From Flavobacteriales bacterium (GTDB lineage Bacteria; Bacteroidota; Bacteroidia; Flavobacteriales_G; Salibacteraceae), in contig JAGQYO010000008.1 of the NCBI GenBank assembly GCA_020435995.1, positions 32,662-96,661 on the forward strand: DNA of 64,000 nt, read 5' to 3'. A program made the translations under genes and the position numbers. The notes under the pieces were generated by a model, which worked only from the letters and a program-made list of their open reading frames with translations, was not told where the DNA came from and searched no databases. Within the stretch, counting starts at the first letter, position 1; each line of letters begins with the position of its first letter. Positions 1 to 64,000 of this stretch are shown in pieces.

Positions 1-2913
1 AACAATATGATCTCAATCAGAACTGGAAGTGCGGATTACACTAAATACGGTGTTTACTTGTACCGTCCATACAATACATTGTTTGAGCATAACAGCATCT
101 ATTTAAATTCATCTTATTCAAGTGCCTATGGGTTGTATTCAAACTATGTATACAATTCTAAAATCATGAATAACGTAATTGAAAATGGAGCTGGTGGCGC
201 CACATGGTATAACCCTTATATGGGATCTGGTATGACGAACAATTACAATGCGTTCTGGACAGGGAATCCTTTGATATCTGGAGTGAATGGTCCTACTATG
301 GGAACTGGTTCGTTTATTACACGACCTAGGTATAAAGATCCAAGTACGATAGATTTAAGGGTTAATAGCCTCCAACTAGATAGCGGTGCTTATGCTGCTG
401 GTTATACTGAGGATATTTTTGGCAATCCACGTAATATGAGTTTCCCAGATATTGGTGCTCATGAATTTGATCCATGTATTTGGGATGCTGCCGTTACTGG
501 TTTTGATCATGGCTATGCATCAATTCCTGCTGGACAGAGCGTAAGATTAACGTCTGAATTAACAAATTATGGTTTGGATTCTATACTTAATGTTGTAGGT
601 CGTTTTGATTTGAGCGGTTCAGCTACAGTTGCACCTTCTATTACTTTACAAGTTGATCAAGATACTTTGATGAGTGGGATTATTCCAGTTGGAAATATTG
701 CAGGTGCTTATCAGGCTATGGGTACTGTTACTACTACAAGTGCTGATTGCGATAGATCTAATGATACGGCTTATGTTGCTGTTACAGTGAGTGATTCTGT
801 ATATGCTAGAGAAATGATGACTTCAACTGCAACTGGTATTGGTAATCCACAGCCATTGGAGTTTGGTCAAACCTTTGAAGTGTTCTCTCCAGACGTGATG
901 ACTTCAATAAGCTTTTACTTGGTTCAACCAACTTTTGGTGCAACCGTAAGAGCTGTGATTTATGAGATGGATCCTACTACTGGATTGCCAGGAGCTAAAT
1001 TAGATTCTACACGAGTTATGATGGTTACCAATTCAACTGGAAGTTGGTATACGCTACCTCTTGGTTGTAGAGGTCTCCAAGTGAATGCAGGGATGTATTT
1101 TGTGTCTATTCACCAGATTAATCCTCCAAACATGAGTTTGGGATACACGCTTGGAAGAACTGCATTAGAGAGATATGTGTTTGTTGATCTTTATGATGGA
1201 ACAGGTTGGAGAGCTTCTAATGATCCAGGTTTAAATTCTATAGTTGATGATATGTCTTTCTTGTTGAGAGCAAACTTTGGCACCTTCACTGAGCCCAAGA
1301 TTCTTGAAGATACATCACTTATATGTAATGGTTCTTACTCTTACATTAAGACAATAAAAGAGTATCAGTCACAGTATTGGAGCAACAGTTTAATCTTTGA
1401 CTCTATTAGAGTTTCTACTGGTGGAACCTATTCTGTTACAGTTTGGGATGAATTAGGATGTATCTACATGGATAGTACACAGGCAATCGTTAGTGATCCT
1501 ATTAATGTTACTTCTTCTTCAACTAAAGCTACTTGTGGAATGAGTGATGGTGTTGCAACTGTTAATGCAACTGGTAACACTTCGCCTTTCTCTTATAACT
1601 GGTCTAATGGTGGATCTACAGCTTCTATAAATGGAGTAGCAGGAGATGACTACAAAGTGACTATTACAGACAACTTAGGTTGTAAGAAGGTACAAGATGT
1701 ACAAGTGCTTGGAGCATTCCCTGATATTACTGCTTCTTGGGGTTATCCAAGTTGTAATGGTGATGGAAATGGTACTTCAAATGTTGTAGTTAATAAAGGA
1801 GTTTCTCCTTCTTCAGTTGTTTGGAGTGGTGGTAATACGCCTAATCAAGCTTCAAACTCTGGTATGGCTGCTGGAACCTATACGGTTCAAGTAACTGATG
1901 CAAGTGGATGTACTACAAGAGATACTATCTTGATTCTTGATCCTCCAGTTCTTGGATCTGTAAATGCTGCTTCAAGTCCTACAGCTTGTTTAAGATCTGA
2001 TGGTACTGCTAAAGTTACTATGACAGGTGGATTAGCTCCTTATAAGTACTTGTGGAGTGCTACTGCTGGTAGCCAGACTACTGCAACAGCAATTGGATTG
2101 AGAAAAGGTTCTTATGATGTTACGGTTACTGATAGCTTATCTTGTCAGTATATTACCAAGGTTACTATTAAGGATCCAAATTCTCCAGTAGCAGTACCTA
2201 ACAACAAAACGCTTAATTGTAGTTATGATAAGACAACAGTTGAAGTGAATGTCACAGGTGGTACGCCTCCAATGAATTACAACTGGGTATACAATGGAAA
2301 GAGTTCTCAGTCTGCTACCATTGTTAATGGTGGAGCGGCTCAGTATCACTTACACATTGTTGATGCGGCTGGTTGTGAGCACGATACTGTGGTATCGATC
2401 ACTGCACCTCCTGCTCTTGCAGTATCTTTAAGTGGTTACGTTGATGGTGGTCAAGGAAATGTAAGTTACACTGCGAATGCTAGTGGCGGTACTCCTCCTT
2501 ATACTTCTTATACTTGGAGTCCAAGTAACGAAGTTGGACCTACAGCTAACAAGCTTGACAATGGTCGTAACACAGTTACTATTGTTGATTCTAAAGGTTG
2601 TACTTTGAGTTATGATCTTGATGTTCATTCAGTATATACTGGATTGGATGCATTTGATCAAGAAAATGGCTTTAAGATTTATCCAAACCCTTCAAATGGT
2701 GAAGTGAACCTTGAGTTAAACTTAAATGCTCAAGCTGATGTTACTGTTAGAGTTATGAATGCTACAGGTGAGTTGATCGAGTTTGTTGAAAGAACTAATG
2801 TAGTTCAAGATAAGATTACACTTGATCTAAGTACCTATGCAGTTGGAATGTATTTTGTTGAAACTACTATCGGTTCTGAGAAAGTGGTAAACAAGATTCA
2901 GTTAACTAGATAA
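1..2913 (+). CDS. Secreted beta-helix/SprB-repeat surface protein with T9SS sorting domain (5'-truncated)
   Basis: The reading frame is open to the left edge, so the true start lies outside the window; 970 codons are visible. Counting from the first Met at position 7, residues 1-155 look like the end of a right-handed parallel beta-helix, closing with the typical FPDIGAHEF phrase. Residues 160-262 resemble a CARDB-like domain. Residues about 430-870 hold roughly five SprB-like repeats, each with a W/Y core and a VTDxxGC ending. Residues 889-968 form a type A T9SS sorting domain (YPNPSNGE, ending KIQLTR). The role is probably cell-surface or secreted adhesion or glycan binding; the substrate cannot be told. 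The gene stands alone and is followed directly by a strong terminator. The T9SS assignment is secure; the function of the folded part is inference. Confidence 0.88.
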   Translation, partial: NNMISIRTGSADYTKYGVYLYRPYNTLFEHNSIYLNSSYSSAYGLYSNYVYNSKIMNNVIENGAGGATWYNPYMGSGMTNNYNAFWTGNPLISGVNGPTMGTGSFITRPRYKDPSTIDLRVNSLQLDSGAYAAGYTEDIFGNPRNMSFPDIGAHEFDPCIWDAAVTGFDHGYASIPAGQSVRLTSELTNYGLDSILNVVGRFDLSGSATVAPSITLQVDQDTLMSGIIPVGNIAGAYQAMGTVTTTSADCDRSNDTAYVAVTVSDSVYAREMMTSTATGIGNPQPLEFGQTFEVFSPDVMTSISFYLVQPTFGATVRAVIYEMDPTTGLPGAKLDSTRVMMVTNSTGSWYTLPLGCRGLQVNAGMYFVSIHQINPPNMSLGYTLGRTALERYVFVDLYDGTGWRASNDPGLNSIVDDMSFLLRANFGTFTEPKILEDTSLICNGSYSYIKTIKEYQSQYWSNSLIFDSIRVSTGGTYSVTVWDELGCIYMDSTQAIVSDPINVTSSSTKATCGMSDGVATVNATGNTSPFSYNWSNGGSTASINGVAGDDYKVTITDNLGCKKVQDVQVLGAFPDITASWGYPSCNGDGNGTSNVVVNKGVSPSSVVWSGGNTPNQASNSGMAAGTYTVQVTDASGCTTRDTILILDPPVLGSVNAASSPTACLRSDGTAKVTMTGGLAPYKYLWSATAGSQTTATAIGLRKGSYDVTVTDSLSCQYITKVTIKDPNSPVAVPNNKTLNCSYDKTTVEVNVTGGTPPMNYNWVYNGKSSQSATIVNGGAAQYHLHIVDAAGCEHDTVVSITAPPALAVSLSGYVDGGQGNVSYTANASGGTPPYTSYTWSPSNEVGPTANKLDNGRNTVTIVDSKGCTLSYDLDVHSVYTGLDAFDQENGFKIYPNPSNGEVNLELNLNAQADVTVRVMNATGELIEFVERTNVVQDKITLDLSTYAVGMYFVETTIGSEKVVNKIQLTR

Positions 2914-2934
2914 TAAATTAAATAATAGATAATG

Positions 2935-2964
2935 AAACCCCGGCTTTGGTCGGGGTTTTTTTTT
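2935..2964 (+). terminator. Intrinsic terminator after the surface protein gene
   Basis: An 8-bp stem, AAACCCCG paired with CGGGGTTT, has an 8-nt loop and runs into a tract of T residues ending at 2964. It separates the large surface-protein gene from the men operon. Confidence 0.9.
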
Positions 2965-2980
2965 GCCCTTATTTTGCTTT

Positions 2981-3994
2981 ATGGATTTTGTTCACTGGAA
3001 GCTGCCAAAAGAATCGACCTTCAAATCAATGATGGGCACACCTAAAATTATAGGAGCCCAAGTGTCTCCTATTCTTGGAAGAAAGGGATTTTTGTTGTTT
3101 CCATTTAATGCTACAAATTCTTCTGTCTTTTTTTGGGAAGGCGACTATAAGACTCATTCTCTACCAAAAAGTTCCTTCCCTGAAAACACCTGCAGCATTG
3201 ACCTTATTGACGAGGGAAAAGATGCGTATTATCGGAACGGAAATGCACTGATATCAGCCGTTGCAAATGGTCATTTTGAAAAGGTAGTATTGTCGAGGAG
3301 AATCGAGGTTCAGGGTACTTTGGATAGCAAAACCTGCTTTGCTGCGATGTGCCACATGTACCCCGATGCATTTGTTTACCATTATAGAATAAATGATGTG
3401 GAATGGCTCGGAGCGAGCCCCGAATTATTCCTAAATGTCGATAACGAAAAGGTCGCTTCCTTTTCGTTGGCGGGTACACGTCTGAATTCTGGAAACAGTG
3501 ATGTACCTTGGCCTAGTAAGGAGCAAAATGAGCAACAATATGTCACAGATTTTGTGCTTGACGCGTTTATAAAATCTGGATTAACCGATATACAAGTTCA
3601 TGATTCAGTGAAGCACTCGGCAGGAGCAGTTGAGCACATTTTGTCAGTAGTTGAGGCTCAGGTAAATCCTTCTTTTAATCTCGAAAAATTAATTTTGGAG
3701 TTACACCCTACACCAGCGGTTGCAGGCATACCAAAAGAAAAAGCCATCAAATGGATATTAGAAAATGAACCACATGATAGGGAGTACTATTCGGGTTTTT
3801 TGGGTGAAACTGGAACTCACCAAAGACTCTATGTAAACCTAAGGTGTTTAAAGCTGGAGGGAAGAGGCATAAGTCTTTTTGTAGGTGGCGGTTTTACAAA
3901 AGATTCTGATTTGGATGCTGAATGGGAAGAAACTGTTGTGAAATCAAAAACAATGATGGCTGTCTTACAAAAAATGAACAATTTAGCAGAATGA
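2981..3994 (+). CDS. menF: Isochorismate synthase (menaquinone pathway)
   Basis: Converts chorismate to isochorismate, the first committed step of menaquinone synthesis, in the cytoplasm. The 337-residue protein has the chorismate-binding signatures ASPELFL, AGTR, KEQNEQQYV, HPTPAVAG, REYYSGFLGE and FVGGGFTKDSD. The start was set at ATG 2981 and not the TTG at 2963, because the latter lies inside the T-tract of the preceding terminator. A weak -7-like TATTTTG at 2970-2976 suggests a nearly leaderless message. The stop overlaps the menD start as ATGA. An EntC-type siderophore enzyme is the alternative, but the following men genes make menF far more likely. Confidence 0.93.
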   Translation: MDFVHWKLPKESTFKSMMGTPKIIGAQVSPILGRKGFLLFPFNATNSSVFFWEGDYKTHSLPKSSFPENTCSIDLIDEGKDAYYRNGNALISAVANGHFEKVVLSRRIEVQGTLDSKTCFAAMCHMYPDAFVYHYRINDVEWLGASPELFLNVDNEKVASFSLAGTRLNSGNSDVPWPSKEQNEQQYVTDFVLDAFIKSGLTDIQVHDSVKHSAGAVEHILSVVEAQVNPSFNLEKLILELHPTPAVAGIPKEKAIKWILENEPHDREYYSGFLGETGTHQRLYVNLRCLKLEGRGISLFVGGGFTKDSDLDAEWEETVVKSKTMMAVLQKMNNLAE

Positions 3995-5688
3995 ACACGA
4001 ATAAAATTTCGGCCTTAATCCTAGCGAAACTATTTGCTAAAAAGGGTGGAAAATATGTTGTGATATCACCAGGTTCTAGAAATGCACCACTTACAATTGC
4101 CTTTCAAAAAGTGAAGGAAATTACATGTCTCTCCATTCCAGATGAGAGATCGGCGGGTTTTGTTGCCTTGGGAATAGCCAAGTCTAAAAATGAGATGGTT
4201 GGTTTGGTTTGTACCTCCGGATCGGCCCTCACGAACTACTTCCCAGCCGTAATAGAAGCTGACTTTCAAAACATCCCCATCGTTGTTATGTCCGCCGATC
4301 GGCCCGAAAAATGGATAGATCAGGGAATTGGACAGTCCATTTATCAAAAGGAAATATTTGGGAATTATGTCAAATGTTTTCATCACTTCGACGATGGATT
4401 GGTTACCGACCAAAATCTATGGGATATGAATCGCAGAATAAATGAGTCATTCCTGAAGGCCTTAAGCATTCCTAAAGGCCCCGTTCATCTGAACCTGGCT
4501 TATTCCGAGCCATTGTACGATCAGGTTGAAACGAGTTTACCAGAAGGAGCATTTCGAGAAATAGAACTTCAATCGCAGAGTCGTATATTGGAAAAAAGAG
4601 GGTATGACCAGTTAAATGAAATTTGGCTGAAGGCGGAAAGGGTTTTGATCTTGTGTGGTGTTTTAGCACCGTCCAAAAAATTGCTTGATTTGCTCACTAA
4701 AATGGAGAGATTAAAAGGCGTTGTAGTTCTTCACGAAACCACCTCTAACCTCCCACCTAGCTTAGGTATTGGTTCCATTGACCAAGCCTTGGAGTGTCTG
4801 CCATCACAAATGGATTTTAAACCAGATTTACTCATTACTATCGGCCATCACATTGTTTCAAAAAGAGTAAAGTCATTTTTGAACGATAAATCTATTCACA
4901 ACCATTGGCAAGTATCAGAAGGTGGAGAAATGGTCGATACCTTCCAAAGGTTAACAGCCATTATCCCTACTACACCAGAAGATTTTTTTTCAGGTTTACT
5001 TTTAGAAAGTACGACTCAGACGACTTTTCAAAACAAGTGGTTTAAAGTTCGAGATAAAGCGCAAGCTGCTCATACCAGTTTTATAAAACAAACCGAGTTC
5101 AGTGATTTGTTATCCTTTCAATTGCTTCTTGGTGCCGTCCCTACGGGGTTTCACTTGGAGTTGGCCAATAGTTCGGTTATTCGCTATGCGCAGTTGTTCT
5201 CAGATCGTAAATGGGACTCGTGTTCGTCTAACCGAGGGGCAAGTGGCATAGAGGGAAGCACTTCCACAGCCATAGGTCATTGCTTAGGAAGTAAAAAAAA
5301 CACGGTTTTGATTACTGGAGATATCAGTTTCTTCTACGACTCGAACGCCCTTTGGAACCACCATATTCCCAATAATTTTAGAATCATATTGATAAACAAC
5401 TCTGGTGGTGGTATTTTTAGATACATTCCAGGGCCGCAAAGTGTAGAGAATTTTGAAGAATTTTTTGAAACACAACATCAACTGAGTGCGAGTGGAATTT
5501 GTCAAACACATGGTGTTGCTTATTCATCATGCGACTCTGTTCCGAGTTTAAAAGGCGAGCTGGATTCCTTTTTTAAAGACACAAGAAAGGGGCCTTCCTT
5601 ATTAGAAGTGTTTACACCACGAGAGAGAAATGACAAGGTGCTTCATGAGTATTTTAGATTCATAAAAGATTTTACCGCCATCGAATGA
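3991..5688 (+). CDS. menD: 2-succinyl-5-enolpyruvyl-6-hydroxy-3-cyclohexene-1-carboxylate synthase
   Basis: Thiamine-diphosphate enzyme joining isochorismate and 2-oxoglutarate in menaquinone synthesis. The protein is 565 residues from ATG 3991, which overlaps the menF stop; an upstream in-frame extension would run inside menF and is not used. Visible signatures are SPGSRNAPL (residues 26-34), PDERSAGF with the likely catalytic Glu52, CTSGSALTNYFPA (74-86), NRGASGIEGSTSTAIG (414-429) and the cofactor-binding GDISFFYDSNALWN (443-456). Length matches the family. It is the second gene of the men operon and ends in an ATGA overlap with menA. Confidence 0.96.
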   Translation: MNTNKISALILAKLFAKKGGKYVVISPGSRNAPLTIAFQKVKEITCLSIPDERSAGFVALGIAKSKNEMVGLVCTSGSALTNYFPAVIEADFQNIPIVVMSADRPEKWIDQGIGQSIYQKEIFGNYVKCFHHFDDGLVTDQNLWDMNRRINESFLKALSIPKGPVHLNLAYSEPLYDQVETSLPEGAFREIELQSQSRILEKRGYDQLNEIWLKAERVLILCGVLAPSKKLLDLLTKMERLKGVVVLHETTSNLPPSLGIGSIDQALECLPSQMDFKPDLLITIGHHIVSKRVKSFLNDKSIHNHWQVSEGGEMVDTFQRLTAIIPTTPEDFFSGLLLESTTQTTFQNKWFKVRDKAQAAHTSFIKQTEFSDLLSFQLLLGAVPTGFHLELANSSVIRYAQLFSDRKWDSCSSNRGASGIEGSTSTAIGHCLGSKKNTVLITGDISFFYDSNALWNHHIPNNFRIILINNSGGGIFRYIPGPQSVENFEEFFETQHQLSASGICQTHGVAYSSCDSVPSLKGELDSFFKDTRKGPSLLEVFTPRERNDKVLHEYFRFIKDFTAIE

Positions 5689-6602
5689 CTGCAATAGGCA
5701 CTTGGCTTGATGCATTAAGGCTGAAAACACTTCCACTGGCCTTGTCCTGTATTTTTATGGGAAGTTCATTGGCATTCTACTTTGGTTATTTCGATGCTAC
5801 TATTATGCTTTTGGCCACACTTACTACATTGTTTCTTCAAGTGCTATCTAATTTGGCCAATGACTATGGCGATGCCCAAAAAGGAACTGATGGTGAAGGA
5901 CGGTTGGGGCCTCTACGCGCGGTACAATCTGGAATGATAACTGAGAAATCGATGAAATTGGCAGTTGTATTGTTTGCCTTACTTTCCTTAGCCTCTGGAA
6001 TTACGTTACTTATGGTTTCGTTTTCGTCATTGTCCTTGGCTATGTGGATATTTTTAGGGTTGGGGATTGGTGCTATTGCTGCTGCAATTAAATACACGGT
6101 TGGTGATAATGCCTACGGTTATAGAGGACTCGGCGACTTATTTGTCCTTATTTTTTTTGGGTTTATAGGTGTGTTGGGTTCTTTTTACTTGTATGCAGGG
6201 CTAGTTTTTATGTCTCTTTTTTTGCCAGCGCTCGCCATAGGAGTTTTTGCGATGGGTGTGCTCAACCTCAATAATTTGAGAGATATCGACAACGACCGTG
6301 CATCTGGAAAAATCACCATTGTGGTAAAGTATGGTGCATCCTTTTCTAAAAAATACCACTTGTTTTTGCTGGCTGTAGGCTGGCTTAGCGCCTTGTTGTT
6401 TTCCGTAATTCACTTCAAACATCCTGTTCAATTGATATATATCCTTTCCCTACCAATTTTTTATAAGAATGCACAAAAAGTAATGGTCTACAACAATCCC
6501 AAGGAATTAATTCCCTCCCTTAAGCAATTGGCTTTAGGCACCTTTGTGTTTACCCTTTTATTTGGCTTGGGTCTGGCTTTAACTAGTTTTATTTCACAAT
6601 GA
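5685..6602 (+). CDS. menA: 1,4-dihydroxy-2-naphthoate polyprenyltransferase
   Basis: Integral inner-membrane UbiA-family prenyltransferase that attaches the polyprenyl tail to dihydroxynaphthoate. The 305-residue protein is hydrophobic throughout, with about eight or nine membrane segments. The two Asp-rich Mg-prenyl-diphosphate motifs are visible: NLANDYGDAQKGTD near residue 57 and NNLRDIDNDRASGK near residue 195. ATGA overlaps on both sides show translational coupling to menD and menC. The MenA assignment over other UbiA members rests on sequence and operon position together. Confidence 0.94.
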   Translation: MTAIGTWLDALRLKTLPLALSCIFMGSSLAFYFGYFDATIMLLATLTTLFLQVLSNLANDYGDAQKGTDGEGRLGPLRAVQSGMITEKSMKLAVVLFALLSLASGITLLMVSFSSLSLAMWIFLGLGIGAIAAAIKYTVGDNAYGYRGLGDLFVLIFFGFIGVLGSFYLYAGLVFMSLFLPALAIGVFAMGVLNLNNLRDIDNDRASGKITIVVKYGASFSKKYHLFLLAVGWLSALLFSVIHFKHPVQLIYILSLPIFYKNAQKVMVYNNPKELIPSLKQLALGTFVFTLLFGLGLALTSFISQ

Positions 6603-7666
6603 AGGCCCGCTATGCTAAGTATTTTCTGAAATTCATTAGGCCTGCTGGTACTTCTAGAGGGATCCTTTATGAAAAAGAGAGCTATTTTATTCGAATAGAG
6701 GATGAAGTGTCTAATCAATATGGCATAGGTGAGTGTGGGCTTCTTCGCGGGCTGTCATTCGATGATCGATTGAATTATGAAGCGATTTTAATTCAGACGT
6801 TAAAGGATTTTAATAGCGGAAAAACTTGGGATGACATAAAGCCAACTCTTCAAGAATGGCCCTCTATTTTTTTTGGTATTGAAACGGCGATGAAGTCATT
6901 GCACGCCAGCGACCCTTTCGCCTTATTTGACAATTCGTTTTCTCAAGGTAGAGCTGGAATTGAAATAAATGGTTTGGTTTGGATGGGCGATTTTGAGTTT
7001 ATGTCACGGCAAATTGAAGAAAAAATTCATAAAGGTTATAATTGTATTAAACTGAAAATTGGAGCCTTAGATTTTGAAAAAGAGTTGGCATTAATCCAAA
7101 AGATCAGAAAATCTTATGCTGTTTCTGATATTGAAATTAGGGTGGATGCCAATGGCGCATTCCTGATAAGAGATGCATTAGATAAACTTAAGGAATTAAG
7201 TAAATATCAGATTCATTCGATTGAGCAGCCCATTGCACCAAAACAACATAGGGCTATGGCTCAACTATGCTTGGCATCACCAATTCCCATTGCTCTCGAT
7301 GAGGATTTAATTGGAGTGATAGAAAGAGCAAACAAAGAGTCACTTTTAGAAACAATAAAACCTGCCTACCTTATTTTGAAACCATCATTCTTGGGCGGAT
7401 TTGAGGCTACAAGCGAGTGGATAAATTTGGCTAAGGAAAGAAGCATAGGTTACTGGTTGACAAGTGCATTGGAATCAAATATTGGGCTAAATGCCATTTC
7501 TCAATATGCGTATTCATTAGCTTCTTCCATTCCGCAAGGTTTGGGTACGGGAAGCCTTTATTCCAACAATATTCCTTCGCCTCTCCATATTGTAAAGAAT
7601 CACATTTGTATAAATTCAGATGCGAAATGGGATTTATCGCAACTAAAATGGATCGATGTCTGTTGA
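6599..7666 (+). CDS. menC: o-Succinylbenzoate synthase (enolase superfamily)
   Basis: Dehydrates SHCHC to o-succinylbenzoate. The 355-residue protein shows the enolase-superfamily barrel: KxK at Lys151/Lys153 (CIKLKIG), metal ligands Asp183 (VDANG), Glu209 (SIEQP) and Asp234 (ALDED), and the second catalytic Lys261 (LKPSFLGG). All expected catalytic residues are present. The start ATG overlaps the menA stop by four bases, and the end overlaps menE by 11 bases. A dipeptide epimerase is the usual confusion in this superfamily, but the operon decides for MenC. Confidence 0.93.
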   Translation: MKARYAKYFLKFIRPAGTSRGILYEKESYFIRIEDEVSNQYGIGECGLLRGLSFDDRLNYEAILIQTLKDFNSGKTWDDIKPTLQEWPSIFFGIETAMKSLHASDPFALFDNSFSQGRAGIEINGLVWMGDFEFMSRQIEEKIHKGYNCIKLKIGALDFEKELALIQKIRKSYAVSDIEIRVDANGAFLIRDALDKLKELSKYQIHSIEQPIAPKQHRAMAQLCLASPIPIALDEDLIGVIERANKESLLETIKPAYLILKPSFLGGFEATSEWINLAKERSIGYWLTSALESNIGLNAISQYAYSLASSIPQGLGTGSLYSNNIPSPLHIVKNHICINSDAKWDLSQLKWIDVC

Positions 7667-8699
7667 TTTTCAAATAGAAGGGATTCCGTTTGTTAATTCC
7701 GAATCTTTTTGGAACGAGCTCAGTCAAGCAAGGCCGGGGTTTGCAATTTCTATTTTGCGCCATACGGTGTCCAATTTTCTTGATGCCAAAGACCATATCG
7801 TAGCTCATACAAGTGGTTCTACTGGGCCTCCAAAGGAAATTCACATTAGCAAAGAACATGTGATTAACTCGTGTAATGCAACATGTGATTTTTTTAAATT
7901 GGAGCCCCGAATGACTATTTGGTTGTGCCTCCCGCTGGATTTTATAGCAGGTAAAATGGTGGTATATCGGGCTATGACGCGTGGATTAAATTTATTAATA
8001 GATCGCCCAGAGGTAAGTGAGTTAGCCAAATCTAAGAGAAGCAATATTGATTTTGCGGCTATGGTTCCAACGCAGGTTCATGAACTTTTGATGTCCAATT
8101 CATCTATTTTTAAGCCAGTTTCTCAGTTAATTATTGGTGGTGCACCTGTTTCCACGAGAATCGAAAAGCTTCTTTTAAACCTCTCTGTACAGGCCTACGA
8201 AACTTATGGAATGACAGAAACAGTAAGCCACGTTGCCCTCCGCAAAATGGGTCAAGGCACTTTCACGGCCCTGCCAAACGTAAAGTTTGTTGATCGAAAT
8301 GGGCAGCTTGAAATAATAGCTCCCCATATTTCAGATTCGCCAATTTTAACGAACGATGTTGCAGAAATTGTTGATGAATACCATTTTAAATGGTTAGGCC
8401 GACTCGACAACGTACTCAATTCGGGAGGAGTAAAAATTCATCCTGAAAAAATCGAAAAATTGATCTCGGAGAGTATAAATAGGGAAGTAATTGCCTTTGG
8501 CCAAAAAAATGAAAAATATGGCGAGGTGCTTTGTGTCCTTATCGAATCAAAGGATGAAGTGGCTATACACTTACCTACTCAACTTTCACAATACGAACGA
8601 CCAAAGGAAATATTTTACCTGTCTGAATTTGTGCGAACTCCGAGGGGAAAACTCCTAAGAGATGCCACATTAAAGTTGACCTTTGCAAACCGAGGTTAA
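7656..8699 (+). CDS. menE: o-Succinylbenzoate-CoA ligase
   Basis: AMP-forming acyl-CoA synthetase activating o-succinylbenzoate. The P-loop-like HTSGSTGPPKEI (about residues 50-61), the adenylate motif YETYGMTETVSH (about 182-193), the WLGRLDN hinge and the C-terminal PRGKLLRD lysine motif are all visible. At 347 residues it is shorter than enterobacterial MenE, as is common in this phylum. It is the last gene of the men operon and overlaps menC by 11 bases. Its TAA shares bases with the TAA of the convergent pseudouridine synthase gene. menB and menH are not in the window. Confidence 0.93.
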   Translation: MSVDFQIEGIPFVNSESFWNELSQARPGFAISILRHTVSNFLDAKDHIVAHTSGSTGPPKEIHISKEHVINSCNATCDFFKLEPRMTIWLCLPLDFIAGKMVVYRAMTRGLNLLIDRPEVSELAKSKRSNIDFAAMVPTQVHELLMSNSSIFKPVSQLIIGGAPVSTRIEKLLLNLSVQAYETYGMTETVSHVALRKMGQGTFTALPNVKFVDRNGQLEIIAPHISDSPILTNDVAEIVDEYHFKWLGRLDNVLNSGGVKIHPEKIEKLISESINREVIAFGQKNEKYGEVLCVLIESKDEVAIHLPTQLSQYERPKEIFYLSEFVRTPRGKLLRDATLKLTFANRG

Positions 8700-9736
8700 T
8701 CCATTTGCTGATGAACAGCGTAGTTCCTCCATTTATCCAAAACCATTTCCATATCTGATGGAAGGTCGCTGTTAAAATGTAAAAATTTTCCGGTAGTGGG
8801 GTGCTCAAAGCCCAGGGTTTTGGCGTGAAGGGCTTGTCTTGGCAATAATTTAAAGCAATTTTCAACAAATTGCTTGTACTTCGCGAAAGTAGTACCCTTT
8901 AGTATTCTATCCCCACCGTAGGTTATGTCCCCGAATAAGGGATGTCCTATAGATTTAAAATGTGCCCTAATCTGATGGGTTCTTCCTGTTTCTAATTTAC
9001 ACTGAACAAGTGTAACATAACCGAATTTTTCTATGATCTTGTATCTCGTAACGGCAGGTTTTCCGAAGCTTTCGTCATCGAATACGGTCATTATCTTTCG
9101 GTCCTTTAAACTTCTTCCAATATGACCTTCAATTATTCCTTCTTCTACAGGTGGCTCTCCCCAAATAAGAGCGTAGTAAAACCGTTGAGAAGTTCTGTTA
9201 AAAAACTGCCGCGCTAGGTGAGTCATGGCAAGTTCAGTTTTTGCAACCACCATGATGCCTGTTGTCATTTTATCTAATCTGTGTACAATACCGGGTCTGT
9301 CTTCTTGATCACGTGTCGGAAGATTTTCTAAGTGGTAGAGTAGCGCATTCACTAGTGTGCCCGATTTATTGCCATATCCAGGATGACAAACCAGTCCAGC
9401 GGGTTTGTTGATCACCAGCACTTGCTCGTCTTCAAATACAATATCTAAAGGAATGTCTTCGGGCCGAAGGCTGGTTTCTTGTTCGGGCTTGGTCATGTAA
9501 ACCAGAATTTGATCGCCAGGCCTTACTTTATAGTTTGATTTTACTATGCTTCCGTTGACAATAATACAGTTGGACTTGGCGGCATTTTGAATTCGGTTGC
9601 GAGAGGTATTCGAAACGCGGTCTATCAAAAATTTGTCTATCCGAAGGGGTTCTTGCCCTTTGTCGGCTACAAAAGTGAGTTCTTGTAATTCTATGTCGTC
9701 ATCCTCTGAAAAGGAATCTTCTAAATCTTCCTTCAC
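8696..9736 (-). CDS. RluA/RluD-family 23S rRNA pseudouridine synthase
   Basis: Isomerises uridines in rRNA, most likely the RluD-type 23S sites. The 346-residue protein has an acidic N-terminal tail, an S4 RNA-binding domain at about residues 31-80 and the catalytic motif HRLDKMTTG with Asp155, followed by GRTHQIRAH. The start codon is GTG, sharing one base with the upstream stop (TAGTG); there is no internal Met near the N terminus to replace it. It is the last gene of a three-gene operon with a T9SS cargo protein and a PASTA protein, a grouping often seen in Bacteroidota. Confidence 0.9.
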   Translation of the reverse strand: MKEDLEDSFSEDDDIELQELTFVADKGQEPLRIDKFLIDRVSNTSRNRIQNAAKSNCIIVNGSIVKSNYKVRPGDQILVYMTKPEQETSLRPEDIPLDIVFEDEQVLVINKPAGLVCHPGYGNKSGTLVNALLYHLENLPTRDQEDRPGIVHRLDKMTTGIMVVAKTELAMTHLARQFFNRTSQRFYYALIWGEPPVEEGIIEGHIGRSLKDRKIMTVFDDESFGKPAVTRYKIIEKFGYVTLVQCKLETGRTHQIRAHFKSIGHPLFGDITYGGDRILKGTTFAKYKQFVENCFKLLPRQALHAKTLGFEHPTTGKFLHFNSDLPSDMEMVLDKWRNYAVHQQMD

Positions 9737-11940
9737 TATCTGGAGATCATCAATTTTTTGGTAGATGTCGAACCAGATTCGTCTGATACTCGAACTATAT
9801 ATAATCCTACTTCTAGTTGGTCAATTTGAATTGTTGAAGATCCAGTCGTTTCATTCAACACCAATCGGCCTTTAGTGTCATAGATGTCAATTGAAATAAT
9901 CGTTTTATCTGTTGAGATGTTGAGCATGTTGCTCGCTGGGTTAGGATATAATTTTACGTCGCTTGTGGAGGGAATAATTGTTTCTGATTCGAGTGGTTCT
10001 TCTTTCCCATTGCCAAAATCAGCTCTAATCATAATGGTACCTTGATAAATGCTTTTGGACCATCGACCTGGAACTTCCGAAACAAATGTTTTGTCTTGGT
10101 TGTTGTAGTTTACATCGTAGCCAACGTAGGTTTTATTTTGGTCATATTGCTCCCAACCAATATAAAATTTTCCGTCTACGATAATGTCTTCTGGCAACAC
10201 ATACCGATGAAACCGCCCTGCCGATGTTTTTACAACGTCAATTGGTCCGCTTTCATATATGGCGCTCGATCCAAGAGTCTTGTACACCTTTAGTTTTATT
10301 TTGTGAAAGGAAACAGGCTCGAATGTTTCCACAAAATTGATAAGAATTCCTCTTAAGGTATCGCTAACTGGCGTTTCAAACTCAACAGCTAGGTTGGTTC
10401 CCACCAAATTTAAATGATATGTTTTTTCAGCAGAATAGTCATCATAACTGTAATAGCGATCAAATATTTGAATGTGTACCAAGGTATCGTTTTCGCGAAA
10501 TTGGTCGTTCGACGAGAATGTTTGGCTCACTACTCTAAACCATTGTCTTTCGTGATCATCCAAGGGAAACGTAAAATTATTTGACCCACCCCTCAACGTC
10601 ATCGGAATCTTGTACTCTCCATTAATAGGCACATTGGGGTATTGCTGAAGCGAAGAAACAAAAGTGCTATTAAATTCTGCTGCTCGGTAAACCTTATAGC
10701 GTGCCTCAGCAATATCTGGTTTCTTGCTCAGGTTGCGCATGTGCAAGTTAATGGTGTCGCCAGTAAATTCCCAGGGATTGGTTTTATAATGTTCCCACGG
10801 CATCGAAGTGTAATTCTTAATCGTAGTTCGTATAGGTTTTGAAATGGCAAAGTCTTCAATTTCGTCGAACAATTCTCGTTTTTCATCTAGGTGGATATAA
10901 TCTATGTGCCAATGGTCGAAGTTACCGGAAAGTGTTGCGTAATTCTTGAAGCGAAATTTAAATCCCTTTTGTAGATATATAGTGTCTTTTATATGAAAAA
11001 AAACTTGTTTAAAAGGGGCTAATGAGTCCAACTCATTGGACCAAATGGTTGACCATTGTTTGGTTATGGGCGAGAAAAAATCCAGTGTAAGTGAATCTAC
11101 TTTTTCGGGCCTATCACCATATCCCTGGGCTTGATAAAAAAAGCTGAGATAAATGGAATCAGAAGAACCGTATCTTATGGTTTGTCCGCTAATTTTTTTA
11201 CCGTATAAATTGATGGGTTTCGATTCAAATTCATCGGCTTTTCCAAAGGTGAGTTTGCTGCTGTTGTCGTAAGGGTTGCCGTTGCTGTCGAGTCCATCAA
11301 AAGTGATGATTCCAAGGGTAGGAGGGTCTACCGCCATGGTTCTGTTCCAAAAAGCTCCGCGGCTTATCCAATAGGAGTAGTTATCGTCACGTGCAAAATA
11401 ATGGGCTTTTCTTAAATTGTAAATAATGGTATCAGGCGTAATATCGATTTTACGAGTAATTCCATTTTGCGTGAACAAATGGTAATTTCTGTGCACATAA
11501 AATTGATCTGTAAGGAAGAATTCTCTAATGCTATCGCCATAGTAGTTCACCAACATCGAATCGGCCTTACTTGAGTCTAATTTCCCAGTAAATGGGTTGA
11601 GAATAATGTTGTAAGCTGGTTCAAATCGGTATTCCAATGAATCTGGACTCTGTCCATCAACGGTAAACTTAAAACTGGCTGAATCAAAAACGGCAGGATC
11701 ATCTAATGAAACCGGAAATATTTTTAATCGGTATTTGGTGAAGTCATCAATTACTGGCAAATTCAGGGTGTCGTATAAATAGATGATTTCGTTATCATTT
11801 GCTCCAGCGCGAGAAGATTGAATTGCATTTTGCGATTGCTGTTCTGGCCTAAAGGGTAATTCACCCAATTCCTCCTGCGCCATTACCGGCCCAAATATGA
11901 GAAACAATACAGAAAATATATAGAGTTTAATAGCTGACAT
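9736..11940 (-). CDS. Secreted protein with T9SS type A sorting domain, function unknown
   Basis: The 734-residue protein starts with a signal peptide (cleavage near VMAQ, residue 21) and ends with a type A sorting domain (LYPNPASNML near residue 660, ending KKLMISR), so it should cross the outer membrane through T9SS. The middle part is rich in Tyr, Asp and beta-strand patterns and includes jellyroll-like stretches. I recognise no catalytic motif. It overlaps the PASTA gene upstream and the pseudouridine synthase downstream by one base each, so all three are co-transcribed. The linkage to a PASTA wall-sensing type protein hints at an envelope role, but that is inference. Confidence 0.82.
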   Translation of the reverse strand: MSAIKLYIFSVLFLIFGPVMAQEELGELPFRPEQQSQNAIQSSRAGANDNEIIYLYDTLNLPVIDDFTKYRLKIFPVSLDDPAVFDSASFKFTVDGQSPDSLEYRFEPAYNIILNPFTGKLDSSKADSMLVNYYGDSIREFFLTDQFYVHRNYHLFTQNGITRKIDITPDTIIYNLRKAHYFARDDNYSYWISRGAFWNRTMAVDPPTLGIITFDGLDSNGNPYDNSSKLTFGKADEFESKPINLYGKKISGQTIRYGSSDSIYLSFFYQAQGYGDRPEKVDSLTLDFFSPITKQWSTIWSNELDSLAPFKQVFFHIKDTIYLQKGFKFRFKNYATLSGNFDHWHIDYIHLDEKRELFDEIEDFAISKPIRTTIKNYTSMPWEHYKTNPWEFTGDTINLHMRNLSKKPDIAEARYKVYRAAEFNSTFVSSLQQYPNVPINGEYKIPMTLRGGSNNFTFPLDDHERQWFRVVSQTFSSNDQFRENDTLVHIQIFDRYYSYDDYSAEKTYHLNLVGTNLAVEFETPVSDTLRGILINFVETFEPVSFHKIKLKVYKTLGSSAIYESGPIDVVKTSAGRFHRYVLPEDIIVDGKFYIGWEQYDQNKTYVGYDVNYNNQDKTFVSEVPGRWSKSIYQGTIMIRADFGNGKEEPLESETIIPSTSDVKLYPNPASNMLNISTDKTIISIDIYDTKGRLVLNETTGSSTIQIDQLEVGLYIVRVSDESGSTSTKKLMISR

Positions 11941-12764
11941 TATTGAAGCGTATCCTGTGGCTCGTCTACTATCGGAATTTCGGGCCTTTTATTGTCATCA
12001 GTAGTGAAGAACAATTGAATGGGACTGCCTAAATAAGCTGATGGATTATTGGTAGGAGCCGGAATCTGCTTATAAACGAAGGCATTCAGTGAGTCACTTG
12101 CAGTGAATTCCGCATCTAGCACCATCACACTGATTTTTAGTCCAGCTTGTTTGGTCGTTTCTAGGGCATCGGCCATGCTCATTCCACCCAGATAAGGAAT
12201 CGGAACAAATTGATCGCTTTTACCACCACCAAGTACCAGTGCCAGACTAGTTCCTATATCGAGCTTTGTTCCCGGGGGAATCCTTTTTCCTCTTATTTCA
12301 ATAAACTCTAGGCAATCAACACATTCACTAGGGATATAACTTATAGAATCAACTTTAAAGCCTATGGCTCTGAGTTGTGCGATTACGTTCCTTCTGTCGT
12401 CAAATTTCAGATTGGGTAACGGAATTTTAGGGGCTTGATAGGCACTTAATGTGAGATAAATCTTGCGATCCATTTTAACCAGAAATCCGCTGTCAGGAAT
12501 TTGTTCCATCACCATTCCTCCACCTACTTTCTCAACGTATATGGAATCTACAACAACAAATCCTAGCGATTCGTTTGCTAATAGATGCTCTACTTCGGAG
12601 ATGTGATACCCTCTGATGTTTGGAACGGCCAATTCTTCTCCATGCAGGGTGTAGGAATTCAAATAGCTAAATAGGCCATAAAGCATTATGCATACTAGCA
12701 CAGCGTATGCGCCAATGTGCATCCAAAACTGCTTAGTAAATATGAATTGGATAAATTTTATCAC
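11940..12764 (-). CDS. Membrane-anchored PASTA-domain protein
   Basis: The 274-residue protein has a short cytoplasmic N terminus, one membrane helix (about residues 13-35) and periplasmic PASTA-like repeats, seen in phrases such as VPNIRGYHISEVEHLL, IPDSGFLVK and VPIPYLGGMSMADALETTKQAGL. PASTA domains bind peptidoglycan fragments or beta-lactams in other proteins; no kinase or transpeptidase domain is attached here. The start is GTG, preceded by a -7 box at 12781-12788. It heads the minus-strand operon with the T9SS protein and the pseudouridine synthase, and is divergent from ddl, which fits a cell-wall theme. Confidence 0.86.
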   Translation of the reverse strand: MIKFIQFIFTKQFWMHIGAYAVLVCIMLYGLFSYLNSYTLHGEELAVPNIRGYHISEVEHLLANESLGFVVVDSIYVEKVGGGMVMEQIPDSGFLVKMDRKIYLTLSAYQAPKIPLPNLKFDDRRNVIAQLRAIGFKVDSISYIPSECVDCLEFIEIRGKRIPPGTKLDIGTSLALVLGGGKSDQFVPIPYLGGMSMADALETTKQAGLKISVMVLDAEFTASDSLNAFVYKQIPAPTNNPSAYLGSPIQLFFTTDDNKRPEIPIVDEPQDTLQ

Positions 12765-12780
12765 ACTTCTCGTTTAAACG

Positions 12781-12788
12781 CAAAGATA
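12781..12788 (-). promoter_or_regulatory. Promoter -7 box (TATCTTTG) for the PASTA operon
   Basis: An exact match to the Bacteroidota TAnnTTTG element on the minus strand, 16 bases before the GTG start at 12764. It faces away from the ddl promoter. Confidence 0.7.
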
Positions 12789-12902
12789 ACATTGATATTC
12801 ACCAATTGTAAGCCAACACCAAGCGCTTTTTTATCAGTTCAATATGTTAGTAAATCCATTATAAGTTTTGACGCTCATGAAGTTGCCCAATTAGGCTCAA
12901 AT

Positions 12903-12910
12903 TAAATTTG
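12903..12910 (+). promoter_or_regulatory. Promoter -7 box (TAAATTTG) for ddl
   Basis: An exact TAnnTTTG match 16 bases before the ddl ATG. A TTG at 12883-12885 lies 17 bases upstream, as expected for the -33 element of this phylum. Confidence 0.75.
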
Positions 12911-12926
12911 AATAAACTGAATTTTG

Positions 12927-13916
12927 ATGGAAAAATTAAATATTGGTGTAGTCTGCGGTGGATTTAGTGGCGAAGCAGTTATTTCACTCAAAAGCGCAGA
13001 TACCATACTAAAAAGTCTTGATGGTTCTAAATACAACGTGTTTAAACTTGAGCTGAATAAAGAAGGATGGAAGGTTTCTGCAAGCTCAAACGTTGATTGG
13101 CGCATTAACCGATCAGACTTCACGCTTGAGAGTGATGTAGATAAAATAAAACTGGATGCAGTTGTAAATGTAATTCACGGAACGCCCGGAGAAGATGGCA
13201 AACTTCAGGGATATTTTGAGCTACTCGGCGTGCCTTATACCAATTCTGACGTGCTTGCTTCGGCATTGGCTTTTAACAAGGGGTTTTGCAATCAATACTT
13301 GAGTAAGAACGACATCAAAGTGGCCGAGTCTGTGTTTTTGCACTCAAAAGATCAAGAGGTGGATGAAGATAAAATCATAAGCAAGCTTGGCTTACCATGT
13401 TTCGTTAAACCAAATGATGGCGGTTCAAGCCTCGGAGTAACCAAGGTTAGAACCAAAGGAGAATTGCTTCCTGCCATTGAAAAAGCGTTCTCCATAGGAT
13501 CGAGGGTACTTATTGAATCATTTGTGAATGGAACCGAAATCACTTGTGGTGTTATTTGTTGGAACGGAAAACCCACTGCCGTGGCGGTAACTGAAATTGT
13601 ATTCGAATCGGATTTTTTCGATTTTAACGCGAAATACTTGTCCAAAACCACCCAGGAAATTACCCCAGCCAGAATCCCGAAGGATGTTTATGATACCGCC
13701 ATGCAAAAGTCAGTGGAGATCTATAAATTACTTGGCTGCCGTGGATTTTTTAGGGCTGATTATATTCTACAAAATGGTGAACTATTTTTAATTGAGGTAA
13801 ATACCATTCCGGGTATGTCGGCACAAAGTTTAATGCCTCAAATGCTTGATTATGCTGGTTTTCCATTATCAGAGGTTCTCGATCAAGAAATCAATTTATT
13901 GGTTCAGGGCAGATAA
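12927..13916 (+). CDS. ddl: D-alanine--D-alanine ligase
   Basis: Makes the D-Ala-D-Ala dipeptide for peptidoglycan. The 329-residue protein has the N-terminal VCGGFSGEAVIS loop, the ATP-grasp loop DGGSSLGVTKV (about residues 169-179), FRADYIL and the terminal EVNTIPGMS metal/substrate motif. ATG 12927 is chosen over an adjacent TTG. The gene is divergent from the PASTA operon and its last 13 bases overlap the end of the convergent rdgB gene. Confidence 0.95.
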   Translation: MEKLNIGVVCGGFSGEAVISLKSADTILKSLDGSKYNVFKLELNKEGWKVSASSNVDWRINRSDFTLESDVDKIKLDAVVNVIHGTPGEDGKLQGYFELLGVPYTNSDVLASALAFNKGFCNQYLSKNDIKVAESVFLHSKDQEVDEDKIISKLGLPCFVKPNDGGSSLGVTKVRTKGELLPAIEKAFSIGSRVLIESFVNGTEITCGVICWNGKPTAVAVTEIVFESDFFDFNAKYLSKTTQEITPARIPKDVYDTAMQKSVEIYKLLGCRGFFRADYILQNGELFLIEVNTIPGMSAQSLMPQMLDYAGFPLSEVLDQEINLLVQGR

Positions 13917-14494
13917 CTTTCTAAGAAAAGAAGTAGCTTTTTAACGGCTAGTCCTCGGTGGCTTATTTCATTTTTTAATTCTGTTGTCATTTCGGCAAAA
14001 GTTTCATTGTACCCAACAGGCTTGAAAATAGGATCGTAGCCAAAACCATCACTGCCCTTGTATTCCTCCAAAATAGTTCCTTCAACTACACCTTCAAATG
14101 TTTTAATTCCATGTTGATCCATAAATGAAATTACGGTTTTGAACCTAGCTTTTCTGTCTTTTTTTTTAGCTAAATTTCGGAGTACTTTGTCGCAATTGTC
14201 TTTAAAAGAGCATGCCTCGCCAGCATATCTTGCGGAGTACACGCCGGGCTCTCCGTTTAAGGAATCGATGATGAGTCCAGTATCGTCAGCAAAACAAGGA
14301 ATGTTATAGCGTTCAAATATGTATTCGACTTTTTGCTTGGAATTGCCCTCGATGGTATCCTGTGTTTCAGGAATTTCTCCCTTAAAATTTATATCTTTTA
14401 GCGAAAGCAAAATTATTTTATTGCCTACAGCTTGCTGCACCTCTTTTAGTTTATGAAGGTTATTTGTGGCAAATACAATTTCTGTTTTTTTCAT
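13904..14494 (-). CDS. rdgB: Non-canonical purine NTP pyrophosphatase (RdgB/HAM1)
   Basis: Hydrolyses ITP, dITP and XTP to keep them out of nucleic acids. The 196-residue protein has the family signatures FATNNLHKLKEV at the N terminus, CFADDTGLIIDSLNG, GFGYDPIF and SHRGLAV near the end, and has normal length. A -7 box lies at 14501-14508, so the message is nearly leaderless. It converges on ddl with overlapping 3' ends. Confidence 0.95.
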   Translation of the reverse strand: MKKTEIVFATNNLHKLKEVQQAVGNKIILLSLKDINFKGEIPETQDTIEGNSKQKVEYIFERYNIPCFADDTGLIIDSLNGEPGVYSARYAGEACSFKDNCDKVLRNLAKKKDRKARFKTVISFMDQHGIKTFEGVVEGTILEEYKGSDGFGYDPIFKPVGYNETFAEMTTELKNEISHRGLAVKKLLLFLESYLP

Positions 14495-14500
14495 AGTCTA

Positions 14501-14508
14501 CAAATCTA
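14501..14508 (-). promoter_or_regulatory. Promoter -7 box (TAGATTTG) for rdgB
   Basis: An exact TAnnTTTG match on the minus strand, only 6 bases before the rdgB ATG at 14494, implying a leaderless or almost leaderless transcript. Confidence 0.7.
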
Positions 14509-14513
14509 AACGA

Positions 14514-14521
14514 TACCTTCG
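14514..14521 (+). promoter_or_regulatory. Probable -7 box (TACCTTCG) for the small orphan gene
   Basis: One mismatch to TAnnTTTG, 4 bases before the ATG at 14526. It sits back to back with the rdgB box within a 31-bp intergenic region. Confidence 0.45.
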
Positions 14522-14525
14522 TCGG

Positions 14526-14786
14526 ATGAATTTTCCTGCTTGCTTTAGGTACCCAAACCATAAAACGTGGATTCGAATTCACTCTTTTGATCGATTTGAA
14601 GAAATTGTGCTTATTGGTAAAAAATATGAGCACATTGAAATTCGTGCTGAACAATACCCCGAAAAATTGAAAATAAAAGATATGTTGGCCAATGAAAACG
14701 GGTGGTTAGAGGAAGTCAATGAATCGGAGTTTATCAACTTTTTGGAAGAAATAAAAAAAAGCCACTCGCTACTCGGCTCGGTTTAA
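14526..14786 (+). CDS. Small conserved-looking hypothetical protein (86 aa)
   Basis: An 86-residue, Glu- and Phe-rich soluble protein without a signal peptide or cysteine pair. ATG 14526 is preferred over an upstream in-frame GTG inside rdgB, because a -7-like box lies just before it. The gene is wedged between divergent rdgB and the convergent acetyltransferase, with an 18-base overlap of 3' ends. Its composition is protein-like and it fills the only free space, which supports a real gene. I do not recognise the family. Confidence 0.6.
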   Translation: MNFPACFRYPNHKTWIRIHSFDRFEEIVLIGKKYEHIEIRAEQYPEKLKIKDMLANENGWLEEVNESEFINFLEEIKKSHSLLGSV

Positions 14787-15215
14787 TTTCATACCGTGAT
14801 GAGGAATATTATCTTCCAAATAGGGCAAACCGTAGGGTTGAAATCCCAATGTGGAATAATACGCTTGCAGGTGGGCTTGTGCAGATATTTTTATGGTACA
14901 TTCTGGAAACTCCTCTCGACAAAATCTAATGGCCATTTGCATGGCCTTGTAACCGAGGTTCTTGCCCCTGTATTCGGCATCAACCACAACCCTTCCTATC
15001 CAAATTTCATGATCTGATTTGGGTTCGAGAATACGCAAATAGGTTACAAGTTTATGGTCGTTATACGTGAGTAAGTGCCAAGCCATTTGATCTTGATGAT
15101 CTGCATCTTGATAGGGGCAATTTTGCTCAACCACAAAAACCTTTTCTCTCAGCGAGAGCATTTCGTAAACCTCATTCTTGCTCAGGGTATTCCAATGTTT
15201 TATTGCGCTGCTCAT
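14769..15215 (-). CDS. GNAT acetyltransferase, ElaA family
   Basis: A 148-residue GNAT-fold protein of the ElaA type. It shows LREKVFVVEQNCPYQDAD near residue 22, the acetyl-CoA-binding stretch IGRVVVDAEYRGKNLGYKAM (about residues 73-92) and the late FYSTLGF-like motif YYSTLGFQPYG. The acceptor is unknown. Its ATG overlaps the TGA of the helicase gene upstream (ATGA), so the two are translated together. Confidence 0.9.
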   Translation of the reverse strand: MSSAIKHWNTLSKNEVYEMLSLREKVFVVEQNCPYQDADHQDQMAWHLLTYNDHKLVTYLRILEPKSDHEIWIGRVVVDAEYRGKNLGYKAMQMAIRFCREEFPECTIKISAQAHLQAYYSTLGFQPYGLPYLEDNIPHHGMKLNRAE

Positions 15216-18200
15216 ACTTCAACTAGTTCTTGATGTTGGGTGTAGTAAATAAACCCTTGAACATTTTTGTAACCCATATTCTGAAGTGCAGCTTTATATA
15301 AAGTAACTTGGGTATGGTCTTTATTCAGTTTCTTCCCTGTTTTGTAATCCAATATTTTGGCGGTGTTATCTTGAATTAGCACCCTATCTGGCCGCAATAT
15401 GCTTCCATTGGGTTCAATCATTTTTACTTCATTTCTAATGTTGGCATTAGGGTCAAAAAACGCTTGAAGTTGCTTCGTTTTTGCGGCGGCTAATATGTCT
15501 TTTAAGATGTTGGATTTTATATTTTCTGGAAGGTGAGAAAAATGTTCTTTTATCAAATTTTCGGCATGCTCAAAGCTGTTTAACCTTGAAAACACTTCAT
15601 GCAAAAGAATACCGTATTGACGCTCAACATCTATTCCGTTTGTAGACGGTATATCTACTTTCTGAAGCTCAACCAAATCTGAAGTGGGCGTGACATAATA
15701 ACCAGAACTCGTAATTGCGGCTTCTGGTTTCTTTTTCTTGGATACCCTTTCTGAGTTTAATTCGCCTCTTGTAAAAACCTTGTTGTTGTCGTCCCACCCG
15801 CTTAAATTTGAAAGCGCCTTGTCTATGTAAAAAAAGCTGTAATTGCCATTAGATTTGTCAGAAGTGAACACTATCAAGGTTTCTATGGCTCTTGTAAAAC
15901 CAACATAAAAAGAATTGATTTCATCTAACCTCTTGTTTTCTACTTCGCTTTGATATGCTTCGGCGAGTTCGGTTTTTAAAAGTGCCTGAACCGAATTCAT
16001 CCACGCTACGGGAATTCCATATTTCTCTTGATCTAAGTTAACCCAGATATAATTTTCTTTATTTAGATAATTATCGGCAAATGGAAGAATCACGGCGGGA
16101 AATTCCAGACCTTTTGATTTGTGAATCGTCATCAAGCGCACCGCATTCGGTCCATCAGGCAATTCAATACTCAACTTTTTCATTTTTTCGTCAAGCTGAT
16201 CCAAAATTTCTGAAAGTGTTAGCTCCACTTTTCCAATACCACTATAAATATGGTTGAGGTAGGTATCCAAAAATGGATTAGGCGCGGATAAGGAAAATGC
16301 TGAAAGTATGTACCTTATTTTTTCATAAATTGGTAATGTGTTGAGCTTCGAAAAGCTAATTTTTATTCCAATTTCTCCAAGTAGTTTATGTAAGGCTACA
16401 AGCCCTGTTTTTTCATCGGCAATAGAGATTAATGGTTCATGTAAATGGGTATCTACTATATTTAAATTTTGAAGTATGAAAAGTACACGAAGCCTATGGG
16501 TGTTGTTTTTCGGGTCGGTTGCTATTTTCAACAAGGTATGGAGTAGCTGCACCCAATTGTCATTTGCCACCAAAAGAGCTTCTTGCGTAACTACAGGAAT
16601 GTTATGATCCAAAAGAATAGGAGCGATGGCCGAAATCTGAGCATTTTTTCTGGTAAGTATAGCTATTTCGCCATACTCATATCCCGATAAAACGAGTTCT
16701 TTTACTTGATCTAAAACGCGGATCAGATTCCACTCATGGTACGTTTCTTCCAAATCGGATGGCATTCTTTCAATCCGAACATATCCTTCATTGGGCTTTT
16801 TAATGATTGATTGTGATGCGCTTCTATATATTTCTTCTACAAGACCTTCACCTTGCAGGGCAATTTCCGAAAACAGATCATTATTGAACTGGACCACCGT
16901 ACCAAAAGAGCGATAGTTGGAGGCCAATTGGTGAATTTCGGATTGGGACTTCAGTACGCTCATTCGTTCCGATAGCAAGCTTTTTTTTGATGTTTCAAAT
17001 GGGTTTGCGAATTGCGTTACGGAACCTCCTCGCCATCTATAAATCGCTTGTTTTCCGTCTCCTACAATAAGTCCTGTACCGCCCTTCGAGATTCCTTCTT
17101 CGAACAAGGGAACCAAGTTGTGCCATTGCAGTTGGCTGGTATCTTGAAATTCATCAATCAGAAAATGCTGAAACCGGTTTCCAAGTCGTTCATAGATAAA
17201 GGGTGCAGGTTCATTGGCAATTAAATCGCTAAGCAAATGATTGAATTCACCTATGAGCAAAAGCCCTCTTTCTTTTGTTAGGGTTTTGAACGCCGAGTCA
17301 ATTGCCACAAGTAAGGCAAGGGAGTGAATGTTTTTGAGAAGAATAGAGGTAAGGGTATATTGTTGGAGTTGTTCCCCCAAGTATTCAATGATTTGGTCAT
17401 AAATAATAGGAAATTCTGCGCAGTTTTGGTCGAGGTAGGATCTTCTTTCTGCACTCAATTTTGGATGAAAATAATCACCACTGGCCATTGTTTTTGCTAT
17501 GGTGGCGGAGGGTTCGGGCAAGCCCGCCTTAAGCGACACACATTTTTCGAAGTAGGAACCCAATCCGCGGCTTTTCCCATTAAAGTCATCCGATACAATG
17601 CCATGCTCATCCATTATGGCCACCGCCTCCTTTCCCCAATCTTGGATCTTTGTTTCTACCGTTTTGAGGTATGCCCGATAACGAGCAATTTGGGTCGAAA
17701 TTTCGTCTAAGTTGATGAGTTGCAATTGTTCCACAAAGGATTTGGCATCCTCATTCAATAAGGTGTTTGAAAACTTAAAGAGGAGGTCTTTAATGTTCCA
17801 CGATTTGTCCTCCTCTATTTGAAATTGAATAAATTCTTTCAGAAATTTGGCCAGGGCCTTATCATTTCTACTTTGATTTAAGACATTCTCTATGGCCTCT
17901 TTAAGCAACGCTTGCGATTCAAGCACAACTTCATAGTTCTGATTCAATTCTAATTCGGACGAAAAGGTCCGAATCAATTTTTGGTTGAATTTGTCAATAG
18001 TTGAAACGGAGAAATTGTAATACCGGAACAATATTTCTTCGAGCAAGAATTTGCTTTTCTCTTTAATTTTTTGTGGGCTTTGATTGGGTAAATTGATGAG
18101 AATAGCATCTAAAAGATCGTGTTTTTCGTTTGGAGACAAATGGGTGAATTCATGTAAAGAATGAATAATTCGTTCTTTCATTTCGTTGGCTGCCTTGTTT

Positions 18201-18331
18201 GTAAATGTTAAGGCTAAGATTTGCCTAACTCCACTGTAACTCTCGTTATTGAATAGCAAGGTGAGGTATTCCTTTACCAAGGTAAAGGTTTTTCCTGATC
18301 CAGCTGCCGAAGTATAAATTTTAATGCCCAT
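15212..18331 (-). CDS. AddA/RecB-like UvrD-family helicase-nuclease
   Basis: A 1,039-residue DNA repair enzyme. Walker A is SAAGSGKTFTLV (residues 8-19), Walker B LIDEFQDTSQLQW near residue 395, and helicase motif V/VI RLMTIHKSKGLEFPAVILPF near residue 755. The C terminus holds a PD-(D/E)XK nuclease signature, DRVLIQDN then ILDYKTGKK. This is the architecture of the AddA or RecB subunit. The partner AddB subunit is not next to it in this window. A -7 box lies at 18350-18357. Together these support double-strand-break processing, although the exact complex type is inference. Confidence 0.9.
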   Translation of the reverse strand: MGIKIYTSAAGSGKTFTLVKEYLTLLFNNESYSGVRQILALTFTNKAANEMKERIIHSLHEFTHLSPNEKHDLLDAILINLPNQSPQKIKEKSKFLLEEILFRYYNFSVSTIDKFNQKLIRTFSSELELNQNYEVVLESQALLKEAIENVLNQSRNDKALAKFLKEFIQFQIEEDKSWNIKDLLFKFSNTLLNEDAKSFVEQLQLINLDEISTQIARYRAYLKTVETKIQDWGKEAVAIMDEHGIVSDDFNGKSRGLGSYFEKCVSLKAGLPEPSATIAKTMASGDYFHPKLSAERRSYLDQNCAEFPIIYDQIIEYLGEQLQQYTLTSILLKNIHSLALLVAIDSAFKTLTKERGLLLIGEFNHLLSDLIANEPAPFIYERLGNRFQHFLIDEFQDTSQLQWHNLVPLFEEGISKGGTGLIVGDGKQAIYRWRGGSVTQFANPFETSKKSLLSERMSVLKSQSEIHQLASNYRSFGTVVQFNNDLFSEIALQGEGLVEEIYRSASQSIIKKPNEGYVRIERMPSDLEETYHEWNLIRVLDQVKELVLSGYEYGEIAILTRKNAQISAIAPILLDHNIPVVTQEALLVANDNWVQLLHTLLKIATDPKNNTHRLRVLFILQNLNIVDTHLHEPLISIADEKTGLVALHKLLGEIGIKISFSKLNTLPIYEKIRYILSAFSLSAPNPFLDTYLNHIYSGIGKVELTLSEILDQLDEKMKKLSIELPDGPNAVRLMTIHKSKGLEFPAVILPFADNYLNKENYIWVNLDQEKYGIPVAWMNSVQALLKTELAEAYQSEVENKRLDEINSFYVGFTRAIETLIVFTSDKSNGNYSFFYIDKALSNLSGWDDNNKVFTRGELNSERVSKKKKPEAAITSSGYYVTPTSDLVELQKVDIPSTNGIDVERQYGILLHEVFSRLNSFEHAENLIKEHFSHLPENIKSNILKDILAAAKTKQLQAFFDPNANIRNEVKMIEPNGSILRPDRVLIQDNTAKILDYKTGKKLNKDHTQVTLYKAALQNMGYKNVQGFIYYTQHQELVEV

Positions 18332-18349
18332 TCAATCTTCTGAAGTTAA

Positions 18350-18357
18350 CAAATGTA
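18350..18357 (-). promoter_or_regulatory. Promoter -7 box (TACATTTG) for the AddA-like gene
   Basis: An exact TAnnTTTG match on the minus strand, 18 bases before the ATG at 18331. Confidence 0.65.
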
Positions 18358-18394
18358 AGGTTTAGGAGGCCTTTTTTGTATTTTGGGCGCTCGA

Positions 18395-19147
18395 ATGAAC
18401 TATATTAAAATCACGGTCTTCACATTGTTTTTATTGGCCTCAGCACTTCTTACTTTGGCCCAAGAACGCGTTACCACTTTTGGTTTACAATTGAAGCCAA
18501 TGATTGGGGGAAGTTTAATTAATGAGGGGGATCCATCTAAAACCGAAAACAATGTTGAGTTTGCCTACGACAAGCTTTTTGGTTTCTCTGGAGGAATGGT
18601 TATTCGGCATGGTTTTACCAAAATGTTTTCTATCGAATCGGGTTTGAGTTTCGTTCAGAGAAATTTTAAAATGAGAATAAACGATGAGGCAAATAATTAC
18701 CAATTTGAACAAGAATTTGGCATTGTAGGATATGAGTTGCCTGTTTTGGGTTTGGTTTATATTCAGTTGAGTCAGCAAGTCTTCATGAATACTTCCTTCG
18801 GTATGGCCTTCGACTTGTTCCCTAGCGATGTGGCTGTTTTTGAAGAGGAGAATAGGGTAATTATGGAGGGAACGCGTGAAAGTTGGATTCAAGCTGCATT
18901 AACGGCCAACATTGGCTGGGAGTGGCGAACCAAAGAAAAAGGATCGTTTTACATTGGAGGAACTTACCATCGAACCTTTGGAGATTCATTTGGTTTTTTG
19001 GCAGCTTATGATTATAAACCACTCGACCCGGCATCGTCGGAAACCATAAGTCTTGTAAAAGTAAATGGTAATTATTTGACTTTAGATTTTCGGTATTTCT
19101 TTCATGAAGACCCCGATAAACGAAAAGTGAAAAAAGAAAAACGCTAG
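18395..19147 (+). CDS. Outer-membrane beta-barrel protein (PorT-like)
   Basis: The 250-residue protein starts with a signal peptide (cleavage after LTLAQ, about residue 23), followed by alternating hydrophobic strands, Gly-rich turns and an aromatic-ended C-terminal strand typical of an eight-stranded barrel. ATG 18395 is preferred over an upstream TTG in frame. Function unknown; such proteins are often annotated as PorT-family or OmpW-like. Its TAG stop is interleaved with the stop of the next, convergent gene (CTAG, 19144-19147). Confidence 0.8.
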   Translation: MNYIKITVFTLFLLASALLTLAQERVTTFGLQLKPMIGGSLINEGDPSKTENNVEFAYDKLFGFSGGMVIRHGFTKMFSIESGLSFVQRNFKMRINDEANNYQFEQEFGIVGYELPVLGLVYIQLSQQVFMNTSFGMAFDLFPSDVAVFEEENRVIMEGTRESWIQAALTANIGWEWRTKEKGSFYIGGTYHRTFGDSFGFLAAYDYKPLDPASSETISLVKVNGNYLTLDFRYFFHEDPDKRKVKKEKR

Positions 19148-20091
19148 AACCTTGCCTTACGACCAGATTTTAAAAAGCTATGTCTTCCACCCGGGCGGCT
19201 CACTTTTGGGGTCAGTCGCGTAATGTTATAGGTGGCATTAATCATAAATGATAAATAAAAATCGTTTTGTTTGGGGTTGCCTCTTGGCGCATCAACCGCC
19301 GACCATCCAGGGTTACTCCCATCGGTGCGATCGGCCATTGCAGCAGCAACTTCACCTTTTGCGGCTCTTATTTGATCGTTGTCAAAATACACGCCGCTGG
19401 CATCATCGAGGTAGTCAGTTAAAGTATATCTAAATGAGGCTTCCATTCCGAGCTTAAACCTATTTGTGATGGCTATGTTTCCTGCCATTCCGAAGGGAAA
19501 TGCGACCGATATTGGGCTATAAATTGGCGGCCCTCCTGGCAATCCTTGGCCTTCCGTACTCAATGGCCTCAGGGGTATTCCATCCGATTTGGGATTGAAA
19601 TAAAATGCTCCTACACCAGCAAATGCAGAAATCTCAAACGGCATACCTCGTTCGCCTTTGGCTCCTTTTATATGATATACGTGCCCTGGTCTACTTCTGA
19701 GAATCCAATATTCAAAAAGTGCAGTAAATTCGTAAATGTCGGTTTGAAAAGAGAGGTTTCTATACCGTCTCGTTTCGTTCTCTGTAAGTTGGTCGCTTCC
19801 ACTTATTTTTCCCTTCAAAAAATGAAGCCTTGCTGAAGTTCTATAGCTGAGGTTATATCGGTATCCTAAGTTAAAGGAAGGTTTGAATTGACTCATTTCG
19901 AGATCCATAAGCCATACTCGGCCATCGCCAGAACCGCCTCCCAACTCACCTAAGTAATTACAGAAGCCAAAACCCCCAATGAGCTCATGTTTATAGGTTT
20001 TCCAACCGTTTTGTTTATCATAGTACTGTGAGTGAACTACTTCGCCCAGCAATACAAAAAATAAAATAAGAATAGAAACTCTAGAATTCAT
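19144..20091 (-). CDS. DUF6089-type outer-membrane protein (copy 1)
   Basis: A 315-residue protein with a signal peptide (cleaved near VVHSQ) and a beta-barrel pattern. Phrases shared with the next gene are GFGFCNYLGELGG, RYRNLSFQ, LSTEGQGLPGGP, YTDYLDDAS-like and ARGNPKQNDFY, showing that the two are tandem paralogues. The C terminus is basic. The family is common in Bacteroidota and has no assigned function. It has a weak -7 element (TATCTTTA) close upstream. Confidence 0.85.
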   Translation of the reverse strand: MNSRVSILILFFVLLGEVVHSQYYDKQNGWKTYKHELIGGFGFCNYLGELGGGSGDGRVWLMDLEMSQFKPSFNLGYRYNLSYRTSARLHFLKGKISGSDQLTENETRRYRNLSFQTDIYEFTALFEYWILRSRPGHVYHIKGAKGERGMPFEISAFAGVGAFYFNPKSDGIPLRPLSTEGQGLPGGPPIYSPISVAFPFGMAGNIAITNRFKLGMEASFRYTLTDYLDDASGVYFDNDQIRAAKGEVAAAMADRTDGSNPGWSAVDAPRGNPKQNDFYLSFMINATYNITRLTPKVSRPGGRHSFLKSGRKARF

Positions 20092-20192
20092 AACTCACCG
20101 TAAAGATATAAGTTGAAAAATTAGTTACGGCGCATTCTCTCGAAAAGTTCTTTTAAATTTATAAAAAGGGATATACGTTTTATAATTGGGGA

Positions 20193-21095
20193 TTATCTCC
20201 CAGATCCCGTTGAAATAATTGAAGGTGTATAAGTTAGGTATAGCATGGCGGAATAATAGAAATCATTGTTTTTTGGGTTTCCTCGAGCTGCACCGGTGCT
20301 TGTTTTACCAGGGTCGCTTTGGTCGCTCTTGTCGCTCAACTCAGCAGCTAAATCTCCTTTTGCCGTTCTCAAAGCTTCTTTGTCATAATATACTGTGCTG
20401 GCATCATCCAAGTAATCCGTGTTGGTGTATCGCGCCGAAAGTGTAGCTCCTAATCTGAACTCCTTGTTGATTTGATAGCAAATCGTCATTCCTACGGGTG
20501 CCGAAATTGCTGTTTTTTTATAGGCAACTGGTCCGCCTGGTAGCCCTTGCCCTTCGGTCGACAAATCCCGTAGGTTTACATTTCCTCTTTTAGGGTTGAA
20601 CCAAAAATAGCCAATACCCATGTGAAGCGAAACACCGAATGGGGAGCCTGGCGTTCCTATGACCCCTGCATGATAAAATGAGTGACCTCTTTGAGCTCTA
20701 ATGATGTGGAGTTCTCCTACAACAGCCAATTCGGTTATTCTTGAATGAAACTGAAGGTTGCGATAATTTCTATCTGAGTTGGTTGTGAACTGATCGTTGC
20801 CCGCTACTTTTCCAAAAAACAGACTGGGGCGAATAGCGAACCACGAGCCGAAATTGTACCTGTATGCAAAATCATAAGCCAGCTTAAATGTTCTGTATTC
20901 TATATCTTTTGGCGATAAAAATTTTGATTTGGTTTCTTTTCCACCAAGTTCGCCTAAGTAATTACTAACTCCAATTCCCAATTCAAATTCATGGCGATAG
21001 AAGTCCCAGTTTTTTCCACCGAAATCCTTCTTTTGGGTAAAGGCATCGGGGGCCATTAAAAGAGAAAAGTAGAATAAAAATGTAATTTTTTTCAT
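20193..21095 (-). CDS. DUF6089-type outer-membrane protein (copy 2)
   Basis: A 300-residue signal-peptide-bearing barrel protein, paralogous to copy 1 along its whole length (YLGELGG, RNYRNLQFH, LSTEGQGLPGGP, ARYTNTDYLDDAS, ARGNPKNNDFY). ATG 21095 is preferred over the in-frame TTG at 21098. It has its own -7 box at 21112-21119 and is transcribed toward copy 1 with a 101-bp gap, so the pair may be partly co-transcribed. Function unknown. Confidence 0.85.
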   Translation of the reverse strand: MKKITFLFYFSLLMAPDAFTQKKDFGGKNWDFYRHEFELGIGVSNYLGELGGKETKSKFLSPKDIEYRTFKLAYDFAYRYNFGSWFAIRPSLFFGKVAGNDQFTTNSDRNYRNLQFHSRITELAVVGELHIIRAQRGHSFYHAGVIGTPGSPFGVSLHMGIGYFWFNPKRGNVNLRDLSTEGQGLPGGPVAYKKTAISAPVGMTICYQINKEFRLGATLSARYTNTDYLDDASTVYYDKEALRTAKGDLAAELSDKSDQSDPGKTSTGAARGNPKNNDFYYSAMLYLTYTPSIISTGSGR

Positions 21096-21111
21096 CAAAT
21101 GAATTGCTGGC

Positions 21112-21119
21112 CAAAATTA
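21112..21119 (-). promoter_or_regulatory. Promoter -7 box (TAATTTTG) for DUF6089 copy 2
   Basis: An exact TAnnTTTG match on the minus strand, 16 bases before the ATG at 21095. Confidence 0.65.
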
Positions 21120-21148
21120 AGTGCAATTAGAACCAATATGAATTTCTT

Positions 21149-23611
21149 TTAATAGGGATCAACGTCAAGGTTAACTCTTGAATTTGAAATGAGTTTTTCC
21201 GAATAAAGGTTTTCGATACAATTTTTCAAGGCCACCTTTTCAAGTGGTTGGTTCATGTTTTTATTGAATTTGATTAGAATATGCTGGATGTACCAATTTC
21301 TGATTCGAGAAATGGAAGGCTTTTCGGGGCCCAATATTTCTGATTTGAGATTTTTTTTAAGCTCATGGACTATTATTTTAGCGTGATCGGCACATACTGA
21401 GTCTACCTTATTTTTTACTGTAATTCTCAGCAAGCGCGTGAATGGTGGATAATGAAATTGGAGTCTGTGGGTGAGCTGCTCCTTGATCATTCCCTTATAG
21501 TTGTGCTGAATAAGTTGTTGAATAACAGTATGGTTAGGATCATAGGTTTGAATAATCACAGTCCCTTTTTTGTGCTTTCTTCCAGCTCTTCCAGAAACCT
21601 GTTCTAATGTTTGAAAAGCCCTTTCAAAGGCCCTGAAATCTGGATAGTGTAACATATCGTCGGCATTTAGAACACCCACCAGACTAACGTTGTCAAAGTC
21701 CAATCCCTTAGTCACCATTTGAGTTCCAACGAGAATATCTATTTCGCCGTTTTCAAAGTCCATGAGTATTTTCTGATAGGCGTTTTTACTTCTGGTGGTA
21801 TCTAAATCAAGGCGTTGAATACTGTTGTTTGGAAAAAGAATCTCCAAATCTTCTTCAATTTTTTCAGTTCCATAACCCAGCATCTGAAGTTCACGGGATC
21901 CACAAGCACTGCAAGTTTGAGGTACGTGGCTGGCAAAACCACAGTAATGGCAGTTGAGTTGGTTTTTGTATTTGTGGTAAGTAAGCGATATATCGCATGA
22001 TTTGCACTCAGGAATCCAACCGCATTGGTTACATTTCAAAAACGGGGAGAATCCCCGCCGGTTTTTAAATAAAATAATTTGCTCTTTTCTTTCAAGTGCC
22101 CCACCAATAGCATGGAAAAGCTCCGGAGTTAGGTGCGATTTAAGTGTTTTTTTCTTTTGGGCCTCAGCGATATTGGCTACCACCATTTCAGGAAGCTGCA
22201 TCTCTCCGTATCTTTTGTTGAGCTGGACATAGGCGTATTTTCCGTTTGTTGCATTGAGGTAGGATTCCATACTTGGTGTGGCCGATCCCAATAAAACCTT
22301 AGCACCTTGATGTTTTGCAAACACGATTGCCGCATCTCTCGCATTATACCTTGGTGAAGGTTCGTGTTGCTTATATGATGTTTCGTGCTCTTCATCTACT
22401 ATCACAAGACCCACATTGGTTATAGGCAAAAGCAAGGTTGAGCGCGCTCCAATTAATACTTTATAGCCCGACTGGTTCAGCGTGTTGTTCCAAATTTCAA
22501 CACGTTCGTTTTCATTGAATTTGGAGTGGTAAACTCCTAAGACTTTGCCCAATCGTTTTTTAATACGGTTGACTAATTGTGTGGTCAATGCGATTTCGGG
22601 AACCAAATACAGAACTGTTTTGCCCTTGGCTAGTTCCTTATTTATAAGGTTGAGGTAGATTTCTGTTTTTCCCGAACTTGTTATACCATGAAGGAGGGCA
22701 ACGTCCTTTTGTTTAAATCCTTCTTCGATTTCTGATGTTGCTTTTAATTGAAATTCATTGAGGGGAGGTGTGATGAGTTCTTCTTTCAGAAAAGGAGAAA
22801 GCCTACCTTCTTCTTTTTCATAGATTTCGAGAATTTCTTTTTGAATTAAACCCTTAAGTTGGGCTAAACTCGAATCCGCTTGTTTGTACAATACCACCTT
22901 TTTTACCTCCCGAGGTTGTTCGGAGTGCCACTTGCTCAACTTGATATAATGAAGCAAAAGTTCCAATTGTTTGGGTGCATTGGTCAGGTCATCAAATTTG
23001 AGTCTAAGTACATCTTCACTTCGGCATTGCTTGGTTAGCCTAACATATTCTTCAATTTTAGGTTTGAATTTGAGCTTGAGGTCTTCTTCGGCAATAGCCA
23101 CCTTCTTTTTGATTAAGGAATTGATGATGGGCATGATGGTCTTTATTGAAAGAATATCAGAAATTTCCTTCAGGGTAAGGTTTTCACTTGAGCTCAATGC
23201 CTCAGCTACAAGAAACTCTTTGTCGTTCAAAACCCGAAAATCGCCGTCAAAATCTGGATGGGGTAATATGATGGTTTCGCTTGACAGTTTGAGCCCCGAA
23301 GGCAAAGCGGCATTATAAACTTCACCTATGGTGCACATATAATATTCCGCAATCCAAGCCCAAAAATTTAGTTGCTCTTCAGTTACTATGGGCTCGGAAT
23401 CGATAACCTCCTCAATGTATTTTGCCTGGTAATGTTCTGGAGCAGTAGAATGAATTTTTGCAATTAGCCCAGAATACAATTTGTTTTTTCCGAATTGAAC
23501 CACAACTCTTGCTCTCTCTTGGGCTACTTCATTATATATCGTTGGAATGCGATAGGTGAATAACTGGGGTAGTGGAAGTGGAATAATAATATCGGCAAAG
23601 AGTGTAGTCAT
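21149..23611 (-). CDS. priA: Primosomal helicase PriA
   Basis: Restarts collapsed replication forks. The 820-residue protein has the N-terminal DNA-binding region starting FADIIIPLPLPQLFTYR, Walker A GITSSGKTE (near residue 310), DEEH box IVDEEHETSYKQ, GSATPSMES, the zinc-binding cysteine cluster (CNQCGWIPECKSC then CHYCGF, CSACGS) and QVSGRAGR. The start is set at ATG 23611, giving MTTLFADII. The longer form from ATG 23635 would have to be translated across an exact TAAATTTG promoter box at 23621-23628, and the shorter N terminus fits known PriA proteins. Confidence 0.95.
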   Translation of the reverse strand: MTTLFADIIIPLPLPQLFTYRIPTIYNEVAQERARVVVQFGKNKLYSGLIAKIHSTAPEHYQAKYIEEVIDSEPIVTEEQLNFWAWIAEYYMCTIGEVYNAALPSGLKLSSETIILPHPDFDGDFRVLNDKEFLVAEALSSSENLTLKEISDILSIKTIMPIINSLIKKKVAIAEEDLKLKFKPKIEEYVRLTKQCRSEDVLRLKFDDLTNAPKQLELLLHYIKLSKWHSEQPREVKKVVLYKQADSSLAQLKGLIQKEILEIYEKEEGRLSPFLKEELITPPLNEFQLKATSEIEEGFKQKDVALLHGITSSGKTEIYLNLINKELAKGKTVLYLVPEIALTTQLVNRIKKRLGKVLGVYHSKFNENERVEIWNNTLNQSGYKVLIGARSTLLLPITNVGLVIVDEEHETSYKQHEPSPRYNARDAAIVFAKHQGAKVLLGSATPSMESYLNATNGKYAYVQLNKRYGEMQLPEMVVANIAEAQKKKTLKSHLTPELFHAIGGALERKEQIILFKNRRGFSPFLKCNQCGWIPECKSCDISLTYHKYKNQLNCHYCGFASHVPQTCSACGSRELQMLGYGTEKIEEDLEILFPNNSIQRLDLDTTRSKNAYQKILMDFENGEIDILVGTQMVTKGLDFDNVSLVGVLNADDMLHYPDFRAFERAFQTLEQVSGRAGRKHKKGTVIIQTYDPNHTVIQQLIQHNYKGMIKEQLTHRLQFHYPPFTRLLRITVKNKVDSVCADHAKIIVHELKKNLKSEILGPEKPSISRIRNWYIQHILIKFNKNMNQPLEKVALKNCIENLYSEKLISNSRVNLDVDPY

Positions 23612-23620
23612 AAGAGTGGG

Positions 23621-23628
23621 CAAATTTA
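23621..23628 (-). promoter_or_regulatory. Promoter -7 box (TAAATTTG) that decides the priA start
   Basis: An exact TAnnTTTG match on the minus strand, 9 bases before ATG 23611 and inside the longer candidate reading frame. It implies a very short leader and rules against the start at 23635. Confidence 0.7.
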
Positions 23629-23695
23629 ATTTCATTTTAAAGGAAAGACATGTAAATGATAAATTGCTTTAGTTTTATTCCTTCACGTAGAGACG

Positions 23696-24931
23696 ATGAA
23701 CAGACTCAAGTTTTTAGGGCCAGGATTGTTATATGCAGGAGCCGCAATTGGTGTTTCTCATTTGGTGCAATCCACCAGAGCTGGTGCTGATTTTGGTTTG
23801 GTTATGATATGGGTAATCGTGCTGGCCAATTTAACCAAATATCCGTTTTTTAGAATGGCGCCACTGTATGCGGGTATTCGTGGTGAGAGCTTGTTGCACG
23901 GGTATTTTGGACTCGGCCGTTGGGCTGTTTGGACTTTTTTGGTGTTAACCATATCAACCATGTTTGCAGTAATTGCGGCTATTACAGTTGTTACGGCTGG
24001 CCTAGCGGAACAAATTTGTGGCTGGCAGATAGAGATGCGGTATTGGGGTGTTATTTTGTTGGCGATATCTACCGGTATTCTGCTTTTCGGCAAGTATGCT
24101 ACCCTCGATCGGTTTATTAAGGTGGTCATTTTGATTTTGAGTGCTACTACTCTTATTGCGTTTTTGATGGCCATAAATATTCCTGACAAAACCGTTGAGA
24201 TTCCCGAGGCTTTCGATTGGTTTAAAAAGGAGCACATATTCTTCTTAATAGCCTTTGTAGGGTGGATGCCTGCCCCAATGGATATTTCTGTTTGGCATTC
24301 GGTGTGGGCCATCGAAAAAAGAGATACAAATCGCAAAGAATTTACTTTAAAGAAATCGCTTTTAGACTTTAATATTGGCTTCGTAGGCACTGTTTTTCTT
24401 GCTATTTGTTTTTTGGTTTTAGGGGCTAAAGTTTTTTATGGATCGGGTCAAGAAATGGCGAGTAGTGGGGTAGCATTTTCTGGTCAACTTATCAATGTTT
24501 ACAGCCAACTATTGGGCAAATGGGCTTACTTTATTATTGCTATTGCCGCATTCACAACCATGTTTAGTACCTGCATTACCTGCCTTGATGCTTTTCCCAG
24601 AGTTGTGAGTGAAAGTTTGGTTAGGGTGCAAGAAAACGAGGAACTCAATAAATTGAAATATTATAAGATGACGTTGATGATATTGGCTATCGGCGCACTT
24701 GGTATCCTATTTTTTTGGCTCCAAAACATGAAGCAAATGGTTGATTTTGCGACAACGGTTTCATTTATCACCACGCCCATTTTAGCATCTTTGAATTATA
24801 TGACCATGAAGAATTTAATCAATACGGGCCAATACAAAATGGGAATCGTAGAGCGAGTCGCTATTTGGCTTGGTTTCGTATTTCTTTACGGCTTTGCTCT
24901 GTATTATGTAGTCCAGAGATTTGTTTTGTAA
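23696..24931 (+). CDS. Nramp-family-like membrane transporter with altered metal site
   Basis: A 411-residue integral membrane protein with about eleven helices and the Nramp opening LGPGLLYAGAAIG. In classical Nramp proteins, TM1 carries DPGN, whose Asp and Asn bind the metal. The aligned position here is GVSH (residues 19-22). The TM6 MPHN-like motif is MPAP (residues 191-194), which keeps the Met. The metal-binding Asp and Asn are therefore absent, so substrate and ion coupling are uncertain. It stands alone, divergent from priA; the nearest promoter-like element is TAGTTTTA. Family membership is clear, transport of Mn or Fe is not. Confidence 0.85.
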   Translation: MNRLKFLGPGLLYAGAAIGVSHLVQSTRAGADFGLVMIWVIVLANLTKYPFFRMAPLYAGIRGESLLHGYFGLGRWAVWTFLVLTISTMFAVIAAITVVTAGLAEQICGWQIEMRYWGVILLAISTGILLFGKYATLDRFIKVVILILSATTLIAFLMAINIPDKTVEIPEAFDWFKKEHIFFLIAFVGWMPAPMDISVWHSVWAIEKRDTNRKEFTLKKSLLDFNIGFVGTVFLAICFLVLGAKVFYGSGQEMASSGVAFSGQLINVYSQLLGKWAYFIIAIAAFTTMFSTCITCLDAFPRVVSESLVRVQENEELNKLKYYKMTLMILAIGALGILFFWLQNMKQMVDFATTVSFITTPILASLNYMTMKNLINTGQYKMGIVERVAIWLGFVFLYGFALYYVVQRFVL

Positions 24932-24941
24932 AAGCAGGTAA

Positions 24942-25706
24942 TTACCAAGGAATTACTTTTAGGCCAATTACCATAGAACGGGCAGATGGTGCAGCACCTG
25001 CAACCCAAAAATCGGTAAGTGCATAATTTGCAAAAACATGAAAATTGCCATAACCTAGTCTCAAAGTAGCTGCTATTTTCCAAGGATTTTGAAGCATTTC
25101 TGATTTCACCAAGTATTGGTGTTTTTGCTCTCCAAGATCGTATTTTGTTTTTTGTTTTCCACTCAATCGGTAAGAGAAAATAGCCCCAAACGCAATATGA
25201 AAGCTCGTGCTGTTTTTTGGGCTTGTGTTAAAGGCTAACAACAAAGGCGCAGTGATATGACCACTTTTCATGTTGTTGTTTTTAAATGAGTGAACCGAAT
25301 CTGTATAGAACATCAAAGAATCATTTTGTTGATACATGATATCACTGCTTCGCAATTGAAAATTGTAGAAATCAAATCCTAAGCCCGAAACAATTTTGAA
25401 ATATTCACCTGCAATTTGAGCGTCACCTTCAAATAAATTCAATCCGAAGTAAAAACTACGTCCATAATCCAAGCGAAGAGATTCATACCCTGGAGGAGGC
25501 GAATCATTTCCATCGTACATCAACGTATTGATTCCTATATCAAACCCTTGCCAGTGTTTGTTTTTGCGCTGTTGCCAATCGTCGAAATCGTAATCTAAAT
25601 CTTTTTTAAGGTTAGTGTCCTCTACTTTATCTCCTGCAGTTGGGTTTTGACTGAATGCGAATGGCGCAATTAACAATGCGGCAATAAGGAATACAATATT
25701 TTTCAT
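24942..25706 (-). CDS. Outer-membrane beta-barrel protein, function unknown
   Basis: A 254-residue protein with a clear signal peptide (cleaved near FAFSQ, residue 20), an acidic linker (residues 25-45) and about eight amphipathic strands ending in VIGLKVIPW, an aromatic C-terminal residue typical of barrels. It has its own -7 box and converges on the transporter gene with a 10-bp gap. No specific family was recognised beyond PorT/OmpA-like barrels. Confidence 0.78.
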   Translation of the reverse strand: MKNIVFLIAALLIAPFAFSQNPTAGDKVEDTNLKKDLDYDFDDWQQRKNKHWQGFDIGINTLMYDGNDSPPPGYESLRLDYGRSFYFGLNLFEGDAQIAGEYFKIVSGLGFDFYNFQLRSSDIMYQQNDSLMFYTDSVHSFKNNNMKSGHITAPLLLAFNTSPKNSTSFHIAFGAIFSYRLSGKQKTKYDLGEQKHQYLVKSEMLQNPWKIAATLRLGYGNFHVFANYALTDFWVAGAAPSARSMVIGLKVIPW

Positions 25707-25727
25707 AATTCTATTTGTCTATATCGC

Positions 25728-25735
25728 CAAAAGTA
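25728..25735 (-). promoter_or_regulatory. Promoter -7 box (TACTTTTG) for the barrel gene
   Basis: An exact TAnnTTTG match on the minus strand, 21 bases before the ATG at 25706. Confidence 0.65.
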
Positions 25736-25826
25736 AATATTACAATCTGCATGGGCAGAAAGAATTTCATTTTTGGAGTCCGATTTATTGTCATTTTTGC
25801 ACCTTATATAAAACGGAGGGAAAAGA

Positions 25827-28451
25827 ATGTTTAGGTTTTTGGTTTTTGGTTCGATATTATTTGGTTTTTCAGGGTTTGGCTTTAGCCAGGCTTCACAAAA
25901 TGAATGGGCACAAGAAGACATAAGCATTGAAGAACTAAGAGCGCAGGAGGAATCTGAAAGAGAAAAAGCAGAGGCCTATGCCATACAAATTGGCGCACCA
26001 CTTGAATATACTACAAGTGATGGAGCTTTTGTTCAACTAGTTGGTTTTCATAGTGATGGAAGTTTAAAATACTATATTACGGATAACCGCAATGCAGCCA
26101 AAACAATTTCTACGAATAAGGTGCATTTGAATGGTGGATTGGGGTTAAACCTCGAAGGACAAAATATGACCATAGCCGAATGGGACGGCGGAGATGTATT
26201 GCAAACGCATACCGAGGTCTCAGGTAGAGTAACCGATAAAGATGGTGCAACAGGGGTGCATTACCACGCTTGTCATGTTGCAGGAACATTGATTGCTCGT
26301 GGAGCATCAACGTCAGCAAAAGGCATGGCACCACAGGCAAAATTGTGGGCCTACGATTGGTACAGCGATGATTCAGAAATGAGATCAGCAGCTTTAAGTG
26401 GCATTTTGGTTTCGAATCATTCGTATGGTACTGTTGCAGGCTGGACTTACAACGGTAGTTGGTCGTGGAGTGGAAATACTTCTATTAGTAGTTCTGAGGA
26501 TTATAAATTCGGTTTTTATGAATTGTCTGCGCAGTATTTTGATGAAACAGCTAGGCTACGTCCAAATTTACTAATCGTTAAGTCGGCAGGTAACGATAGG
26601 GATGATGGTCCGAATCAAACTACGCCAAAAAATGACCCTACTTATGGATCAGTTCATAGCCAAGCATGTGCAAAGAACAACCTTGTTGTGGCCTCCGTGC
26701 AAGACATTACATCGGGCTATTCTGGAATTAATTCGGTTCAGATGTCAACTTATTCGTGCTGGGGACCCACTGATGATGGCCGTATTAAGCCAGATATTTC
26801 TGCCAATGGGGAACGCGTCTATTCTATGTGGGATGGTAAAACTAAAAACTATGAGTACTCGTTAGGAACCAGTATGGCGGCACCAAACGCAGCTGGGTCA
26901 GCTCTTTTAATTCAGCAGCATTACAAAAATGTAAACAATGTTTATGGCAGGTCAGCTACCATAAAAGGATTGATTATTCATACGGCCGATGAGGCTGGAG
27001 GCAATGAAGGGCCAGATTACCGTTTCGGTTGGGGCTTAATGAATACAGCCAAAGCAGTGCAAGCCATTTCGTCGAGCAATGTAGAAATTGAAGAAAAAAC
27101 CCTCACATCAGGAACTAAAAATGATATTAAAGTTTCTGTTAAAGGAAATACTTGGGTGAGAATTACATTATGTTGGACCGACTGGGAAGGAACAGCTCCA
27201 AGTCCTTCGCTTAACCCCACTACTTTAATGCTCGAAAACGACTTGGATGTTCGATTGATTCACTCTGATAACACGACTTACTATCCCTATATATTGAATC
27301 CATCAGTGCCTGCTGCTGCAGCTACCAAGGGAGATAATTTTAGGGATAATGTGGAGCAGATTTATGTTCAAGTTCCTAAGGCTGGTAATTACACTATTAG
27401 AGTAACCCACAAGGGTTGGCTAGTGGGATCAAGTCAACCGTATTCAATCATCTATGAGAATTTTGAACCGCCCAATGACGTGACCTTTACCATGTCTAAA
27501 CGAGATATTTGTAAGGGCGACACCGTATTTTTTGCCAATACTACTCAATTTGCCTTTAACTCTTTGAGATGGGATTTTCAGGGTGGTCATATTCAAAATT
27601 CAACCTCATCAAATCCTTATGTGGTCTATAATTCAACCGGACGATTTGGCGTTAAATTGAATATATTTCAAGGAACTCAGACCTTAGACAATTATGATAG
27701 TGTAAACGTGCATGAGCATCCTGAAGTGACCATTTTGAATAACAAAACGTTTTGTTTACCCAACCTGAAATACGAGACGATTTTGGCCGATGTGCCCACA
27801 GGTAAATGGAATGGATATCCGTGGATGGTTCGAACCGACAGTTGTGTGTTTAGACCAAGTTCGTTGGGTGCAGGAGACTATGGATTGAAATATACATTTA
27901 CCAATTTGTACGGTTGTAAAGGGTCGGATTCTACCACAGTTAAGATTCGAAATTCACCAACTGCTAACTTGTATGTAAATCCAAGGAGCGTATGCCAAGG
28001 GGATACACCATTTCTGCTTACTGGAGGAACACCTACAGGGGGTAGGTATTTGGTGAATTCAAGTTTGATAAACCAATTCGATCCATCTAATTATGCGGTA
28101 GGGAATCATGAGGTGCGCTACGAAATTGAAGATGCAAATGGATGTATTGGATATGGTTTAGATGAGATCTTAGTAGATATTTGTGAAGGCATTGAGGCAG
28201 GAAGCGCAAATGCTGATAAGTTTCAATGCTATCCGAATCCTTTTTCAACTGGAATGAACATTAGGGGAGATTTGAAAGCGGTAACACAGATATCACTCAC
28301 CAATATATTTGGAGAAAAGGTTGCGGAAGTTATTGGTCCATTCAAGTCGAACTCGTGCTTTCTTGAATTAGGAAATTTGCCCATCGGCGTTTATTACTTA
28401 ACCGTAGAGGAGGCAGAAGATTCCTTTATTCAAAAAGTTGTTAGGCAGTAG
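25827..28451 (+). CDS. Secreted S8 (subtilisin-family) serine protease with T9SS sorting domain
   Basis: An 874-residue exported protease. Signal peptide residues 1-20; a propeptide-like acidic stretch to about 100. The catalytic triad is visible as Asp120 (EWDGGD), His147 (HACHVAG, where most subtilases have HGTHVAG) and Ser349 (GTSMAAPN), with the oxyanion Asn256 in SAGND. A P/proprotein-like beta domain follows (about 420-550), then PKD-like segments and a type A sorting domain (CYPNPFSTGMN near residue 805, ending IQKVVRQ). It should be secreted by T9SS and degrade extracellular protein. Its 3' end overlaps the convergent bufC-like gene by 11 bases. Confidence 0.92.
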   Translation: MFRFLVFGSILFGFSGFGFSQASQNEWAQEDISIEELRAQEESEREKAEAYAIQIGAPLEYTTSDGAFVQLVGFHSDGSLKYYITDNRNAAKTISTNKVHLNGGLGLNLEGQNMTIAEWDGGDVLQTHTEVSGRVTDKDGATGVHYHACHVAGTLIARGASTSAKGMAPQAKLWAYDWYSDDSEMRSAALSGILVSNHSYGTVAGWTYNGSWSWSGNTSISSSEDYKFGFYELSAQYFDETARLRPNLLIVKSAGNDRDDGPNQTTPKNDPTYGSVHSQACAKNNLVVASVQDITSGYSGINSVQMSTYSCWGPTDDGRIKPDISANGERVYSMWDGKTKNYEYSLGTSMAAPNAAGSALLIQQHYKNVNNVYGRSATIKGLIIHTADEAGGNEGPDYRFGWGLMNTAKAVQAISSSNVEIEEKTLTSGTKNDIKVSVKGNTWVRITLCWTDWEGTAPSPSLNPTTLMLENDLDVRLIHSDNTTYYPYILNPSVPAAAATKGDNFRDNVEQIYVQVPKAGNYTIRVTHKGWLVGSSQPYSIIYENFEPPNDVTFTMSKRDICKGDTVFFANTTQFAFNSLRWDFQGGHIQNSTSSNPYVVYNSTGRFGVKLNIFQGTQTLDNYDSVNVHEHPEVTILNNKTFCLPNLKYETILADVPTGKWNGYPWMVRTDSCVFRPSSLGAGDYGLKYTFTNLYGCKGSDSTTVKIRNSPTANLYVNPRSVCQGDTPFLLTGGTPTGGRYLVNSSLINQFDPSNYAVGNHEVRYEIEDANGCIGYGLDEILVDICEGIEAGSANADKFQCYPNPFSTGMNIRGDLKAVTQISLTNIFGEKVAEVIGPFKSNSCFLELGNLPIGVYYLTVEEAEDSFIQKVVRQ

Positions 28452-29208
28452 TTCGGTAGCCAAGAATGAATCCTTTTTCTATCATTTGATTAATCCACTT
28501 AGAAATTTGATCCTCAATTTCAGGGGTGAGTTCAAGTTGAAGCATCGCGCATGTGTCGAGCGCGGCTAAATGTAGATTTTTAGAGCTGTTCAGTTGCCCC
28601 ATTAGCGTACCAAAAAACAAAGGGAATTCCAGCACTTTTACGTTGAGTTTTTTTAAATCACGCAGGAGTATAACGCAATAATTTCCTATTTCCTTTTGGG
28701 CATCGCGCAAGGGCATTTTATGTATAGGGTATGAAAGGTTAATGAGGTAATAATAAGGGTTGAAAACCAGGTCATCCAGCCTCCAATTTCCGTGGTTTAT
28801 TGTTTTTGGTATTTCTTGATCTGCACCATTGTAAACAACTATTTCGGCCCACTCAAACTCCAAAAGTTGGGTCAGAAATGGAAATTCTGTTTTTTCGCTT
28901 ATGTCAGCATTTTTTACCCAAATGAGCAGCTCTTCGGGCAGTTTCCAAACTTGATAATGTTGGCATTTATGTTCTATAAAAAACCGTTGTAAAAATTCCT
29001 TCCAGCGATCCCCAAACAAATTTCGAGTGATGGGGTAGGCATTGGTCATAATATCAAATATGACATTGAACACTAGTCTTCTATAATTGTGAAGGCGATC
29101 GGGGAGTGCCCCTTTAATTTCCTGCGTTTTACCTGTTTTACAATACTCGGCAAGCTGAGATTGAATGCGGTGCGTTTCAGGATTCAACGAACGGGCTGCT
29201 TTTTCCAT
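28441..29208 (-). CDS. BufC-like DUF2063 partner protein of a MNIO enzyme
   Basis: A 255-residue protein of the DUF2063 family, recognised by the N-terminal region with YRRLVFNVIFDIMTNAYPI and the FEWAEI core, and by its position directly after a DUF692 gene. In bufferin-type RiPP loci such proteins (BufC) bind the precursor and assist the MNIO enzyme in cysteine modification. The ATG lies inside the end of the upstream gene (25-base overlap), so translation is coupled. It is the last gene of the operon. No catalytic residues of its own are apparent. Confidence 0.85.
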   Translation of the reverse strand: MEKAARSLNPETHRIQSQLAEYCKTGKTQEIKGALPDRLHNYRRLVFNVIFDIMTNAYPITRNLFGDRWKEFLQRFFIEHKCQHYQVWKLPEELLIWVKNADISEKTEFPFLTQLLEFEWAEIVVYNGADQEIPKTINHGNWRLDDLVFNPYYYLINLSYPIHKMPLRDAQKEIGNYCVILLRDLKKLNVKVLEFPLFFGTLMGQLNSSKNLHLAALDTCAMLQLELTPEIEDQISKWINQMIEKGFILGYRTTA

Positions 29209-30005
29209 GCTTTTGAAGTAATTGATTTTAATTGCCCAAGTTCTTTTTCTAAAAAGGGTAGTTCGGGAATGTTAAAGTCGCGCTCTAACAAAACGGGAAC
29301 AGGTGAAATTTGTCTGCTAGTCCATTCAAATAATTCAAATACGGGGTCAATAATATCTTGGCCGTGTGTGTCAATAATGAGGTCGTCGCTAATTTTTTCG
29401 TGGCCAGCCATGTGAATGTACTCCACATGATTTAATGGCAATTGAAGAATAAATTCTTTGGAAGAGTATCCGTGGTTGAAGGAGTTGACATACACGTTGT
29501 TGACATCCAATAGTAGTTTACAATTGGCGTTTGTGACTATTTGAGAAATAAACTCGTGTTCCTCCATTTCGGCAGCTACCGAGGTGTAGTAGGATACATT
29601 TTCAATTATCAAAGGTCTTTCAAGCATCTCTTGCACTTCTTTGATGCGAGATACAATATGGTTTACCGCATCTTGCCTGAACGGAATGGGTAACAGGTCA
29701 TAAAGGTGGGCATTGTCGCATTTGCTATAGGATAAGTGCTCAGAATACGTTTTCACCTGATAGCGGTCCAAAAATACTTTGAGCTCCTTTAAAAACGCGT
29801 AATCTAATTTATCGGGACTTCCTATGGACAGTGACAAGCCGTGGCAGAATATAGGGTATCGTTCGGCAATTTGATCTAATTGAGTTTTCCAATAGCCGCC
29901 AAGATTCATCCAGTTTTCTGGTGCCAATTCCACGAAGTCGAAGGCATCACCCTTGTACGCTATCATTTCTTCCGCAAGATCACGCCTAAACCCTAATCCA
30001 ATCAT
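29184..30005 (-). CDS. MNIO (DUF692) cysteine-modifying iron oxygenase, BufB-like
   Basis: A 273-residue TIM-barrel protein of the DUF692/MNIO family, multinuclear iron enzymes that use O2 to modify cysteines or other residues of precursor peptides. Candidate metal ligands, placed by family motifs, are His55 (FCHGLSLSIG), Glu89/His90 (YSEHLSYS), Glu135 (IENVSYY), Asp167 and Asn170 (LLLDVNN), His198 (IHMAGH), Asp212/His214 (IDTHG) and Glu241 (LLERDFN). ATG 30005 is preferred over TTG 30011, which lies in the T-tract of the terminator just upstream. Coupled to the DUF2063 gene; the likely substrate is the adjacent Cys-rich precursor. Confidence 0.92.
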   Translation of the reverse strand: MIGLGFRRDLAEEMIAYKGDAFDFVELAPENWMNLGGYWKTQLDQIAERYPIFCHGLSLSIGSPDKLDYAFLKELKVFLDRYQVKTYSEHLSYSKCDNAHLYDLLPIPFRQDAVNHIVSRIKEVQEMLERPLIIENVSYYTSVAAEMEEHEFISQIVTNANCKLLLDVNNVYVNSFNHGYSSKEFILQLPLNHVEYIHMAGHEKISDDLIIDTHGQDIIDPVFELFEWTSRQISPVPVLLERDFNIPELPFLEKELGQLKSITSKAWKKQPVR

Positions 30006-30009
30006 AATC

Positions 30010-30043
30010 AAAAAAAAGCCCCATCCCAGTATTGGGATAGGGC
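30010..30043 (-). terminator. Strong intrinsic terminator between precursor and MNIO genes
   Basis: On the minus strand a fully paired 11-bp stem (GCCCTATCCCA with TGGGATGGGGC, one G-T pair) and a 4-base loop ATAC are followed by eight T residues that end 4 bases before the MNIO start codon. Transcripts from the precursor gene must pass it to reach the enzymes, so enzyme level is probably set by read-through. Confidence 0.88.
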
Positions 30044-30067
30044 AATTTAGCTATTAATATTTAGAAA

Positions 30068-30463
30068 TTAGTGTGTTCCACATTTTCCCTCACCACATTT
30101 TCCTTCACCGCACTTAGCTTCTTTTGTTTTGTCGTCGCCTGCCTTAGTAGCTTTGTCTTTTCCAGCTTCTTTGGTTTCTTTTTTTGCTTTAGGAGCTTTT
30201 GCGTCTTTGTCTGTAGCCTTGCCATCTTTTCCTTTTCCTTCGCCACACTTGCCTTCACCACATTTTAATTCTGAAGAAGTGTTGTCGATAAATGCTGATG
30301 CAGAGCCATTCAAGTTTAGGATATGAGATCGTATCTCAGATCCACTGCCCAGATCATTCACTTGAAATAGATCATTCGAGTTGGCATTTAAAGAAAGAGC
30401 ACCAATTGCTAAGGTACCTGTAGCCAAAGCGGCTAATTTTTTCATGTTTTCATTTTTTTTCAT
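30068..30463 (-). CDS. Bufferin-like RiPP precursor with two Cys-Gly-Glu-Gly-Lys clusters
   Basis: A 131-residue exported peptide. The signal peptide covers about residues 7-28; a second Met at residue 7 is an alternative start. The mature part has five cysteines and no others: Cys68 and Cys73 in a KCGEGKCGEGK cluster, and Cys118, Cys123 and Cys128 in the C-terminal KCGEGKCGEGKCGTH. The 44 residues between are a Lys/Ala/Asp/Thr linker. EGKCG motifs are the hallmark of bufferins, whose cysteines are converted by MNIO enzymes into copper-binding groups. The MNIO and DUF2063 genes follow behind a terminator. A promoter with one mismatch (TTACTTTG, minus strand) lies about 40 bases upstream. Copper sequestration in the periplasm is inference from the family. 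Confidence 0.85.
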   Translation of the reverse strand: MKKNENMKKLAALATGTLAIGALSLNANSNDLFQVNDLGSGSEIRSHILNLNGSASAFIDNTSSELKCGEGKCGEGKGKDGKATDKDAKAPKAKKETKEAGKDKATKAGDDKTKEAKCGEGKCGEGKCGTH

Positions 30464-30576
30464 AACCCTTGATAATTTAATTTTCTAAAAATAGAGGATA
30501 ACAAAGTAAGACGATGTTTAACTCAGATGGTGTCGCAGCGCAAACAAATGTAGAAATAGAAATATACCTCCTTTGC

Positions 30577-31326
30577 TTATGGATTTTTCTGGCAATCCAT
30601 GATGGCTTTTACAATGTCGTACTCGGCAGCCTTGAGTATAAAGTCATCCTCTAAAGGACATTTTTCCATAAACTCTTTGGCGGCTTCGGCGCTTGGCAAT
30701 CCTGTTACTTTTTGTACTACTTCTGGGTTGTATTTAGATTGAATAATTTTTTCTTGTTCGCTTTGGACCTTTGCCTTTGAAAGCCTTTTCTGTTCTTTGG
30801 CTTCTTTGCTAAATTTATTATATAAAAAAGTGATTGGAGATCCCAAAGGTACGTGTGCATTGAGGTCGGTTTCAACTTCTTCAAGAGATTGCGGTTTGCC
30901 AGTACCATAGGTTTTTAATTCAGGTCCAGTTTCTTGATTTTTAAAATCCTCGGCAAATGATTCTTTGCTGGGATATACCGATACGTCGATTTCTTTTAAC
31001 TTATAGATTTTCTCATGCATAAAAATGGTAATCTCAATGGCGTCGGGAATAAATAAAGTGTTGGTGAAAATAACCTTATCTTCATAACCGATGGAGGTAA
31101 GTTTGATGGTGTCATTTTGTACATAAGGTATTAAAAAAACGCCATCAGAATAGGTATTTGTGGCGGTAAGCGTATTGAGATTTACAACATGTACCCCAAC
31201 TAACGTGGACGAATCTTTGGAGCTTACCACTTTGGCCTTCAGTAATTTAATCTGGGCCTGTGTAGTTAAGGACAAAGCGATGCCTATAACCAAGACGAAT
31301 ATTTTACGAAAAGCGATAAATTTCAT
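30577..31326 (-). CDS. Carboxypeptidase-regulatory-like (CarboxypepD_reg) secreted protein
   Basis: A 249-residue protein with a signal peptide (cleaved near TTQAQ, residue 25), then a CarboxypepD_reg-like beta-sandwich (residues 27-110, with VVSSKDSSTLVGVHVVN and SIGYED) as found at the N terminus of TonB-dependent receptors, here without a receptor. The C-terminal half is helical and charged (KEAKEQKRLSKAK). It has its own -7 box at 31335-31342. Function unknown; it is separated from the bufferin-like genes by its own transcription unit upstream. Confidence 0.8.
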   Translation of the reverse strand: MKFIAFRKIFVLVIGIALSLTTQAQIKLLKAKVVSSKDSSTLVGVHVVNLNTLTATNTYSDGVFLIPYVQNDTIKLTSIGYEDKVIFTNTLFIPDAIEITIFMHEKIYKLKEIDVSVYPSKESFAEDFKNQETGPELKTYGTGKPQSLEEVETDLNAHVPLGSPITFLYNKFSKEAKEQKRLSKAKVQSEQEKIIQSKYNPEVVQKVTGLPSAEAAKEFMEKCPLEDDFILKAAEYDIVKAIMDCQKNP

Positions 31327-31334
31327 GTGCTAGA

Positions 31335-31342
31335 CAAAGGTA
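31335..31342 (-). promoter_or_regulatory. Promoter -7 box (TACCTTTG) for the CarboxypepD_reg-like gene
   Basis: An exact TAnnTTTG match on the minus strand, 8 bases before the ATG at 31326, implying a nearly leaderless message. Confidence 0.7.
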
Positions 31343-31366
31343 GTGATAAGCCAAACTTAAAATGAC

Positions 31367-33604
31367 TTATTTGGCAATTTCTAAGGCTTCCTTCGCTGAT
31401 ATTGTTTTGCCTTGGTATTCACCTACGATGAATGCCCCAGGAATATCCAATTCATCTAGTTCGGCTCTAAATGCCTTTGCTTGCTCGTATCCCTCAAATG
31501 GCCCTACAAAATATTTGGTAAGTCCATCAGCATCTTTTTCATGTGTAATGCTGCCCAGCTTAATGTACTTATTGAAAATATCCATTGGGATTTTCTCTCT
31601 AAACGAACCCAGCTGAATTTTAAATGTAACACCTTTTGCCTTGGCATTTTTACCCATACCAGCAGGAAACGAACCAGCACTTTTTTCAGCTTCTACTAAG
31701 GTAGCTCCAACGCTTGCCAGGGTTACGGCTTCTCCAGAGTTAAATCCCTTAATCATACAATCGCCGTATCCGGCAGCTTTTAATTGTACACGGGCTTTGG
31801 CTGCCGCATCATAGCTTGTGTAATTTCCTGAGTAATAACGTGTAAGGCCATCGCTGCTTTTTACACCAACCACCGGTTTGATATCTTCAAAAGTTCCTGC
31901 TTTAACAGGGTTTCTAAATGCCCCAACTTGAATTCTGAACACAGTTCCTTCTTGTTTTTCTAACAAACGAGCGCTTCTTGCTCCTACAAAAACACCACGG
32001 GTATCGGCAGTGATTACCTTGCCTGTAACCGTTTCTTCTACAATTGCCTTTGTTTTAAAACCTTGCTTGTTGAGCTCTTCGTTTTTGGCTAATGCTTCTT
32101 CAATTTTATCATATTCTCCAACCAAAATAGCCTCTCCAGTCACGTCTTCAACTGTTTTGATTTTACCCTCACTCAGCAAAGCATTGGCCTGTTGAGATGA
32201 CAACGCCTCGCCGGCAACTTGCACACTATATTTACTGTATCGTCTTCTTTCGGTGGCAGAAGGCATATCCTTAGCATAGATGGTGTCTTCAATGGCGGCG
32301 AAGTGCCCAGTTGAGTCCAAAAATCTCAAGTAAATCATTTCGAGCTGATCGTCAGAAAGAGCCAAGCCATTGGAATCAACTACTGCATTTTCTGCAGAAT
32401 TAACTTCCACATCTCGGTAGTCTGGCACGCCATCATTATCGGTGTCGGGAGGACAACCCTTTAGATCCACTTCAACGCCAGCGGGAGTTCCAATGCACTC
32501 ATCGTCTAAGTTTTGTACTCCATCTCCATCTTCATCTCCTAGAGCCATGGCATTTAATTCTTCTATGGTTATGGTGTACTGGGCTTCTTCAGCAGCTTTT
32601 CGTCCATGATCTGACAAGTCGAAACTCAATCCTACATGTGAATAGAGTATGCCATCCATTTTTCCACTTCCTTCATAATCTCCTTTTCCTTCCTTCGATA
32701 CACCATCTATTTTATCCGTTAAAAGAATGTTGTAAGTTGCTCCAAAGCGCATGTGCCATCGATGCATTAACCTCAAGTTAGCCCCAGCCGAAATGGGTAT
32801 GGCAAAAGAGTACTTTTCGTAGTACCCAGACCCAGTAACATCTGAGTCCCGAATATCTGTTTCGTAATTATAATCCCGCTTCAAATTGGTGGCAGTCGCA
32901 TAATTTTCTGGAATTTCTTTTTGGTTCTTAATGGTTCCATCGCTCCAATAATAGTAAGACTCGCCTGTTGGGTTATAAATGAGGTCGGTTTTTGAATTGA
33001 ATACTAAGGCATCAAAACCTACTGCAAAAAATGGGTTTATAGGATGTTTTTCGTTGGTGAAATGATTGAAGTTATAAGAAAACTCAACTCCGAAAGTATT
33101 GAGAGTCGTAGAAAAGTTTCGATTGAAAGATTCAGATCTTTCATTAGCCGAGAGCTTTCCTGTCATAGCTTTTAGACTCACATAAAAACTGCTTTTTAAT
33201 GGAAAACTAACTTTCAAGTCGGCGGCAAGGTTTGATGTTAATGCTGTATTTGATTTTTGGTTATTTGTTACATCCCCAAAGAAGGTCAACATGCCACCCG
33301 AAACCGAAATTACCGGTTTAAAATCACTCACTTCAGGATTGGTTTCTGGTTCCGTTGGCTGCACATACTCTTCGTCAGCCGGTGGTGCTTGGTAATTAGA
33401 TTCTTCTGCTTGTGGCTCTGATGAACCTGTGGCCTCCTCATTGGTAGAAGGTACGTTGGGTGAATATTCTGCTGGGGCCTCTCTTTCAGGACTTTCATTT
33501 TGTTCGGGTTTGGCTTGGCCCGAAACATTAGAGGAGTCTTGCTGGGAATAGCCCATTTGGGTTATAAATAACAGACTAAAAACTAGAAATAGGACTTTCT
33601 TCAT
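31367..33604 (-). CDS. Outer-membrane barrel with thrombospondin type 3 and SPOR-like repeats
   Basis: A 745-residue envelope protein. Signal peptide (cleaved near GYSQQ), then a Pro/Glu-rich disordered stretch (about 22-92), a beta-barrel-like domain (95-345), calcium-binding thrombospondin type 3 motifs (DEDGDGVQNLDDECIGTP and DTDNDGVPDYRD, about 355-395) and three or four SPOR-like modules (around 455-520, 560-630, 655-740). SPOR domains bind denuded peptidoglycan. ATG 33604 is preferred over TTG 33607. A -7-like TACTTTCG lies at 33620-33627. The protein probably ties the outer membrane to the wall. Confidence 0.82.
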   Translation of the reverse strand: MKKVLFLVFSLLFITQMGYSQQDSSNVSGQAKPEQNESPEREAPAEYSPNVPSTNEEATGSSEPQAEESNYQAPPADEEYVQPTEPETNPEVSDFKPVISVSGGMLTFFGDVTNNQKSNTALTSNLAADLKVSFPLKSSFYVSLKAMTGKLSANERSESFNRNFSTTLNTFGVEFSYNFNHFTNEKHPINPFFAVGFDALVFNSKTDLIYNPTGESYYYWSDGTIKNQKEIPENYATATNLKRDYNYETDIRDSDVTGSGYYEKYSFAIPISAGANLRLMHRWHMRFGATYNILLTDKIDGVSKEGKGDYEGSGKMDGILYSHVGLSFDLSDHGRKAAEEAQYTITIEELNAMALGDEDGDGVQNLDDECIGTPAGVEVDLKGCPPDTDNDGVPDYRDVEVNSAENAVVDSNGLALSDDQLEMIYLRFLDSTGHFAAIEDTIYAKDMPSATERRRYSKYSVQVAGEALSSQQANALLSEGKIKTVEDVTGEAILVGEYDKIEEALAKNEELNKQGFKTKAIVEETVTGKVITADTRGVFVGARSARLLEKQEGTVFRIQVGAFRNPVKAGTFEDIKPVVGVKSSDGLTRYYSGNYTSYDAAAKARVQLKAAGYGDCMIKGFNSGEAVTLASVGATLVEAEKSAGSFPAGMGKNAKAKGVTFKIQLGSFREKIPMDIFNKYIKLGSITHEKDADGLTKYFVGPFEGYEQAKAFRAELDELDIPGAFIVGEYQGKTISAKEALEIAK

Positions 33605-33696
33605 CAAATGTTATTAGTGCGAAAGTAGGATAACAAAATCACTGGCTAAAATTAATTAAAATGAAGGTTACCCACATAGCTCAAAAAGAGCTTGAT

Positions 33697-35244
33697 TTAC
33701 TTATACCACTTTTGCTTTGTTATCATCAAAGCTTCCTGCACAGTTATCCTCGATCCATCATTATATGCCGTAACAAATGGGCCCATAAATTTGTGACCTC
33801 CTGCATTAATTCCCTCGCGGGAATCGCGTGCTGCCTTATATTCTGCGTATGAGCCAGTGGTATACTTTACCCAACCTTCATGATTTTCAATGGCGAAATT
33901 TTGTGTCCATTGATGCCGTGAACTAAAATACTGTGCATCTACTACATTCTTTCCAGCGGCAATTTGAACACGGTAATTCACCCCTTTGGCTACATCCAAA
34001 TCGGGACTAACGACTTGTTTTTTCGCTAAAATAGGTTCTGTTGGGGCTTTCTTTTCTTTTTTTACCACCACTGGCTCAGCTGCTTTTTCTTCCTTAATTA
34101 TGATTGGTTCAGGCACCACAATAGGCTCTGCTTCCTTGGTTGCTTCCTTTGGCGGTTCTTGTGTCGGCACTACTATCGACTCAGGTTCTGGCGTTGGCTC
34201 AACAACAGGTTCTTCTTTTTTAACTGGCTCGGCTTCAACGGTAGCATCCTCTTTTTTTACTGGTTCTTCAAGGATTTCAGGAACAACCACAACAGCCAGT
34301 TCTTCAACTGGCTCTTCCGTTGGAATATCCTCAATTTCCAATTCTTCTTCTTCAGGTGCCTTCAGCTTAGGCTCGTCCATTGGGGGTGTGTTATTGGCGA
34401 GCACTTTTTCATCACCGAAAAGGATATCTACTTGTTTCGAAACATTGTTGTCTAGATAGGAAAATTGACCTTTGAAAGTTTTCGGGTCTTTATTAGAACA
34501 AGTTGATAAGTCAATTTGGTAGGTAATCGAAAAGGTTTCTTCCGTAGGTACCGACATCCAAATAAACTTCACCTTGTTTTTAATGGACGAAAAAACGGCA
34601 TTTTGAGATTCCAAGGCGGTTACCTTCGCCCCCATCGAAACGATTTCTTCAATTTTTGAGAATCCCTCAATTCCTTTTTTACTAACCGATACGCGAATTG
34701 TATGTATATCCCCCTTTGATTCTACAATGGACCGTGTAACGGAGGCGGAAGCCGGAATCACTTCATTTTTCTTGGCTGTTTCAGCTGCTTTTTTTGCTAG
34801 TTCACCGGCAGTACCAATCACAATGGATTTCTTGACAGGATGGTATGATTTCTTTTCATTGTTTTCTAGGTATGAAAACTTCCCTGATAAGTCTATTGAT
34901 TCTGGAGCGTCTTCACTAAACTTTAATTTATAGCTCACTTTAAAGTTATCTTCATCGGGTATGTTCAACCAAATTATTTTAAGTTGATTAGCATCATAAG
35001 TAAATGTGGCATTGCCTAATTCACCTGGTTCTACTTCTACACCACGTGGAATATCTTCGGTGTATTTGGCGAAACCCTTTACCTGGCCACGGGTAAAAGC
35101 CAATTCGATGGTAATTTCTTTACCGCGTTCGGCAGTTTCGGGTGCTATAATTTCAATTTTTAGCTCATCTTTTTTTAGTTCGGATACGGTGGTTAAAAAA
35201 ACAAGTGGCAATATATTGAGAATGAAAAATAAGTTTCGGAGCAT
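33697..35244 (-). CDS. Exported protein with two beta-sandwich repeats, PEV-rich linker and SPOR domain
   Basis: A 515-residue protein. After an N-terminal hydrophobic signal segment (1-20), two related beta-sandwich units follow (about 26-140 and 165-285). Both have a FTYDANQLKIIWLNIPDEDNF / FSSIKNKVKFIWMSVPTEETF type core and a GKFSYLENN / GQFSYLDNN type end, so they are an internal duplication. A Glu/Pro/Val/Lys-rich linker of about 130 residues leads to a C-terminal SPOR domain (RVQIAAGK, GWVKYTTGSY, FMGPFVTAY). It is probably periplasmic and bound to peptidoglycan. It has its own -7 box, and its gene is followed by the other SPOR gene in the same direction. Confidence 0.82.
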   Translation of the reverse strand: MLRNLFFILNILPLVFLTTVSELKKDELKIEIIAPETAERGKEITIELAFTRGQVKGFAKYTEDIPRGVEVEPGELGNATFTYDANQLKIIWLNIPDEDNFKVSYKLKFSEDAPESIDLSGKFSYLENNEKKSYHPVKKSIVIGTAGELAKKAAETAKKNEVIPASASVTRSIVESKGDIHTIRVSVSKKGIEGFSKIEEIVSMGAKVTALESQNAVFSSIKNKVKFIWMSVPTEETFSITYQIDLSTCSNKDPKTFKGQFSYLDNNVSKQVDILFGDEKVLANNTPPMDEPKLKAPEEEELEIEDIPTEEPVEELAVVVVPEILEEPVKKEDATVEAEPVKKEEPVVEPTPEPESIVVPTQEPPKEATKEAEPIVVPEPIIIKEEKAAEPVVVKKEKKAPTEPILAKKQVVSPDLDVAKGVNYRVQIAAGKNVVDAQYFSSRHQWTQNFAIENHEGWVKYTTGSYAEYKAARDSREGINAGGHKFMGPFVTAYNDGSRITVQEALMITKQKWYK

Positions 35245-35480
35245 ACTTTTTCCTTTTGAGAATTTGCGTTACCAACAAATCTATTTTTAAGGTGATGGGT
35301 ACCTCCATGATAGGGGTGTGCAATTGCAAACATGGATTTGTTTAAAAGGAAAAGAATTACTAAGTCTAGGCGCGCCTAATTACTTGATAGCTAGTAAGTA
35401 AACGTAGATAGGGTAGCCTTTGAAATTAAGGAGTTTGAAGTTGCTAGTTATTAAAGGAAGAGTGTTGAAATCTATTAGGG
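35245..35480. other. 236-bp intergenic region with a 12-bp GC palindrome
   Basis: No convincing gene is present. It holds the promoter box of the SPOR gene, a perfect palindrome TAGGCGCGCCTA at 35367-35378 that stands out in AT-rich sequence, and a short inverted repeat TTACTT/AAGTAA just after it. No clear terminator for the LOG-family gene was seen. Confidence 0.5.
35276..35283 (-). promoter_or_regulatory. Promoter -7 box (TAGATTTG) for the SPOR/beta-sandwich gene
   Basis: An exact TAnnTTTG match on the minus strand, 31 bases before the ATG at 35244. Confidence 0.6.
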
Positions 35481-36185
35481 CTAGAAATTGGGCTTTAATA
35501 AATACTTGGTGTAAAACTCATTGATAATTTTTACGGCTTCTTCCGATGTGTCAACTATTTTGAAAAAGTCTAAATCCTCGGGGCTAATATTTTTTTCTTC
35601 CAGCATGGTTGTTTTTATCCAATCAATTAAACCACCCCAATAATCAGTGCCTACCAAAATAATGGGGAACCGACCTATTTTTTTAGTTTGGATCAGGGTC
35701 AAGGATTCAAAAAACTCGTCGAGCGTTCCGAATCCTCCAGGCATTACCACAAACCCTTGGGCGTACTTCACAAACATCAATTTGCGAACGAAGAAATAGT
35801 CGAAGGTAATCTCTTTGTCCTTGTCGATATAGGGGTTGTGGTGTTGTTCAAAAGGCAGTTCGATGTTAAGGCCAACAGATATTCCCTGACCTTTTTGTGC
35901 ACCTTTATTTGCTGCTTCCATTATACCGGGTCCACCGCCGCTAATGACTCCAAACCCCTCTAAGGTCAATTTGTATGCAATATCTTCAGCTACAATGTAG
36001 TATTTGTTATCAGATTTTGTTCGGGCTGATCCAAATATGGAAACACACGGCCCAATTCTGGACATAGTTTCGAAACCCTCAACGAATTCCGACATGATTT
36101 TGAAAATCTGCCAAGAGTCCTTGGTTTTAATTTCGTTCCAATCTTTGGCCTTGAATGCTTTGGATACTTTATCTTCTTCTACCAT
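35481..36185 (-). CDS. LOG-family (TIGR00730) nucleotide phosphoribohydrolase-like protein
   Basis: A 234-residue Rossmann-fold protein with both LOG signatures: SGGGPGIMEAANKGA (residues 82-96) and MPGGFGTLDEFFE (148-160). Members cleave nucleoside 5'-monophosphates, including cytokinin precursors, to base and ribose phosphate; the substrate in this organism is not known. A -7-like TATACTTG lies at 36205-36212. It is divergent from the lipoprotein gene. Confidence 0.92.
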   Translation of the reverse strand: MVEEDKVSKAFKAKDWNEIKTKDSWQIFKIMSEFVEGFETMSRIGPCVSIFGSARTKSDNKYYIVAEDIAYKLTLEGFGVISGGGPGIMEAANKGAQKGQGISVGLNIELPFEQHHNPYIDKDKEITFDYFFVRKLMFVKYAQGFVVMPGGFGTLDEFFESLTLIQTKKIGRFPIILVGTDYWGGLIDWIKTTMLEEKNISPEDLDFFKIVDTSEEAVKIINEFYTKYLLKPNF

Positions 36186-36251
36186 ATTAATTTGTTTGCA
36201 TCTACAAGTATAGGTGGATTTTATCTACTGGTCACTACACTCTTATTTCGA

Positions 36252-36259
36252 TATATTTG
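36252..36259 (+). promoter_or_regulatory. Promoter -7 box (TATATTTG) for the DUF2807 lipoprotein
   Basis: An exact TAnnTTTG match 19 bases before the ATG at 36279. Confidence 0.65.
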
Positions 36260-36278
36260 CGATTCTGTAAAGCGATAA

Positions 36279-37010
36279 ATGAAGAGATTTGGATTTTTTA
36301 TGTTGTTGACTTCGCTCATGGCTCTGTCGCTTTCGTGTAACAAAAATAAGTGTCAAGATGGTTCGGGAGGAAGGTTTGAAGAAAGTCGAAACTTTAGCAA
36401 CTTTCACACTTTTAAGCTTGCTATTCCTGGCGTAATTGAAATTCATCACGACACCACGTTAACTAAAAGTAGGGTAGTGGTTTTTGCTCAAAAAAATGTG
36501 CAAAAAGCTTTGAACTTAACCAACAATTCGGGTGTTGTAACTATGGAATTTGCCGAGTGCTTCGAGAATCACGACGAAATAGAATTTAAACTTTACACCC
36601 CTACTCTTAAAAAATTAATACTCAGGAGCTCGTGTAGAGTTACTTCCACCAAAGCGATTTACAGCAATAGTTTTGAAATATTAAATCAAGGTACGGCCAA
36701 TGTAGACCTCGTGCTTAAAGTAGATACTTTTTCATGGACAGGCGTAGGTTCCACCACCTTGAAGTTGGAAGGGTATTCAAGGAGAACTAATCTAGAAATC
36801 AAAACATTAGGGACTATTAACGCCATTAATCTGATCACCGACACATGTACAGTAAACCTTGAAGGTACTGGCAATATCTCTACTTATGTTACCAGTTATT
36901 TGGATGTGAAAATTCCAGGTGGCGGCAGTGTAACCTTTGGAGGAGAAGATACTTTAGCTATTGAAAAGAATATCTCAGAATCAGCGTCTTTGATTGACAT
37001 GAGAAAATAA
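36279..37010 (+). CDS. Lipoprotein with GIN (DUF2807) domain
   Basis: A 243-residue lipoprotein with lipobox LSLSC (Cys20). The rest is a DUF2807/GIN auto-transporter-adhesin-like beta-helix, recognised by the opening FSNFHTFKLAIPGVIEIHHD and repeated short strands with LKKLILRSSCRVTS and VDTFSWTGVGSTTLKLEG. It should sit in the outer or inner membrane, facing the periplasm or surface. Function unknown. It lies 15 bases before purK and may share its message. Confidence 0.85.
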   Translation: MKRFGFFMLLTSLMALSLSCNKNKCQDGSGGRFEESRNFSNFHTFKLAIPGVIEIHHDTTLTKSRVVVFAQKNVQKALNLTNNSGVVTMEFAECFENHDEIEFKLYTPTLKKLILRSSCRVTSTKAIYSNSFEILNQGTANVDLVLKVDTFSWTGVGSTTLKLEGYSRRTNLEIKTLGTINAINLITDTCTVNLEGTGNISTYVTSYLDVKIPGGGSVTFGGEDTLAIEKNISESASLIDMRK

Positions 37011-37025
37011 AACTCCCATTGATTT

Positions 37026-38183
37026 TTGGAAAAAAAGATATACGATAAGGATTTTGGATTTGGAATTTTAGGTGGGGGTCAGCTTGGGCGAATGTTTCTT
37101 CAAGAGGCGATTAATTACAACCTCAACGTTGCGATTTTGGACCCAGCTGCCGATGCGCCTTGTTCAAAGATTTGCCATGAGTTTGTTCAGGGTGATTTTA
37201 ATGACTACCAAACCGTTCTGGATTTTGGAAAGGGAAAAAGCGTACTCACCATTGAAATAGAACATGTAAATGTTGAGGCCTTAAAAAAGCTAGAAAGTTA
37301 TGGTGTTCAGGTGTACCCTCAGCCTTCGGTTTTGGAAATTGTTAAGGATAAAGGCCTTCAAAAAGACTTCTTTGTAGCACATAATATCCCTACGGCTGAT
37401 TACTTCCTTATTCAAAGCAAGGAAGAAATATTGGCATACCAGGGCGAATTTCCTTTGATGCAAAAAGCCAGAACTGGTGGCTATGATGGCAAAGGGGTTA
37501 CTCCTATCCGAACGATGGATGATTTAGCTACCGCGTTTGATTGTCCTTCAGTTTTAGAAAAAATGGTACCCTTCGAAAAGGAGATTTCTGTAATTGTTGC
37601 AAGAAATTCAATTGGTGACATTACTACTTATCCTTTGGTAGAATTGGAGTTTAACTCCGAAGCGAATTTGGTAGAATACCTTTTTTCTCCTGCTGAAGTT
37701 TCCATTGAAATAGAAAAGAAAGCGAGAGAAATTGCCATTGCAACGGCAAAGGCTTTTGGGTCAGTTGGGCTATTGGCTGTAGAAATGTTTTTAACTACGG
37801 ACGGAGAAATCTTGGTAAATGAAGTTGCCCCGAGAACACACAATTCGGGACATCATTCGATTGAAGGGAATATTACTTCTCAATTTGAACAACATTTGAG
37901 GTCTGTATTAAATCTTCCTTTAGGTGATACGGCTATTTTAAGACCAGCTGTTATGGTCAATCTGTTAGGCGAAAAAAACCATGAAGGAGATGCTTTTTAT
38001 GAAGGTTTGGAGGAAATAATGGCCATGTCAGGAGTCAAAGTCCACTTGTATGGAAAGACTAAAACCAAGCCGTTTCGAAAAATGGGGCATATAACAATTA
38101 CTGCCGAAACCCTTACTGAGGCTAAAAAAACTGCGGTTTTAGTAAAGCAAATGGTTCGGGTAATAAGCCGACCAAATCGTTAA
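37026..38183 (+). CDS. purK: 5-(carboxyamino)imidazole ribonucleotide synthase
   Basis: ATP-grasp enzyme of purine synthesis, turning AIR and bicarbonate into N5-CAIR. The 385-residue protein has the N-terminal nucleotide-binding loop GILGGGQLGRMF (residues 13-24), ARTGGYDGKG, the EKEISVI strand and the C-terminal NEVAPRTHNSGH motif. The likely start is TTG at 37026, since no ATG lies between the previous stop and the essential glycine-rich loop. The stop codon falls inside an inverted repeat. Confidence 0.94.
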   Translation: MEKKIYDKDFGFGILGGGQLGRMFLQEAINYNLNVAILDPAADAPCSKICHEFVQGDFNDYQTVLDFGKGKSVLTIEIEHVNVEALKKLESYGVQVYPQPSVLEIVKDKGLQKDFFVAHNIPTADYFLIQSKEEILAYQGEFPLMQKARTGGYDGKGVTPIRTMDDLATAFDCPSVLEKMVPFEKEISVIVARNSIGDITTYPLVELEFNSEANLVEYLFSPAEVSIEIEKKAREIAIATAKAFGSVGLLAVEMFLTTDGEILVNEVAPRTHNSGHHSIEGNITSQFEQHLRSVLNLPLGDTAILRPAVMVNLLGEKNHEGDAFYEGLEEIMAMSGVKVHLYGKTKTKPFRKMGHITITAETLTEAKKTAVLVKQMVRVISRPNR

Positions 38184-38199
38184 CATTCAATAACGATTT
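38174..38199. repeat. 9-bp inverted repeat over the purK stop codon
   Basis: AAATCGTTA and TAACGATTT are perfect inverted copies separated by 8 bases, with the purK TAA inside the left arm and TTTT at the end. It may be a weak terminator or an operator; the AT-rich stem argues against strong termination. Confidence 0.6.
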
Positions 38200-38210
38200 T
38201 ACTAGGTTAA

Positions 38211-38226
38211 ATAGTAGTATTACTAT
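38211..38226. promoter_or_regulatory. Candidate TetR operator (ATAGTA-GTAT-TACTAT)
   Basis: A perfect 6-4-6 dyad ends 2 bases before a -7-like box TATTTTCG (38229-38236) that lies 16 bases before the SulP start. This is where a repressor would block the promoter. The TetR-type gene is the next gene but one, in the same unit. Confidence 0.5.
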
Positions 38227-38252
38227 CATATTTTCGAGCCCTAAATTTTTAT

Positions 38253-39797
38253 ATGGCAGATCGTAGTTTTATTAATAATTTTAAATACGACTTCCCTGCG
38301 GGATTGGTGGTATTCTTAGTTGCTCTTCCCTTGTGTTTGGGTATTGCATTGGCTTCTGGAGCGCCTCTATACAGCGGCATAATTGCCGGTGTAGTTGGTG
38401 GAATTGTTGTTGGCCTTTTTAGTGGCTCTCATTCAGGAGCTAGTGGGCCAGCGGCGGGCTTAGCAGTTATTGTATTTTCCTTAATCAACGATTTGGGCTT
38501 CGAGCCATTTCTATTGGCCGTCTTTCTTTCTGGGGCAATGCAAATTGCAATGGGTTTTCTTGGGGCAGGAACCATCGCTTATTATTTTCCTACATCGGTA
38601 ATTAAAGGTATGTTAGCAAGCATCGGAATCATACTAATTCTCAAGCAGTTGCCACATGCTATAGGTTTTGATCGTGATTATGAGGGAGACCAAAACTTTT
38701 TTCAGCCTGACGGAGAAAATACATTCACCGAGATTTTATTGTCCTTTGATTATCTTTCATGGGGTGCTGTAATTATCGCCGCGGTATCGTTGCTCATTTT
38801 ACTTTTTTGGGATAAGTTAGTTCCTAAAAGAGGAATTTTTAAATTACTGCCTTCAGCGCTTGTTGTGGTGGTGGTATCCATTGGGATCAATTGGCTTTTT
38901 GGACTTTATATGCCCCACTTGGCCTTGAAGCAAGAACATCTTGTTTCTATTCCGACACTCAACAGCATGGAGGCCATCAACTCCGTTTTTATATTCCCCG
39001 CGTTTAATTCCATTTTAGACCATTCAGTTTGGTTAGGTGCTGCCACCATAGCTATAGTAGGTAGCATTGAAACGTTGTTATGTGTTGAAGCAACAGATAA
39101 ACTTGATACGCATAAACGTATCACACCGCCAAATCAAGAGTTGAAAGCCCAAGGCATTGGCAATATGCTTTCAGGATTAATTGGAGGTATTCCAGTAACC
39201 CAGGTTATTGTTAGAAGTAGCGCTAACATTGGTGCCGGATCGCGCACCAAGTATTCCACCGTGATTCATGGGGTTTTATTAATGGTTTCAGTGTTATTAA
39301 TCCCAGGCTTGCTTAGCAAAATTCCACTGGCGGCATTGGCTGCTGTACTTATGATTGTAGGTTACAAGTTGGCTAAAATTGGATTGTTTAAACAAATGGC
39401 TTCTCGTGGAAAAGAGCAGTTTGCACCCTTTATAATTACAGTAGCCGCTATACTTTTTACGGATCTATTGATTGGAATTGGAATAGGAATGATTTCAGCT
39501 TTCTATTTTATTTTAATGCGAAATTTAAAAACGGGTCATGAGCGTATCAAGGAAGAAATTGATGGAAATAATGTTCATAGAATTATTTTGTCAGAAGAAC
39601 TAAGCTTTTTGAACCGAGGTAGCTTACAAGACGCGCTTCAGCATATCCACGATAATGAGCATGTTGTGATTGATGCTTCTAAATCGGTTACCATTCCTTA
39701 TGATATTTATGATATGGTTAAAGAGTTCGAAACTTCTGCTAATGAGCGTAACATCGATTTAAAATTAGAGGGCTTCGACCACGATAAAGTGGGGTAG
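38253..39797 (+). CDS. SulP-family anion permease
   Basis: A 514-residue membrane protein with 10-12 helices, opening with the SulP signature FPAGLVVFLVALPLCLGIALASGAP in residues 15-39, GSHSGASGPAAGLAV near 58-72 and the GGIPVTQVIVRSSANIGAGSRTK region near 310-330. A shortened STAS-like domain remains at about 445-514. SulP proteins carry sulfate, bicarbonate or dicarboxylates; the relatives of this subfamily often go with bicarbonate, but no carbonic anhydrase is adjacent. It is followed after 17 bases by a TetR gene that may control it. Confidence 0.9.
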   Translation: MADRSFINNFKYDFPAGLVVFLVALPLCLGIALASGAPLYSGIIAGVVGGIVVGLFSGSHSGASGPAAGLAVIVFSLINDLGFEPFLLAVFLSGAMQIAMGFLGAGTIAYYFPTSVIKGMLASIGIILILKQLPHAIGFDRDYEGDQNFFQPDGENTFTEILLSFDYLSWGAVIIAAVSLLILLFWDKLVPKRGIFKLLPSALVVVVVSIGINWLFGLYMPHLALKQEHLVSIPTLNSMEAINSVFIFPAFNSILDHSVWLGAATIAIVGSIETLLCVEATDKLDTHKRITPPNQELKAQGIGNMLSGLIGGIPVTQVIVRSSANIGAGSRTKYSTVIHGVLLMVSVLLIPGLLSKIPLAALAAVLMIVGYKLAKIGLFKQMASRGKEQFAPFIITVAAILFTDLLIGIGIGMISAFYFILMRNLKTGHERIKEEIDGNNVHRIILSEELSFLNRGSLQDALQHIHDNEHVVIDASKSVTIPYDIYDMVKEFETSANERNIDLKLEGFDHDKVG

Positions 39798-39814
39798 TTT
39801 TATAAGTTTGGTAG

Positions 39815-40483
39815 ATGAACGTTTCGATTCAATTAAAGGTAAAAAGCTTTATTAGAGATCCTAATGATACAGATCTTGGAAGAAAAATTATTGAAAATAG
39901 TATTCTCCTCATCGATCAATTGGGTTTTGAAGCATTTACATTTAAAAAACTGGCGAGCATTATTGATTCTACTGAAGCATCGGTTTACAGGTATTTCGAA
40001 AACAAACACAAATTACTTATATATTTAATTTCTTGGTATTGGAGCTGGTTAGAGTATCGTTTGAATGTTGAGTTTCTTAAGGTTCATAAACCAGAACAAA
40101 AACTTGATTTTTTTTTAAAAGTCATTACCACACCAGGAAATGTAGATTCGGAGTTCAAGTTTGTTAATGGAGTCGCTCTTCATAGAATTGTTGTTTCAGA
40201 ATCGCCCAAAGCTTTTTTGACCAAGGATGTGGATGCGGATAATAAAGATGGTTATTTTCGAAGTTATAAGGTTTTGGTACACATGATTTCTAATGTTGTT
40301 TTAGAAGTTAATAGTGCTTACCCTTATCCAACCGCCTTAGTTACCACCATCATCGAATCTGCATATAATCAACAATATTTTATCGATCATTTTAAAACAT
40401 TAAGCGAAACCAGAAAGAAAGGTGATTTAGAAAAATTTTTATCGGGTATTCTCTATGGGGCATTGAATGTAAAACCATCTTAA
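39815..40483 (+). CDS. TetR/AcrR-family transcriptional regulator
   Basis: A 222-residue regulator with an N-terminal helix-turn-helix at about residues 42-62 (FTFKKLASIIDSTEASVYRYFENK) and a helical ligand-binding domain behind it. Located 17 bases after the SulP gene, so probably in one unit with it. The dyad at 38211-38226, on top of the shared promoter, is the natural candidate operator. The effector is unknown. Confidence 0.88.
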   Translation: MNVSIQLKVKSFIRDPNDTDLGRKIIENSILLIDQLGFEAFTFKKLASIIDSTEASVYRYFENKHKLLIYLISWYWSWLEYRLNVEFLKVHKPEQKLDFFLKVITTPGNVDSEFKFVNGVALHRIVVSESPKAFLTKDVDADNKDGYFRSYKVLVHMISNVVLEVNSAYPYPTALVTTIIESAYNQQYFIDHFKTLSETRKKGDLEKFLSGILYGALNVKPS

Positions 40484-40522
40484 TTTGATGGGTTTACGGG
40501 CTAAATCATCCATTTTTGCCTT

Positions 40523-41539
40523 ATGAAAATTATTTCTTTTTTAGTCCTTGGTTTGGCAATTTCCATTGGGAGTTGTACCAGCGGAAAGTCATCTAAATCA
40601 TCATCCAAAACGATTGATTACCAAATTGCTTTTTATAATGTAGAAAACCTATTCGACACAATTAACCAAGATGGGGTAAATGATGGGGAATACACTCCTG
40701 ATAACAAAAAAGAGTGGAATAGTGCCAAATACTATGAGAAATTGGCACACATCGAACAGGTGTTGTCTTCAATTGACAGTACAAAAACTCTGGCATGCGT
40801 TGGGCTTTCGGAGGTGGAGAATAGAGGGACGTTAGATGATTTAGTTCAAGTCGGGTTCTTAAAAAATCGTGGTTTTAAAGTCGTTCATTTCGAAAGCCCC
40901 GATTTTAGAGGCATCGATGTGGCATTTCTTTATGACCCTAAATTGTTTACTGTGAATGACAGCAAGGCAATTTATGTGGATTTACAAGATGGCGAAAAAA
41001 CGACTCGGGATATTCTCAAAGTAAAAACAACTGGACCCGATTCTCAAAATCTTATTATGTATATCAACCACTGGCCATCGCGTTGGGGAGGAACCGAAGA
41101 AACAAACCCCAAAAGAGTTAGGGCCGCAGCTGTATTGAGAGCTGATGTAGACAATGAATTTGAATTAAATAAATCTGCAAGGGTTCTCATTATGGGTGAT
41201 CTCAACGATTATCCCGATAACGAAAGCGTACTTCTGACTTTGGGCGCAGATTCGGTTCATGGAAAACAGCTTTACAACGCCACTTGGCCTATTCACAAAG
41301 TAGATTCTTTGGGTACTCACAATTACAGGGGGCATTGGGGAACCTTGGATCAAATTATTGTATCAAGTGGAATGGTATCAGAAATCGTTGACGTATATCC
41401 TTTTAAAAGAAATTTTATGATGTACCAAACCAAAAAAGGTGAATGGCTACCTTCTCGAACCTATTCAGGAGACAAATATTATGCTGGCTACTCTGATCAT
41501 CTTCCTATTGTGATTCATTTGAAAACGAATAAAAAATAA
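40523..41539 (+). CDS. Endonuclease/exonuclease/phosphatase-fold lipoprotein
   Basis: A 338-residue lipoprotein (lipobox IGSC, Cys18) with the EEP fold: FYNVENLFDT (residues 38-47), GLSEVENRG, the MYINHWPSRWGG stretch, MGDLNDYPD and the closing SDHLPIV. The Asp, His and Asn catalytic residues of the fold are present, so it is probably an exported phosphodiesterase or nuclease. A -7-like CATTTTTG sits just before the ATG, giving a nearly leaderless message. Confidence 0.9.
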   Translation: MKIISFLVLGLAISIGSCTSGKSSKSSSKTIDYQIAFYNVENLFDTINQDGVNDGEYTPDNKKEWNSAKYYEKLAHIEQVLSSIDSTKTLACVGLSEVENRGTLDDLVQVGFLKNRGFKVVHFESPDFRGIDVAFLYDPKLFTVNDSKAIYVDLQDGEKTTRDILKVKTTGPDSQNLIMYINHWPSRWGGTEETNPKRVRAAAVLRADVDNEFELNKSARVLIMGDLNDYPDNESVLLTLGADSVHGKQLYNATWPIHKVDSLGTHNYRGHWGTLDQIIVSSGMVSEIVDVYPFKRNFMMYQTKKGEWLPSRTYSGDKYYAGYSDHLPIVIHLKTNKK

Positions 41540-41588
41540 TATTGGAGGTAAGAAATTTTTCAAACAAAACACCAAAAAAAGCAAAGGC

Positions 41589-42230
41589 ATGGAATTCTTA
41601 GATCCTAAATTGGATGAGTATGTGGTCGCACACTCGGAGATCGAACCGGAGTTATTGGCGCAGTTGAATAGAGAAACCTATCTAAAGGTTTTAATTCCAC
41701 GTATGATTGCAGGGCATTTTCAAGGAAGGGTATTGAGCATGCTATCGCACATGATTCGCCCCAAAAATGTATTAGAAATTGGTACCTACACTGGCTATTC
41801 TGCATTGTGCTTTGCCGAGGGATTACAAGCTGGTGGTGTGGTGCATACCATCGATCGAAATGAGGAATTGGAATCAATTCAGAATCGGTATTTCGAAAAA
41901 AGTGGCTTTCGCAACATAATCAAACAGTATGTTGGAAATGCTCCAGATATTATTCCTCAAATTGAAGGTGAATTTGATCTTGTTTATATTGATGCTGATA
42001 AAGAGAATTATTGCAATTACTTCGATTTGGTAATCGATCGCGTGCCAAGCGGAGGCTACATTATTGCCGATAACGTATTGTGGAGTGGGAAGGTTGTAGC
42101 ACCTGCCGATCCGAAGGATGAAGAAACTCAAATGCTTCAGCAATACAATTTAAAAATTCAAAATGATACCCGTGTTCAAAACGTGCTGTTTCCAATTAGA
42201 GACGGGCTTATGATTGCGAGAAAACTATAA
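41589..42230 (+). CDS. SAM-dependent O-methyltransferase (family 3)
   Basis: A 213-residue catechol-O-methyltransferase-like enzyme. The SAM-binding loop is VLEIGTYTGYSAL (residues 61-73). The metal-binding DADKENY follows LVYI (Asp135, Asp137), and the later IIADNVLWSGKV provides the second metal site. The natural acceptor is not known. It starts 50 bases after the EEP lipoprotein and lies 4 bases before the SIMPL gene, so it is probably in an operon with the latter. Confidence 0.92.
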   Translation: MEFLDPKLDEYVVAHSEIEPELLAQLNRETYLKVLIPRMIAGHFQGRVLSMLSHMIRPKNVLEIGTYTGYSALCFAEGLQAGGVVHTIDRNEELESIQNRYFEKSGFRNIIKQYVGNAPDIIPQIEGEFDLVYIDADKENYCNYFDLVIDRVPSGGYIIADNVLWSGKVVAPADPKDEETQMLQQYNLKIQNDTRVQNVLFPIRDGLMIARKL

Positions 42231-42234
42231 ATAA

Positions 42235-42930
42235 ATGACTATGAATAGAGTATGGATGTCTATTGTGTTGATTACACTTGCTATGGGGGTAGCGGCCCAG
42301 AAACCAACTATGGAAATCACGGGTTTTGCTGAAAAGAGTATAGTTCCAGATGAAGTTATTTTCAACATCAACTTATCGGTAGAGGAGGCTGAATTTGGAA
42401 AAACTGTGGATAAGCTCAATGAGCAAATGAACCGCCTAAAAGAAAAATTGAGAGGCGCTGGAGTTTCTGAAGATCGAATGAAGACCAGTAATTACAATGT
42501 GTCGGAAAATATAAAATATGAAAGTGGAAAGCGCACAAAATTGGGATACCGCGGCACCCATAGCCTCATTGTAAAAGCGCCATTTCAAAACGAAAACTTG
42601 AAGAATATTCACAACTCAATTGTTGTAGCCGATGTAGATCTAAACTTCAATATCAGTTTCGGTATTTCCGATGCAAAAATGTACCAGGAGGAACTTATGG
42701 TGCTTGCGATGACGGATGCCAGACAAAAGGCGGAGATATTTAGTAGGGCAGCAGGTATGACGTTGGGGTTGATCAAAAGTATTTCCTATGGTCAACAGCC
42801 TATTTCGTATCCTATGAGAAATTATAGTTCGGCTATGGCAATGGATCGATCTGCAGAAATTGATATCAACCCTGGTAATTTAAAACTATCAGACCGTGTT
42901 TTTGTGGTGTTTGAGTTAGAGGCCAAATAA
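42235..42930 (+). CDS. Periplasmic SIMPL-domain (DUF541) protein
   Basis: A 231-residue exported protein with a signal peptide (cleaved near GVAAQ, residue 22) and the SIMPL/DUF541 fold: ITGFAEKSIVPDEVIFNINLS, RLKEKLRGAGVSEDRMKTSNYNV and ARQKAEIFSRAAGMTLG. The domain is widespread in envelopes and its biochemical role is not settled. It shares one base with the following threonine aldolase gene (TAATG), so the two are translationally coupled. Confidence 0.88.
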   Translation: MTMNRVWMSIVLITLAMGVAAQKPTMEITGFAEKSIVPDEVIFNINLSVEEAEFGKTVDKLNEQMNRLKEKLRGAGVSEDRMKTSNYNVSENIKYESGKRTKLGYRGTHSLIVKAPFQNENLKNIHNSIVVADVDLNFNISFGISDAKMYQEELMVLAMTDARQKAEIFSRAAGMTLGLIKSISYGQQPISYPMRNYSSAMAMDRSAEIDINPGNLKLSDRVFVVFELEAK

Positions 42931-43940
42931 TGATAGACTTTAGAAGCGATACTTTTACCAAACCCACACCCGAAATGCTAGATGCGATGTTTCGAGCCGA
43001 GGTGGGTGATGATGTTTTTGAAGAAGATCCAACTGTAAACGAATTGGAGCATTTAGCGGCTTCGATGTTTGGCAAAGAGGCTGCGCTATTTTGTTCTAGT
43101 GGAACCCAAACCAACCAAGTGGCTATCAATGTACATACGCGTCCGGGCGATGATATTATTTGTGATCAATTCGCGCATATTCATTATTACGAAGGTGGAG
43201 GTATAGCGGCTAATTCTGGCGCCACAGTTTCCTTGCTGGCGGGCACAAATGGGCTCATTAGCACCAAACAAATTGAGGCCGCAATAAAAGTGGATAATGT
43301 ACATTTTCCCAGAACTAGCTTGGTTGCATTAGAAAACACATCGAACAAGGGTGGCGGTAGTATTTATTCAAAGTCAGATCTTGTTGAAATTCATAAATTG
43401 TGTAAGTCTCGCGGGTTAGCTTATCATTTAGACGGGGCGCGAGTGTTCAATGCTATTGTAGAAAGTGATTACACAGCCCAAGATTTGGGAAGCTGGTTCG
43501 ACTCCATTAGTATTTGTTTGAGCAAGGGATTAGGTGCGCCCGTAGGGAGTGTACTAGTTGGAAGCAAAGAATTTATTCACCAAGCTCGGCGGGTTAGAAA
43601 GAGATTTGGCGGAGGAATGCGTCAAGCTGGATATCTAGCAGCCGCAGGTGTTTATGCGTTAAAGAATAATGTAGATCGGTTGAAGGTAGACCACCGAAAT
43701 GCTCATCAAATTGAAAGTATTTTACTTAAACAATCATACACAGATCATGTTTCGCCTGTAGAATCGAATATCGTTATTCTTCATTTGAACCAACGGTTTA
43801 CGGGTGAGCAATTTGTAAAAGCATTGGAGGAAAGAGGAATTAAAGTACTTTCACTTTCAGATCAATCCGTGAGATTTGTAACGCACTTAGATATTACCGT
43901 AGAAATGATGAATAAGGTTGAAGAAAAATTGAGCTTTTAA
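42930..43940 (+). CDS. ltaE: Low-specificity L-threonine aldolase
   Basis: PLP enzyme splitting L-threonine into glycine and acetaldehyde. The 336-residue protein opens with DFRSDTFTKPTPEM, has FCSSGTQTNQVAI, the cofactor-binding HLDGAR (Asp168, Arg171) and the Schiff-base lysine in LSKGLGAPVGS (Lys199). Length fits the family. Coupled by TAATG to the SIMPL gene. Specificity for threonine or allo-threonine cannot be read from sequence. Confidence 0.93.
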   Translation: MIDFRSDTFTKPTPEMLDAMFRAEVGDDVFEEDPTVNELEHLAASMFGKEAALFCSSGTQTNQVAINVHTRPGDDIICDQFAHIHYYEGGGIAANSGATVSLLAGTNGLISTKQIEAAIKVDNVHFPRTSLVALENTSNKGGGSIYSKSDLVEIHKLCKSRGLAYHLDGARVFNAIVESDYTAQDLGSWFDSISICLSKGLGAPVGSVLVGSKEFIHQARRVRKRFGGGMRQAGYLAAAGVYALKNNVDRLKVDHRNAHQIESILLKQSYTDHVSPVESNIVILHLNQRFTGEQFVKALEERGIKVLSLSDQSVRFVTHLDITVEMMNKVEEKLSF

Positions 43941-44010
43941 GCAAATCCGTTGTACATTTATACGGTATCTTTTTATGGAACAATAGTTGCCTTGTGACGG
44001 CTTTTTGAAA

Positions 44011-44802
44011 ATGAAAAATCTACTTTATTTCTTTGTTGTTTTAGTATCTTTTTCTTCTTGTAAAGGACTTAAAAATGCCAGCTCGTTTGAGGAAGATGAC
44101 GTTTATTTCACCAATCATTCTATTCATAGAATTAATAGAGGTACCATTTCGTTTAATGAAAATATAGCGGTTCCTGAAGGTTCAGTAGCATATTTTGACG
44201 AGAGTTATGCTACGACTACTAGATCTAGCTATTCTAAGAAAATCGACAAGTTTGATAAACCAACGGAAACAAAGTATTTTGAAGAGGACGAACAGCTAGA
44301 GCCTACCAATTTTTCTCAACCAAAAACAGGTTTAGTTTCTAATATTGGATTTGGAATGGGAGTAGCGGTGGCGTCGTATGGTGGTGGCAGTTCGCCATAT
44401 TACAATCCATACAATCAATATTACCCCGCTTCGGCATATCCTACTCGAAACAACTCGGGAAGATATACTTCCGCCGAGGCTAAATCAACTCGACCATTAT
44501 CGGGTTATAGCAGCCGAAGTCCTAAGAGTCCAAGTTCTAATAATGAAATTGCCAAACCTAGAACCCCTACAGTGTTTTCTAATCTCAATACATTTATTGA
44601 GCCTGCCAGCAATTCTGGAAAAACGAATGTTCCGGATATAAAACTAAATCAGAACCCAGGTTACAAGTCAACCAACACAACAAAATACCGAACCCGTGAA
44701 ACCAACAGTGGATATACTAGCCCTTCGATGAATGGAGGATCCACAAGGCCCTCTGGTGGATACCATCAGGGTGGAACTATTCGCGGAGCGTATAGGAGAT
44801 AG
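44011..44802 (+). CDS. Asn/Ser/Tyr-rich lipoprotein, function unknown
   Basis: A 263-residue lipoprotein with lipobox FSSC (Cys17). The start is ATG 44011; an upstream TTG in frame would bury the signal peptide. The rest is low-complexity, rich in Ser, Asn, Thr, Tyr, Pro and Arg, with a Gly/Tyr patch near residues 120-150 and YQG-rich end, and looks disordered. One base separates its stop from the porin start, so the two are coupled and may act together at the outer membrane. Confidence 0.75.
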   Translation: MKNLLYFFVVLVSFSSCKGLKNASSFEEDDVYFTNHSIHRINRGTISFNENIAVPEGSVAYFDESYATTTRSSYSKKIDKFDKPTETKYFEEDEQLEPTNFSQPKTGLVSNIGFGMGVAVASYGGGSSPYYNPYNQYYPASAYPTRNNSGRYTSAEAKSTRPLSGYSSRSPKSPSSNNEIAKPRTPTVFSNLNTFIEPASNSGKTNVPDIKLNQNPGYKSTNTTKYRTRETNSGYTSPSMNGGSTRPSGGYHQGGTIRGAYRR

Positions 44803-44803
44803 C

Positions 44804-46261
44804 ATGCGATTAGTCGCGAGTTTTCTTTTCATTTTGTGTTATCTACTTAGTTTTGGACAAACCATGACTGATGCCCTTCGTTTTGGGCAACAAGGTTTGG
44901 GTGGGTCAGCGAGATTTACGGCGATGTCTGGGTCTATGGGTGCGCTTGGTGGCGATGCTTCTGCGGTAGCGGTAAACCCTGGTGGGTTGGGGATTTTTAG
45001 GAAAGGGCAAGGAATTGCCACCATCTCTTACGATTATACTTCAAACATGGTTGATCATTATGGTACTTCGACGCAAGCTACGGATGACAAGGGGAGATTA
45101 GGGAATTTTGCCGTTGTCTTAACTTCTCCATTCGATTATTCAAATTGGAAATACGGAAGTGTCATATTTGGGTATAGAAATAAGGACTCCTACGAAGAAC
45201 GATTTGAAGCCAAAGGTGTTAACACTGAAAGTTCGTACTTGGATCAATATTTTACTGATATCATAGACGAACCCAACCTTTATTTGGAGGACATACCTGT
45301 TTATTTCCCCTTTGGTGCTGGGCTAGCATGGAATTCCTTTTTGATTGATACGGCTTTTGGGCAGTACTATCATGTTAATCCCTATTATGGACAAACCCAG
45401 AGCAGAGCTACGAATAACCGGAGGGGAATGAGCGAATACTACCTAGGGTTTGGGGCCAATTATGAAGATCGCTTATATTTGGGTGCCACACTCGGATTTA
45501 CATCAGTAAATGTATTAAGCGAAAGCACTTATAAGGAAGAAATGATACCTAATTCGCCTTTTGGATTGGTAGAATGGTCTCAATACGATAGGCTACAGAT
45601 TAAAGGTTCGGGATCGTATGCCAAATTGGGGTTAATATACTGGGTGAAGGAAACAATACGGGTTGGTTTGGCTTTCAATACCAGAGAGAAACTGCGGCTT
45701 ACTGAGAATTATTACAGCAGCATAAATGCGGAATGGGATTTTAGAGATGAGACTTTTTCTGAATCGCCTGATGGGTATAATGAATATATCTTCCGTACGC
45801 CTTACCGAGTCATAGGGAGTTTGGCTTTGGTCAGAATTAAAAGAGGTTCAGTGAATGCAGATGTAGAATATGTTGATTATAGATCGATGAAATTTGAGGC
45901 CTCACCCGAATTTGGCACAGACTATTCAAAAGCCAATAATGAAATCCAAAGCACTTTTGGCCCATCAGTAAACTTGAGGATAGGCGGGGAATTAATGTAT
46001 GGCCCATTGTTTTTTAGAGGGGGCACGGCCTATTGGGGAAATCCATATAAAAATGGAAACCATCACGACAAGTACCGTGTTAGCACTGGACTTGGTTGGC
46101 GTAAAAGTTACTTTTTTGTTGATTTAAGCTACGGCTATGAATGGTATTCCGATTGGAAAGTACCCATCCATTACGCCAACAATGTTACCCTAGCACCTAG
46201 CACGGTCGATTCAAAAAGGCATTTGGTTTCACTTTCCTTTGGTATAAAGTTTCAGGAATAA
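44804..46261 (+). CDS. FadL/OmpP1-like outer-membrane transport protein
   Basis: A 485-residue barrel with signal peptide (cleaved near SFGQ). The N-terminal mature part has the Bacteroidota OmpP1/FadL-type plug phrase GQQGLGGSARFTAMSGSMGALGGDASAVAVNPGGL in residues about 30-65, where NP(G)G(L)G is the family mark, and long amphipathic strands follow, ending LVSLSFGIKFQE. It is likely a porin for hydrophobic compounds. ATG 44804 is chosen because it starts the signal peptide. Translationally coupled to the lipoprotein before it. Confidence 0.85.
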   Translation: MRLVASFLFILCYLLSFGQTMTDALRFGQQGLGGSARFTAMSGSMGALGGDASAVAVNPGGLGIFRKGQGIATISYDYTSNMVDHYGTSTQATDDKGRLGNFAVVLTSPFDYSNWKYGSVIFGYRNKDSYEERFEAKGVNTESSYLDQYFTDIIDEPNLYLEDIPVYFPFGAGLAWNSFLIDTAFGQYYHVNPYYGQTQSRATNNRRGMSEYYLGFGANYEDRLYLGATLGFTSVNVLSESTYKEEMIPNSPFGLVEWSQYDRLQIKGSGSYAKLGLIYWVKETIRVGLAFNTREKLRLTENYYSSINAEWDFRDETFSESPDGYNEYIFRTPYRVIGSLALVRIKRGSVNADVEYVDYRSMKFEASPEFGTDYSKANNEIQSTFGPSVNLRIGGELMYGPLFFRGGTAYWGNPYKNGNHHDKYRVSTGLGWRKSYFFVDLSYGYEWYSDWKVPIHYANNVTLAPSTVDSKRHLVSLSFGIKFQE

Positions 46262-46270
46262 TTAAGCATA

Positions 46271-46298
46271 AAAAACCCTACAAAAAGCAGGGTTTCTT
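46271..46298. terminator. Bidirectional terminator between the porin and zinc-ribbon-like genes
   Basis: AAACCCT and AGGGTTT form a stem with a 9-base loop. T residues follow on both strands (five T on the minus strand, a broken T-run on the plus strand). It sits between convergent genes. Confidence 0.75.
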
Positions 46299-46320
46299 AT
46301 TATCAATATGTTGTAAAAGA

Positions 46321-47103
46321 TTAACCTTTGGCAAATACCGCAGTCATTTTTTCTTCTTCTTCTTGAGCCAAGTCATTATCAACCAAAATTCGACCGCAAT
46401 GTTCGCTTATGATGATTTTCTTTCTGGCTCTAATGTCTAATTCTCTTTGAGGTGGAACCATAAAAAATGATCCCATTGTAGCTCCATCAATCACGGGAAC
46501 TACACCTAGGCCATTTTTAGCGTTATTTCTAATTCTCTTGTAAGCATTGAGCAATCTATCTTCGATGATTTCTCCAAATTTCTCCGAAAGCTTAATCAAC
46601 TCTTTTTCTTGCTTTTCGTTTCTTGACAAAATACCATCAAGCTCACTTTTCTTTAGATCCAAATCTTCTTTACGCTCAGTAAATTTAGCTTGGGCCATTT
46701 CGTGAAGCTCTCTCTTGTTATCAATTTTCGCCTTGTATTCGTTGATTCTTTTGTTTGCTAATTCAATCTCTAGCGTTTGGAATTCCATTTCCTTAGAAAG
46801 AGCTTCGAATTCTCGGCTGTTTTTTACTTCAGCTTCTTGAGCTTTATATTTTTTAATTTGGCTTTCAGCTTCCTGAATTGCCAATTTCTTTCTACTTATT
46901 TCGCCTTCTAAATTGGTGATGTCTTCTTTAATTGAAGCCATGCGGACTTCAATGTCATTCAATTCATCTTCAAGGTTTTGAACCTCTTTAGGAAGCTCTC
47001 CACGAGTAGCTCTAATTTGGTCAATCTTTGAATCAATTAGTTGCACATCGTACAACGAACGTAGTTTTTCTTCAACTGAAACCGAACCGGATTTCTTAGC
47101 CAT
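46321..47103 (-). CDS. Coiled-coil protein of the C4 zinc-ribbon (CT398-like) family with degenerate ribbon
   Basis: A 260-residue protein with a long coiled coil at about residues 40-175 and a C-terminal ribbon module. Relatives carry two CxxC pairs in this module; here the positions read Thr209/Ser212 and Ser233/Cys236, so only one of four cysteines is left, while the surrounding PPQRELDIR and EHCGRILVD are kept. Zinc binding is therefore unlikely. In other bacteria the family is linked to regulation or to RNA or sigma-factor binding, but its role here is unknown. It follows Nif3 after 8 bases, a common pairing. Confidence 0.88.
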   Translation of the reverse strand: MAKKSGSVSVEEKLRSLYDVQLIDSKIDQIRATRGELPKEVQNLEDELNDIEVRMASIKEDITNLEGEISRKKLAIQEAESQIKKYKAQEAEVKNSREFEALSKEMEFQTLEIELANKRINEYKAKIDNKRELHEMAQAKFTERKEDLDLKKSELDGILSRNEKQEKELIKLSEKFGEIIEDRLLNAYKRIRNNAKNGLGVVPVIDGATMGSFFMVPPQRELDIRARKKIIISEHCGRILVDNDLAQEEEEKMTAVFAKG

Positions 47104-47111
47104 ATTCTTAG

Positions 47112-48209
47112 TTAATAGTAAATTACAGGATTTGTGTACACCTCCGTCAAACGGACGGCAAATTTAGGAAAATTTCTCTTCAAAAAATCACCTATTAATT
47201 CCATTGTAAACTGCTCACTTTCGTAATGCCCAATGTCGGCAATAACAATTTGATTTTCGGCATCAAAAAATTCATGATATTTAAAATCTCCAGTGATAAA
47301 AATATCTGCTTTTTGGCCTATGGCAGCTCCTAGCAAAAAACTCCCAGAACCTCCGCACCAAGCCACTTTACGGATTTTTCGATTCACGTTTTTTGTGTGG
47401 CGAATCACCTTTAAATCAAATGATTTTTTGATCAAATCCAGGAAGGAATTAAGGTCTAATTCTTCTCTTAAATCGCCAATCATTCCAGAGCCAATTTGTG
47501 GGTTTGTATTCTCAATTTGGTATAATTCGTACGCAACCTCTTCGTAAGGATGCGCGAATGTCAGCGCTTTAATCACTTTGTTTTTGAGTAAAACATTTAG
47601 AATAACTTCAATTTTTATTTCTTGCTCATGGTGTTGTTCTCCTAATTTGCCTACATGGGGTTGAGCACCATCCAAGGCGCGAAAAGTTCCTTCACCTATT
47701 GTATTAAACGAACACTGGTCGTATTTACCTATATGCCCAGCCCCTGCGTCAAACATGGCTGATTTTATTTTTTCCGCATGGTCAATCGGACAATAGGTGA
47801 CGAGCTTAAGTAATTGGCCGCTTTTTGGCGATAAAATTTCTGGGTTGTGAATATCCATTTTTTCTCCGATAATTTTGTTAACGCCCAGGTGCACATTATC
47901 CAAATTGGTATGTGTGGCATATAAAGCAATATCGTTGCGAATGGCCTTAATTACTGTGCGTTCAACATAAGTATTGCCAACAAGTTTTTTTAATCCCTTA
48001 AAAATAATGGGGTGATGCGCAACAATGAGATTGGCGCCCATTTGAATAGCCTCTTCAACCACATCTTCGGTGATGTCTATGCTTATGATCGCTTTTTTGG
48101 CTACCCAATTTGGGTCCCCACAAATTAACCCAGCGTTGTCATAGGGCTCTTGCAAGCTCAACGGCGCCCAATTTTCTAATGTAGCGGTGATTTCTCCTAT
48201 AGTTATCAT
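47112..48209 (-). CDS. Nif3/DUF34-like dinuclear-metal protein
   Basis: A 365-residue protein of the Nif3 family with dinuclear metal ligands in VAHHPIIF (His65, His66), HTNLDN (His100, Asp104) and the late ADIGHYESEQ. The middle part, about residues 130-235, is the PII/CutA-like insert found in the long form. The family is often called GTP cyclohydrolase I type 2, but true activity is uncertain. It has its own -7 box at 48227-48234 and is transcribed with the zinc-ribbon-like gene. Confidence 0.92.
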   Translation of the reverse strand: MITIGEITATLENWAPLSLQEPYDNAGLICGDPNWVAKKAIISIDITEDVVEEAIQMGANLIVAHHPIIFKGLKKLVGNTYVERTVIKAIRNDIALYATHTNLDNVHLGVNKIIGEKMDIHNPEILSPKSGQLLKLVTYCPIDHAEKIKSAMFDAGAGHIGKYDQCSFNTIGEGTFRALDGAQPHVGKLGEQHHEQEIKIEVILNVLLKNKVIKALTFAHPYEEVAYELYQIENTNPQIGSGMIGDLREELDLNSFLDLIKKSFDLKVIRHTKNVNRKIRKVAWCGGSGSFLLGAAIGQKADIFITGDFKYHEFFDAENQIVIADIGHYESEQFTMELIGDFLKRNFPKFAVRLTEVYTNPVIYY

Positions 48210-48226
48210 AAATTTACTTTAATCAT

Positions 48227-48234
48227 CAAAGGTA
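48227..48234 (-). promoter_or_regulatory. Promoter -7 box (TACCTTTG) for the Nif3 operon
   Basis: An exact TAnnTTTG match on the minus strand, 17 bases before the ATG at 48209. It is back to back with the lpxK box in a 76-bp region. Confidence 0.7.
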
Positions 48235-48269
48235 TAATCAGAAGGTTCTTCCTGACTGGATTATCGATG

Positions 48270-48277
48270 TAAATTTG
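48270..48277 (+). promoter_or_regulatory. Promoter -7 box (TAAATTTG) for lpxK
   Basis: An exact TAnnTTTG match 8 bases before the lpxK ATG at 48286, so the mRNA leader is almost absent. Confidence 0.7.
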
Positions 48278-48285
48278 CCGCCTCA

Positions 48286-49368
48286 ATGAAATTACTCAGA
48301 TTTTTATTACTTCCTATTACATTGGTGTACGTGGGAATCACGATGCTACGCAATTTATTCTATGATGTGGGCATCTTTGGTTCTTCCCGGTATCAGTTGG
48401 CCGTAATTGGTATTGGAAACTTATCTCTGGGTGGCACAGGAAAAAGTCCACATGTAGAATATCTGCTTCGGTTTCTGGCTGATAAATTCCAAACCGCTAC
48501 GCTTAGCCGTGGATATGGAAGAAAAACCTCTGGCTACCTTGAAGTGGGAGCAAACTCTACCTTTATTGAAGTAGGTGATGAACCGCGGATGTTAAAAAAT
48601 AAGTTCCCTAATGCGTCCGTGGTGGTTGATGCCAATAGAAGAAGAGGAATTAAAAAAATAATGGAAAAGCATCAAGAGACCCAAGTCATTTTATTGGACG
48701 ATGCGTTTCAACACAGGGCGGTACAACCTGGGATGAACATTTTATTGACGGACTACAGCAAATTGTACATTGACGATTTGGTAGTGCCCACTGGTAGTCT
48801 TCGCGAAATTGCAAGGGGAGCTTTAAGAGCGGATATGATTATTGTTACCAAGTGCCCCTCTATTTTTTCACCTGTGGATGCTCGTGGAATTCGAAAGCGC
48901 CTAAAAGTACGGCCCTACCAGTCGGTTTACTTCTCATATTTCAAATATGGAAAACTGAAGACTGTTTACGCGAAAAAAGATAAGGAAAAGAAAAAAGAAA
49001 TTCCTGAGTTTAAAAAATCCACCAATGTGCTTTTGTTTACAGGAATTGCTAAGTCGGCTAATTTAGTGTACCATTTAAAAGACCAAGTGAACCAGGTGCA
49101 GCATATAAGATTTGGAGACCATCACACCTTCCAAATCAATGATATTCAGAGAATTATTAAGGAATTTGAAGCATTGAAAGGCGGAGATAAATTCATTTTA
49201 ACTACTGAAAAAGATGCTATGCGTCTTCAGATGCCTGGTATCGTAGAATTATTGGGAAATCTGCCGATCTATTACATACCAATCCAGGTAGAATTTCACG
49301 GTAAAGACAAAGTAGAATTTGAAGAACAAATCATGAATTATGTTAAAAGATATTCTAAAGCCGACTGA
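48286..49368 (+). CDS. lpxK: Tetraacyldisaccharide 4'-kinase
   Basis: Adds the 4'-phosphate during lipid A synthesis at the inner membrane. The 360-residue protein has an N-terminal membrane-associating helix, the family P-loop GNLSLGGTGKSPHVEYLL (residues 44-61), SRGYGRK and DDAFQHR. It starts an operon; the downstream purine nucleoside phosphorylase gene starts 29 bases inside its end. Presence of lpxK supports a Gram-negative outer membrane with lipid A. Confidence 0.94.
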   Translation: MKLLRFLLLPITLVYVGITMLRNLFYDVGIFGSSRYQLAVIGIGNLSLGGTGKSPHVEYLLRFLADKFQTATLSRGYGRKTSGYLEVGANSTFIEVGDEPRMLKNKFPNASVVVDANRRRGIKKIMEKHQETQVILLDDAFQHRAVQPGMNILLTDYSKLYIDDLVVPTGSLREIARGALRADMIIVTKCPSIFSPVDARGIRKRLKVRPYQSVYFSYFKYGKLKTVYAKKDKEKKKEIPEFKKSTNVLLFTGIAKSANLVYHLKDQVNQVQHIRFGDHHTFQINDIQRIIKEFEALKGGDKFILTTEKDAMRLQMPGIVELLGNLPIYYIPIQVEFHGKDKVEFEEQIMNYVKRYSKAD

Positions 49369-50152
49369 GTTTTTAAAAGACAGGATTTCGGCTCGTCCAG
49401 AAATTGGGATCATATTAGGGTCTGGCCTTGGCGGGTTGGTAAAAAAAATAGAGATCACTCACTCTTTTGATTATAGCGAAATCCCCAATTTTCCATTGAG
49501 CACTGTGGAAGGTCACGCTGGGAAATTACTTTTTGGAAAATTAGGTAGAAAAAATGTGGTTGCTATGCAAGGTCGATTTCATTTTTATGAAGGTTATACC
49601 ATGCATCAAGTTGTACTCCCTGTTAGGGTAATGAAGTTGCTGGGCATAAAAAGTTTACTGCTTTCAAATGCTTCGGGAGGTGTAAATCCTTCATTTGAAA
49701 TTGGTGATATTATGATTCAAGATGATCATATTAATCTATTTCCGAGCAACCCACTCATGGGGCCTAATATTGATGAACTTGGACCTCGGTTTCCTGATAT
49801 GTCGGAACCATACTCTCGAAAAATGATTGCCCTGGCCGAGAAAATCGCATCAAAACATGCCATAAAGGTTCAAAAAGGAGTTTATGCAGGAGTAAGCGGC
49901 CCCGCACTCGAAACCCCTGCTGAATACAAATACGTGAGGGCTATAGGTGCTGATGCAGTAGGAATGAGTACGGTGCCAGAAGTGATAGCTGCTCGTCACA
50001 TGGGCATTCCGTGTTTTGCATTGTCGGTGATTACCGACTTAGGTGTACCAGGAAAAATCATTGAAATTACGCATGAATTGGTACAAGAAGTAGCAGGTAA
50101 AACGGAGCCTAAAATGAGCCTCTTGATTGAAGAATTAGTAAAGGTATTATAG
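49340..50152 (+). CDS. Purine nucleoside phosphorylase (PNP-I, trimeric type)
   Basis: Cleaves inosine and guanosine to base and ribose 1-phosphate. The 270-residue protein has GIILGSGLGGL (residues 23-33), phosphate-binding GRFHFYEGY, SNASGGVNPSF, GVYAGVSGPALETPAEY and the base-binding SVITDLGVPG region. These are marks of trimeric PNP (PunA type). ATG 49340 is inside lpxK and in a coupled position. Confidence 0.92.
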   Translation: MLKDILKPTEFLKDRISARPEIGIILGSGLGGLVKKIEITHSFDYSEIPNFPLSTVEGHAGKLLFGKLGRKNVVAMQGRFHFYEGYTMHQVVLPVRVMKLLGIKSLLLSNASGGVNPSFEIGDIMIQDDHINLFPSNPLMGPNIDELGPRFPDMSEPYSRKMIALAEKIASKHAIKVQKGVYAGVSGPALETPAEYKYVRAIGADAVGMSTVPEVIAARHMGIPCFALSVITDLGVPGKIIEITHELVQEVAGKTEPKMSLLIEELVKVL

Positions 50153-50176
50153 GCTGAATTGACTTGTAAATATGGC

Positions 50177-50184
50177 TACTTTTG
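50177..50184 (+). promoter_or_regulatory. Promoter -7 box (TACTTTTG) for gatB
   Basis: An exact TAnnTTTG match, 20 bases before the gatB ATG at 50205. Confidence 0.65.
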
Positions 50185-50204
50185 CCAACCTTACAAAATA
50201 ATTA

Positions 50205-51659
50205 ATGGGTTACAATACAGAAAAATATGAAGCAGTAATTGGGCTTGAAGTACATGCGCAATTGCTTACCAAAAGTAAAGCCTACTCCAGCGACATAAAT
50301 GAATATGGCGAGCTACCCAATACCAATGTGAGTCCTATTACTTTGGCGCATCCAGGTACCCTTCCTAGGTTTAATGAGCAGCTGTTAAATCATGCCATTC
50401 TATTAGGTCTAGCTTGCAAATCAAAGATTCGAGAGGTGAATGAATTTGCGAGGAAGAATTACTTCTACGCGGATATGCCAAAGGGGTATCAAATAACCCA
50501 AGACACCACTCCCATTTGCACAGGCGGCGGAATTGACATCAAAGATGCGGATGGAAATCCAAAAACCATTGGTTTAACCCGAATTCACATGGAGGAGGAT
50601 TCAGGAAAATCAATTCACGATCAAGACCCTTTTAATACCCTCATCGACCTCAATCGGGCGGGAATTCCTTTATTGGAAATTGTGTCCGAACCCGAAATTC
50701 GTTCTGGTGAAGAAGCCTACAATTATGTAACTGAAGTCAGAAAAATTGTGCGCTATTTGGACATCTGTGATGGCAACATGGAAGAGGGGAGTTTGAGATG
50801 TGATGCCAATATTTCGGTGAGGTTGCGAGGTGCACCAGAATTTGGAACCAAAGTGGAAGTCAAGAATATGAATTCCATTAGAAACGTTCAGCGCGCTATT
50901 GAATTTGAAATCAACCGACAAATTGCCGCCATTGAAGCCGGCGAAGAAATATTCCATGAAACACGATCCTTTGATGCCCTTGCGGGAACTACTTTTAGCA
51001 TGAGAAGTAAGGAAATGGCAAATGATTATCGTTATTTTCCTGAGCCAGATTTACTACCTGTGGTCGTTCATCAAAAACACATAGAATTTGTACGTGCCGG
51101 CATGCCCAAATTACCGGCTGAATTATTCGCTGAATTCACCACTAAATTAGGGCTTTCTGAATATGATGCACGTATATTAACAGACTCAAAGCCCATCGCG
51201 CTTTACTTTGAAGAAATGCTTAAACACACCAACAATGCTAAAGCTGCAGCCAATTGGCTCATGGGTGAGGTGAAAGGCTATTTGAACGAAAGAGGGCTTC
51301 ATATTAGTGATTTTCCGGTTAGCTCGGCTACCATGGGAGCATTAATCAAACTTGTTGATGATGGTTTGGTTAGTAATACCGTAGCTAGTCAAAAGGTGTA
51401 CCCTTTGTTATTGGAGAACCCTAAATTAACGCCACTCGAAATTGCTCAAAAAAACAATTGGATTCAGGAGAGTGATAGTGATGCACTTGGTGAGTTTGTC
51501 AATCAAGCACTTGCCAAATTTCCTGAGAAAGTACAGGAGTATAAAAATGGAAAAACAGGTCTAATAGGCTTGTTTATGGGCGAGGTAATGAAGTTGTCAA
51601 AAGGTAAGGCCGACCCAAAAGTGGCCAGTCAGTTAATAAAAGAAAAATTAGAATCATGA
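50205..51659 (+). CDS. gatB: Aspartyl/glutamyl-tRNA amidotransferase subunit B
   Basis: Converts misacylated Glu-tRNA(Gln) and Asp-tRNA(Asn) into the correct amides with GatA and GatC. The 484-residue protein has EAVIGLEVHAQLLTKSKAYS, KNYFYADMPKGYQITQ, HMEEDSGKS, NRAGIPLLEIVSEPEIRS, the SLRCDANISVR region and the C-terminal YqeY-like domain (LMGEVKGYLN to VASQLIKEKL). Length matches the family. The ATGA overlap with the TlpA-like gene shows coupling. Confidence 0.96.
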   Translation: MGYNTEKYEAVIGLEVHAQLLTKSKAYSSDINEYGELPNTNVSPITLAHPGTLPRFNEQLLNHAILLGLACKSKIREVNEFARKNYFYADMPKGYQITQDTTPICTGGGIDIKDADGNPKTIGLTRIHMEEDSGKSIHDQDPFNTLIDLNRAGIPLLEIVSEPEIRSGEEAYNYVTEVRKIVRYLDICDGNMEEGSLRCDANISVRLRGAPEFGTKVEVKNMNSIRNVQRAIEFEINRQIAAIEAGEEIFHETRSFDALAGTTFSMRSKEMANDYRYFPEPDLLPVVVHQKHIEFVRAGMPKLPAELFAEFTTKLGLSEYDARILTDSKPIALYFEEMLKHTNNAKAAANWLMGEVKGYLNERGLHISDFPVSSATMGALIKLVDDGLVSNTVASQKVYPLLLENPKLTPLEIAQKNNWIQESDSDALGEFVNQALAKFPEKVQEYKNGKTGLIGLFMGEVMKLSKGKADPKVASQLIKEKLES

Positions 51660-52780
51660 AGAATTTTGTTTGGTTAGTATTATCATTAATTATCCTCTTT
51701 TCGGGATGTAGTGAAAAGAGTGTAACGAGTCCGACAGGTACAATTGTTAAAGGTAAATTAGAGGGAATTACAGGAAATGAAATTGTACTTCTTCAGGAAT
51801 TACAAGCGAGAAGTATTGTAACTGTTGACACAATTTTGACCGACCAAAAGGGGAATTTCATTATCGGGCCTAATGTGCCTAATTATGGTTTCTATCGCTT
51901 GTTTATCGATAACAAGAACTTTATCAACGTCATTCTTTCTCCAAATGACACCTTGAATGTTTATGCCCAGGTTTCGGATTTGGAAGGAACATATTCAGTA
52001 GAAGGTTCCAAAGAAACAGTCTTGCTCAAATCGTTTAACGATATAATGAACGCGTATGTAGACAAAATGGATTCTCTTAATCAGTTAATGCAAACAGCCC
52101 AGGCACAGCAAGATGTGCAAGCTTATCAAATAGCCTATTCGGCCCAAATGCAGCTCAATGGAACTACCGGCGACCGAGTAAGGGCTTTTGTAAAAGAGAA
52201 TACATCTATGTTGGCTAGCCTGTCGGCGGTTCAGAAATTAGACCCAGAAGGTGATTTTGAATTGTTGGTGGCGGTAGCTGAAGGGTTGAAACCTAAAATG
52301 GGCGAACAGCAACTTTATGCTGATTATGTGGCCCGTATTGAACAATTGAAAAAGCTAATGCCAGGTTCAATTTTACAGGACATAACACTTGAGGACCCAA
52401 AGGGGAACAGAGGAACTCTTTTTGCCTCAATGGGCAAAATTACCCTTATCGATTTTTGGGCTTCATGGTGTAAGCCTTGTCGTGCCGAAAATCCAAATAT
52501 TGTTTTGGCTCACAATAAATACCGCGACAAAGGATTTCAAGTTGTTGGCGTTTCGTTAGACAAAGAAGCGGAAGCATGGAGAGCTGCAATCGAAGCGGAT
52601 AAATTAAACTGGCCTCACTTGAGCGATCTTAAAGCATGGCAATCTGCGGTATGTGTGGAATACAATATTTCATCTATTCCAGCTAACTTTTTGGTAGCTG
52701 CAGATGGAACTATTTTAGCAAAGAATTTAAGGGGCGAAGCGCTTCAGGTTAAATTGGAAGAGCTATTGGGAGGGTCCTAA
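51656..52780 (+). CDS. TlpA-like thioredoxin-fold lipoprotein with DUF4369 domain
   Basis: A 374-residue lipoprotein (lipobox FSGC, Cys18). An N-terminal DUF4369-like beta domain (about 28-120) and a helical linker precede a C-terminal AhpC/TlpA thioredoxin fold with the redox motif WCKPC (Cys272, Cys275). It is probably a periplasmic thiol-disulfide oxidoreductase. It overlaps gatB by 4 bases. The downstream terminator closes the unit. Confidence 0.9.
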   Translation: MKNFVWLVLSLIILFSGCSEKSVTSPTGTIVKGKLEGITGNEIVLLQELQARSIVTVDTILTDQKGNFIIGPNVPNYGFYRLFIDNKNFINVILSPNDTLNVYAQVSDLEGTYSVEGSKETVLLKSFNDIMNAYVDKMDSLNQLMQTAQAQQDVQAYQIAYSAQMQLNGTTGDRVRAFVKENTSMLASLSAVQKLDPEGDFELLVAVAEGLKPKMGEQQLYADYVARIEQLKKLMPGSILQDITLEDPKGNRGTLFASMGKITLIDFWASWCKPCRAENPNIVLAHNKYRDKGFQVVGVSLDKEAEAWRAAIEADKLNWPHLSDLKAWQSAVCVEYNISSIPANFLVAADGTILAKNLRGEALQVKLEELLGGS

Positions 52781-52803
52781 AAATGACTTTATAGGAAATT
52801 ATT

Positions 52804-52835
52804 AAGGCTTGTTATTGATTTAGCAAGCCTTTTTT
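52804..52835 (+). terminator. Intrinsic terminator after the TlpA-like gene
   Basis: An 11-bp stem (AAGGCTTGTTA with TTAGCAAGCCTT, one G-T pair), a 6-base loop and a T-tract to 52835. Confidence 0.85.
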
Positions 52836-52939
52836 ATTTCGATGCTGTGCTTTGGTACCCGTATTCTTTCGCTAATTGACAATCAAAATGGTGCAATAAC
52901 GCAGTATTCATCAATTGAACAGGTTGCGTATGGATTCCT

Positions 52940-52947
52940 TAAATTCG
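52940..52947 (+). promoter_or_regulatory. Probable -7 box (TAAATTCG) for the first M1 peptidase gene
   Basis: One mismatch to TAnnTTTG, 5 bases before the ATG at 52953, with TTG at 52915-52917 as a possible -33 element. It supports that start over one further upstream. Confidence 0.5.
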
Positions 52948-52952
52948 CCCAA

Positions 52953-55301
52953 ATGAAAACAATATTTTCCGCCTTTATTATTCTGTTATGGATAGCAACC
53001 CCTTTGTTATCACAAACCCAATGGACGGCTTCAGAAAATGAACGCAGTGATACCATTGATATTCTAGCGTATAAAATCGAATTGGATTTATCCGATAATT
53101 CCAATTCGATTAAGGGAATCTGTGAAATTACCTTCCAACCTAAAATAAAAGGTGTAGACAGATTGAACTTGGATTTACTGGAGTTGCAAATTGACGCAGT
53201 AACAGATACTGCTGGTACCACACTCCCTTACCAATATAATGATTCGGTACTTTCGATAGAGATAGACACAAATATGGGAACCAAAAAAGTAAAAGTTGAA
53301 TATCACGGCGTGCCTTTTCATGAGGGGTGGGGCGGTTGGCACAACCAATCTGGATATACTTTCAATTTGGGTGTTGGGTTCAAGTCCATTCCCCACAATT
53401 TGGGCAAAACATGGCACCCTTGTTTCGATAATTTTGTAGAACGTGCCAAGTATACGGTTGCCATTAAAACTTCGGGAGGTCGAATTGGTGTAGGAAGTGG
53501 AATTCTTCAAAAAACGGACACGCTCGGCGGGGATACCACAGTGAATCATTGGATGCTCTCACAGACCATCCCTACTTATTTGTATGGAATATCCATTACA
53601 AATTATAAAGAGCTGAAGAGCTCGGTGCAAGGGTTAAATGGAATGGTTCCTATCTCGCTATTCGCAAGGGCAAGTGATACCAACGCAATGAAAGCATTGA
53701 CGCGAAATTTGGATACCATTTTCCATATTTTCGAGAATAGATTCGGCCCATATTTATGGGATAAAATAGGTTATCAAGTAACGCCTATTGGAGCAATGGA
53801 ACATGCTACAAATATTTCAATTCCTTTGGGTATTCCAGAATCAACCGTTGCACACGAATTAGCACATCATTGGTGGGGAAATTTGGTGACCTGTGAAACG
53901 GACCGAGACATGTGGATTAATGAGGGTATGGCCGTCTTCTGCGCTTATGTTTATCACGAGGATTTATATGGAAGGGCTAATTATCTTCAAGAATCGCGAA
54001 GCGATCACTATGATGTTGTAAAAAATGCGCACTTGGTTGATGGAGATTATTTCCCTCTTTCTGGTGTTCCCAGGGTGCATACTTACAGCAGCTACCATGT
54101 GTATAAACGTGGGGGATTAATAGCCAACAATTTGAGAACTTATTTAGGTGACCAAGATTTTTTCAATGGAATGAAAGCTGTTTTGGATTCATTTAAATTT
54201 AACTCAGCCAACAGTTATGATATTAAAAGAGTTCTAGAAAAATCTACGGGGAAAGACCTTACGTCGTTTTTTGATCGATGGATATTTGAACCGGGTTTTC
54301 CTGATTTTGTGGTTGAAGATGTGCTATTGGAGCCTCGCTCTGGCTTAAATAAGTTGAGTTTTACTTTGCGGCAGTTGATGGGTGGAAGTAACGCGTTGTA
54401 CTCAGAGGTTCCTTTAGAAGTAACCTTAATGGACGAATATTGGAACACCGAAGTTCAAAACATCGTGATGAATGGGAGCACAAAATCATTTGAGCTTATG
54501 AGTCCTTACGCGCCCACAAAAGTGTTTTTAAATTCTGACCGAAAATTGAATTATGCCATGACCTTTGATGAAGATATCCTTACAAGCCCAAGAGTGGTTT
54601 CAACTCAATACACCGATTTTACCGTGCGCTGCACACAACTCGCTGACTCAGCTTTTGTACGGACAGAGGCGCATTGGGCTGGAGCCTACATTAACCCCAA
54701 AAATGCGGCTGTATTAAAAGCACGTATTCAACACAACCGACACTGGCGGGTAGATGGGTTGGCAAAAGGATCTGATAAATTTACAGGTCAGATAATTTTT
54801 AATGCGAAAAAAGCAAGCTATGATTACGGATTGGTAAAATCTGCTGAAGATAGTGTAGTCTTACTTTATCGAAAAAACTCAGCAGCCGAATGGGAAATTC
54901 ATTCAAATTATGAATTAATTGTTGCCCTACCGGGTGACAGCATAGGCATTATAAAAATTAATGATCTCCAATTTGGCGAATTTGCTCTCGCTGAGAGGGA
55001 TACATCAATAAAACTGCTTCCAGATGCTGTTCCCAAAGAAGAGCGAATTACCTTATCCAAGGTTTTTGTCTATCCAAACCCTACCAGCAATATGCTAAAT
55101 TTTGATTTCACAGGATCTCAAACTTTTGATGAAGTGGTCCTATTGAATTACCGAGGGATGGAAGTTAGGAATGAGCCAATTACAAAAGCCTTGCTCTTGC
55201 AAATGGATGTAAAAGAAATAAAAGACGGTGTTTATTTTTATTTATTAAAAAACCAGAATGAGATTAAGGCATACGGAAGATTCGTTAAAGTTTCTCAGTA
55301 G
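52953..55301 (+). CDS. Secreted M1-family metallopeptidase with T9SS sorting domain
   Basis: A 782-residue secreted aminopeptidase-like protein. Signal peptide cleaved near LLSQ (residue 20); an M1 N-terminal beta domain; substrate motif GAMEH (280-284); zinc site HELAHH with His301, Glu302, His305 and Glu324 in WINEG; then a beta domain and a type A sorting domain (VYPNPTSNML near residue 707). All catalytic residues are present. ATG 52953 starts the signal peptide, unlike the longer frame. It overlaps the second M1 gene by 44 bases. Confidence 0.9.
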   Translation: MKTIFSAFIILLWIATPLLSQTQWTASENERSDTIDILAYKIELDLSDNSNSIKGICEITFQPKIKGVDRLNLDLLELQIDAVTDTAGTTLPYQYNDSVLSIEIDTNMGTKKVKVEYHGVPFHEGWGGWHNQSGYTFNLGVGFKSIPHNLGKTWHPCFDNFVERAKYTVAIKTSGGRIGVGSGILQKTDTLGGDTTVNHWMLSQTIPTYLYGISITNYKELKSSVQGLNGMVPISLFARASDTNAMKALTRNLDTIFHIFENRFGPYLWDKIGYQVTPIGAMEHATNISIPLGIPESTVAHELAHHWWGNLVTCETDRDMWINEGMAVFCAYVYHEDLYGRANYLQESRSDHYDVVKNAHLVDGDYFPLSGVPRVHTYSSYHVYKRGGLIANNLRTYLGDQDFFNGMKAVLDSFKFNSANSYDIKRVLEKSTGKDLTSFFDRWIFEPGFPDFVVEDVLLEPRSGLNKLSFTLRQLMGGSNALYSEVPLEVTLMDEYWNTEVQNIVMNGSTKSFELMSPYAPTKVFLNSDRKLNYAMTFDEDILTSPRVVSTQYTDFTVRCTQLADSAFVRTEAHWAGAYINPKNAAVLKARIQHNRHWRVDGLAKGSDKFTGQIIFNAKKASYDYGLVKSAEDSVVLLYRKNSAAEWEIHSNYELIVALPGDSIGIIKINDLQFGEFALAERDTSIKLLPDAVPKEERITLSKVFVYPNPTSNMLNFDFTGSQTFDEVVLLNYRGMEVRNEPITKALLLQMDVKEIKDGVYFYLLKNQNEIKAYGRFVKVSQ

Positions 55302-56892
55302 AATTGTATTTACAGCCCTGTTGTTTGGGGCATTTCCAATATTGGGAAAAACCCAAGATCACTATCCACGCGATAGGGGATTTGATGTTACGAAGTACAC
55401 CTTTCAATTAGAAGTAACGGATACTAACGATTCGATTTTTGGCGAAGCGAACATCGCTGTTGAGCTGGATGCTCATGTGTCATCCATTTTTTTTGATTTG
55501 ACTAATGTAGATGACCAGGGCAGGGGAATGTTAGCATATCACGTTTCTTCCAAGCGAGTAAGGCTGAAATATGTACATGAAAAAAACCTAATCACTGTAA
55601 AATATCCAGAGGCACAAACGATCAAAACCAAAGACACAATTACGATAAGGTACAAGGGAATACCGTCGGATGGCTTAATTATTTCAAAAAATAAACATGG
55701 TGACCGAACTTTTTTTGGGGATAATTGGCCAAATCGAGCGCACCATTGGATTCCAGTAGTGGATCATCCAAGTGAAAAGGCATTTATAGAATTCTCTGTC
55801 TTTCACCCACCTCATTATCAAGTGGTTTCCAATGGTGTATTACAAAGTGTAATAGATATTTCGAAGAGTAGACGGCAAACTACTTGGGCTTCCTCTAGAG
55901 AGCTTCCCTCAAAAGTGGCAGTGGTTGGTGTTGCCAGATTTGCCGTTGATTATGTGAGGCAGGTCAATGGGCACATGGTAAGTTCATGGGTGTATCCCCA
56001 AGATGCCGAAAATGGGTTTTATGATTATGCTTTATGCGCTGATATTCTAAATTATTTTGAAAACAAAATAGCGCCCTATCCCTTTGAAAAGCTGGCCAAC
56101 GTACAATCGAAAACGAGGTATGGCGGGATGGAGAACGCCGGCTGTATATTTTATAATGAAGGCTCTGTTAATGGAAAAAGATCCAGCGAGGAACTTTTCG
56201 CTCATGAAATTGCACATCAGTGGTTCGGGAATTCCGCAAGCGAGGCAGATTGGCATCACGTGTGGTTGAGTGAGGGCTTTGCAACTTACCTCACGGAGGT
56301 TTATAAGCAAGAAGTAAAAGGTGAAGAATCCTTTAAATCGGGAATGGAGGACGCACGCAAAAGAGTGTTGAGGTATTATTCGAAGTTTCCTGATGGATCT
56401 ACTATCGACACCAGCATAACAGAACTTACTGGGCTGCTTTCACCTATGACCTATCAGAGAGCAGCGTGGGTTTTACACATGTTGAGAACAAGGGTAGGAG
56501 ACGCTGTATTTTGGAAGGCTGTTAAGGCCTATTATTCTGATTTTCAGTTTAGAAACGCGTATAGCAATGACTTAAAAGAAATATTTGAAAGGGCCTCTGA
56601 TATGGATTTGACTGAGTTTTTTGAAAAGTGGCTTTACCAACCGGGTATGATTAAGGCTGATATCAAATGGACGTTTGATGAGGAGGATAAAACGTTGATG
56701 GTTGAGGTGTTGCAGCCAAAAAATGCTTGGTTCCCGTGGAGTGCGGCCATCACTATTTTTGATCAAAACGGAATGAGTTACAATTCTGGAATATTACACT
56801 CCGATGAAAGACGTTTTGTAACTTCTATTTCGATGGAGAGTCCACCAAAAAAAGTAGTATTCGATGCCGAAAATAACCTCCTAAAATGGTAA
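55258..56892 (+). CDS. M1-family metallopeptidase (second copy, no sorting domain)
   Basis: A 544-residue M1 protein. N-terminal hydrophobic signal segment (about 12-30), the GGMENA motif (289-294), zinc site HEIAHQWFG with His316, Glu317, His320 and Glu339 in WLSEGFATY, and a C-terminal peptidase-associated helical part. Unlike the copy before it, there is no T9SS tail, so it probably stays in the periplasm or is lipid-free exported. ATG 55258 lies inside the previous gene. The two share the zinc and Glu motifs but differ in the exopeptidase motif (GAMEH versus GGMENA). Confidence 0.88.
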   Translation: MRLRHTEDSLKFLSRIVFTALLFGAFPILGKTQDHYPRDRGFDVTKYTFQLEVTDTNDSIFGEANIAVELDAHVSSIFFDLTNVDDQGRGMLAYHVSSKRVRLKYVHEKNLITVKYPEAQTIKTKDTITIRYKGIPSDGLIISKNKHGDRTFFGDNWPNRAHHWIPVVDHPSEKAFIEFSVFHPPHYQVVSNGVLQSVIDISKSRRQTTWASSRELPSKVAVVGVARFAVDYVRQVNGHMVSSWVYPQDAENGFYDYALCADILNYFENKIAPYPFEKLANVQSKTRYGGMENAGCIFYNEGSVNGKRSSEELFAHEIAHQWFGNSASEADWHHVWLSEGFATYLTEVYKQEVKGEESFKSGMEDARKRVLRYYSKFPDGSTIDTSITELTGLLSPMTYQRAAWVLHMLRTRVGDAVFWKAVKAYYSDFQFRNAYSNDLKEIFERASDMDLTEFFEKWLYQPGMIKADIKWTFDEEDKTLMVEVLQPKNAWFPWSAAITIFDQNGMSYNSGILHSDERRFVTSISMESPPKKVVFDAENNLLKW

Positions 56893-56915
56893 TATTGGGA
56901 ATTGAATTCCCAATA
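56893..56915. repeat. Perfect 23-bp inverted repeat directly after the M1 stop codon
   Basis: TATTGGGAATT and AATTCCCAATA are exact inverted copies around one central base, starting on the base after the stop codon. No T-tract follows, so it is not a classic terminator; it could be a 3'-end stabilising hairpin or a protein-binding site. Confidence 0.65.
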
Positions 56916-57083
56916 CGGGAAAAATATTTACAATTGGATTATTTTGAATTGGCAAAATATGGTTGGTATACAGCTAGTTAGGCCAATGGTTTTTATGTTT
57001 ATTACTTTGGTATGACATTAGCAAAATGATGTTCAATGAATCGCTCGATTCATTATAGTTTAGTTTAAGGTTGGTTGATTGAT

Positions 57084-57115
57084 GCAAGGAGGGTTTTTTT
57101 TAAGACCCTTTTTGC
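57084..57115. other. Long G-T-containing hairpin in the M1-rplI intergenic region
   Basis: GCAAGGAGGGT pairs over 11 positions with ACCCTTTTTGC (two G-T pairs) around a 10-base T-rich loop. No gene was found in the surrounding 56916-57133 stretch; the role is unknown. Confidence 0.5.
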
Positions 57116-57130
57116 ATTTTGGCAATAGGC

Positions 57131-57163
57131 AAAAAAAATAGCCACTCGAAAGTGGCTATTTTT
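57131..57163. terminator. Bidirectional terminator for the M1 and ribosomal-protein units
   Basis: A 13-bp stem (AAAAATAGCCACT with AGTGGCTATTTTT) with a CGAA loop; read from the minus strand the loop is TTCG and eight T follow. It ends rplI transcripts and can also end plus-strand transcripts. Confidence 0.88.
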
Positions 57164-57183
57164 ATTTCAAATAGAAAAGCATA

Positions 57184-57630
57184 TTACTCTTCTACAACTT
57201 CGAATTTTACAGTAGTTTCAATATCCTTGTGGAAACGAACTTTAGCTTCATAGGCGCCAACTTGTTTGATAGGCTCATCAATAATGTTGATTTTCTTACG
57301 ATCTACATCAAATCCGAGTTCCTTCATGGCATCCGCCAATTGAAGGCTGGTTACAGATCCGAAGATCTTACCATTTTCACCAACTTTTGCACCTACCTTA
57401 ATGGTAGTTTTAGCTAACTTGTCAGAAGCAGCTTCGGCCTCTTTTCTCACTTTTTCAATTTTGTGAGCTCGTTGTCTTAGGTTTTCCTCGCGAACTTTTT
57501 TCGCTGAAGCTGTAGCAAGCACAGCCACTCCTTGAGGAATCAGAAAGTTTCTTCCGTAACCATCTTTTACAGCTACCAAATCATCAATTTCACCTAAACT
57601 ATCTATGTTTTTCTTTAAAATGATATCCAT
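57184..57630 (-). CDS. rplI: 50S ribosomal protein L9
   Basis: A 148-residue L9 with the N-terminal MDIILKKNIDSLGEIDDLVAVK-type RNA-binding domain (GYGRNFLIPQGVA), a long central helix and the C-terminal domain (KIFGSVTSLQLADAM). Length and order are typical. Last gene of rpsF-rpsR-rplI, closed by the terminator at 57131-57163. Confidence 0.97.
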   Translation of the reverse strand: MDIILKKNIDSLGEIDDLVAVKDGYGRNFLIPQGVAVLATASAKKVREENLRQRAHKIEKVRKEAEAASDKLAKTTIKVGAKVGENGKIFGSVTSLQLADAMKELGFDVDRKKINIIDEPIKQVGAYEAKVRFHKDIETTVKFEVVEE

Positions 57631-57651
57631 TTTTCAATCCTCCACTTTAAA

Positions 57652-57918
57652 TTATTTCATCAAATCTGCCTTGTAAGGCATGATGGCTAAATGACGTGCT
57701 CTTTTAACCGCTACTGAAACTTTTCTCTGATATTTTAGAGATGTTCCTGTAAGTCTTCTTGGAAGTAGTTTACCTTGTTCGTTCACGAACTTGATAAGAA
57801 AATCTGGATCTTTATAATCGATGTACTTAATTCTAGATTTTCTAAAACGACAATACTTGTCTTTTTTAATTTCGATATTTACCGGGGTAAGATATCTGAT
57901 GTCACCTTGATCTGCCAT
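57652..57918 (-). CDS. rpsR: 30S ribosomal protein S18
   Basis: An 88-residue S18 with [46 protein letters not shown] and the typical basic C terminus. It lies 25 bases after rpsF and 21 before rplI on the minus strand. Only one Cys remains, so it is the zinc-free form. Confidence 0.97.
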
Positions 57919-57943
57919 GGCTCTAAATTTTTTCTGGGATTAA

Positions 57944-58303
57944 TTATTCAGCTGCGTCGGCAACTTTTTCTTTACCTTTTTTTGTTCTTCTGCTTTCAGC
58001 AAAAGCAACAGCGTGCTTGTCCATTCTAACGGTTAGAAATCTCATGATGCGCTCATCGCGTTTCATTTCAATTTCTAATCGGTTAATGTGCTCACCTTCC
58101 ATTTCGTACTCCAAAAGAGTATAAAATCCAGTAGATTTTTTTTGAATAGGATAGGCTAGCTTGCGCAATCCCCAATCTTCGGTATGCTTCATCTTAGCAC
58201 CGAATCCTTTTAAAAGGTCTTCAACCTTTTTTACTGCTTCCTTTACCTGATTATCAGATAAAACGGGAGTTAGAATGAAAACAGTTTCGTATCGAGTTAC
58301 CAT
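57944..58303 (-). CDS. rpsF: 30S ribosomal protein S6
   Basis: A 119-residue S6 with the opening YETVFILTPVLSDNQVKEAV, a TGFYTLLEYE strand and ERIMRFLTV. The C terminus carries a Lys-rich tail. It starts the rpsF-rpsR-rplI operon after a leader of about 50 bases. Confidence 0.97.
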   Translation of the reverse strand: MVTRYETVFILTPVLSDNQVKEAVKKVEDLLKGFGAKMKHTEDWGLRKLAYPIQKKSTGFYTLLEYEMEGEHINRLEIEMKRDERIMRFLTVRMDKHAVAFAESRRTKKGKEKVADAAE

Positions 58304-58356
58304 TTGTTATTAATAATTTGATTTATAGAATACTATATTCCCCAAAAATGGGTCGG
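58304..58356 (-). promoter_or_regulatory. rpsF leader with two small hairpins
   Basis: Unlike the very short leaders around it, this one is about 50 bases long. On the minus strand it contains CCCA-TTTT-TGGG preceded by CCG, then GAATA-TAG-TATTC. S6:S18 complexes autoregulate through leader RNA structures with a CCG element in other bacteria; the match here is suggestive only. Confidence 0.4.
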
Positions 58357-58364
58357 CAAAAGTA
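58357..58364 (-). promoter_or_regulatory. Promoter -7 box (TACTTTTG) of the rpsF operon
   Basis: An exact TAnnTTTG match on the minus strand, 53 bases before the rpsF ATG. Confidence 0.7.
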
Positions 58365-58389
58365 CTATTATTTCTGAGAAAATATAAAA

Positions 58390-58647
58390 TTAATCTGGGA
58401 GATTTAAATTGAATAGGCTGCCTAAATCTATTTTTAACGCCTTTGCAATGATTGCCAACTTGATTAGACTGACACTGACTTTCCCATGTTCTATCTTATA
58501 CAGGTACTGACGGTCACTTATAATTCTAAATGCTAATTCGCTCTGAGTTAACCGCAGTTGTTCCCGTCTATATTTAATTTTTTGGCCAATTAAAATTGGA
58601 AGCTCATTTTTAATCTTATCAATATCTTCTTTTGACAGTTCGGACAT
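58390..58647 (-). CDS. XRE-family helix-turn-helix regulator
   Basis: An 85-residue single-domain DNA-binding protein. The helix-turn-helix spans about residues 33-60 (LRLTQSELAFRIISDRQYLYKIE) with the usual xre pattern ending in LAIIAKALKIDLGSLF. It lies upstream of, and divergent from, the tandem secreted-protein genes and may control them, but no operator could be assigned. Confidence 0.88.
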   Translation of the reverse strand: MSELSKEDIDKIKNELPILIGQKIKYRREQLRLTQSELAFRIISDRQYLYKIEHGKVSVSLIKLAIIAKALKIDLGSLFNLNLPD

Positions 58648-58785
58648 AAATCAAAAGTCCAAGCAAATTAAAAAACGCTTGTAATCATAAAATACTGCAT
58701 TTGATTATTTTCTTAAGATTCTTGCATACAGTACTTTGTAATTATATTTTGTATTAATTTTAACTCAATTATTAAACTTTCGATT

Positions 58786-61700
58786 ATGAATGATTATCGA
58801 AACTCCCAGGGACTGAGAATTCTTATTACGGCAATTTTTGTTGCCTATGGTTCAATTGGTTTTAGCCAACTTTTTGAGCTCAATAAAAGCACCGAAGTGC
58901 TTTTTGGTACACCGGTTACAGTGACTCATTTTTCAGCAGTGGAAGACGGGAATGGAAATTTATATCATCTTGGAACTACATTTAATAGCCAAGAAAAATT
59001 TAATCTTTTACTAACTAAGTTTAACGAGAACAACAACATAGAATGGGAAATTGAACTTGACAATGCTAGTCGAAATGATTATGGGGTCAGCATTTGTTTG
59101 TCGCCTATGAATGACATTATTATATCGGGAGCAACAGTCGACACTCTAACTGACACCTCTTCCATCATTTTGGCTTCGATTGACATAAATGGAAATGTTA
59201 ATTGGCAAAACGTTTATAATCCCCTTAGTTCATTACATAGTTATCCTACCAAAGTAATTTGCGATAATAAAAATTATTTTTTTTGACTAGCACAGGCCAT
59301 TTTCAAGGTTCAAATCTTGATGTAATAGCTTCAAGATTTTCTATAACGGGGGGCTTAGAATGGGAATTGAACCATGATGAATCAGGAAATATTGACCAAA
59401 GCATCGATTTTCAGTTTGCAGGGAATGGGAATCTGAATGTAATAGGACTTGCTCAAGATGTCAACGAAGATTACGGTTTGTTGACTTTAGAATATTCAAT
59501 CTACGGCAATTTAATAAATTCTATTTATAATTCTTTTAGCACATCCATGGATCAACCATTGGGTATTCGGGTTGATGGAAACGACAAGTATATTTATGGG
59601 AATAAAATAAACAACAACGCCAATTCAGATTTTTGTTTGGGAAAATTGGACCAATACAATAACTTAAACTGGACGACGACATTTGACTTTGCTGATGATG
59701 ATGATTTTGTGAATGACATTCAAATTGACAACCTTGGCAATGTTTGGATGTTGGGCTATGGAAATAACGGAGAGGGAGGAAAAGATATGTTAATACTAAA
59801 AGTGGACTCAGCTGGCAATCAGTTGGACACAATAGAATTTGGTATGGTGAGTAGGGATGATGAAATTGAAGGGCAGAAATTATTTATTGATGAAGATCAT
59901 TTTTTTACTGCGGGAACATTATTAGACGCTACAAGCGGAAAAAAGGGATTTTTTGTATTCTCTTATGATGAGTACATGAAAATTGAGTGGACAACATTTT
60001 GGAATGAGCCTAACAGTACTCCAAAAGGAGTGGCTAATATTTTTTTGGACGAAAACAACCAAAGTATTGTACTTTATGGATTTGTTGAAAACTTGAGCAA
60101 TAACAGCTACCTTCAAATTGAATGGCAATGGATAAAGAGACCAATTGACAAAAAAATACTGGGATCGGGGCTTACAGAATATGTAGAAGGGGAGTTGATT
60201 GTAGAAGTTAATCCTGAATATGTGAAAACTGATTTTGCGAATAACAAAGAACTCACATTTGGTAACCTTTATGACGCACTCGACAGCTCATTTGTTGATT
60301 CAATTGATTCAAAAATTGGTTCTTTTGTTTCTTTAATCGACATTCGAGTAGTTAAAATAAATCCAGAGTTTACAACTATAGACACGCTAAGCTTGGCACG
60401 CACGGGCAATTGGATTCCAATGCCACCTTTGTATAACCAATTTGTATTTGTATTTTATTCTGCTATCGATGAAATTGAAATATCGGGTTTTCTTAATGAA
60501 CTAGAAGAAATTAATTATAGCGAAATAAATGTTTTTCCAACCTATATGAGTACGCCCAACGATTCTGAATTAGTGGACGACCAACAAGCTTCTCTTGTAC
60601 CTAGTTCTACCGACCCCGGAAGTCACATAGGAATGGATGGAGCTTGGGATATAAATACCGGAGCCGACTCCATTAAAATTGGCATTTTTGATTCGGGCGT
60701 TCAGTGGTTGCACCATGATTTGACGCCTGGAAGAAAAGAAGATCCTGATTTTTCTAAGTGTTTAGGCTTTGATTTTGAAACTTCACCTCCAGAAAGCTTT
60801 ATTAGGAAGAGTTTAGATTTTAAATTCGATGCCGGAGACCATGGGACGAATGTAGCCGGAATTGCTGGGGCCACCAGCAACAATCTTTTTGGCATAGCAG
60901 GAGTAGCGGGCGGCAATTGGGCCAACTCAAGCTATGGATGTCCGTTATACGTAGCCAGACTTTCCAAGGTAACCAGTACTGGCCCAAGAATATTGCCGAT
61001 TTCAAATCATGTAACCGCACTTTATAAATTTGGAGTACAAAGCAATACTGGTATAGGAGAAGGTGTTCATGTGATGAATCATTCTTATGGTTTGCTTCGA
61101 AATTTTCCTTGGCCATTTGATTTTGGGCATAACGATACTTCCGTAACCTCTTTTGCCAAAGCCTTTCAGTTTGCCGCAAGAAATGGGGTCGTCCAAGTGG
61201 CCGCAAGAGGAAATGAGGCTAATGCAGTGTCTTCTTTTCCCGCATGTTATGACGATAGTTGGGTAATAAATGTAGGCGGATACACCCGCAATAGGGATGT
61301 ACACCCTCAAAGCTCTTTTGATAAAGGTGTGGACATCATTGGCCCCATGCATGAAGATCAAATTTGTACGATACATCCTTATAACCCTACTCAAATCAAT
61401 TATTCTTTTAATGGCACTTCGGCTGCAGCTCCCCACGTGAGTGGCGTAGCCGCATTGGTGTTGAGTGAGTTTAACGACAAAAGTCCACTGTACGAAAACC
61501 TAAGTGGAGAAGACGTAGAATATCTATTACAGAAATACACCTATAATTCAAATTGCTCTAGCTATCCTGACCCAAAATGTGGGTGGGGAGCGCTCAATGC
61601 CGCTGCCATACTGGAGCACATAGAATACCCTTATTATCGGATAGATCATTTCCCCAAAGGTGGCGAAGGAAAAAGTTTTATTTCTTCCACATCTGCTGGA

Positions 61701-62348
61701 GTTGTTTCTGTTAAATTGGTGGAGGCTTGGAATGGTATTCCCAAAGGGACATATACTGCTACTGCAAGAGATATCTTGGTTCAAGTTTCACATTCTATTC
61801 GCTCGGCAGATCAATTGCTAGGATATTGGCTACGTCCAAATTTTTGTACTGGGCTCCAATTAGCTCCCGCATCTGGTACCATTATCCTACCTGCTATTCA
61901 GGGTGGCCAGTTGGTAAGTTGTAATACAACTGTGGCGGTTATCAAAACTAGAATTTATGAAATTAGCTATGGTGGAAACACCTATCCATATCCTGGTACT
62001 TGGAATCAATTAGACTATAGCTACGGTGTTCATTTATATGATTCAAATGCAACTAATGGTGATTTTCATACTGAAGTTATTGAATTAAAAAACAATCATT
62101 CCCTCAGGGTTTACCCCAACCCTACCCGCGATAAAATAAATATTTCGTTTAGCTTGGAGCAACCCGAGAGCATAGGGTTCCGTCTTATTGATGCCAGAGG
62201 CGTAGAATATTGGCAAAAACAAAGCAGTGATTTAATGGAAAATCGATATAAGTATGAAATAGATATGTCCAACTTACCAGTAGGTGTTTACACCCTTATA
62301 ATGTCTTCTACAAGTTTCTATACCTCTCGAAAAATTGTAAAACAATAA
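58786..62348 (+). pseudogene. Secreted S8 subtilase with T9SS domain, frame interrupted at a T8 tract
   Basis: Two frames, 58786-59286 (166 aa, signal peptide cleaved near GFSQ) and 59283-62348 (1,021 aa), read as one protein of about 1,187 residues. The break is at eight T (59277-59284); nine T would restore it, giving YFFLTSTG. The first part and the start of the second form one beta-propeller-like repeat region. The second has the triad Asp (IFDSGV, codon 60690), His (HGTNVAG, 60840) and Ser (NGTSAAAPH, 61419) and a type A sorting domain (VYPNPTRDK). The T-run matches a -1 slippery site (T TTT TTT), so it may be phase-variable, frameshifted, a true pseudogene or a sequencing error. Confidence 0.8.
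59277..59284 (+). repeat. T8 homopolymer at the frame break
   Basis: Eight T preceded by TTA and followed by GA. In the first frame it reads TAT TTT TTT TGA (stop). One extra T, or a -1 slip on T TTT TTT, leads into the long downstream frame. Confidence 0.85.
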
Positions 62349-62378
62349 AATTAATGGGTTCGATACGTACCATTTTAT
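62109..62378 (+). repeat. Direct repeat, copy 1: sorting domain, junction and next gene start
   Basis: This 270-bp segment matches 63731-64000 at a constant offset of 1,622 bp. The first 71 bp (62109-62179) and the last 53 bp (62326-62378) are identical to the second copy; the middle differs at scattered positions. It covers the T9SS domain, the stop, the 5-bp gap and the first codons of the following gene. Confidence 0.9.
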
Positions 62379-63970
62379 GCGGTATATTGATGTTGTGCTT
62401 TTGGAATGGAAAAACCCAAAACGTGGCCTTGAAGTGGGCCCTCCATCTAAAATGTGATAGTGGAGATGTGTTTTCGTCTGCTATTACCATAGATGAAGAT
62501 AACAACACTTATTTTGAAGTAGCATTTAGGGATGATTCCCTCATAATTGACTCACACTCTTACATTTCACCTCATCGTAATGGTCAGATTGTAACTAAGT
62601 ATAACAGCGATGGAAAACGCGTTTGGGTTAAGGAAGAAAACGAAATATCATATCGCGCCTCATTAGGTATAAGGACATTATTAGCGCATGGAGAAAATTT
62701 GCTAATACCATTTGTGTTTTATGACACCACCTGCTGGGGAGGTGATACCATCATCCCAAGAGGGTATAGAGATGGATTTGTTGACTATGTTGACAAAAAT
62801 GGCAAGACTTTGTGGAGTTTGCAGTTAGAGGGTTATATGAATTTATGGGATGTCAGGAGTTTCTCAAATGGTGATTTTATAATTATGGGTGAATTTTTAG
62901 ATTCTTTGCGCGTTTTTGACAAATCAGTATATGGCACATGCAAGGCGAAAGGAGAGTGGGATTACTTTTTTTTAAGAATTGACCCAAAAGGAAATAAAAT
63001 ATGGCAAAAAGTAATTTCGAAATGCGGAAATGTGTACTTACCCGAAATGATAATTGATAAAGAGGACAACATCTATTTTGCAGCATACTATTCAGGTAAA
63101 GTAGAATTTGAAGATCGGAACATTGAAAATCCTACAGCGAGCAACCGGTATTTAAACTTTTTGGCCAAATTCGATGAGCATGGCAAAATAAATTGGGTAA
63201 CCTCCTTTGGTAATTCAAATGGAAATAATTCTGTGCAAAGTCTTGAAGTAAGTTCAAATAATGAAATTAGACTGTTGAACTTAAACAAAGGCAATCCATA
63301 TAATTTATCGGGCCAATGGATAAGTAATGGAAGCTCCATCCTTGGTTTTGATGAAAATGGGAAGTTTAGGGGTGAAATTGTAAGCTTGGGTATTGCCAGT
63401 TGTCTTGCTATAAATAAATATGACGAGTTAATAGTTGACCAAACATTATCTGCTTCTCCTCAAAATTATCTATTCTCTAAATACCGCGCAAATTCAGAAA
63501 ATGTATTTATTGAAAAAGCCAAAAGCAATTACTTTGGGACAACCCATCAGGTTAAAGTGAACCGCCAAAATTTTATTGCACTAGAAGGGACTTTTACGGG
63601 TCCTCTAGAATTAAATAGCGAGTACAAATTCAACAACACAGGTTTGGGTTCGAATGCATTTATTGCGCTTTATGAAGATTTGACAGCTACTAACATCATA
63701 AGCACGGCAGATGAAAAAAATCCAGTTAGTGTTTACCCCAACCCTACCCGCGATAAAATAAATATTTCGTTTAGCTTGGAGCAACCCGAGAGCATAGGGT
63801 TTCGTCTGATTGATGCCAGAGGTGTAGAATACTGGCAAAAACAAAACGTAGAATTAATGGAAAGCCGTTATAAATATGAAATCGACATTTCGCATTTACC
63901 AATAGGTGTTTACACCCTTATAATGTCTTCCATGAGTTTTAACACTACTCGAAAAATTGTAAAACAATAA
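62354..63970 (+). CDS. Secreted beta-propeller-like protein with T9SS sorting domain
   Basis: A 538-residue protein with signal peptide (cleaved near WNGKTQ, residue 21), several SBBP/PQQ-like beta repeats (phrases of the type DEDNNTYFEV, DKNGKTLWSLQLEG, DPKGNKIWQKV, DKEDNIYFAAYYSGKV, DEHGKINWVTSFG) and a type A sorting domain starting VYPNPTRDK at about residue 456. It follows the subtilase gene after 5 bases; the junction is a copy of the next one. No catalytic motif was found. Probable role: extracellular or surface binding protein. Confidence 0.85.
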   Translation: MGSIRTILCGILMLCFWNGKTQNVALKWALHLKCDSGDVFSSAITIDEDNNTYFEVAFRDDSLIIDSHSYISPHRNGQIVTKYNSDGKRVWVKEENEISYRASLGIRTLLAHGENLLIPFVFYDTTCWGGDTIIPRGYRDGFVDYVDKNGKTLWSLQLEGYMNLWDVRSFSNGDFIIMGEFLDSLRVFDKSVYGTCKAKGEWDYFFLRIDPKGNKIWQKVISKCGNVYLPEMIIDKEDNIYFAAYYSGKVEFEDRNIENPTASNRYLNFLAKFDEHGKINWVTSFGNSNGNNSVQSLEVSSNNEIRLLNLNKGNPYNLSGQWISNGSSILGFDENGKFRGEIVSLGIASCLAINKYDELIVDQTLSASPQNYLFSKYRANSENVFIEKAKSNYFGTTHQVKVNRQNFIALEGTFTGPLELNSEYKFNNTGLGSNAFIALYEDLTATNIISTADEKNPVSVYPNPTRDKINISFSLEQPESIGFRLIDARGVEYWQKQNVELMESRYKYEIDISHLPIGVYTLIMSSMSFNTTRKIVKQ

Positions 63971-64000
63971 AATTAATGGGTTCGATACGTACCATTTTAT
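63731..64000 (+). repeat. Direct repeat, copy 2 (runs to the window edge)
   Basis: The second copy of the 62109-62378 segment, offset 1,622 bp. It includes the end of the second array gene and the first codons of another, so the true repeat extends past the edge. Confidence 0.9.
63976..64000 (+). CDS. Start of a further array gene (3'-truncated)
   Basis: ATG 63976 follows the previous stop after 5 bases and begins MGSIRTIL, identical in DNA to the start of the gene at 62354. It is therefore most likely a third tandem member, cut off at the window edge after 8 full codons. Confidence 0.7.

Follow-up and report, generated by a model that had tools for sequence, protein, structure and literature searches.

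Operon layout and precursor peptide

In the window, the whole stretch of 64,000 nucleotides of Flavobacteriales DNA analyzed here, three genes on the minus strand form an operon. They encode a 131-residue precursor peptide with five cysteines (30068-30463), an HvfB-like MNIO homologue of the DUF692 family that is the predicted cysteine modifier (29184-30005) and a PME-type 1 partner, which has a DUF2063 domain and a predicted RRE fold (28441-29208). The precursor gene was assigned from its open reading frame, its relatives and the position of these relatives next to MNIO genes. The MNIO gene starts with ATG, with an alternative TTG possible 6 nt further upstream, and overlaps the DUF2063 gene by 25 bp. 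MNIO and DUF2063 genes occur in the same 21 of the 42 genomes of the host order. The initial annotation had described a signal-bearing precursor, an MNIO and a DUF2063 gene as one operon of a Bacteroidota genome, which is confirmed. It had also named close MNIO homologues without EGKCG-like peptides as evidence against its reading; this check did not refute it, as the MNIO locus of every one of 19 other host-family genomes (L003-L021) has a peptide with KCG repeats.

The precursor starts with a likely Sec signal peptide, recognized by eye, that spans approximately residues 1-29 (30377-30463, minus strand) and contains a lysine-rich start and the hydrophobic stretch LAALATGTLAIGALSL. A conserved segment, LFQVNDLGSGSEIRSHIL, follows at residues 32-49 (30317-30370). 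The five cysteines are located in two clusters, ELKCGEGKCGEGK with Cys68 and Cys73 (30233-30271) and EAKCGEGKCGEGKCGTH with Cys118, Cys123 and Cys128 (30071-30121). Between them, linker residues 78-114 (30122-30232) are rich in Lys, Ala and Asp, contain no cysteine and vary among relatives. Every cysteine is in a K-C-G context, in three EGKCG, one ELKCG and one EAKCG 5-mers; the maximum KCG count in 200,000 residue shuffles was 3, versus 5 in the precursor. The initial count of five cysteines was correct, but only four of them are in C-G-E-G-K as claimed and the last one is in C-G-T-H. KCGEGKCG (residues 117-124) is invariant across 43 aligned sequences.

Database searches with the precursor returned 226 proteins at E≤0.001 (120 listed), and the best relatives are 61% identical by BLASTP among the matches listed and 64% identical in the alignment. 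Our search script found a precursor at all but 13 of the 80 loci; these 13 comprise two of L062-L099 and eleven of L100-L141. The AlphaFold2 model of the precursor is poor, with a pLDDT of 51, and its best-predicted stretch is a helix at residues 40-53.

The MNIO homologue and its partner

The MNIO homologue matches the Pfam family MbnB_TglH_ChrH (PF05114) with 334 bits (6.3e-100) and PDB entry 3BWW at 1.3e-68, and its ligand-type positions are conserved. In FonB, the determinants of Lys-Cys specificity are R15/R16 and D249/F250 (PMC13097082). By motif mapping, these correspond to R7-R8 and D243-F244 in the window MNIO. The first pair, Arg followed by Arg or Lys, is present at 62 of 62 loci of the clade to which the operon belongs and at 41 of 42 other loci; the Asp-Phe pair is present at 57 of 62 and 42 of 42. 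In a set of 11 distant MNIOs, neither pair was found, the first pair lying outside the alignment in three of them. Five loci that were fetched twice (L065, L069, L073, L083 and L087) are left out of these counts and of the segment and control-gap counts below. One comparison used 20 of the 44 outside-clade loci, namely 18 of L100-L141 together with L142 and L143.

The partner scores 48 bits against Pfam DUF2063 (cut-off 27.2). A PDB sequence search with the partner gave no matches. Its predicted fold resembles 3DEE/TglI, including the RRE; the PDB list in the Foldseek ranking served as a second look and excludes nothing.

Assignment to the EGKCG class

PMC12452194, in the part accessible to us, separates bona fide bufferins (Buf1 with DUF2282, Buf2 with 6 or 12 cysteines) from Buf_EGKCG/oxazolins, and PMC13097082 groups the products of MNIO-PME1 systems as captophorins, among which Lys-Cys (EGKCG) peptides form a class of their own. 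Three features of this class are found in the window operon: repeated Lys-Cys 5-mers with five of five cysteines in KCG, an MNIO gene followed by an adjacent PME-type 1 gene (the RRE part by predicted fold), and the Lys-Cys-type residues of the MNIO. By the NCBIfam equivalog models for HvfABC, the MNIO exceeds the HvfB cut-off (NF003818, 384.9 versus 360 bits). The precursor is below both HvfA models (18.8 versus 19.5 for NF050137 and 18.0 versus 95 for NF050188) and the partner is below HvfC (NF050145, 96.0 versus 142).

Membership in Buf1 or Buf2 was rejected. A Pfam scan of the precursor at E≤0.001 gave no family and hence no DUF2282, the cysteine number is neither 6 nor 12, and the MNIO reaches 283.8 of the 310 bits required for BufB (NF050167). 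Chryseobasins (ChrH model, 66 versus 600 bits) and methanobactins (MbnB model, 51 versus 325) were likewise rejected. The earlier label "bufferin-type" was therefore close but loose. The interpretation built on it is partly supported.

The segment after the signal peptide

The core pattern of LFQVNDLGSGSEIRSHIL is found in 54 of 58 clade precursors versus 0 of 31 others; 29 of these 31 EGKCG precursors have F-x4-[LM]-x2-GY at the same place instead. The clade consensus is LF-x4-LGSGxE(L/V/I)R-x2-(L/I)(L/I). Of the four clade precursors without a match, L017 and L020 have the segment outside the scanned stretch, and L032 and L095 lack it. L032 has nevertheless kept the MNIO, the partner, DoxX and the sigma-like gene. 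Neither motif occurs in two KCG-repeat precursors from Moraxellaceae plasmids (L142 and L143, not among the 31). The segment is thus not strictly required.

The sequence comparison suggests that the segment is likely the leader of the clade precursors. According to the available text of PMC13419390, HvfA stripped of its signal sequence is poorly modified, and the N-terminus of HvfA therefore acts as a leader. Alternatively, LGSGxE(L/V)R could be part of the mature peptide and dock to an envelope partner after export. Because the segment is located downstream of the likely site of signal cleavage, it would remain on the product. In addition, FonA tolerated all alanine variants upstream of its core, and the MNIO and partner of L032 occur without the segment. 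However, the different motif in 29 of 31 other EGKCG precursors is as expected if this part follows its own RRE, and we consider a docking role in the mature peptide somewhat unlikely.

The hairpin between the precursor and MNIO genes

The gap between the precursor and MNIO genes contains a likely partial terminator on the minus strand (30010-30043), in which a stem-loop of 11 pairs (30018-30043) is followed by eight T. Precursor-MNIO gaps fold at z≤-2 in 52 of 55 cases in the clade versus 19 of 117 control gaps (Fisher 3e-24). The z-scores are based on 60 shuffles per gap in one run and 100 in another; in the latter run and in the stem and T-run counts below, gaps that contained N, were shorter than 25 or longer than 400 nt or were identical in their first 40 nt were excluded. 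The shuffles and the 117 control gaps reject a chance structure. The bare number of terminator-like sites around the operon is not above that in shuffles (3 versus 2.6).

The likely role of the hairpin is to hold the enzyme at a lower level than the peptide. It might instead act as a complete terminator or stabilize the 3' end of the mRNA, with the MNIO-partner pair transcribed from a separate weak promoter within the precursor gene. All 55 clade gaps have a stem of 8 pairs or more, and a T-run of at least four follows only 35 of the 55 hairpins, which is in line with such an arrangement; stems of this length also occur in 24 of 31 other gaps (30 of L100-L141, and L095). But only 12 nt separate the stem from the MNIO start in the window, which leaves no room for a promoter behind the hairpin there, and the clade median from the hairpin end to the start of the MNIO match is 27 nt. 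In addition, no sigma-70-like site was seen on the minus strand inside the precursor gene, with a consensus that does not cover Bacteroidota promoters. A separate promoter is therefore unlikely in our view. A promoter search upstream of the precursor gene led nowhere.

Neighbouring genes and the copper question

Many relatives of the operon have an ECF-type sigma gene or a DoxX gene nearby. The sigma cluster is present at 33 of 58 neighbourhood loci, a small protein at 21 and DoxX at 18; the 58 include the five duplicates, four loci whose titles name other phyla and some early-ending contigs. Without the duplicates, the counts are 31, 20 and 18 of 53. The sigma and DoxX clusters were built from BLAST links, and one member of each was tested against Pfam. 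Two of the small proteins beside sigma genes have no Pfam match above cut-off; their Cys/His pattern is, we presume, ZAS-like, and we label the small proteins anti-sigma because of this pattern and their position.

The window operon, unlike many relatives, has neither an ECF-type sigma gene nor DoxX, and DoxX is absent from the open reading frames of the entire 64-kb window, in agreement with the initial annotation. An ECF sigma ortholog acting in trans from elsewhere in the host genome was rejected (best match, 32% over 66 residues). Three DoxX matches at E≤0.001 are present in the host genome, two above the Pfam cut-off and all on other contigs. The DoxX at G000:C128, which might serve this operon, is 43% identical over 98 residues to that of L062.

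The earlier statement that no copper gene is nearby agrees with a Pfam scan of the window that covered its 50 non-overlapping ORFs with an ATG start and a length of 110 residues or more and detected no copper-specific family. This would be compatible with a peptide that is made and modified as proposed below but serves another role, such as handling another metal or buffering oxidative stress, with copper not the main ligand. The abstract of PMC12452194 allows for other stresses, the ECF-type sigma genes beside many related operons fit with such a role, and an Nramp-type transporter gene (23696-24931) is located ~3.5 kb from the operon, with genes 51-53% identical in L044, L051 and L054. However, the Nramp-type gene is on the opposite strand and belongs to a wider conserved neighbourhood, and the characterized EGKCG products generally bind copper (PMC13097082). 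We regard a main role other than copper binding as quite unlikely.

Proposed mechanism and significance

From the characterized relatives and the sequence, we propose, with a probability of about 0.72, that the three genes together make a thiooxazole peptide of the EGKCG (captophorin/oxazolin) kind that is exported and binds copper. Most transcripts that start upstream of the precursor would cover the precursor alone and stop at the hairpin (30018-30043). A minority would continue into the overlapping MNIO and partner genes, and little enzyme would therefore meet much peptide. The partner RRE may grip the N-terminal part of the precursor, the signal peptide and the clade segment, and present the KCG sites to the MNIO, which would turn as many as five cysteines into 5-thiooxazoles, each with a change of approximately -4 Da. 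Sec export and signal cleavage would release a flexible two-headed peptide, in which a Lys-rich linker joins two copper-binding groups to three others. This peptide could act as a copper sink in the periplasm or outside the cell. In the lineage of the window operon, the system would work with no ECF sigma gene or DoxX nearby. That the precursor is instead an unmodified Lys/Cys-rich low-complexity protein next to an MNIO gene by chance is highly improbable: its named relatives among the matches listed are mostly "uncharacterized low-complexity protein", yet precursor, MNIO and partner stay linked across Bacteroidota and Gammaproteobacteria.

The operon is ordinary as a kind and new as a branch, with no new mechanism. 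It extends a recently named metal-binding RiPP class to a well-marked Bacteroidota branch, which raises two concrete questions: whether the partner uses the segment as its docking signal, and whether the hairpin meters enzyme against peptide. Both a signal peptide that serves as leader and tolerance of single variants before the core have been reported, and a comparison of the leaders between the two branches would bear on how partner proteins choose their substrates. More tentatively, and at somewhat less than even odds, Bacteroidota may have a copper-sponge RiPP branch of their own. Its leader code, LF-x4-LGSGxE(L/V)R-x2-L(L/I), would be private to the branch and recognized by an RRE partner that has co-evolved with it, and a conserved RNA attenuator between the precursor and enzyme genes would set the peptide in large excess over the enzyme. 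A RiPP operon would in this way become a stoichiometric sink for metal.

Comparison with known systems

Methanobactins (MbnABC) share the MNIO family and the copper theme with the window operon and differ in the precursor. The chryseobasins (ChrH) of the same phylum combine an MNIO with a signal-bearing precursor, but their cysteine motif is CPxCGxG; the accessible portion of PMC12636315 reports the clusters of Bacteroidota other than Chryseobacterium as having no obvious conserved partner. Bona fide bufferins share a signal-bearing precursor, an MNIO, a DUF2063 partner and a stress or copper theme with the window operon. Unlike them, it has five cysteines, Lys-Cys rather than Cys-Lys sites, no DUF2282 and an MNIO below the BufB cut-off. 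With the Lys-Cys captophorins (fontiphorin FonABC, oxazolin HvfABC and gonophorin), it has in common the gene order precursor-MNIO-PME1, a signal-bearing precursor, xxKCG repeats, the specificity residues of the MNIO and the predicted fold of the partner. It differs from them in lacking DoxX and in a precursor and partner that score under the NCBIfam cut-offs. Its cysteines are also fewer; they number 4-8 in 52 of 58 clade precursors (range 2-9) and 9-12 in 20 of 31 others. Further differences from these captophorins are the segment after the signal peptide, the cysteine blocks split by linkers and the hairpin before the MNIO gene.

Operon and precursor

The three operon genes lie consecutively on the minus strand within 28441-30463. 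These open reading frames encode a precursor-like peptide of 131 residues (30068-30463), an MNIO (29184-30005) and its partner, a DUF2063 protein (28441-29208) whose gene start overlaps the end of the MNIO gene by 25 bp. The precursor has a K-rich start followed by a hydrophobic stretch. Residues 32-49 form the conserved segment LFQVNDLGSGSEIRSHIL; ELKCGEGKCGEGK comes next, then a linker that is rich in Lys and contains no Cys, and finally EAKCGEGKCGEGKCGTH. All five Cys are in KCG context; the maximum in 200,000 residue shuffles of the precursor was three KCG. The three-gene operon is real and conserved. By analogy with its relatives, the precursor would be modified, exported and bind copper.

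Elsewhere in the window, six large proteins terminate in Por_Secre_tail sorting domains of type IX secretion (7-2913, 9736-11940, 25827-28451, 52842-55301, 59547-62348 and 62354-63970); two of these are subtilases and one is an M1 peptidase. Two M1-family peptidase genes adjoin at 52842-56892.

A hairpin between the precursor and MNIO genes

The precursor stop and the MNIO start are separated by GCCCTATCCCAATACTGGGATGGGGC and then eight T, with 12 nt between the stem end and the MNIO ATG. A hairpin is kept in the relatives though the gap sequence differs. Folding z-scores of -2 or below were found in 52 of 55 different gaps of the clade, the Bacteroidota branch that includes the window (-3 or below in 46; median -4.1), compared with 14 of 31 other precursor-MNIO gaps (median -1.8) and 19 of 117 control gaps (median -0.3), which were co-directional, 40-150 nt long and sampled in the window and at the loci of the clade (Fisher: clade vs control, 3e-24; clade vs others, 4e-7; others vs control, 0.001). 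All 55 clade gaps and 24 of the 31 others contain a stem with 8 or more pairs, and 35 and 6 of them, respectively, have a stem with a T-run of at least 4 at its 3' foot. A strict terminator pattern occurs in 8 of 19 gaps from the window's family (shuffles 0.5) and 13 of 32 clade gaps from the contig scan (best 80 of 589; shuffles 0.8), two overlapping sets, and in 3 of 34 other gaps (shuffles 1.7). Terminator-like sites in the window's own sequence around the operon show no excess over shuffles (3 vs 2.6); the case for the hairpin depends on its shared position.

Since there is little room behind the hairpin, partial read-through is the likeliest route by which the MNIO and its partner would be made, which would leave the peptide plentiful and the enzyme scarce. 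Lantibiotic operons have similar intercistronic attenuators. The gaps outside the clade (L100-L141) fold better than the controls, suggesting that the hairpin may predate the Bacteroidota branch.

A distinct Bacteroidota branch

A contig scan with an MNIO alignment yielded 80 named loci (best 80 of 589), and a script detected precursors in 67 of these 80. In an MNIO tree of 73 sequences, 53 clade rows separate from 20 Gammaproteobacterial-type rows (SH-aLRT 99); the former comprise Bacteroidota and rows titled Ignavibacteriales, Verrucomicrobia, Waddliaceae and Beijerinckiaceae. The precursors divide the same way. Of 58 clade precursors, 54 contain the core pattern [LM]G[STNED][GAS]-x(1-3)-[ILVMA]R, which none of 31 others has; F-x4-[LM]-x2-GY occurs in 29 of the 31 others and none of the 58. 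Both motifs are located after the hydrophobic stretch and before the Cys part. The strict form of the conserved segment was found in 110 of 120 database relatives, which are not independent because the window precursor served as the query; the remaining ten fit a looser form by eye. The window precursor also matches F-x4-[LM]-x2-G, so the two motifs may be a single diverged element, but Leu exceeds Phe at the F position (0.58 vs 0.37 in the 110 relatives). Clade precursors contain 2-9 Cys (4-8 in 52 of 58) and the others 4-14 (9-12 in 20 of 31); Gly directly follows 326 of the 336 Cys in clade precursors.

Two observations count against the branch motif. The clade segment is absent from L032, where the MNIO and its partner are accompanied by a sigma-like gene and DoxX. 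On two Moraxellaceae plasmids (L142 and L143), the KCG precursor matches neither motif. In L142, from Moraxella sp., an IS4 transposase gene separates the genes of a near-identical MNIO and its partner (2793-3965).

The clade MNIO was found in 8 of 395 evenly drawn genomes of the phylum (E<=1e-70), 20 of 395 of the class (matches of at least 56% identity) and 20 of 35 of the family.

The sigma and DoxX shell

An ECF-type sigma gene, assigned from one tested cluster member (Sigma70_r2 and r4), is present in 33 of 58 loci, mostly directly upstream (31 of 53 without duplicates). A small Cys/His-rich protein is found in 21 (20 of 53), and DoxX, likewise assigned from a single member, lies 3' of the partner gene in 18 (18 of 53). 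None of the three occurs in the window, and the window's genome has no close ortholog of the sigma gene. The operon's four upstream neighbours (a CarboxypepD_reg-like, two SPOR-type and a LOG-type protein) have homologues in L043, L044, L051 and L054, all without the sigma gene and DoxX. These loci and the window fall inside one 12-row group of the MNIO tree (support 83) and form no separate clade; the group also contains L045 and L081, which have the sigma gene. Homologues (51-53% identity) of an Nramp-type transporter (23696-24931, plus strand; PF01566, 58 bits) are encoded near the operon in L044, L051 and L054, probably reflecting local synteny.

An ECF gene adjoining the Neisseria NGO1945 locus is already recorded (PMC2954202), so a sigma gene next to such an operon is no novelty by itself. 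An Acinetobacter ursingii plasmid (L143:1271-4901) carries genes for a KCG-repeat precursor, MNIO, DUF2063 protein, sigma-70 factor, zf-HC2 protein and DoxX; the sigma shell thus also occurs on a plasmid in Gammaproteobacteria.

Relation to known MNIO systems

A literature search found no paper on this Bacteroidota EGKCG-type branch. 'Bacteroid' is absent from the main texts of PMC12452194, PMC13097082 and PMC13419390; branch sequences may be counted in their taxon charts and supplements. PMC12636315 covers Bacteroidota MNIOs of the ChrH type.

Lys-Cys substrates have been linked to Arg15/Arg16 and Asp249/Phe250 of FonB, the MNIO of fontiphorin (PMC13097082). The window MNIO has R7-R8 and D243-F244, matched to these pairs by motif, and is therefore predicted to act on KCG sites, which its own precursor offers. 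The Arg-Arg/Lys pair is present in 62/62 clade loci and in 41/42 of the other loci from the contig scan (best 80 of 589), and the Asp-Phe pair in 57/62 and 42/42; neither occurs in any of 11 distant MNIOs, 3 of which are not aligned at the first pair.

On a 4 kb contig of genome G004 (L022:237-2185), a distant MNIO (39%) lies with a six-Cys precursor and a DUF2063 gene, and a LysR-like gene is located upstream; this locus looks like another bufferin type and is perhaps foreign to the bin. Two similar proteins of ~198 residues with 14-15 Cys and no obvious signal peptide (L036:2373-2969, L038:744-1343), near distant Bacteroidota MNIOs (36-38%), are possibly another substrate class.

The kind of system to which the window operon belongs is already known as Buf_EGKCG/oxazolin (PMC12452194) and has been named captophorin (PMC13097082). 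The operon is of this known kind, in a new, well-marked branch.
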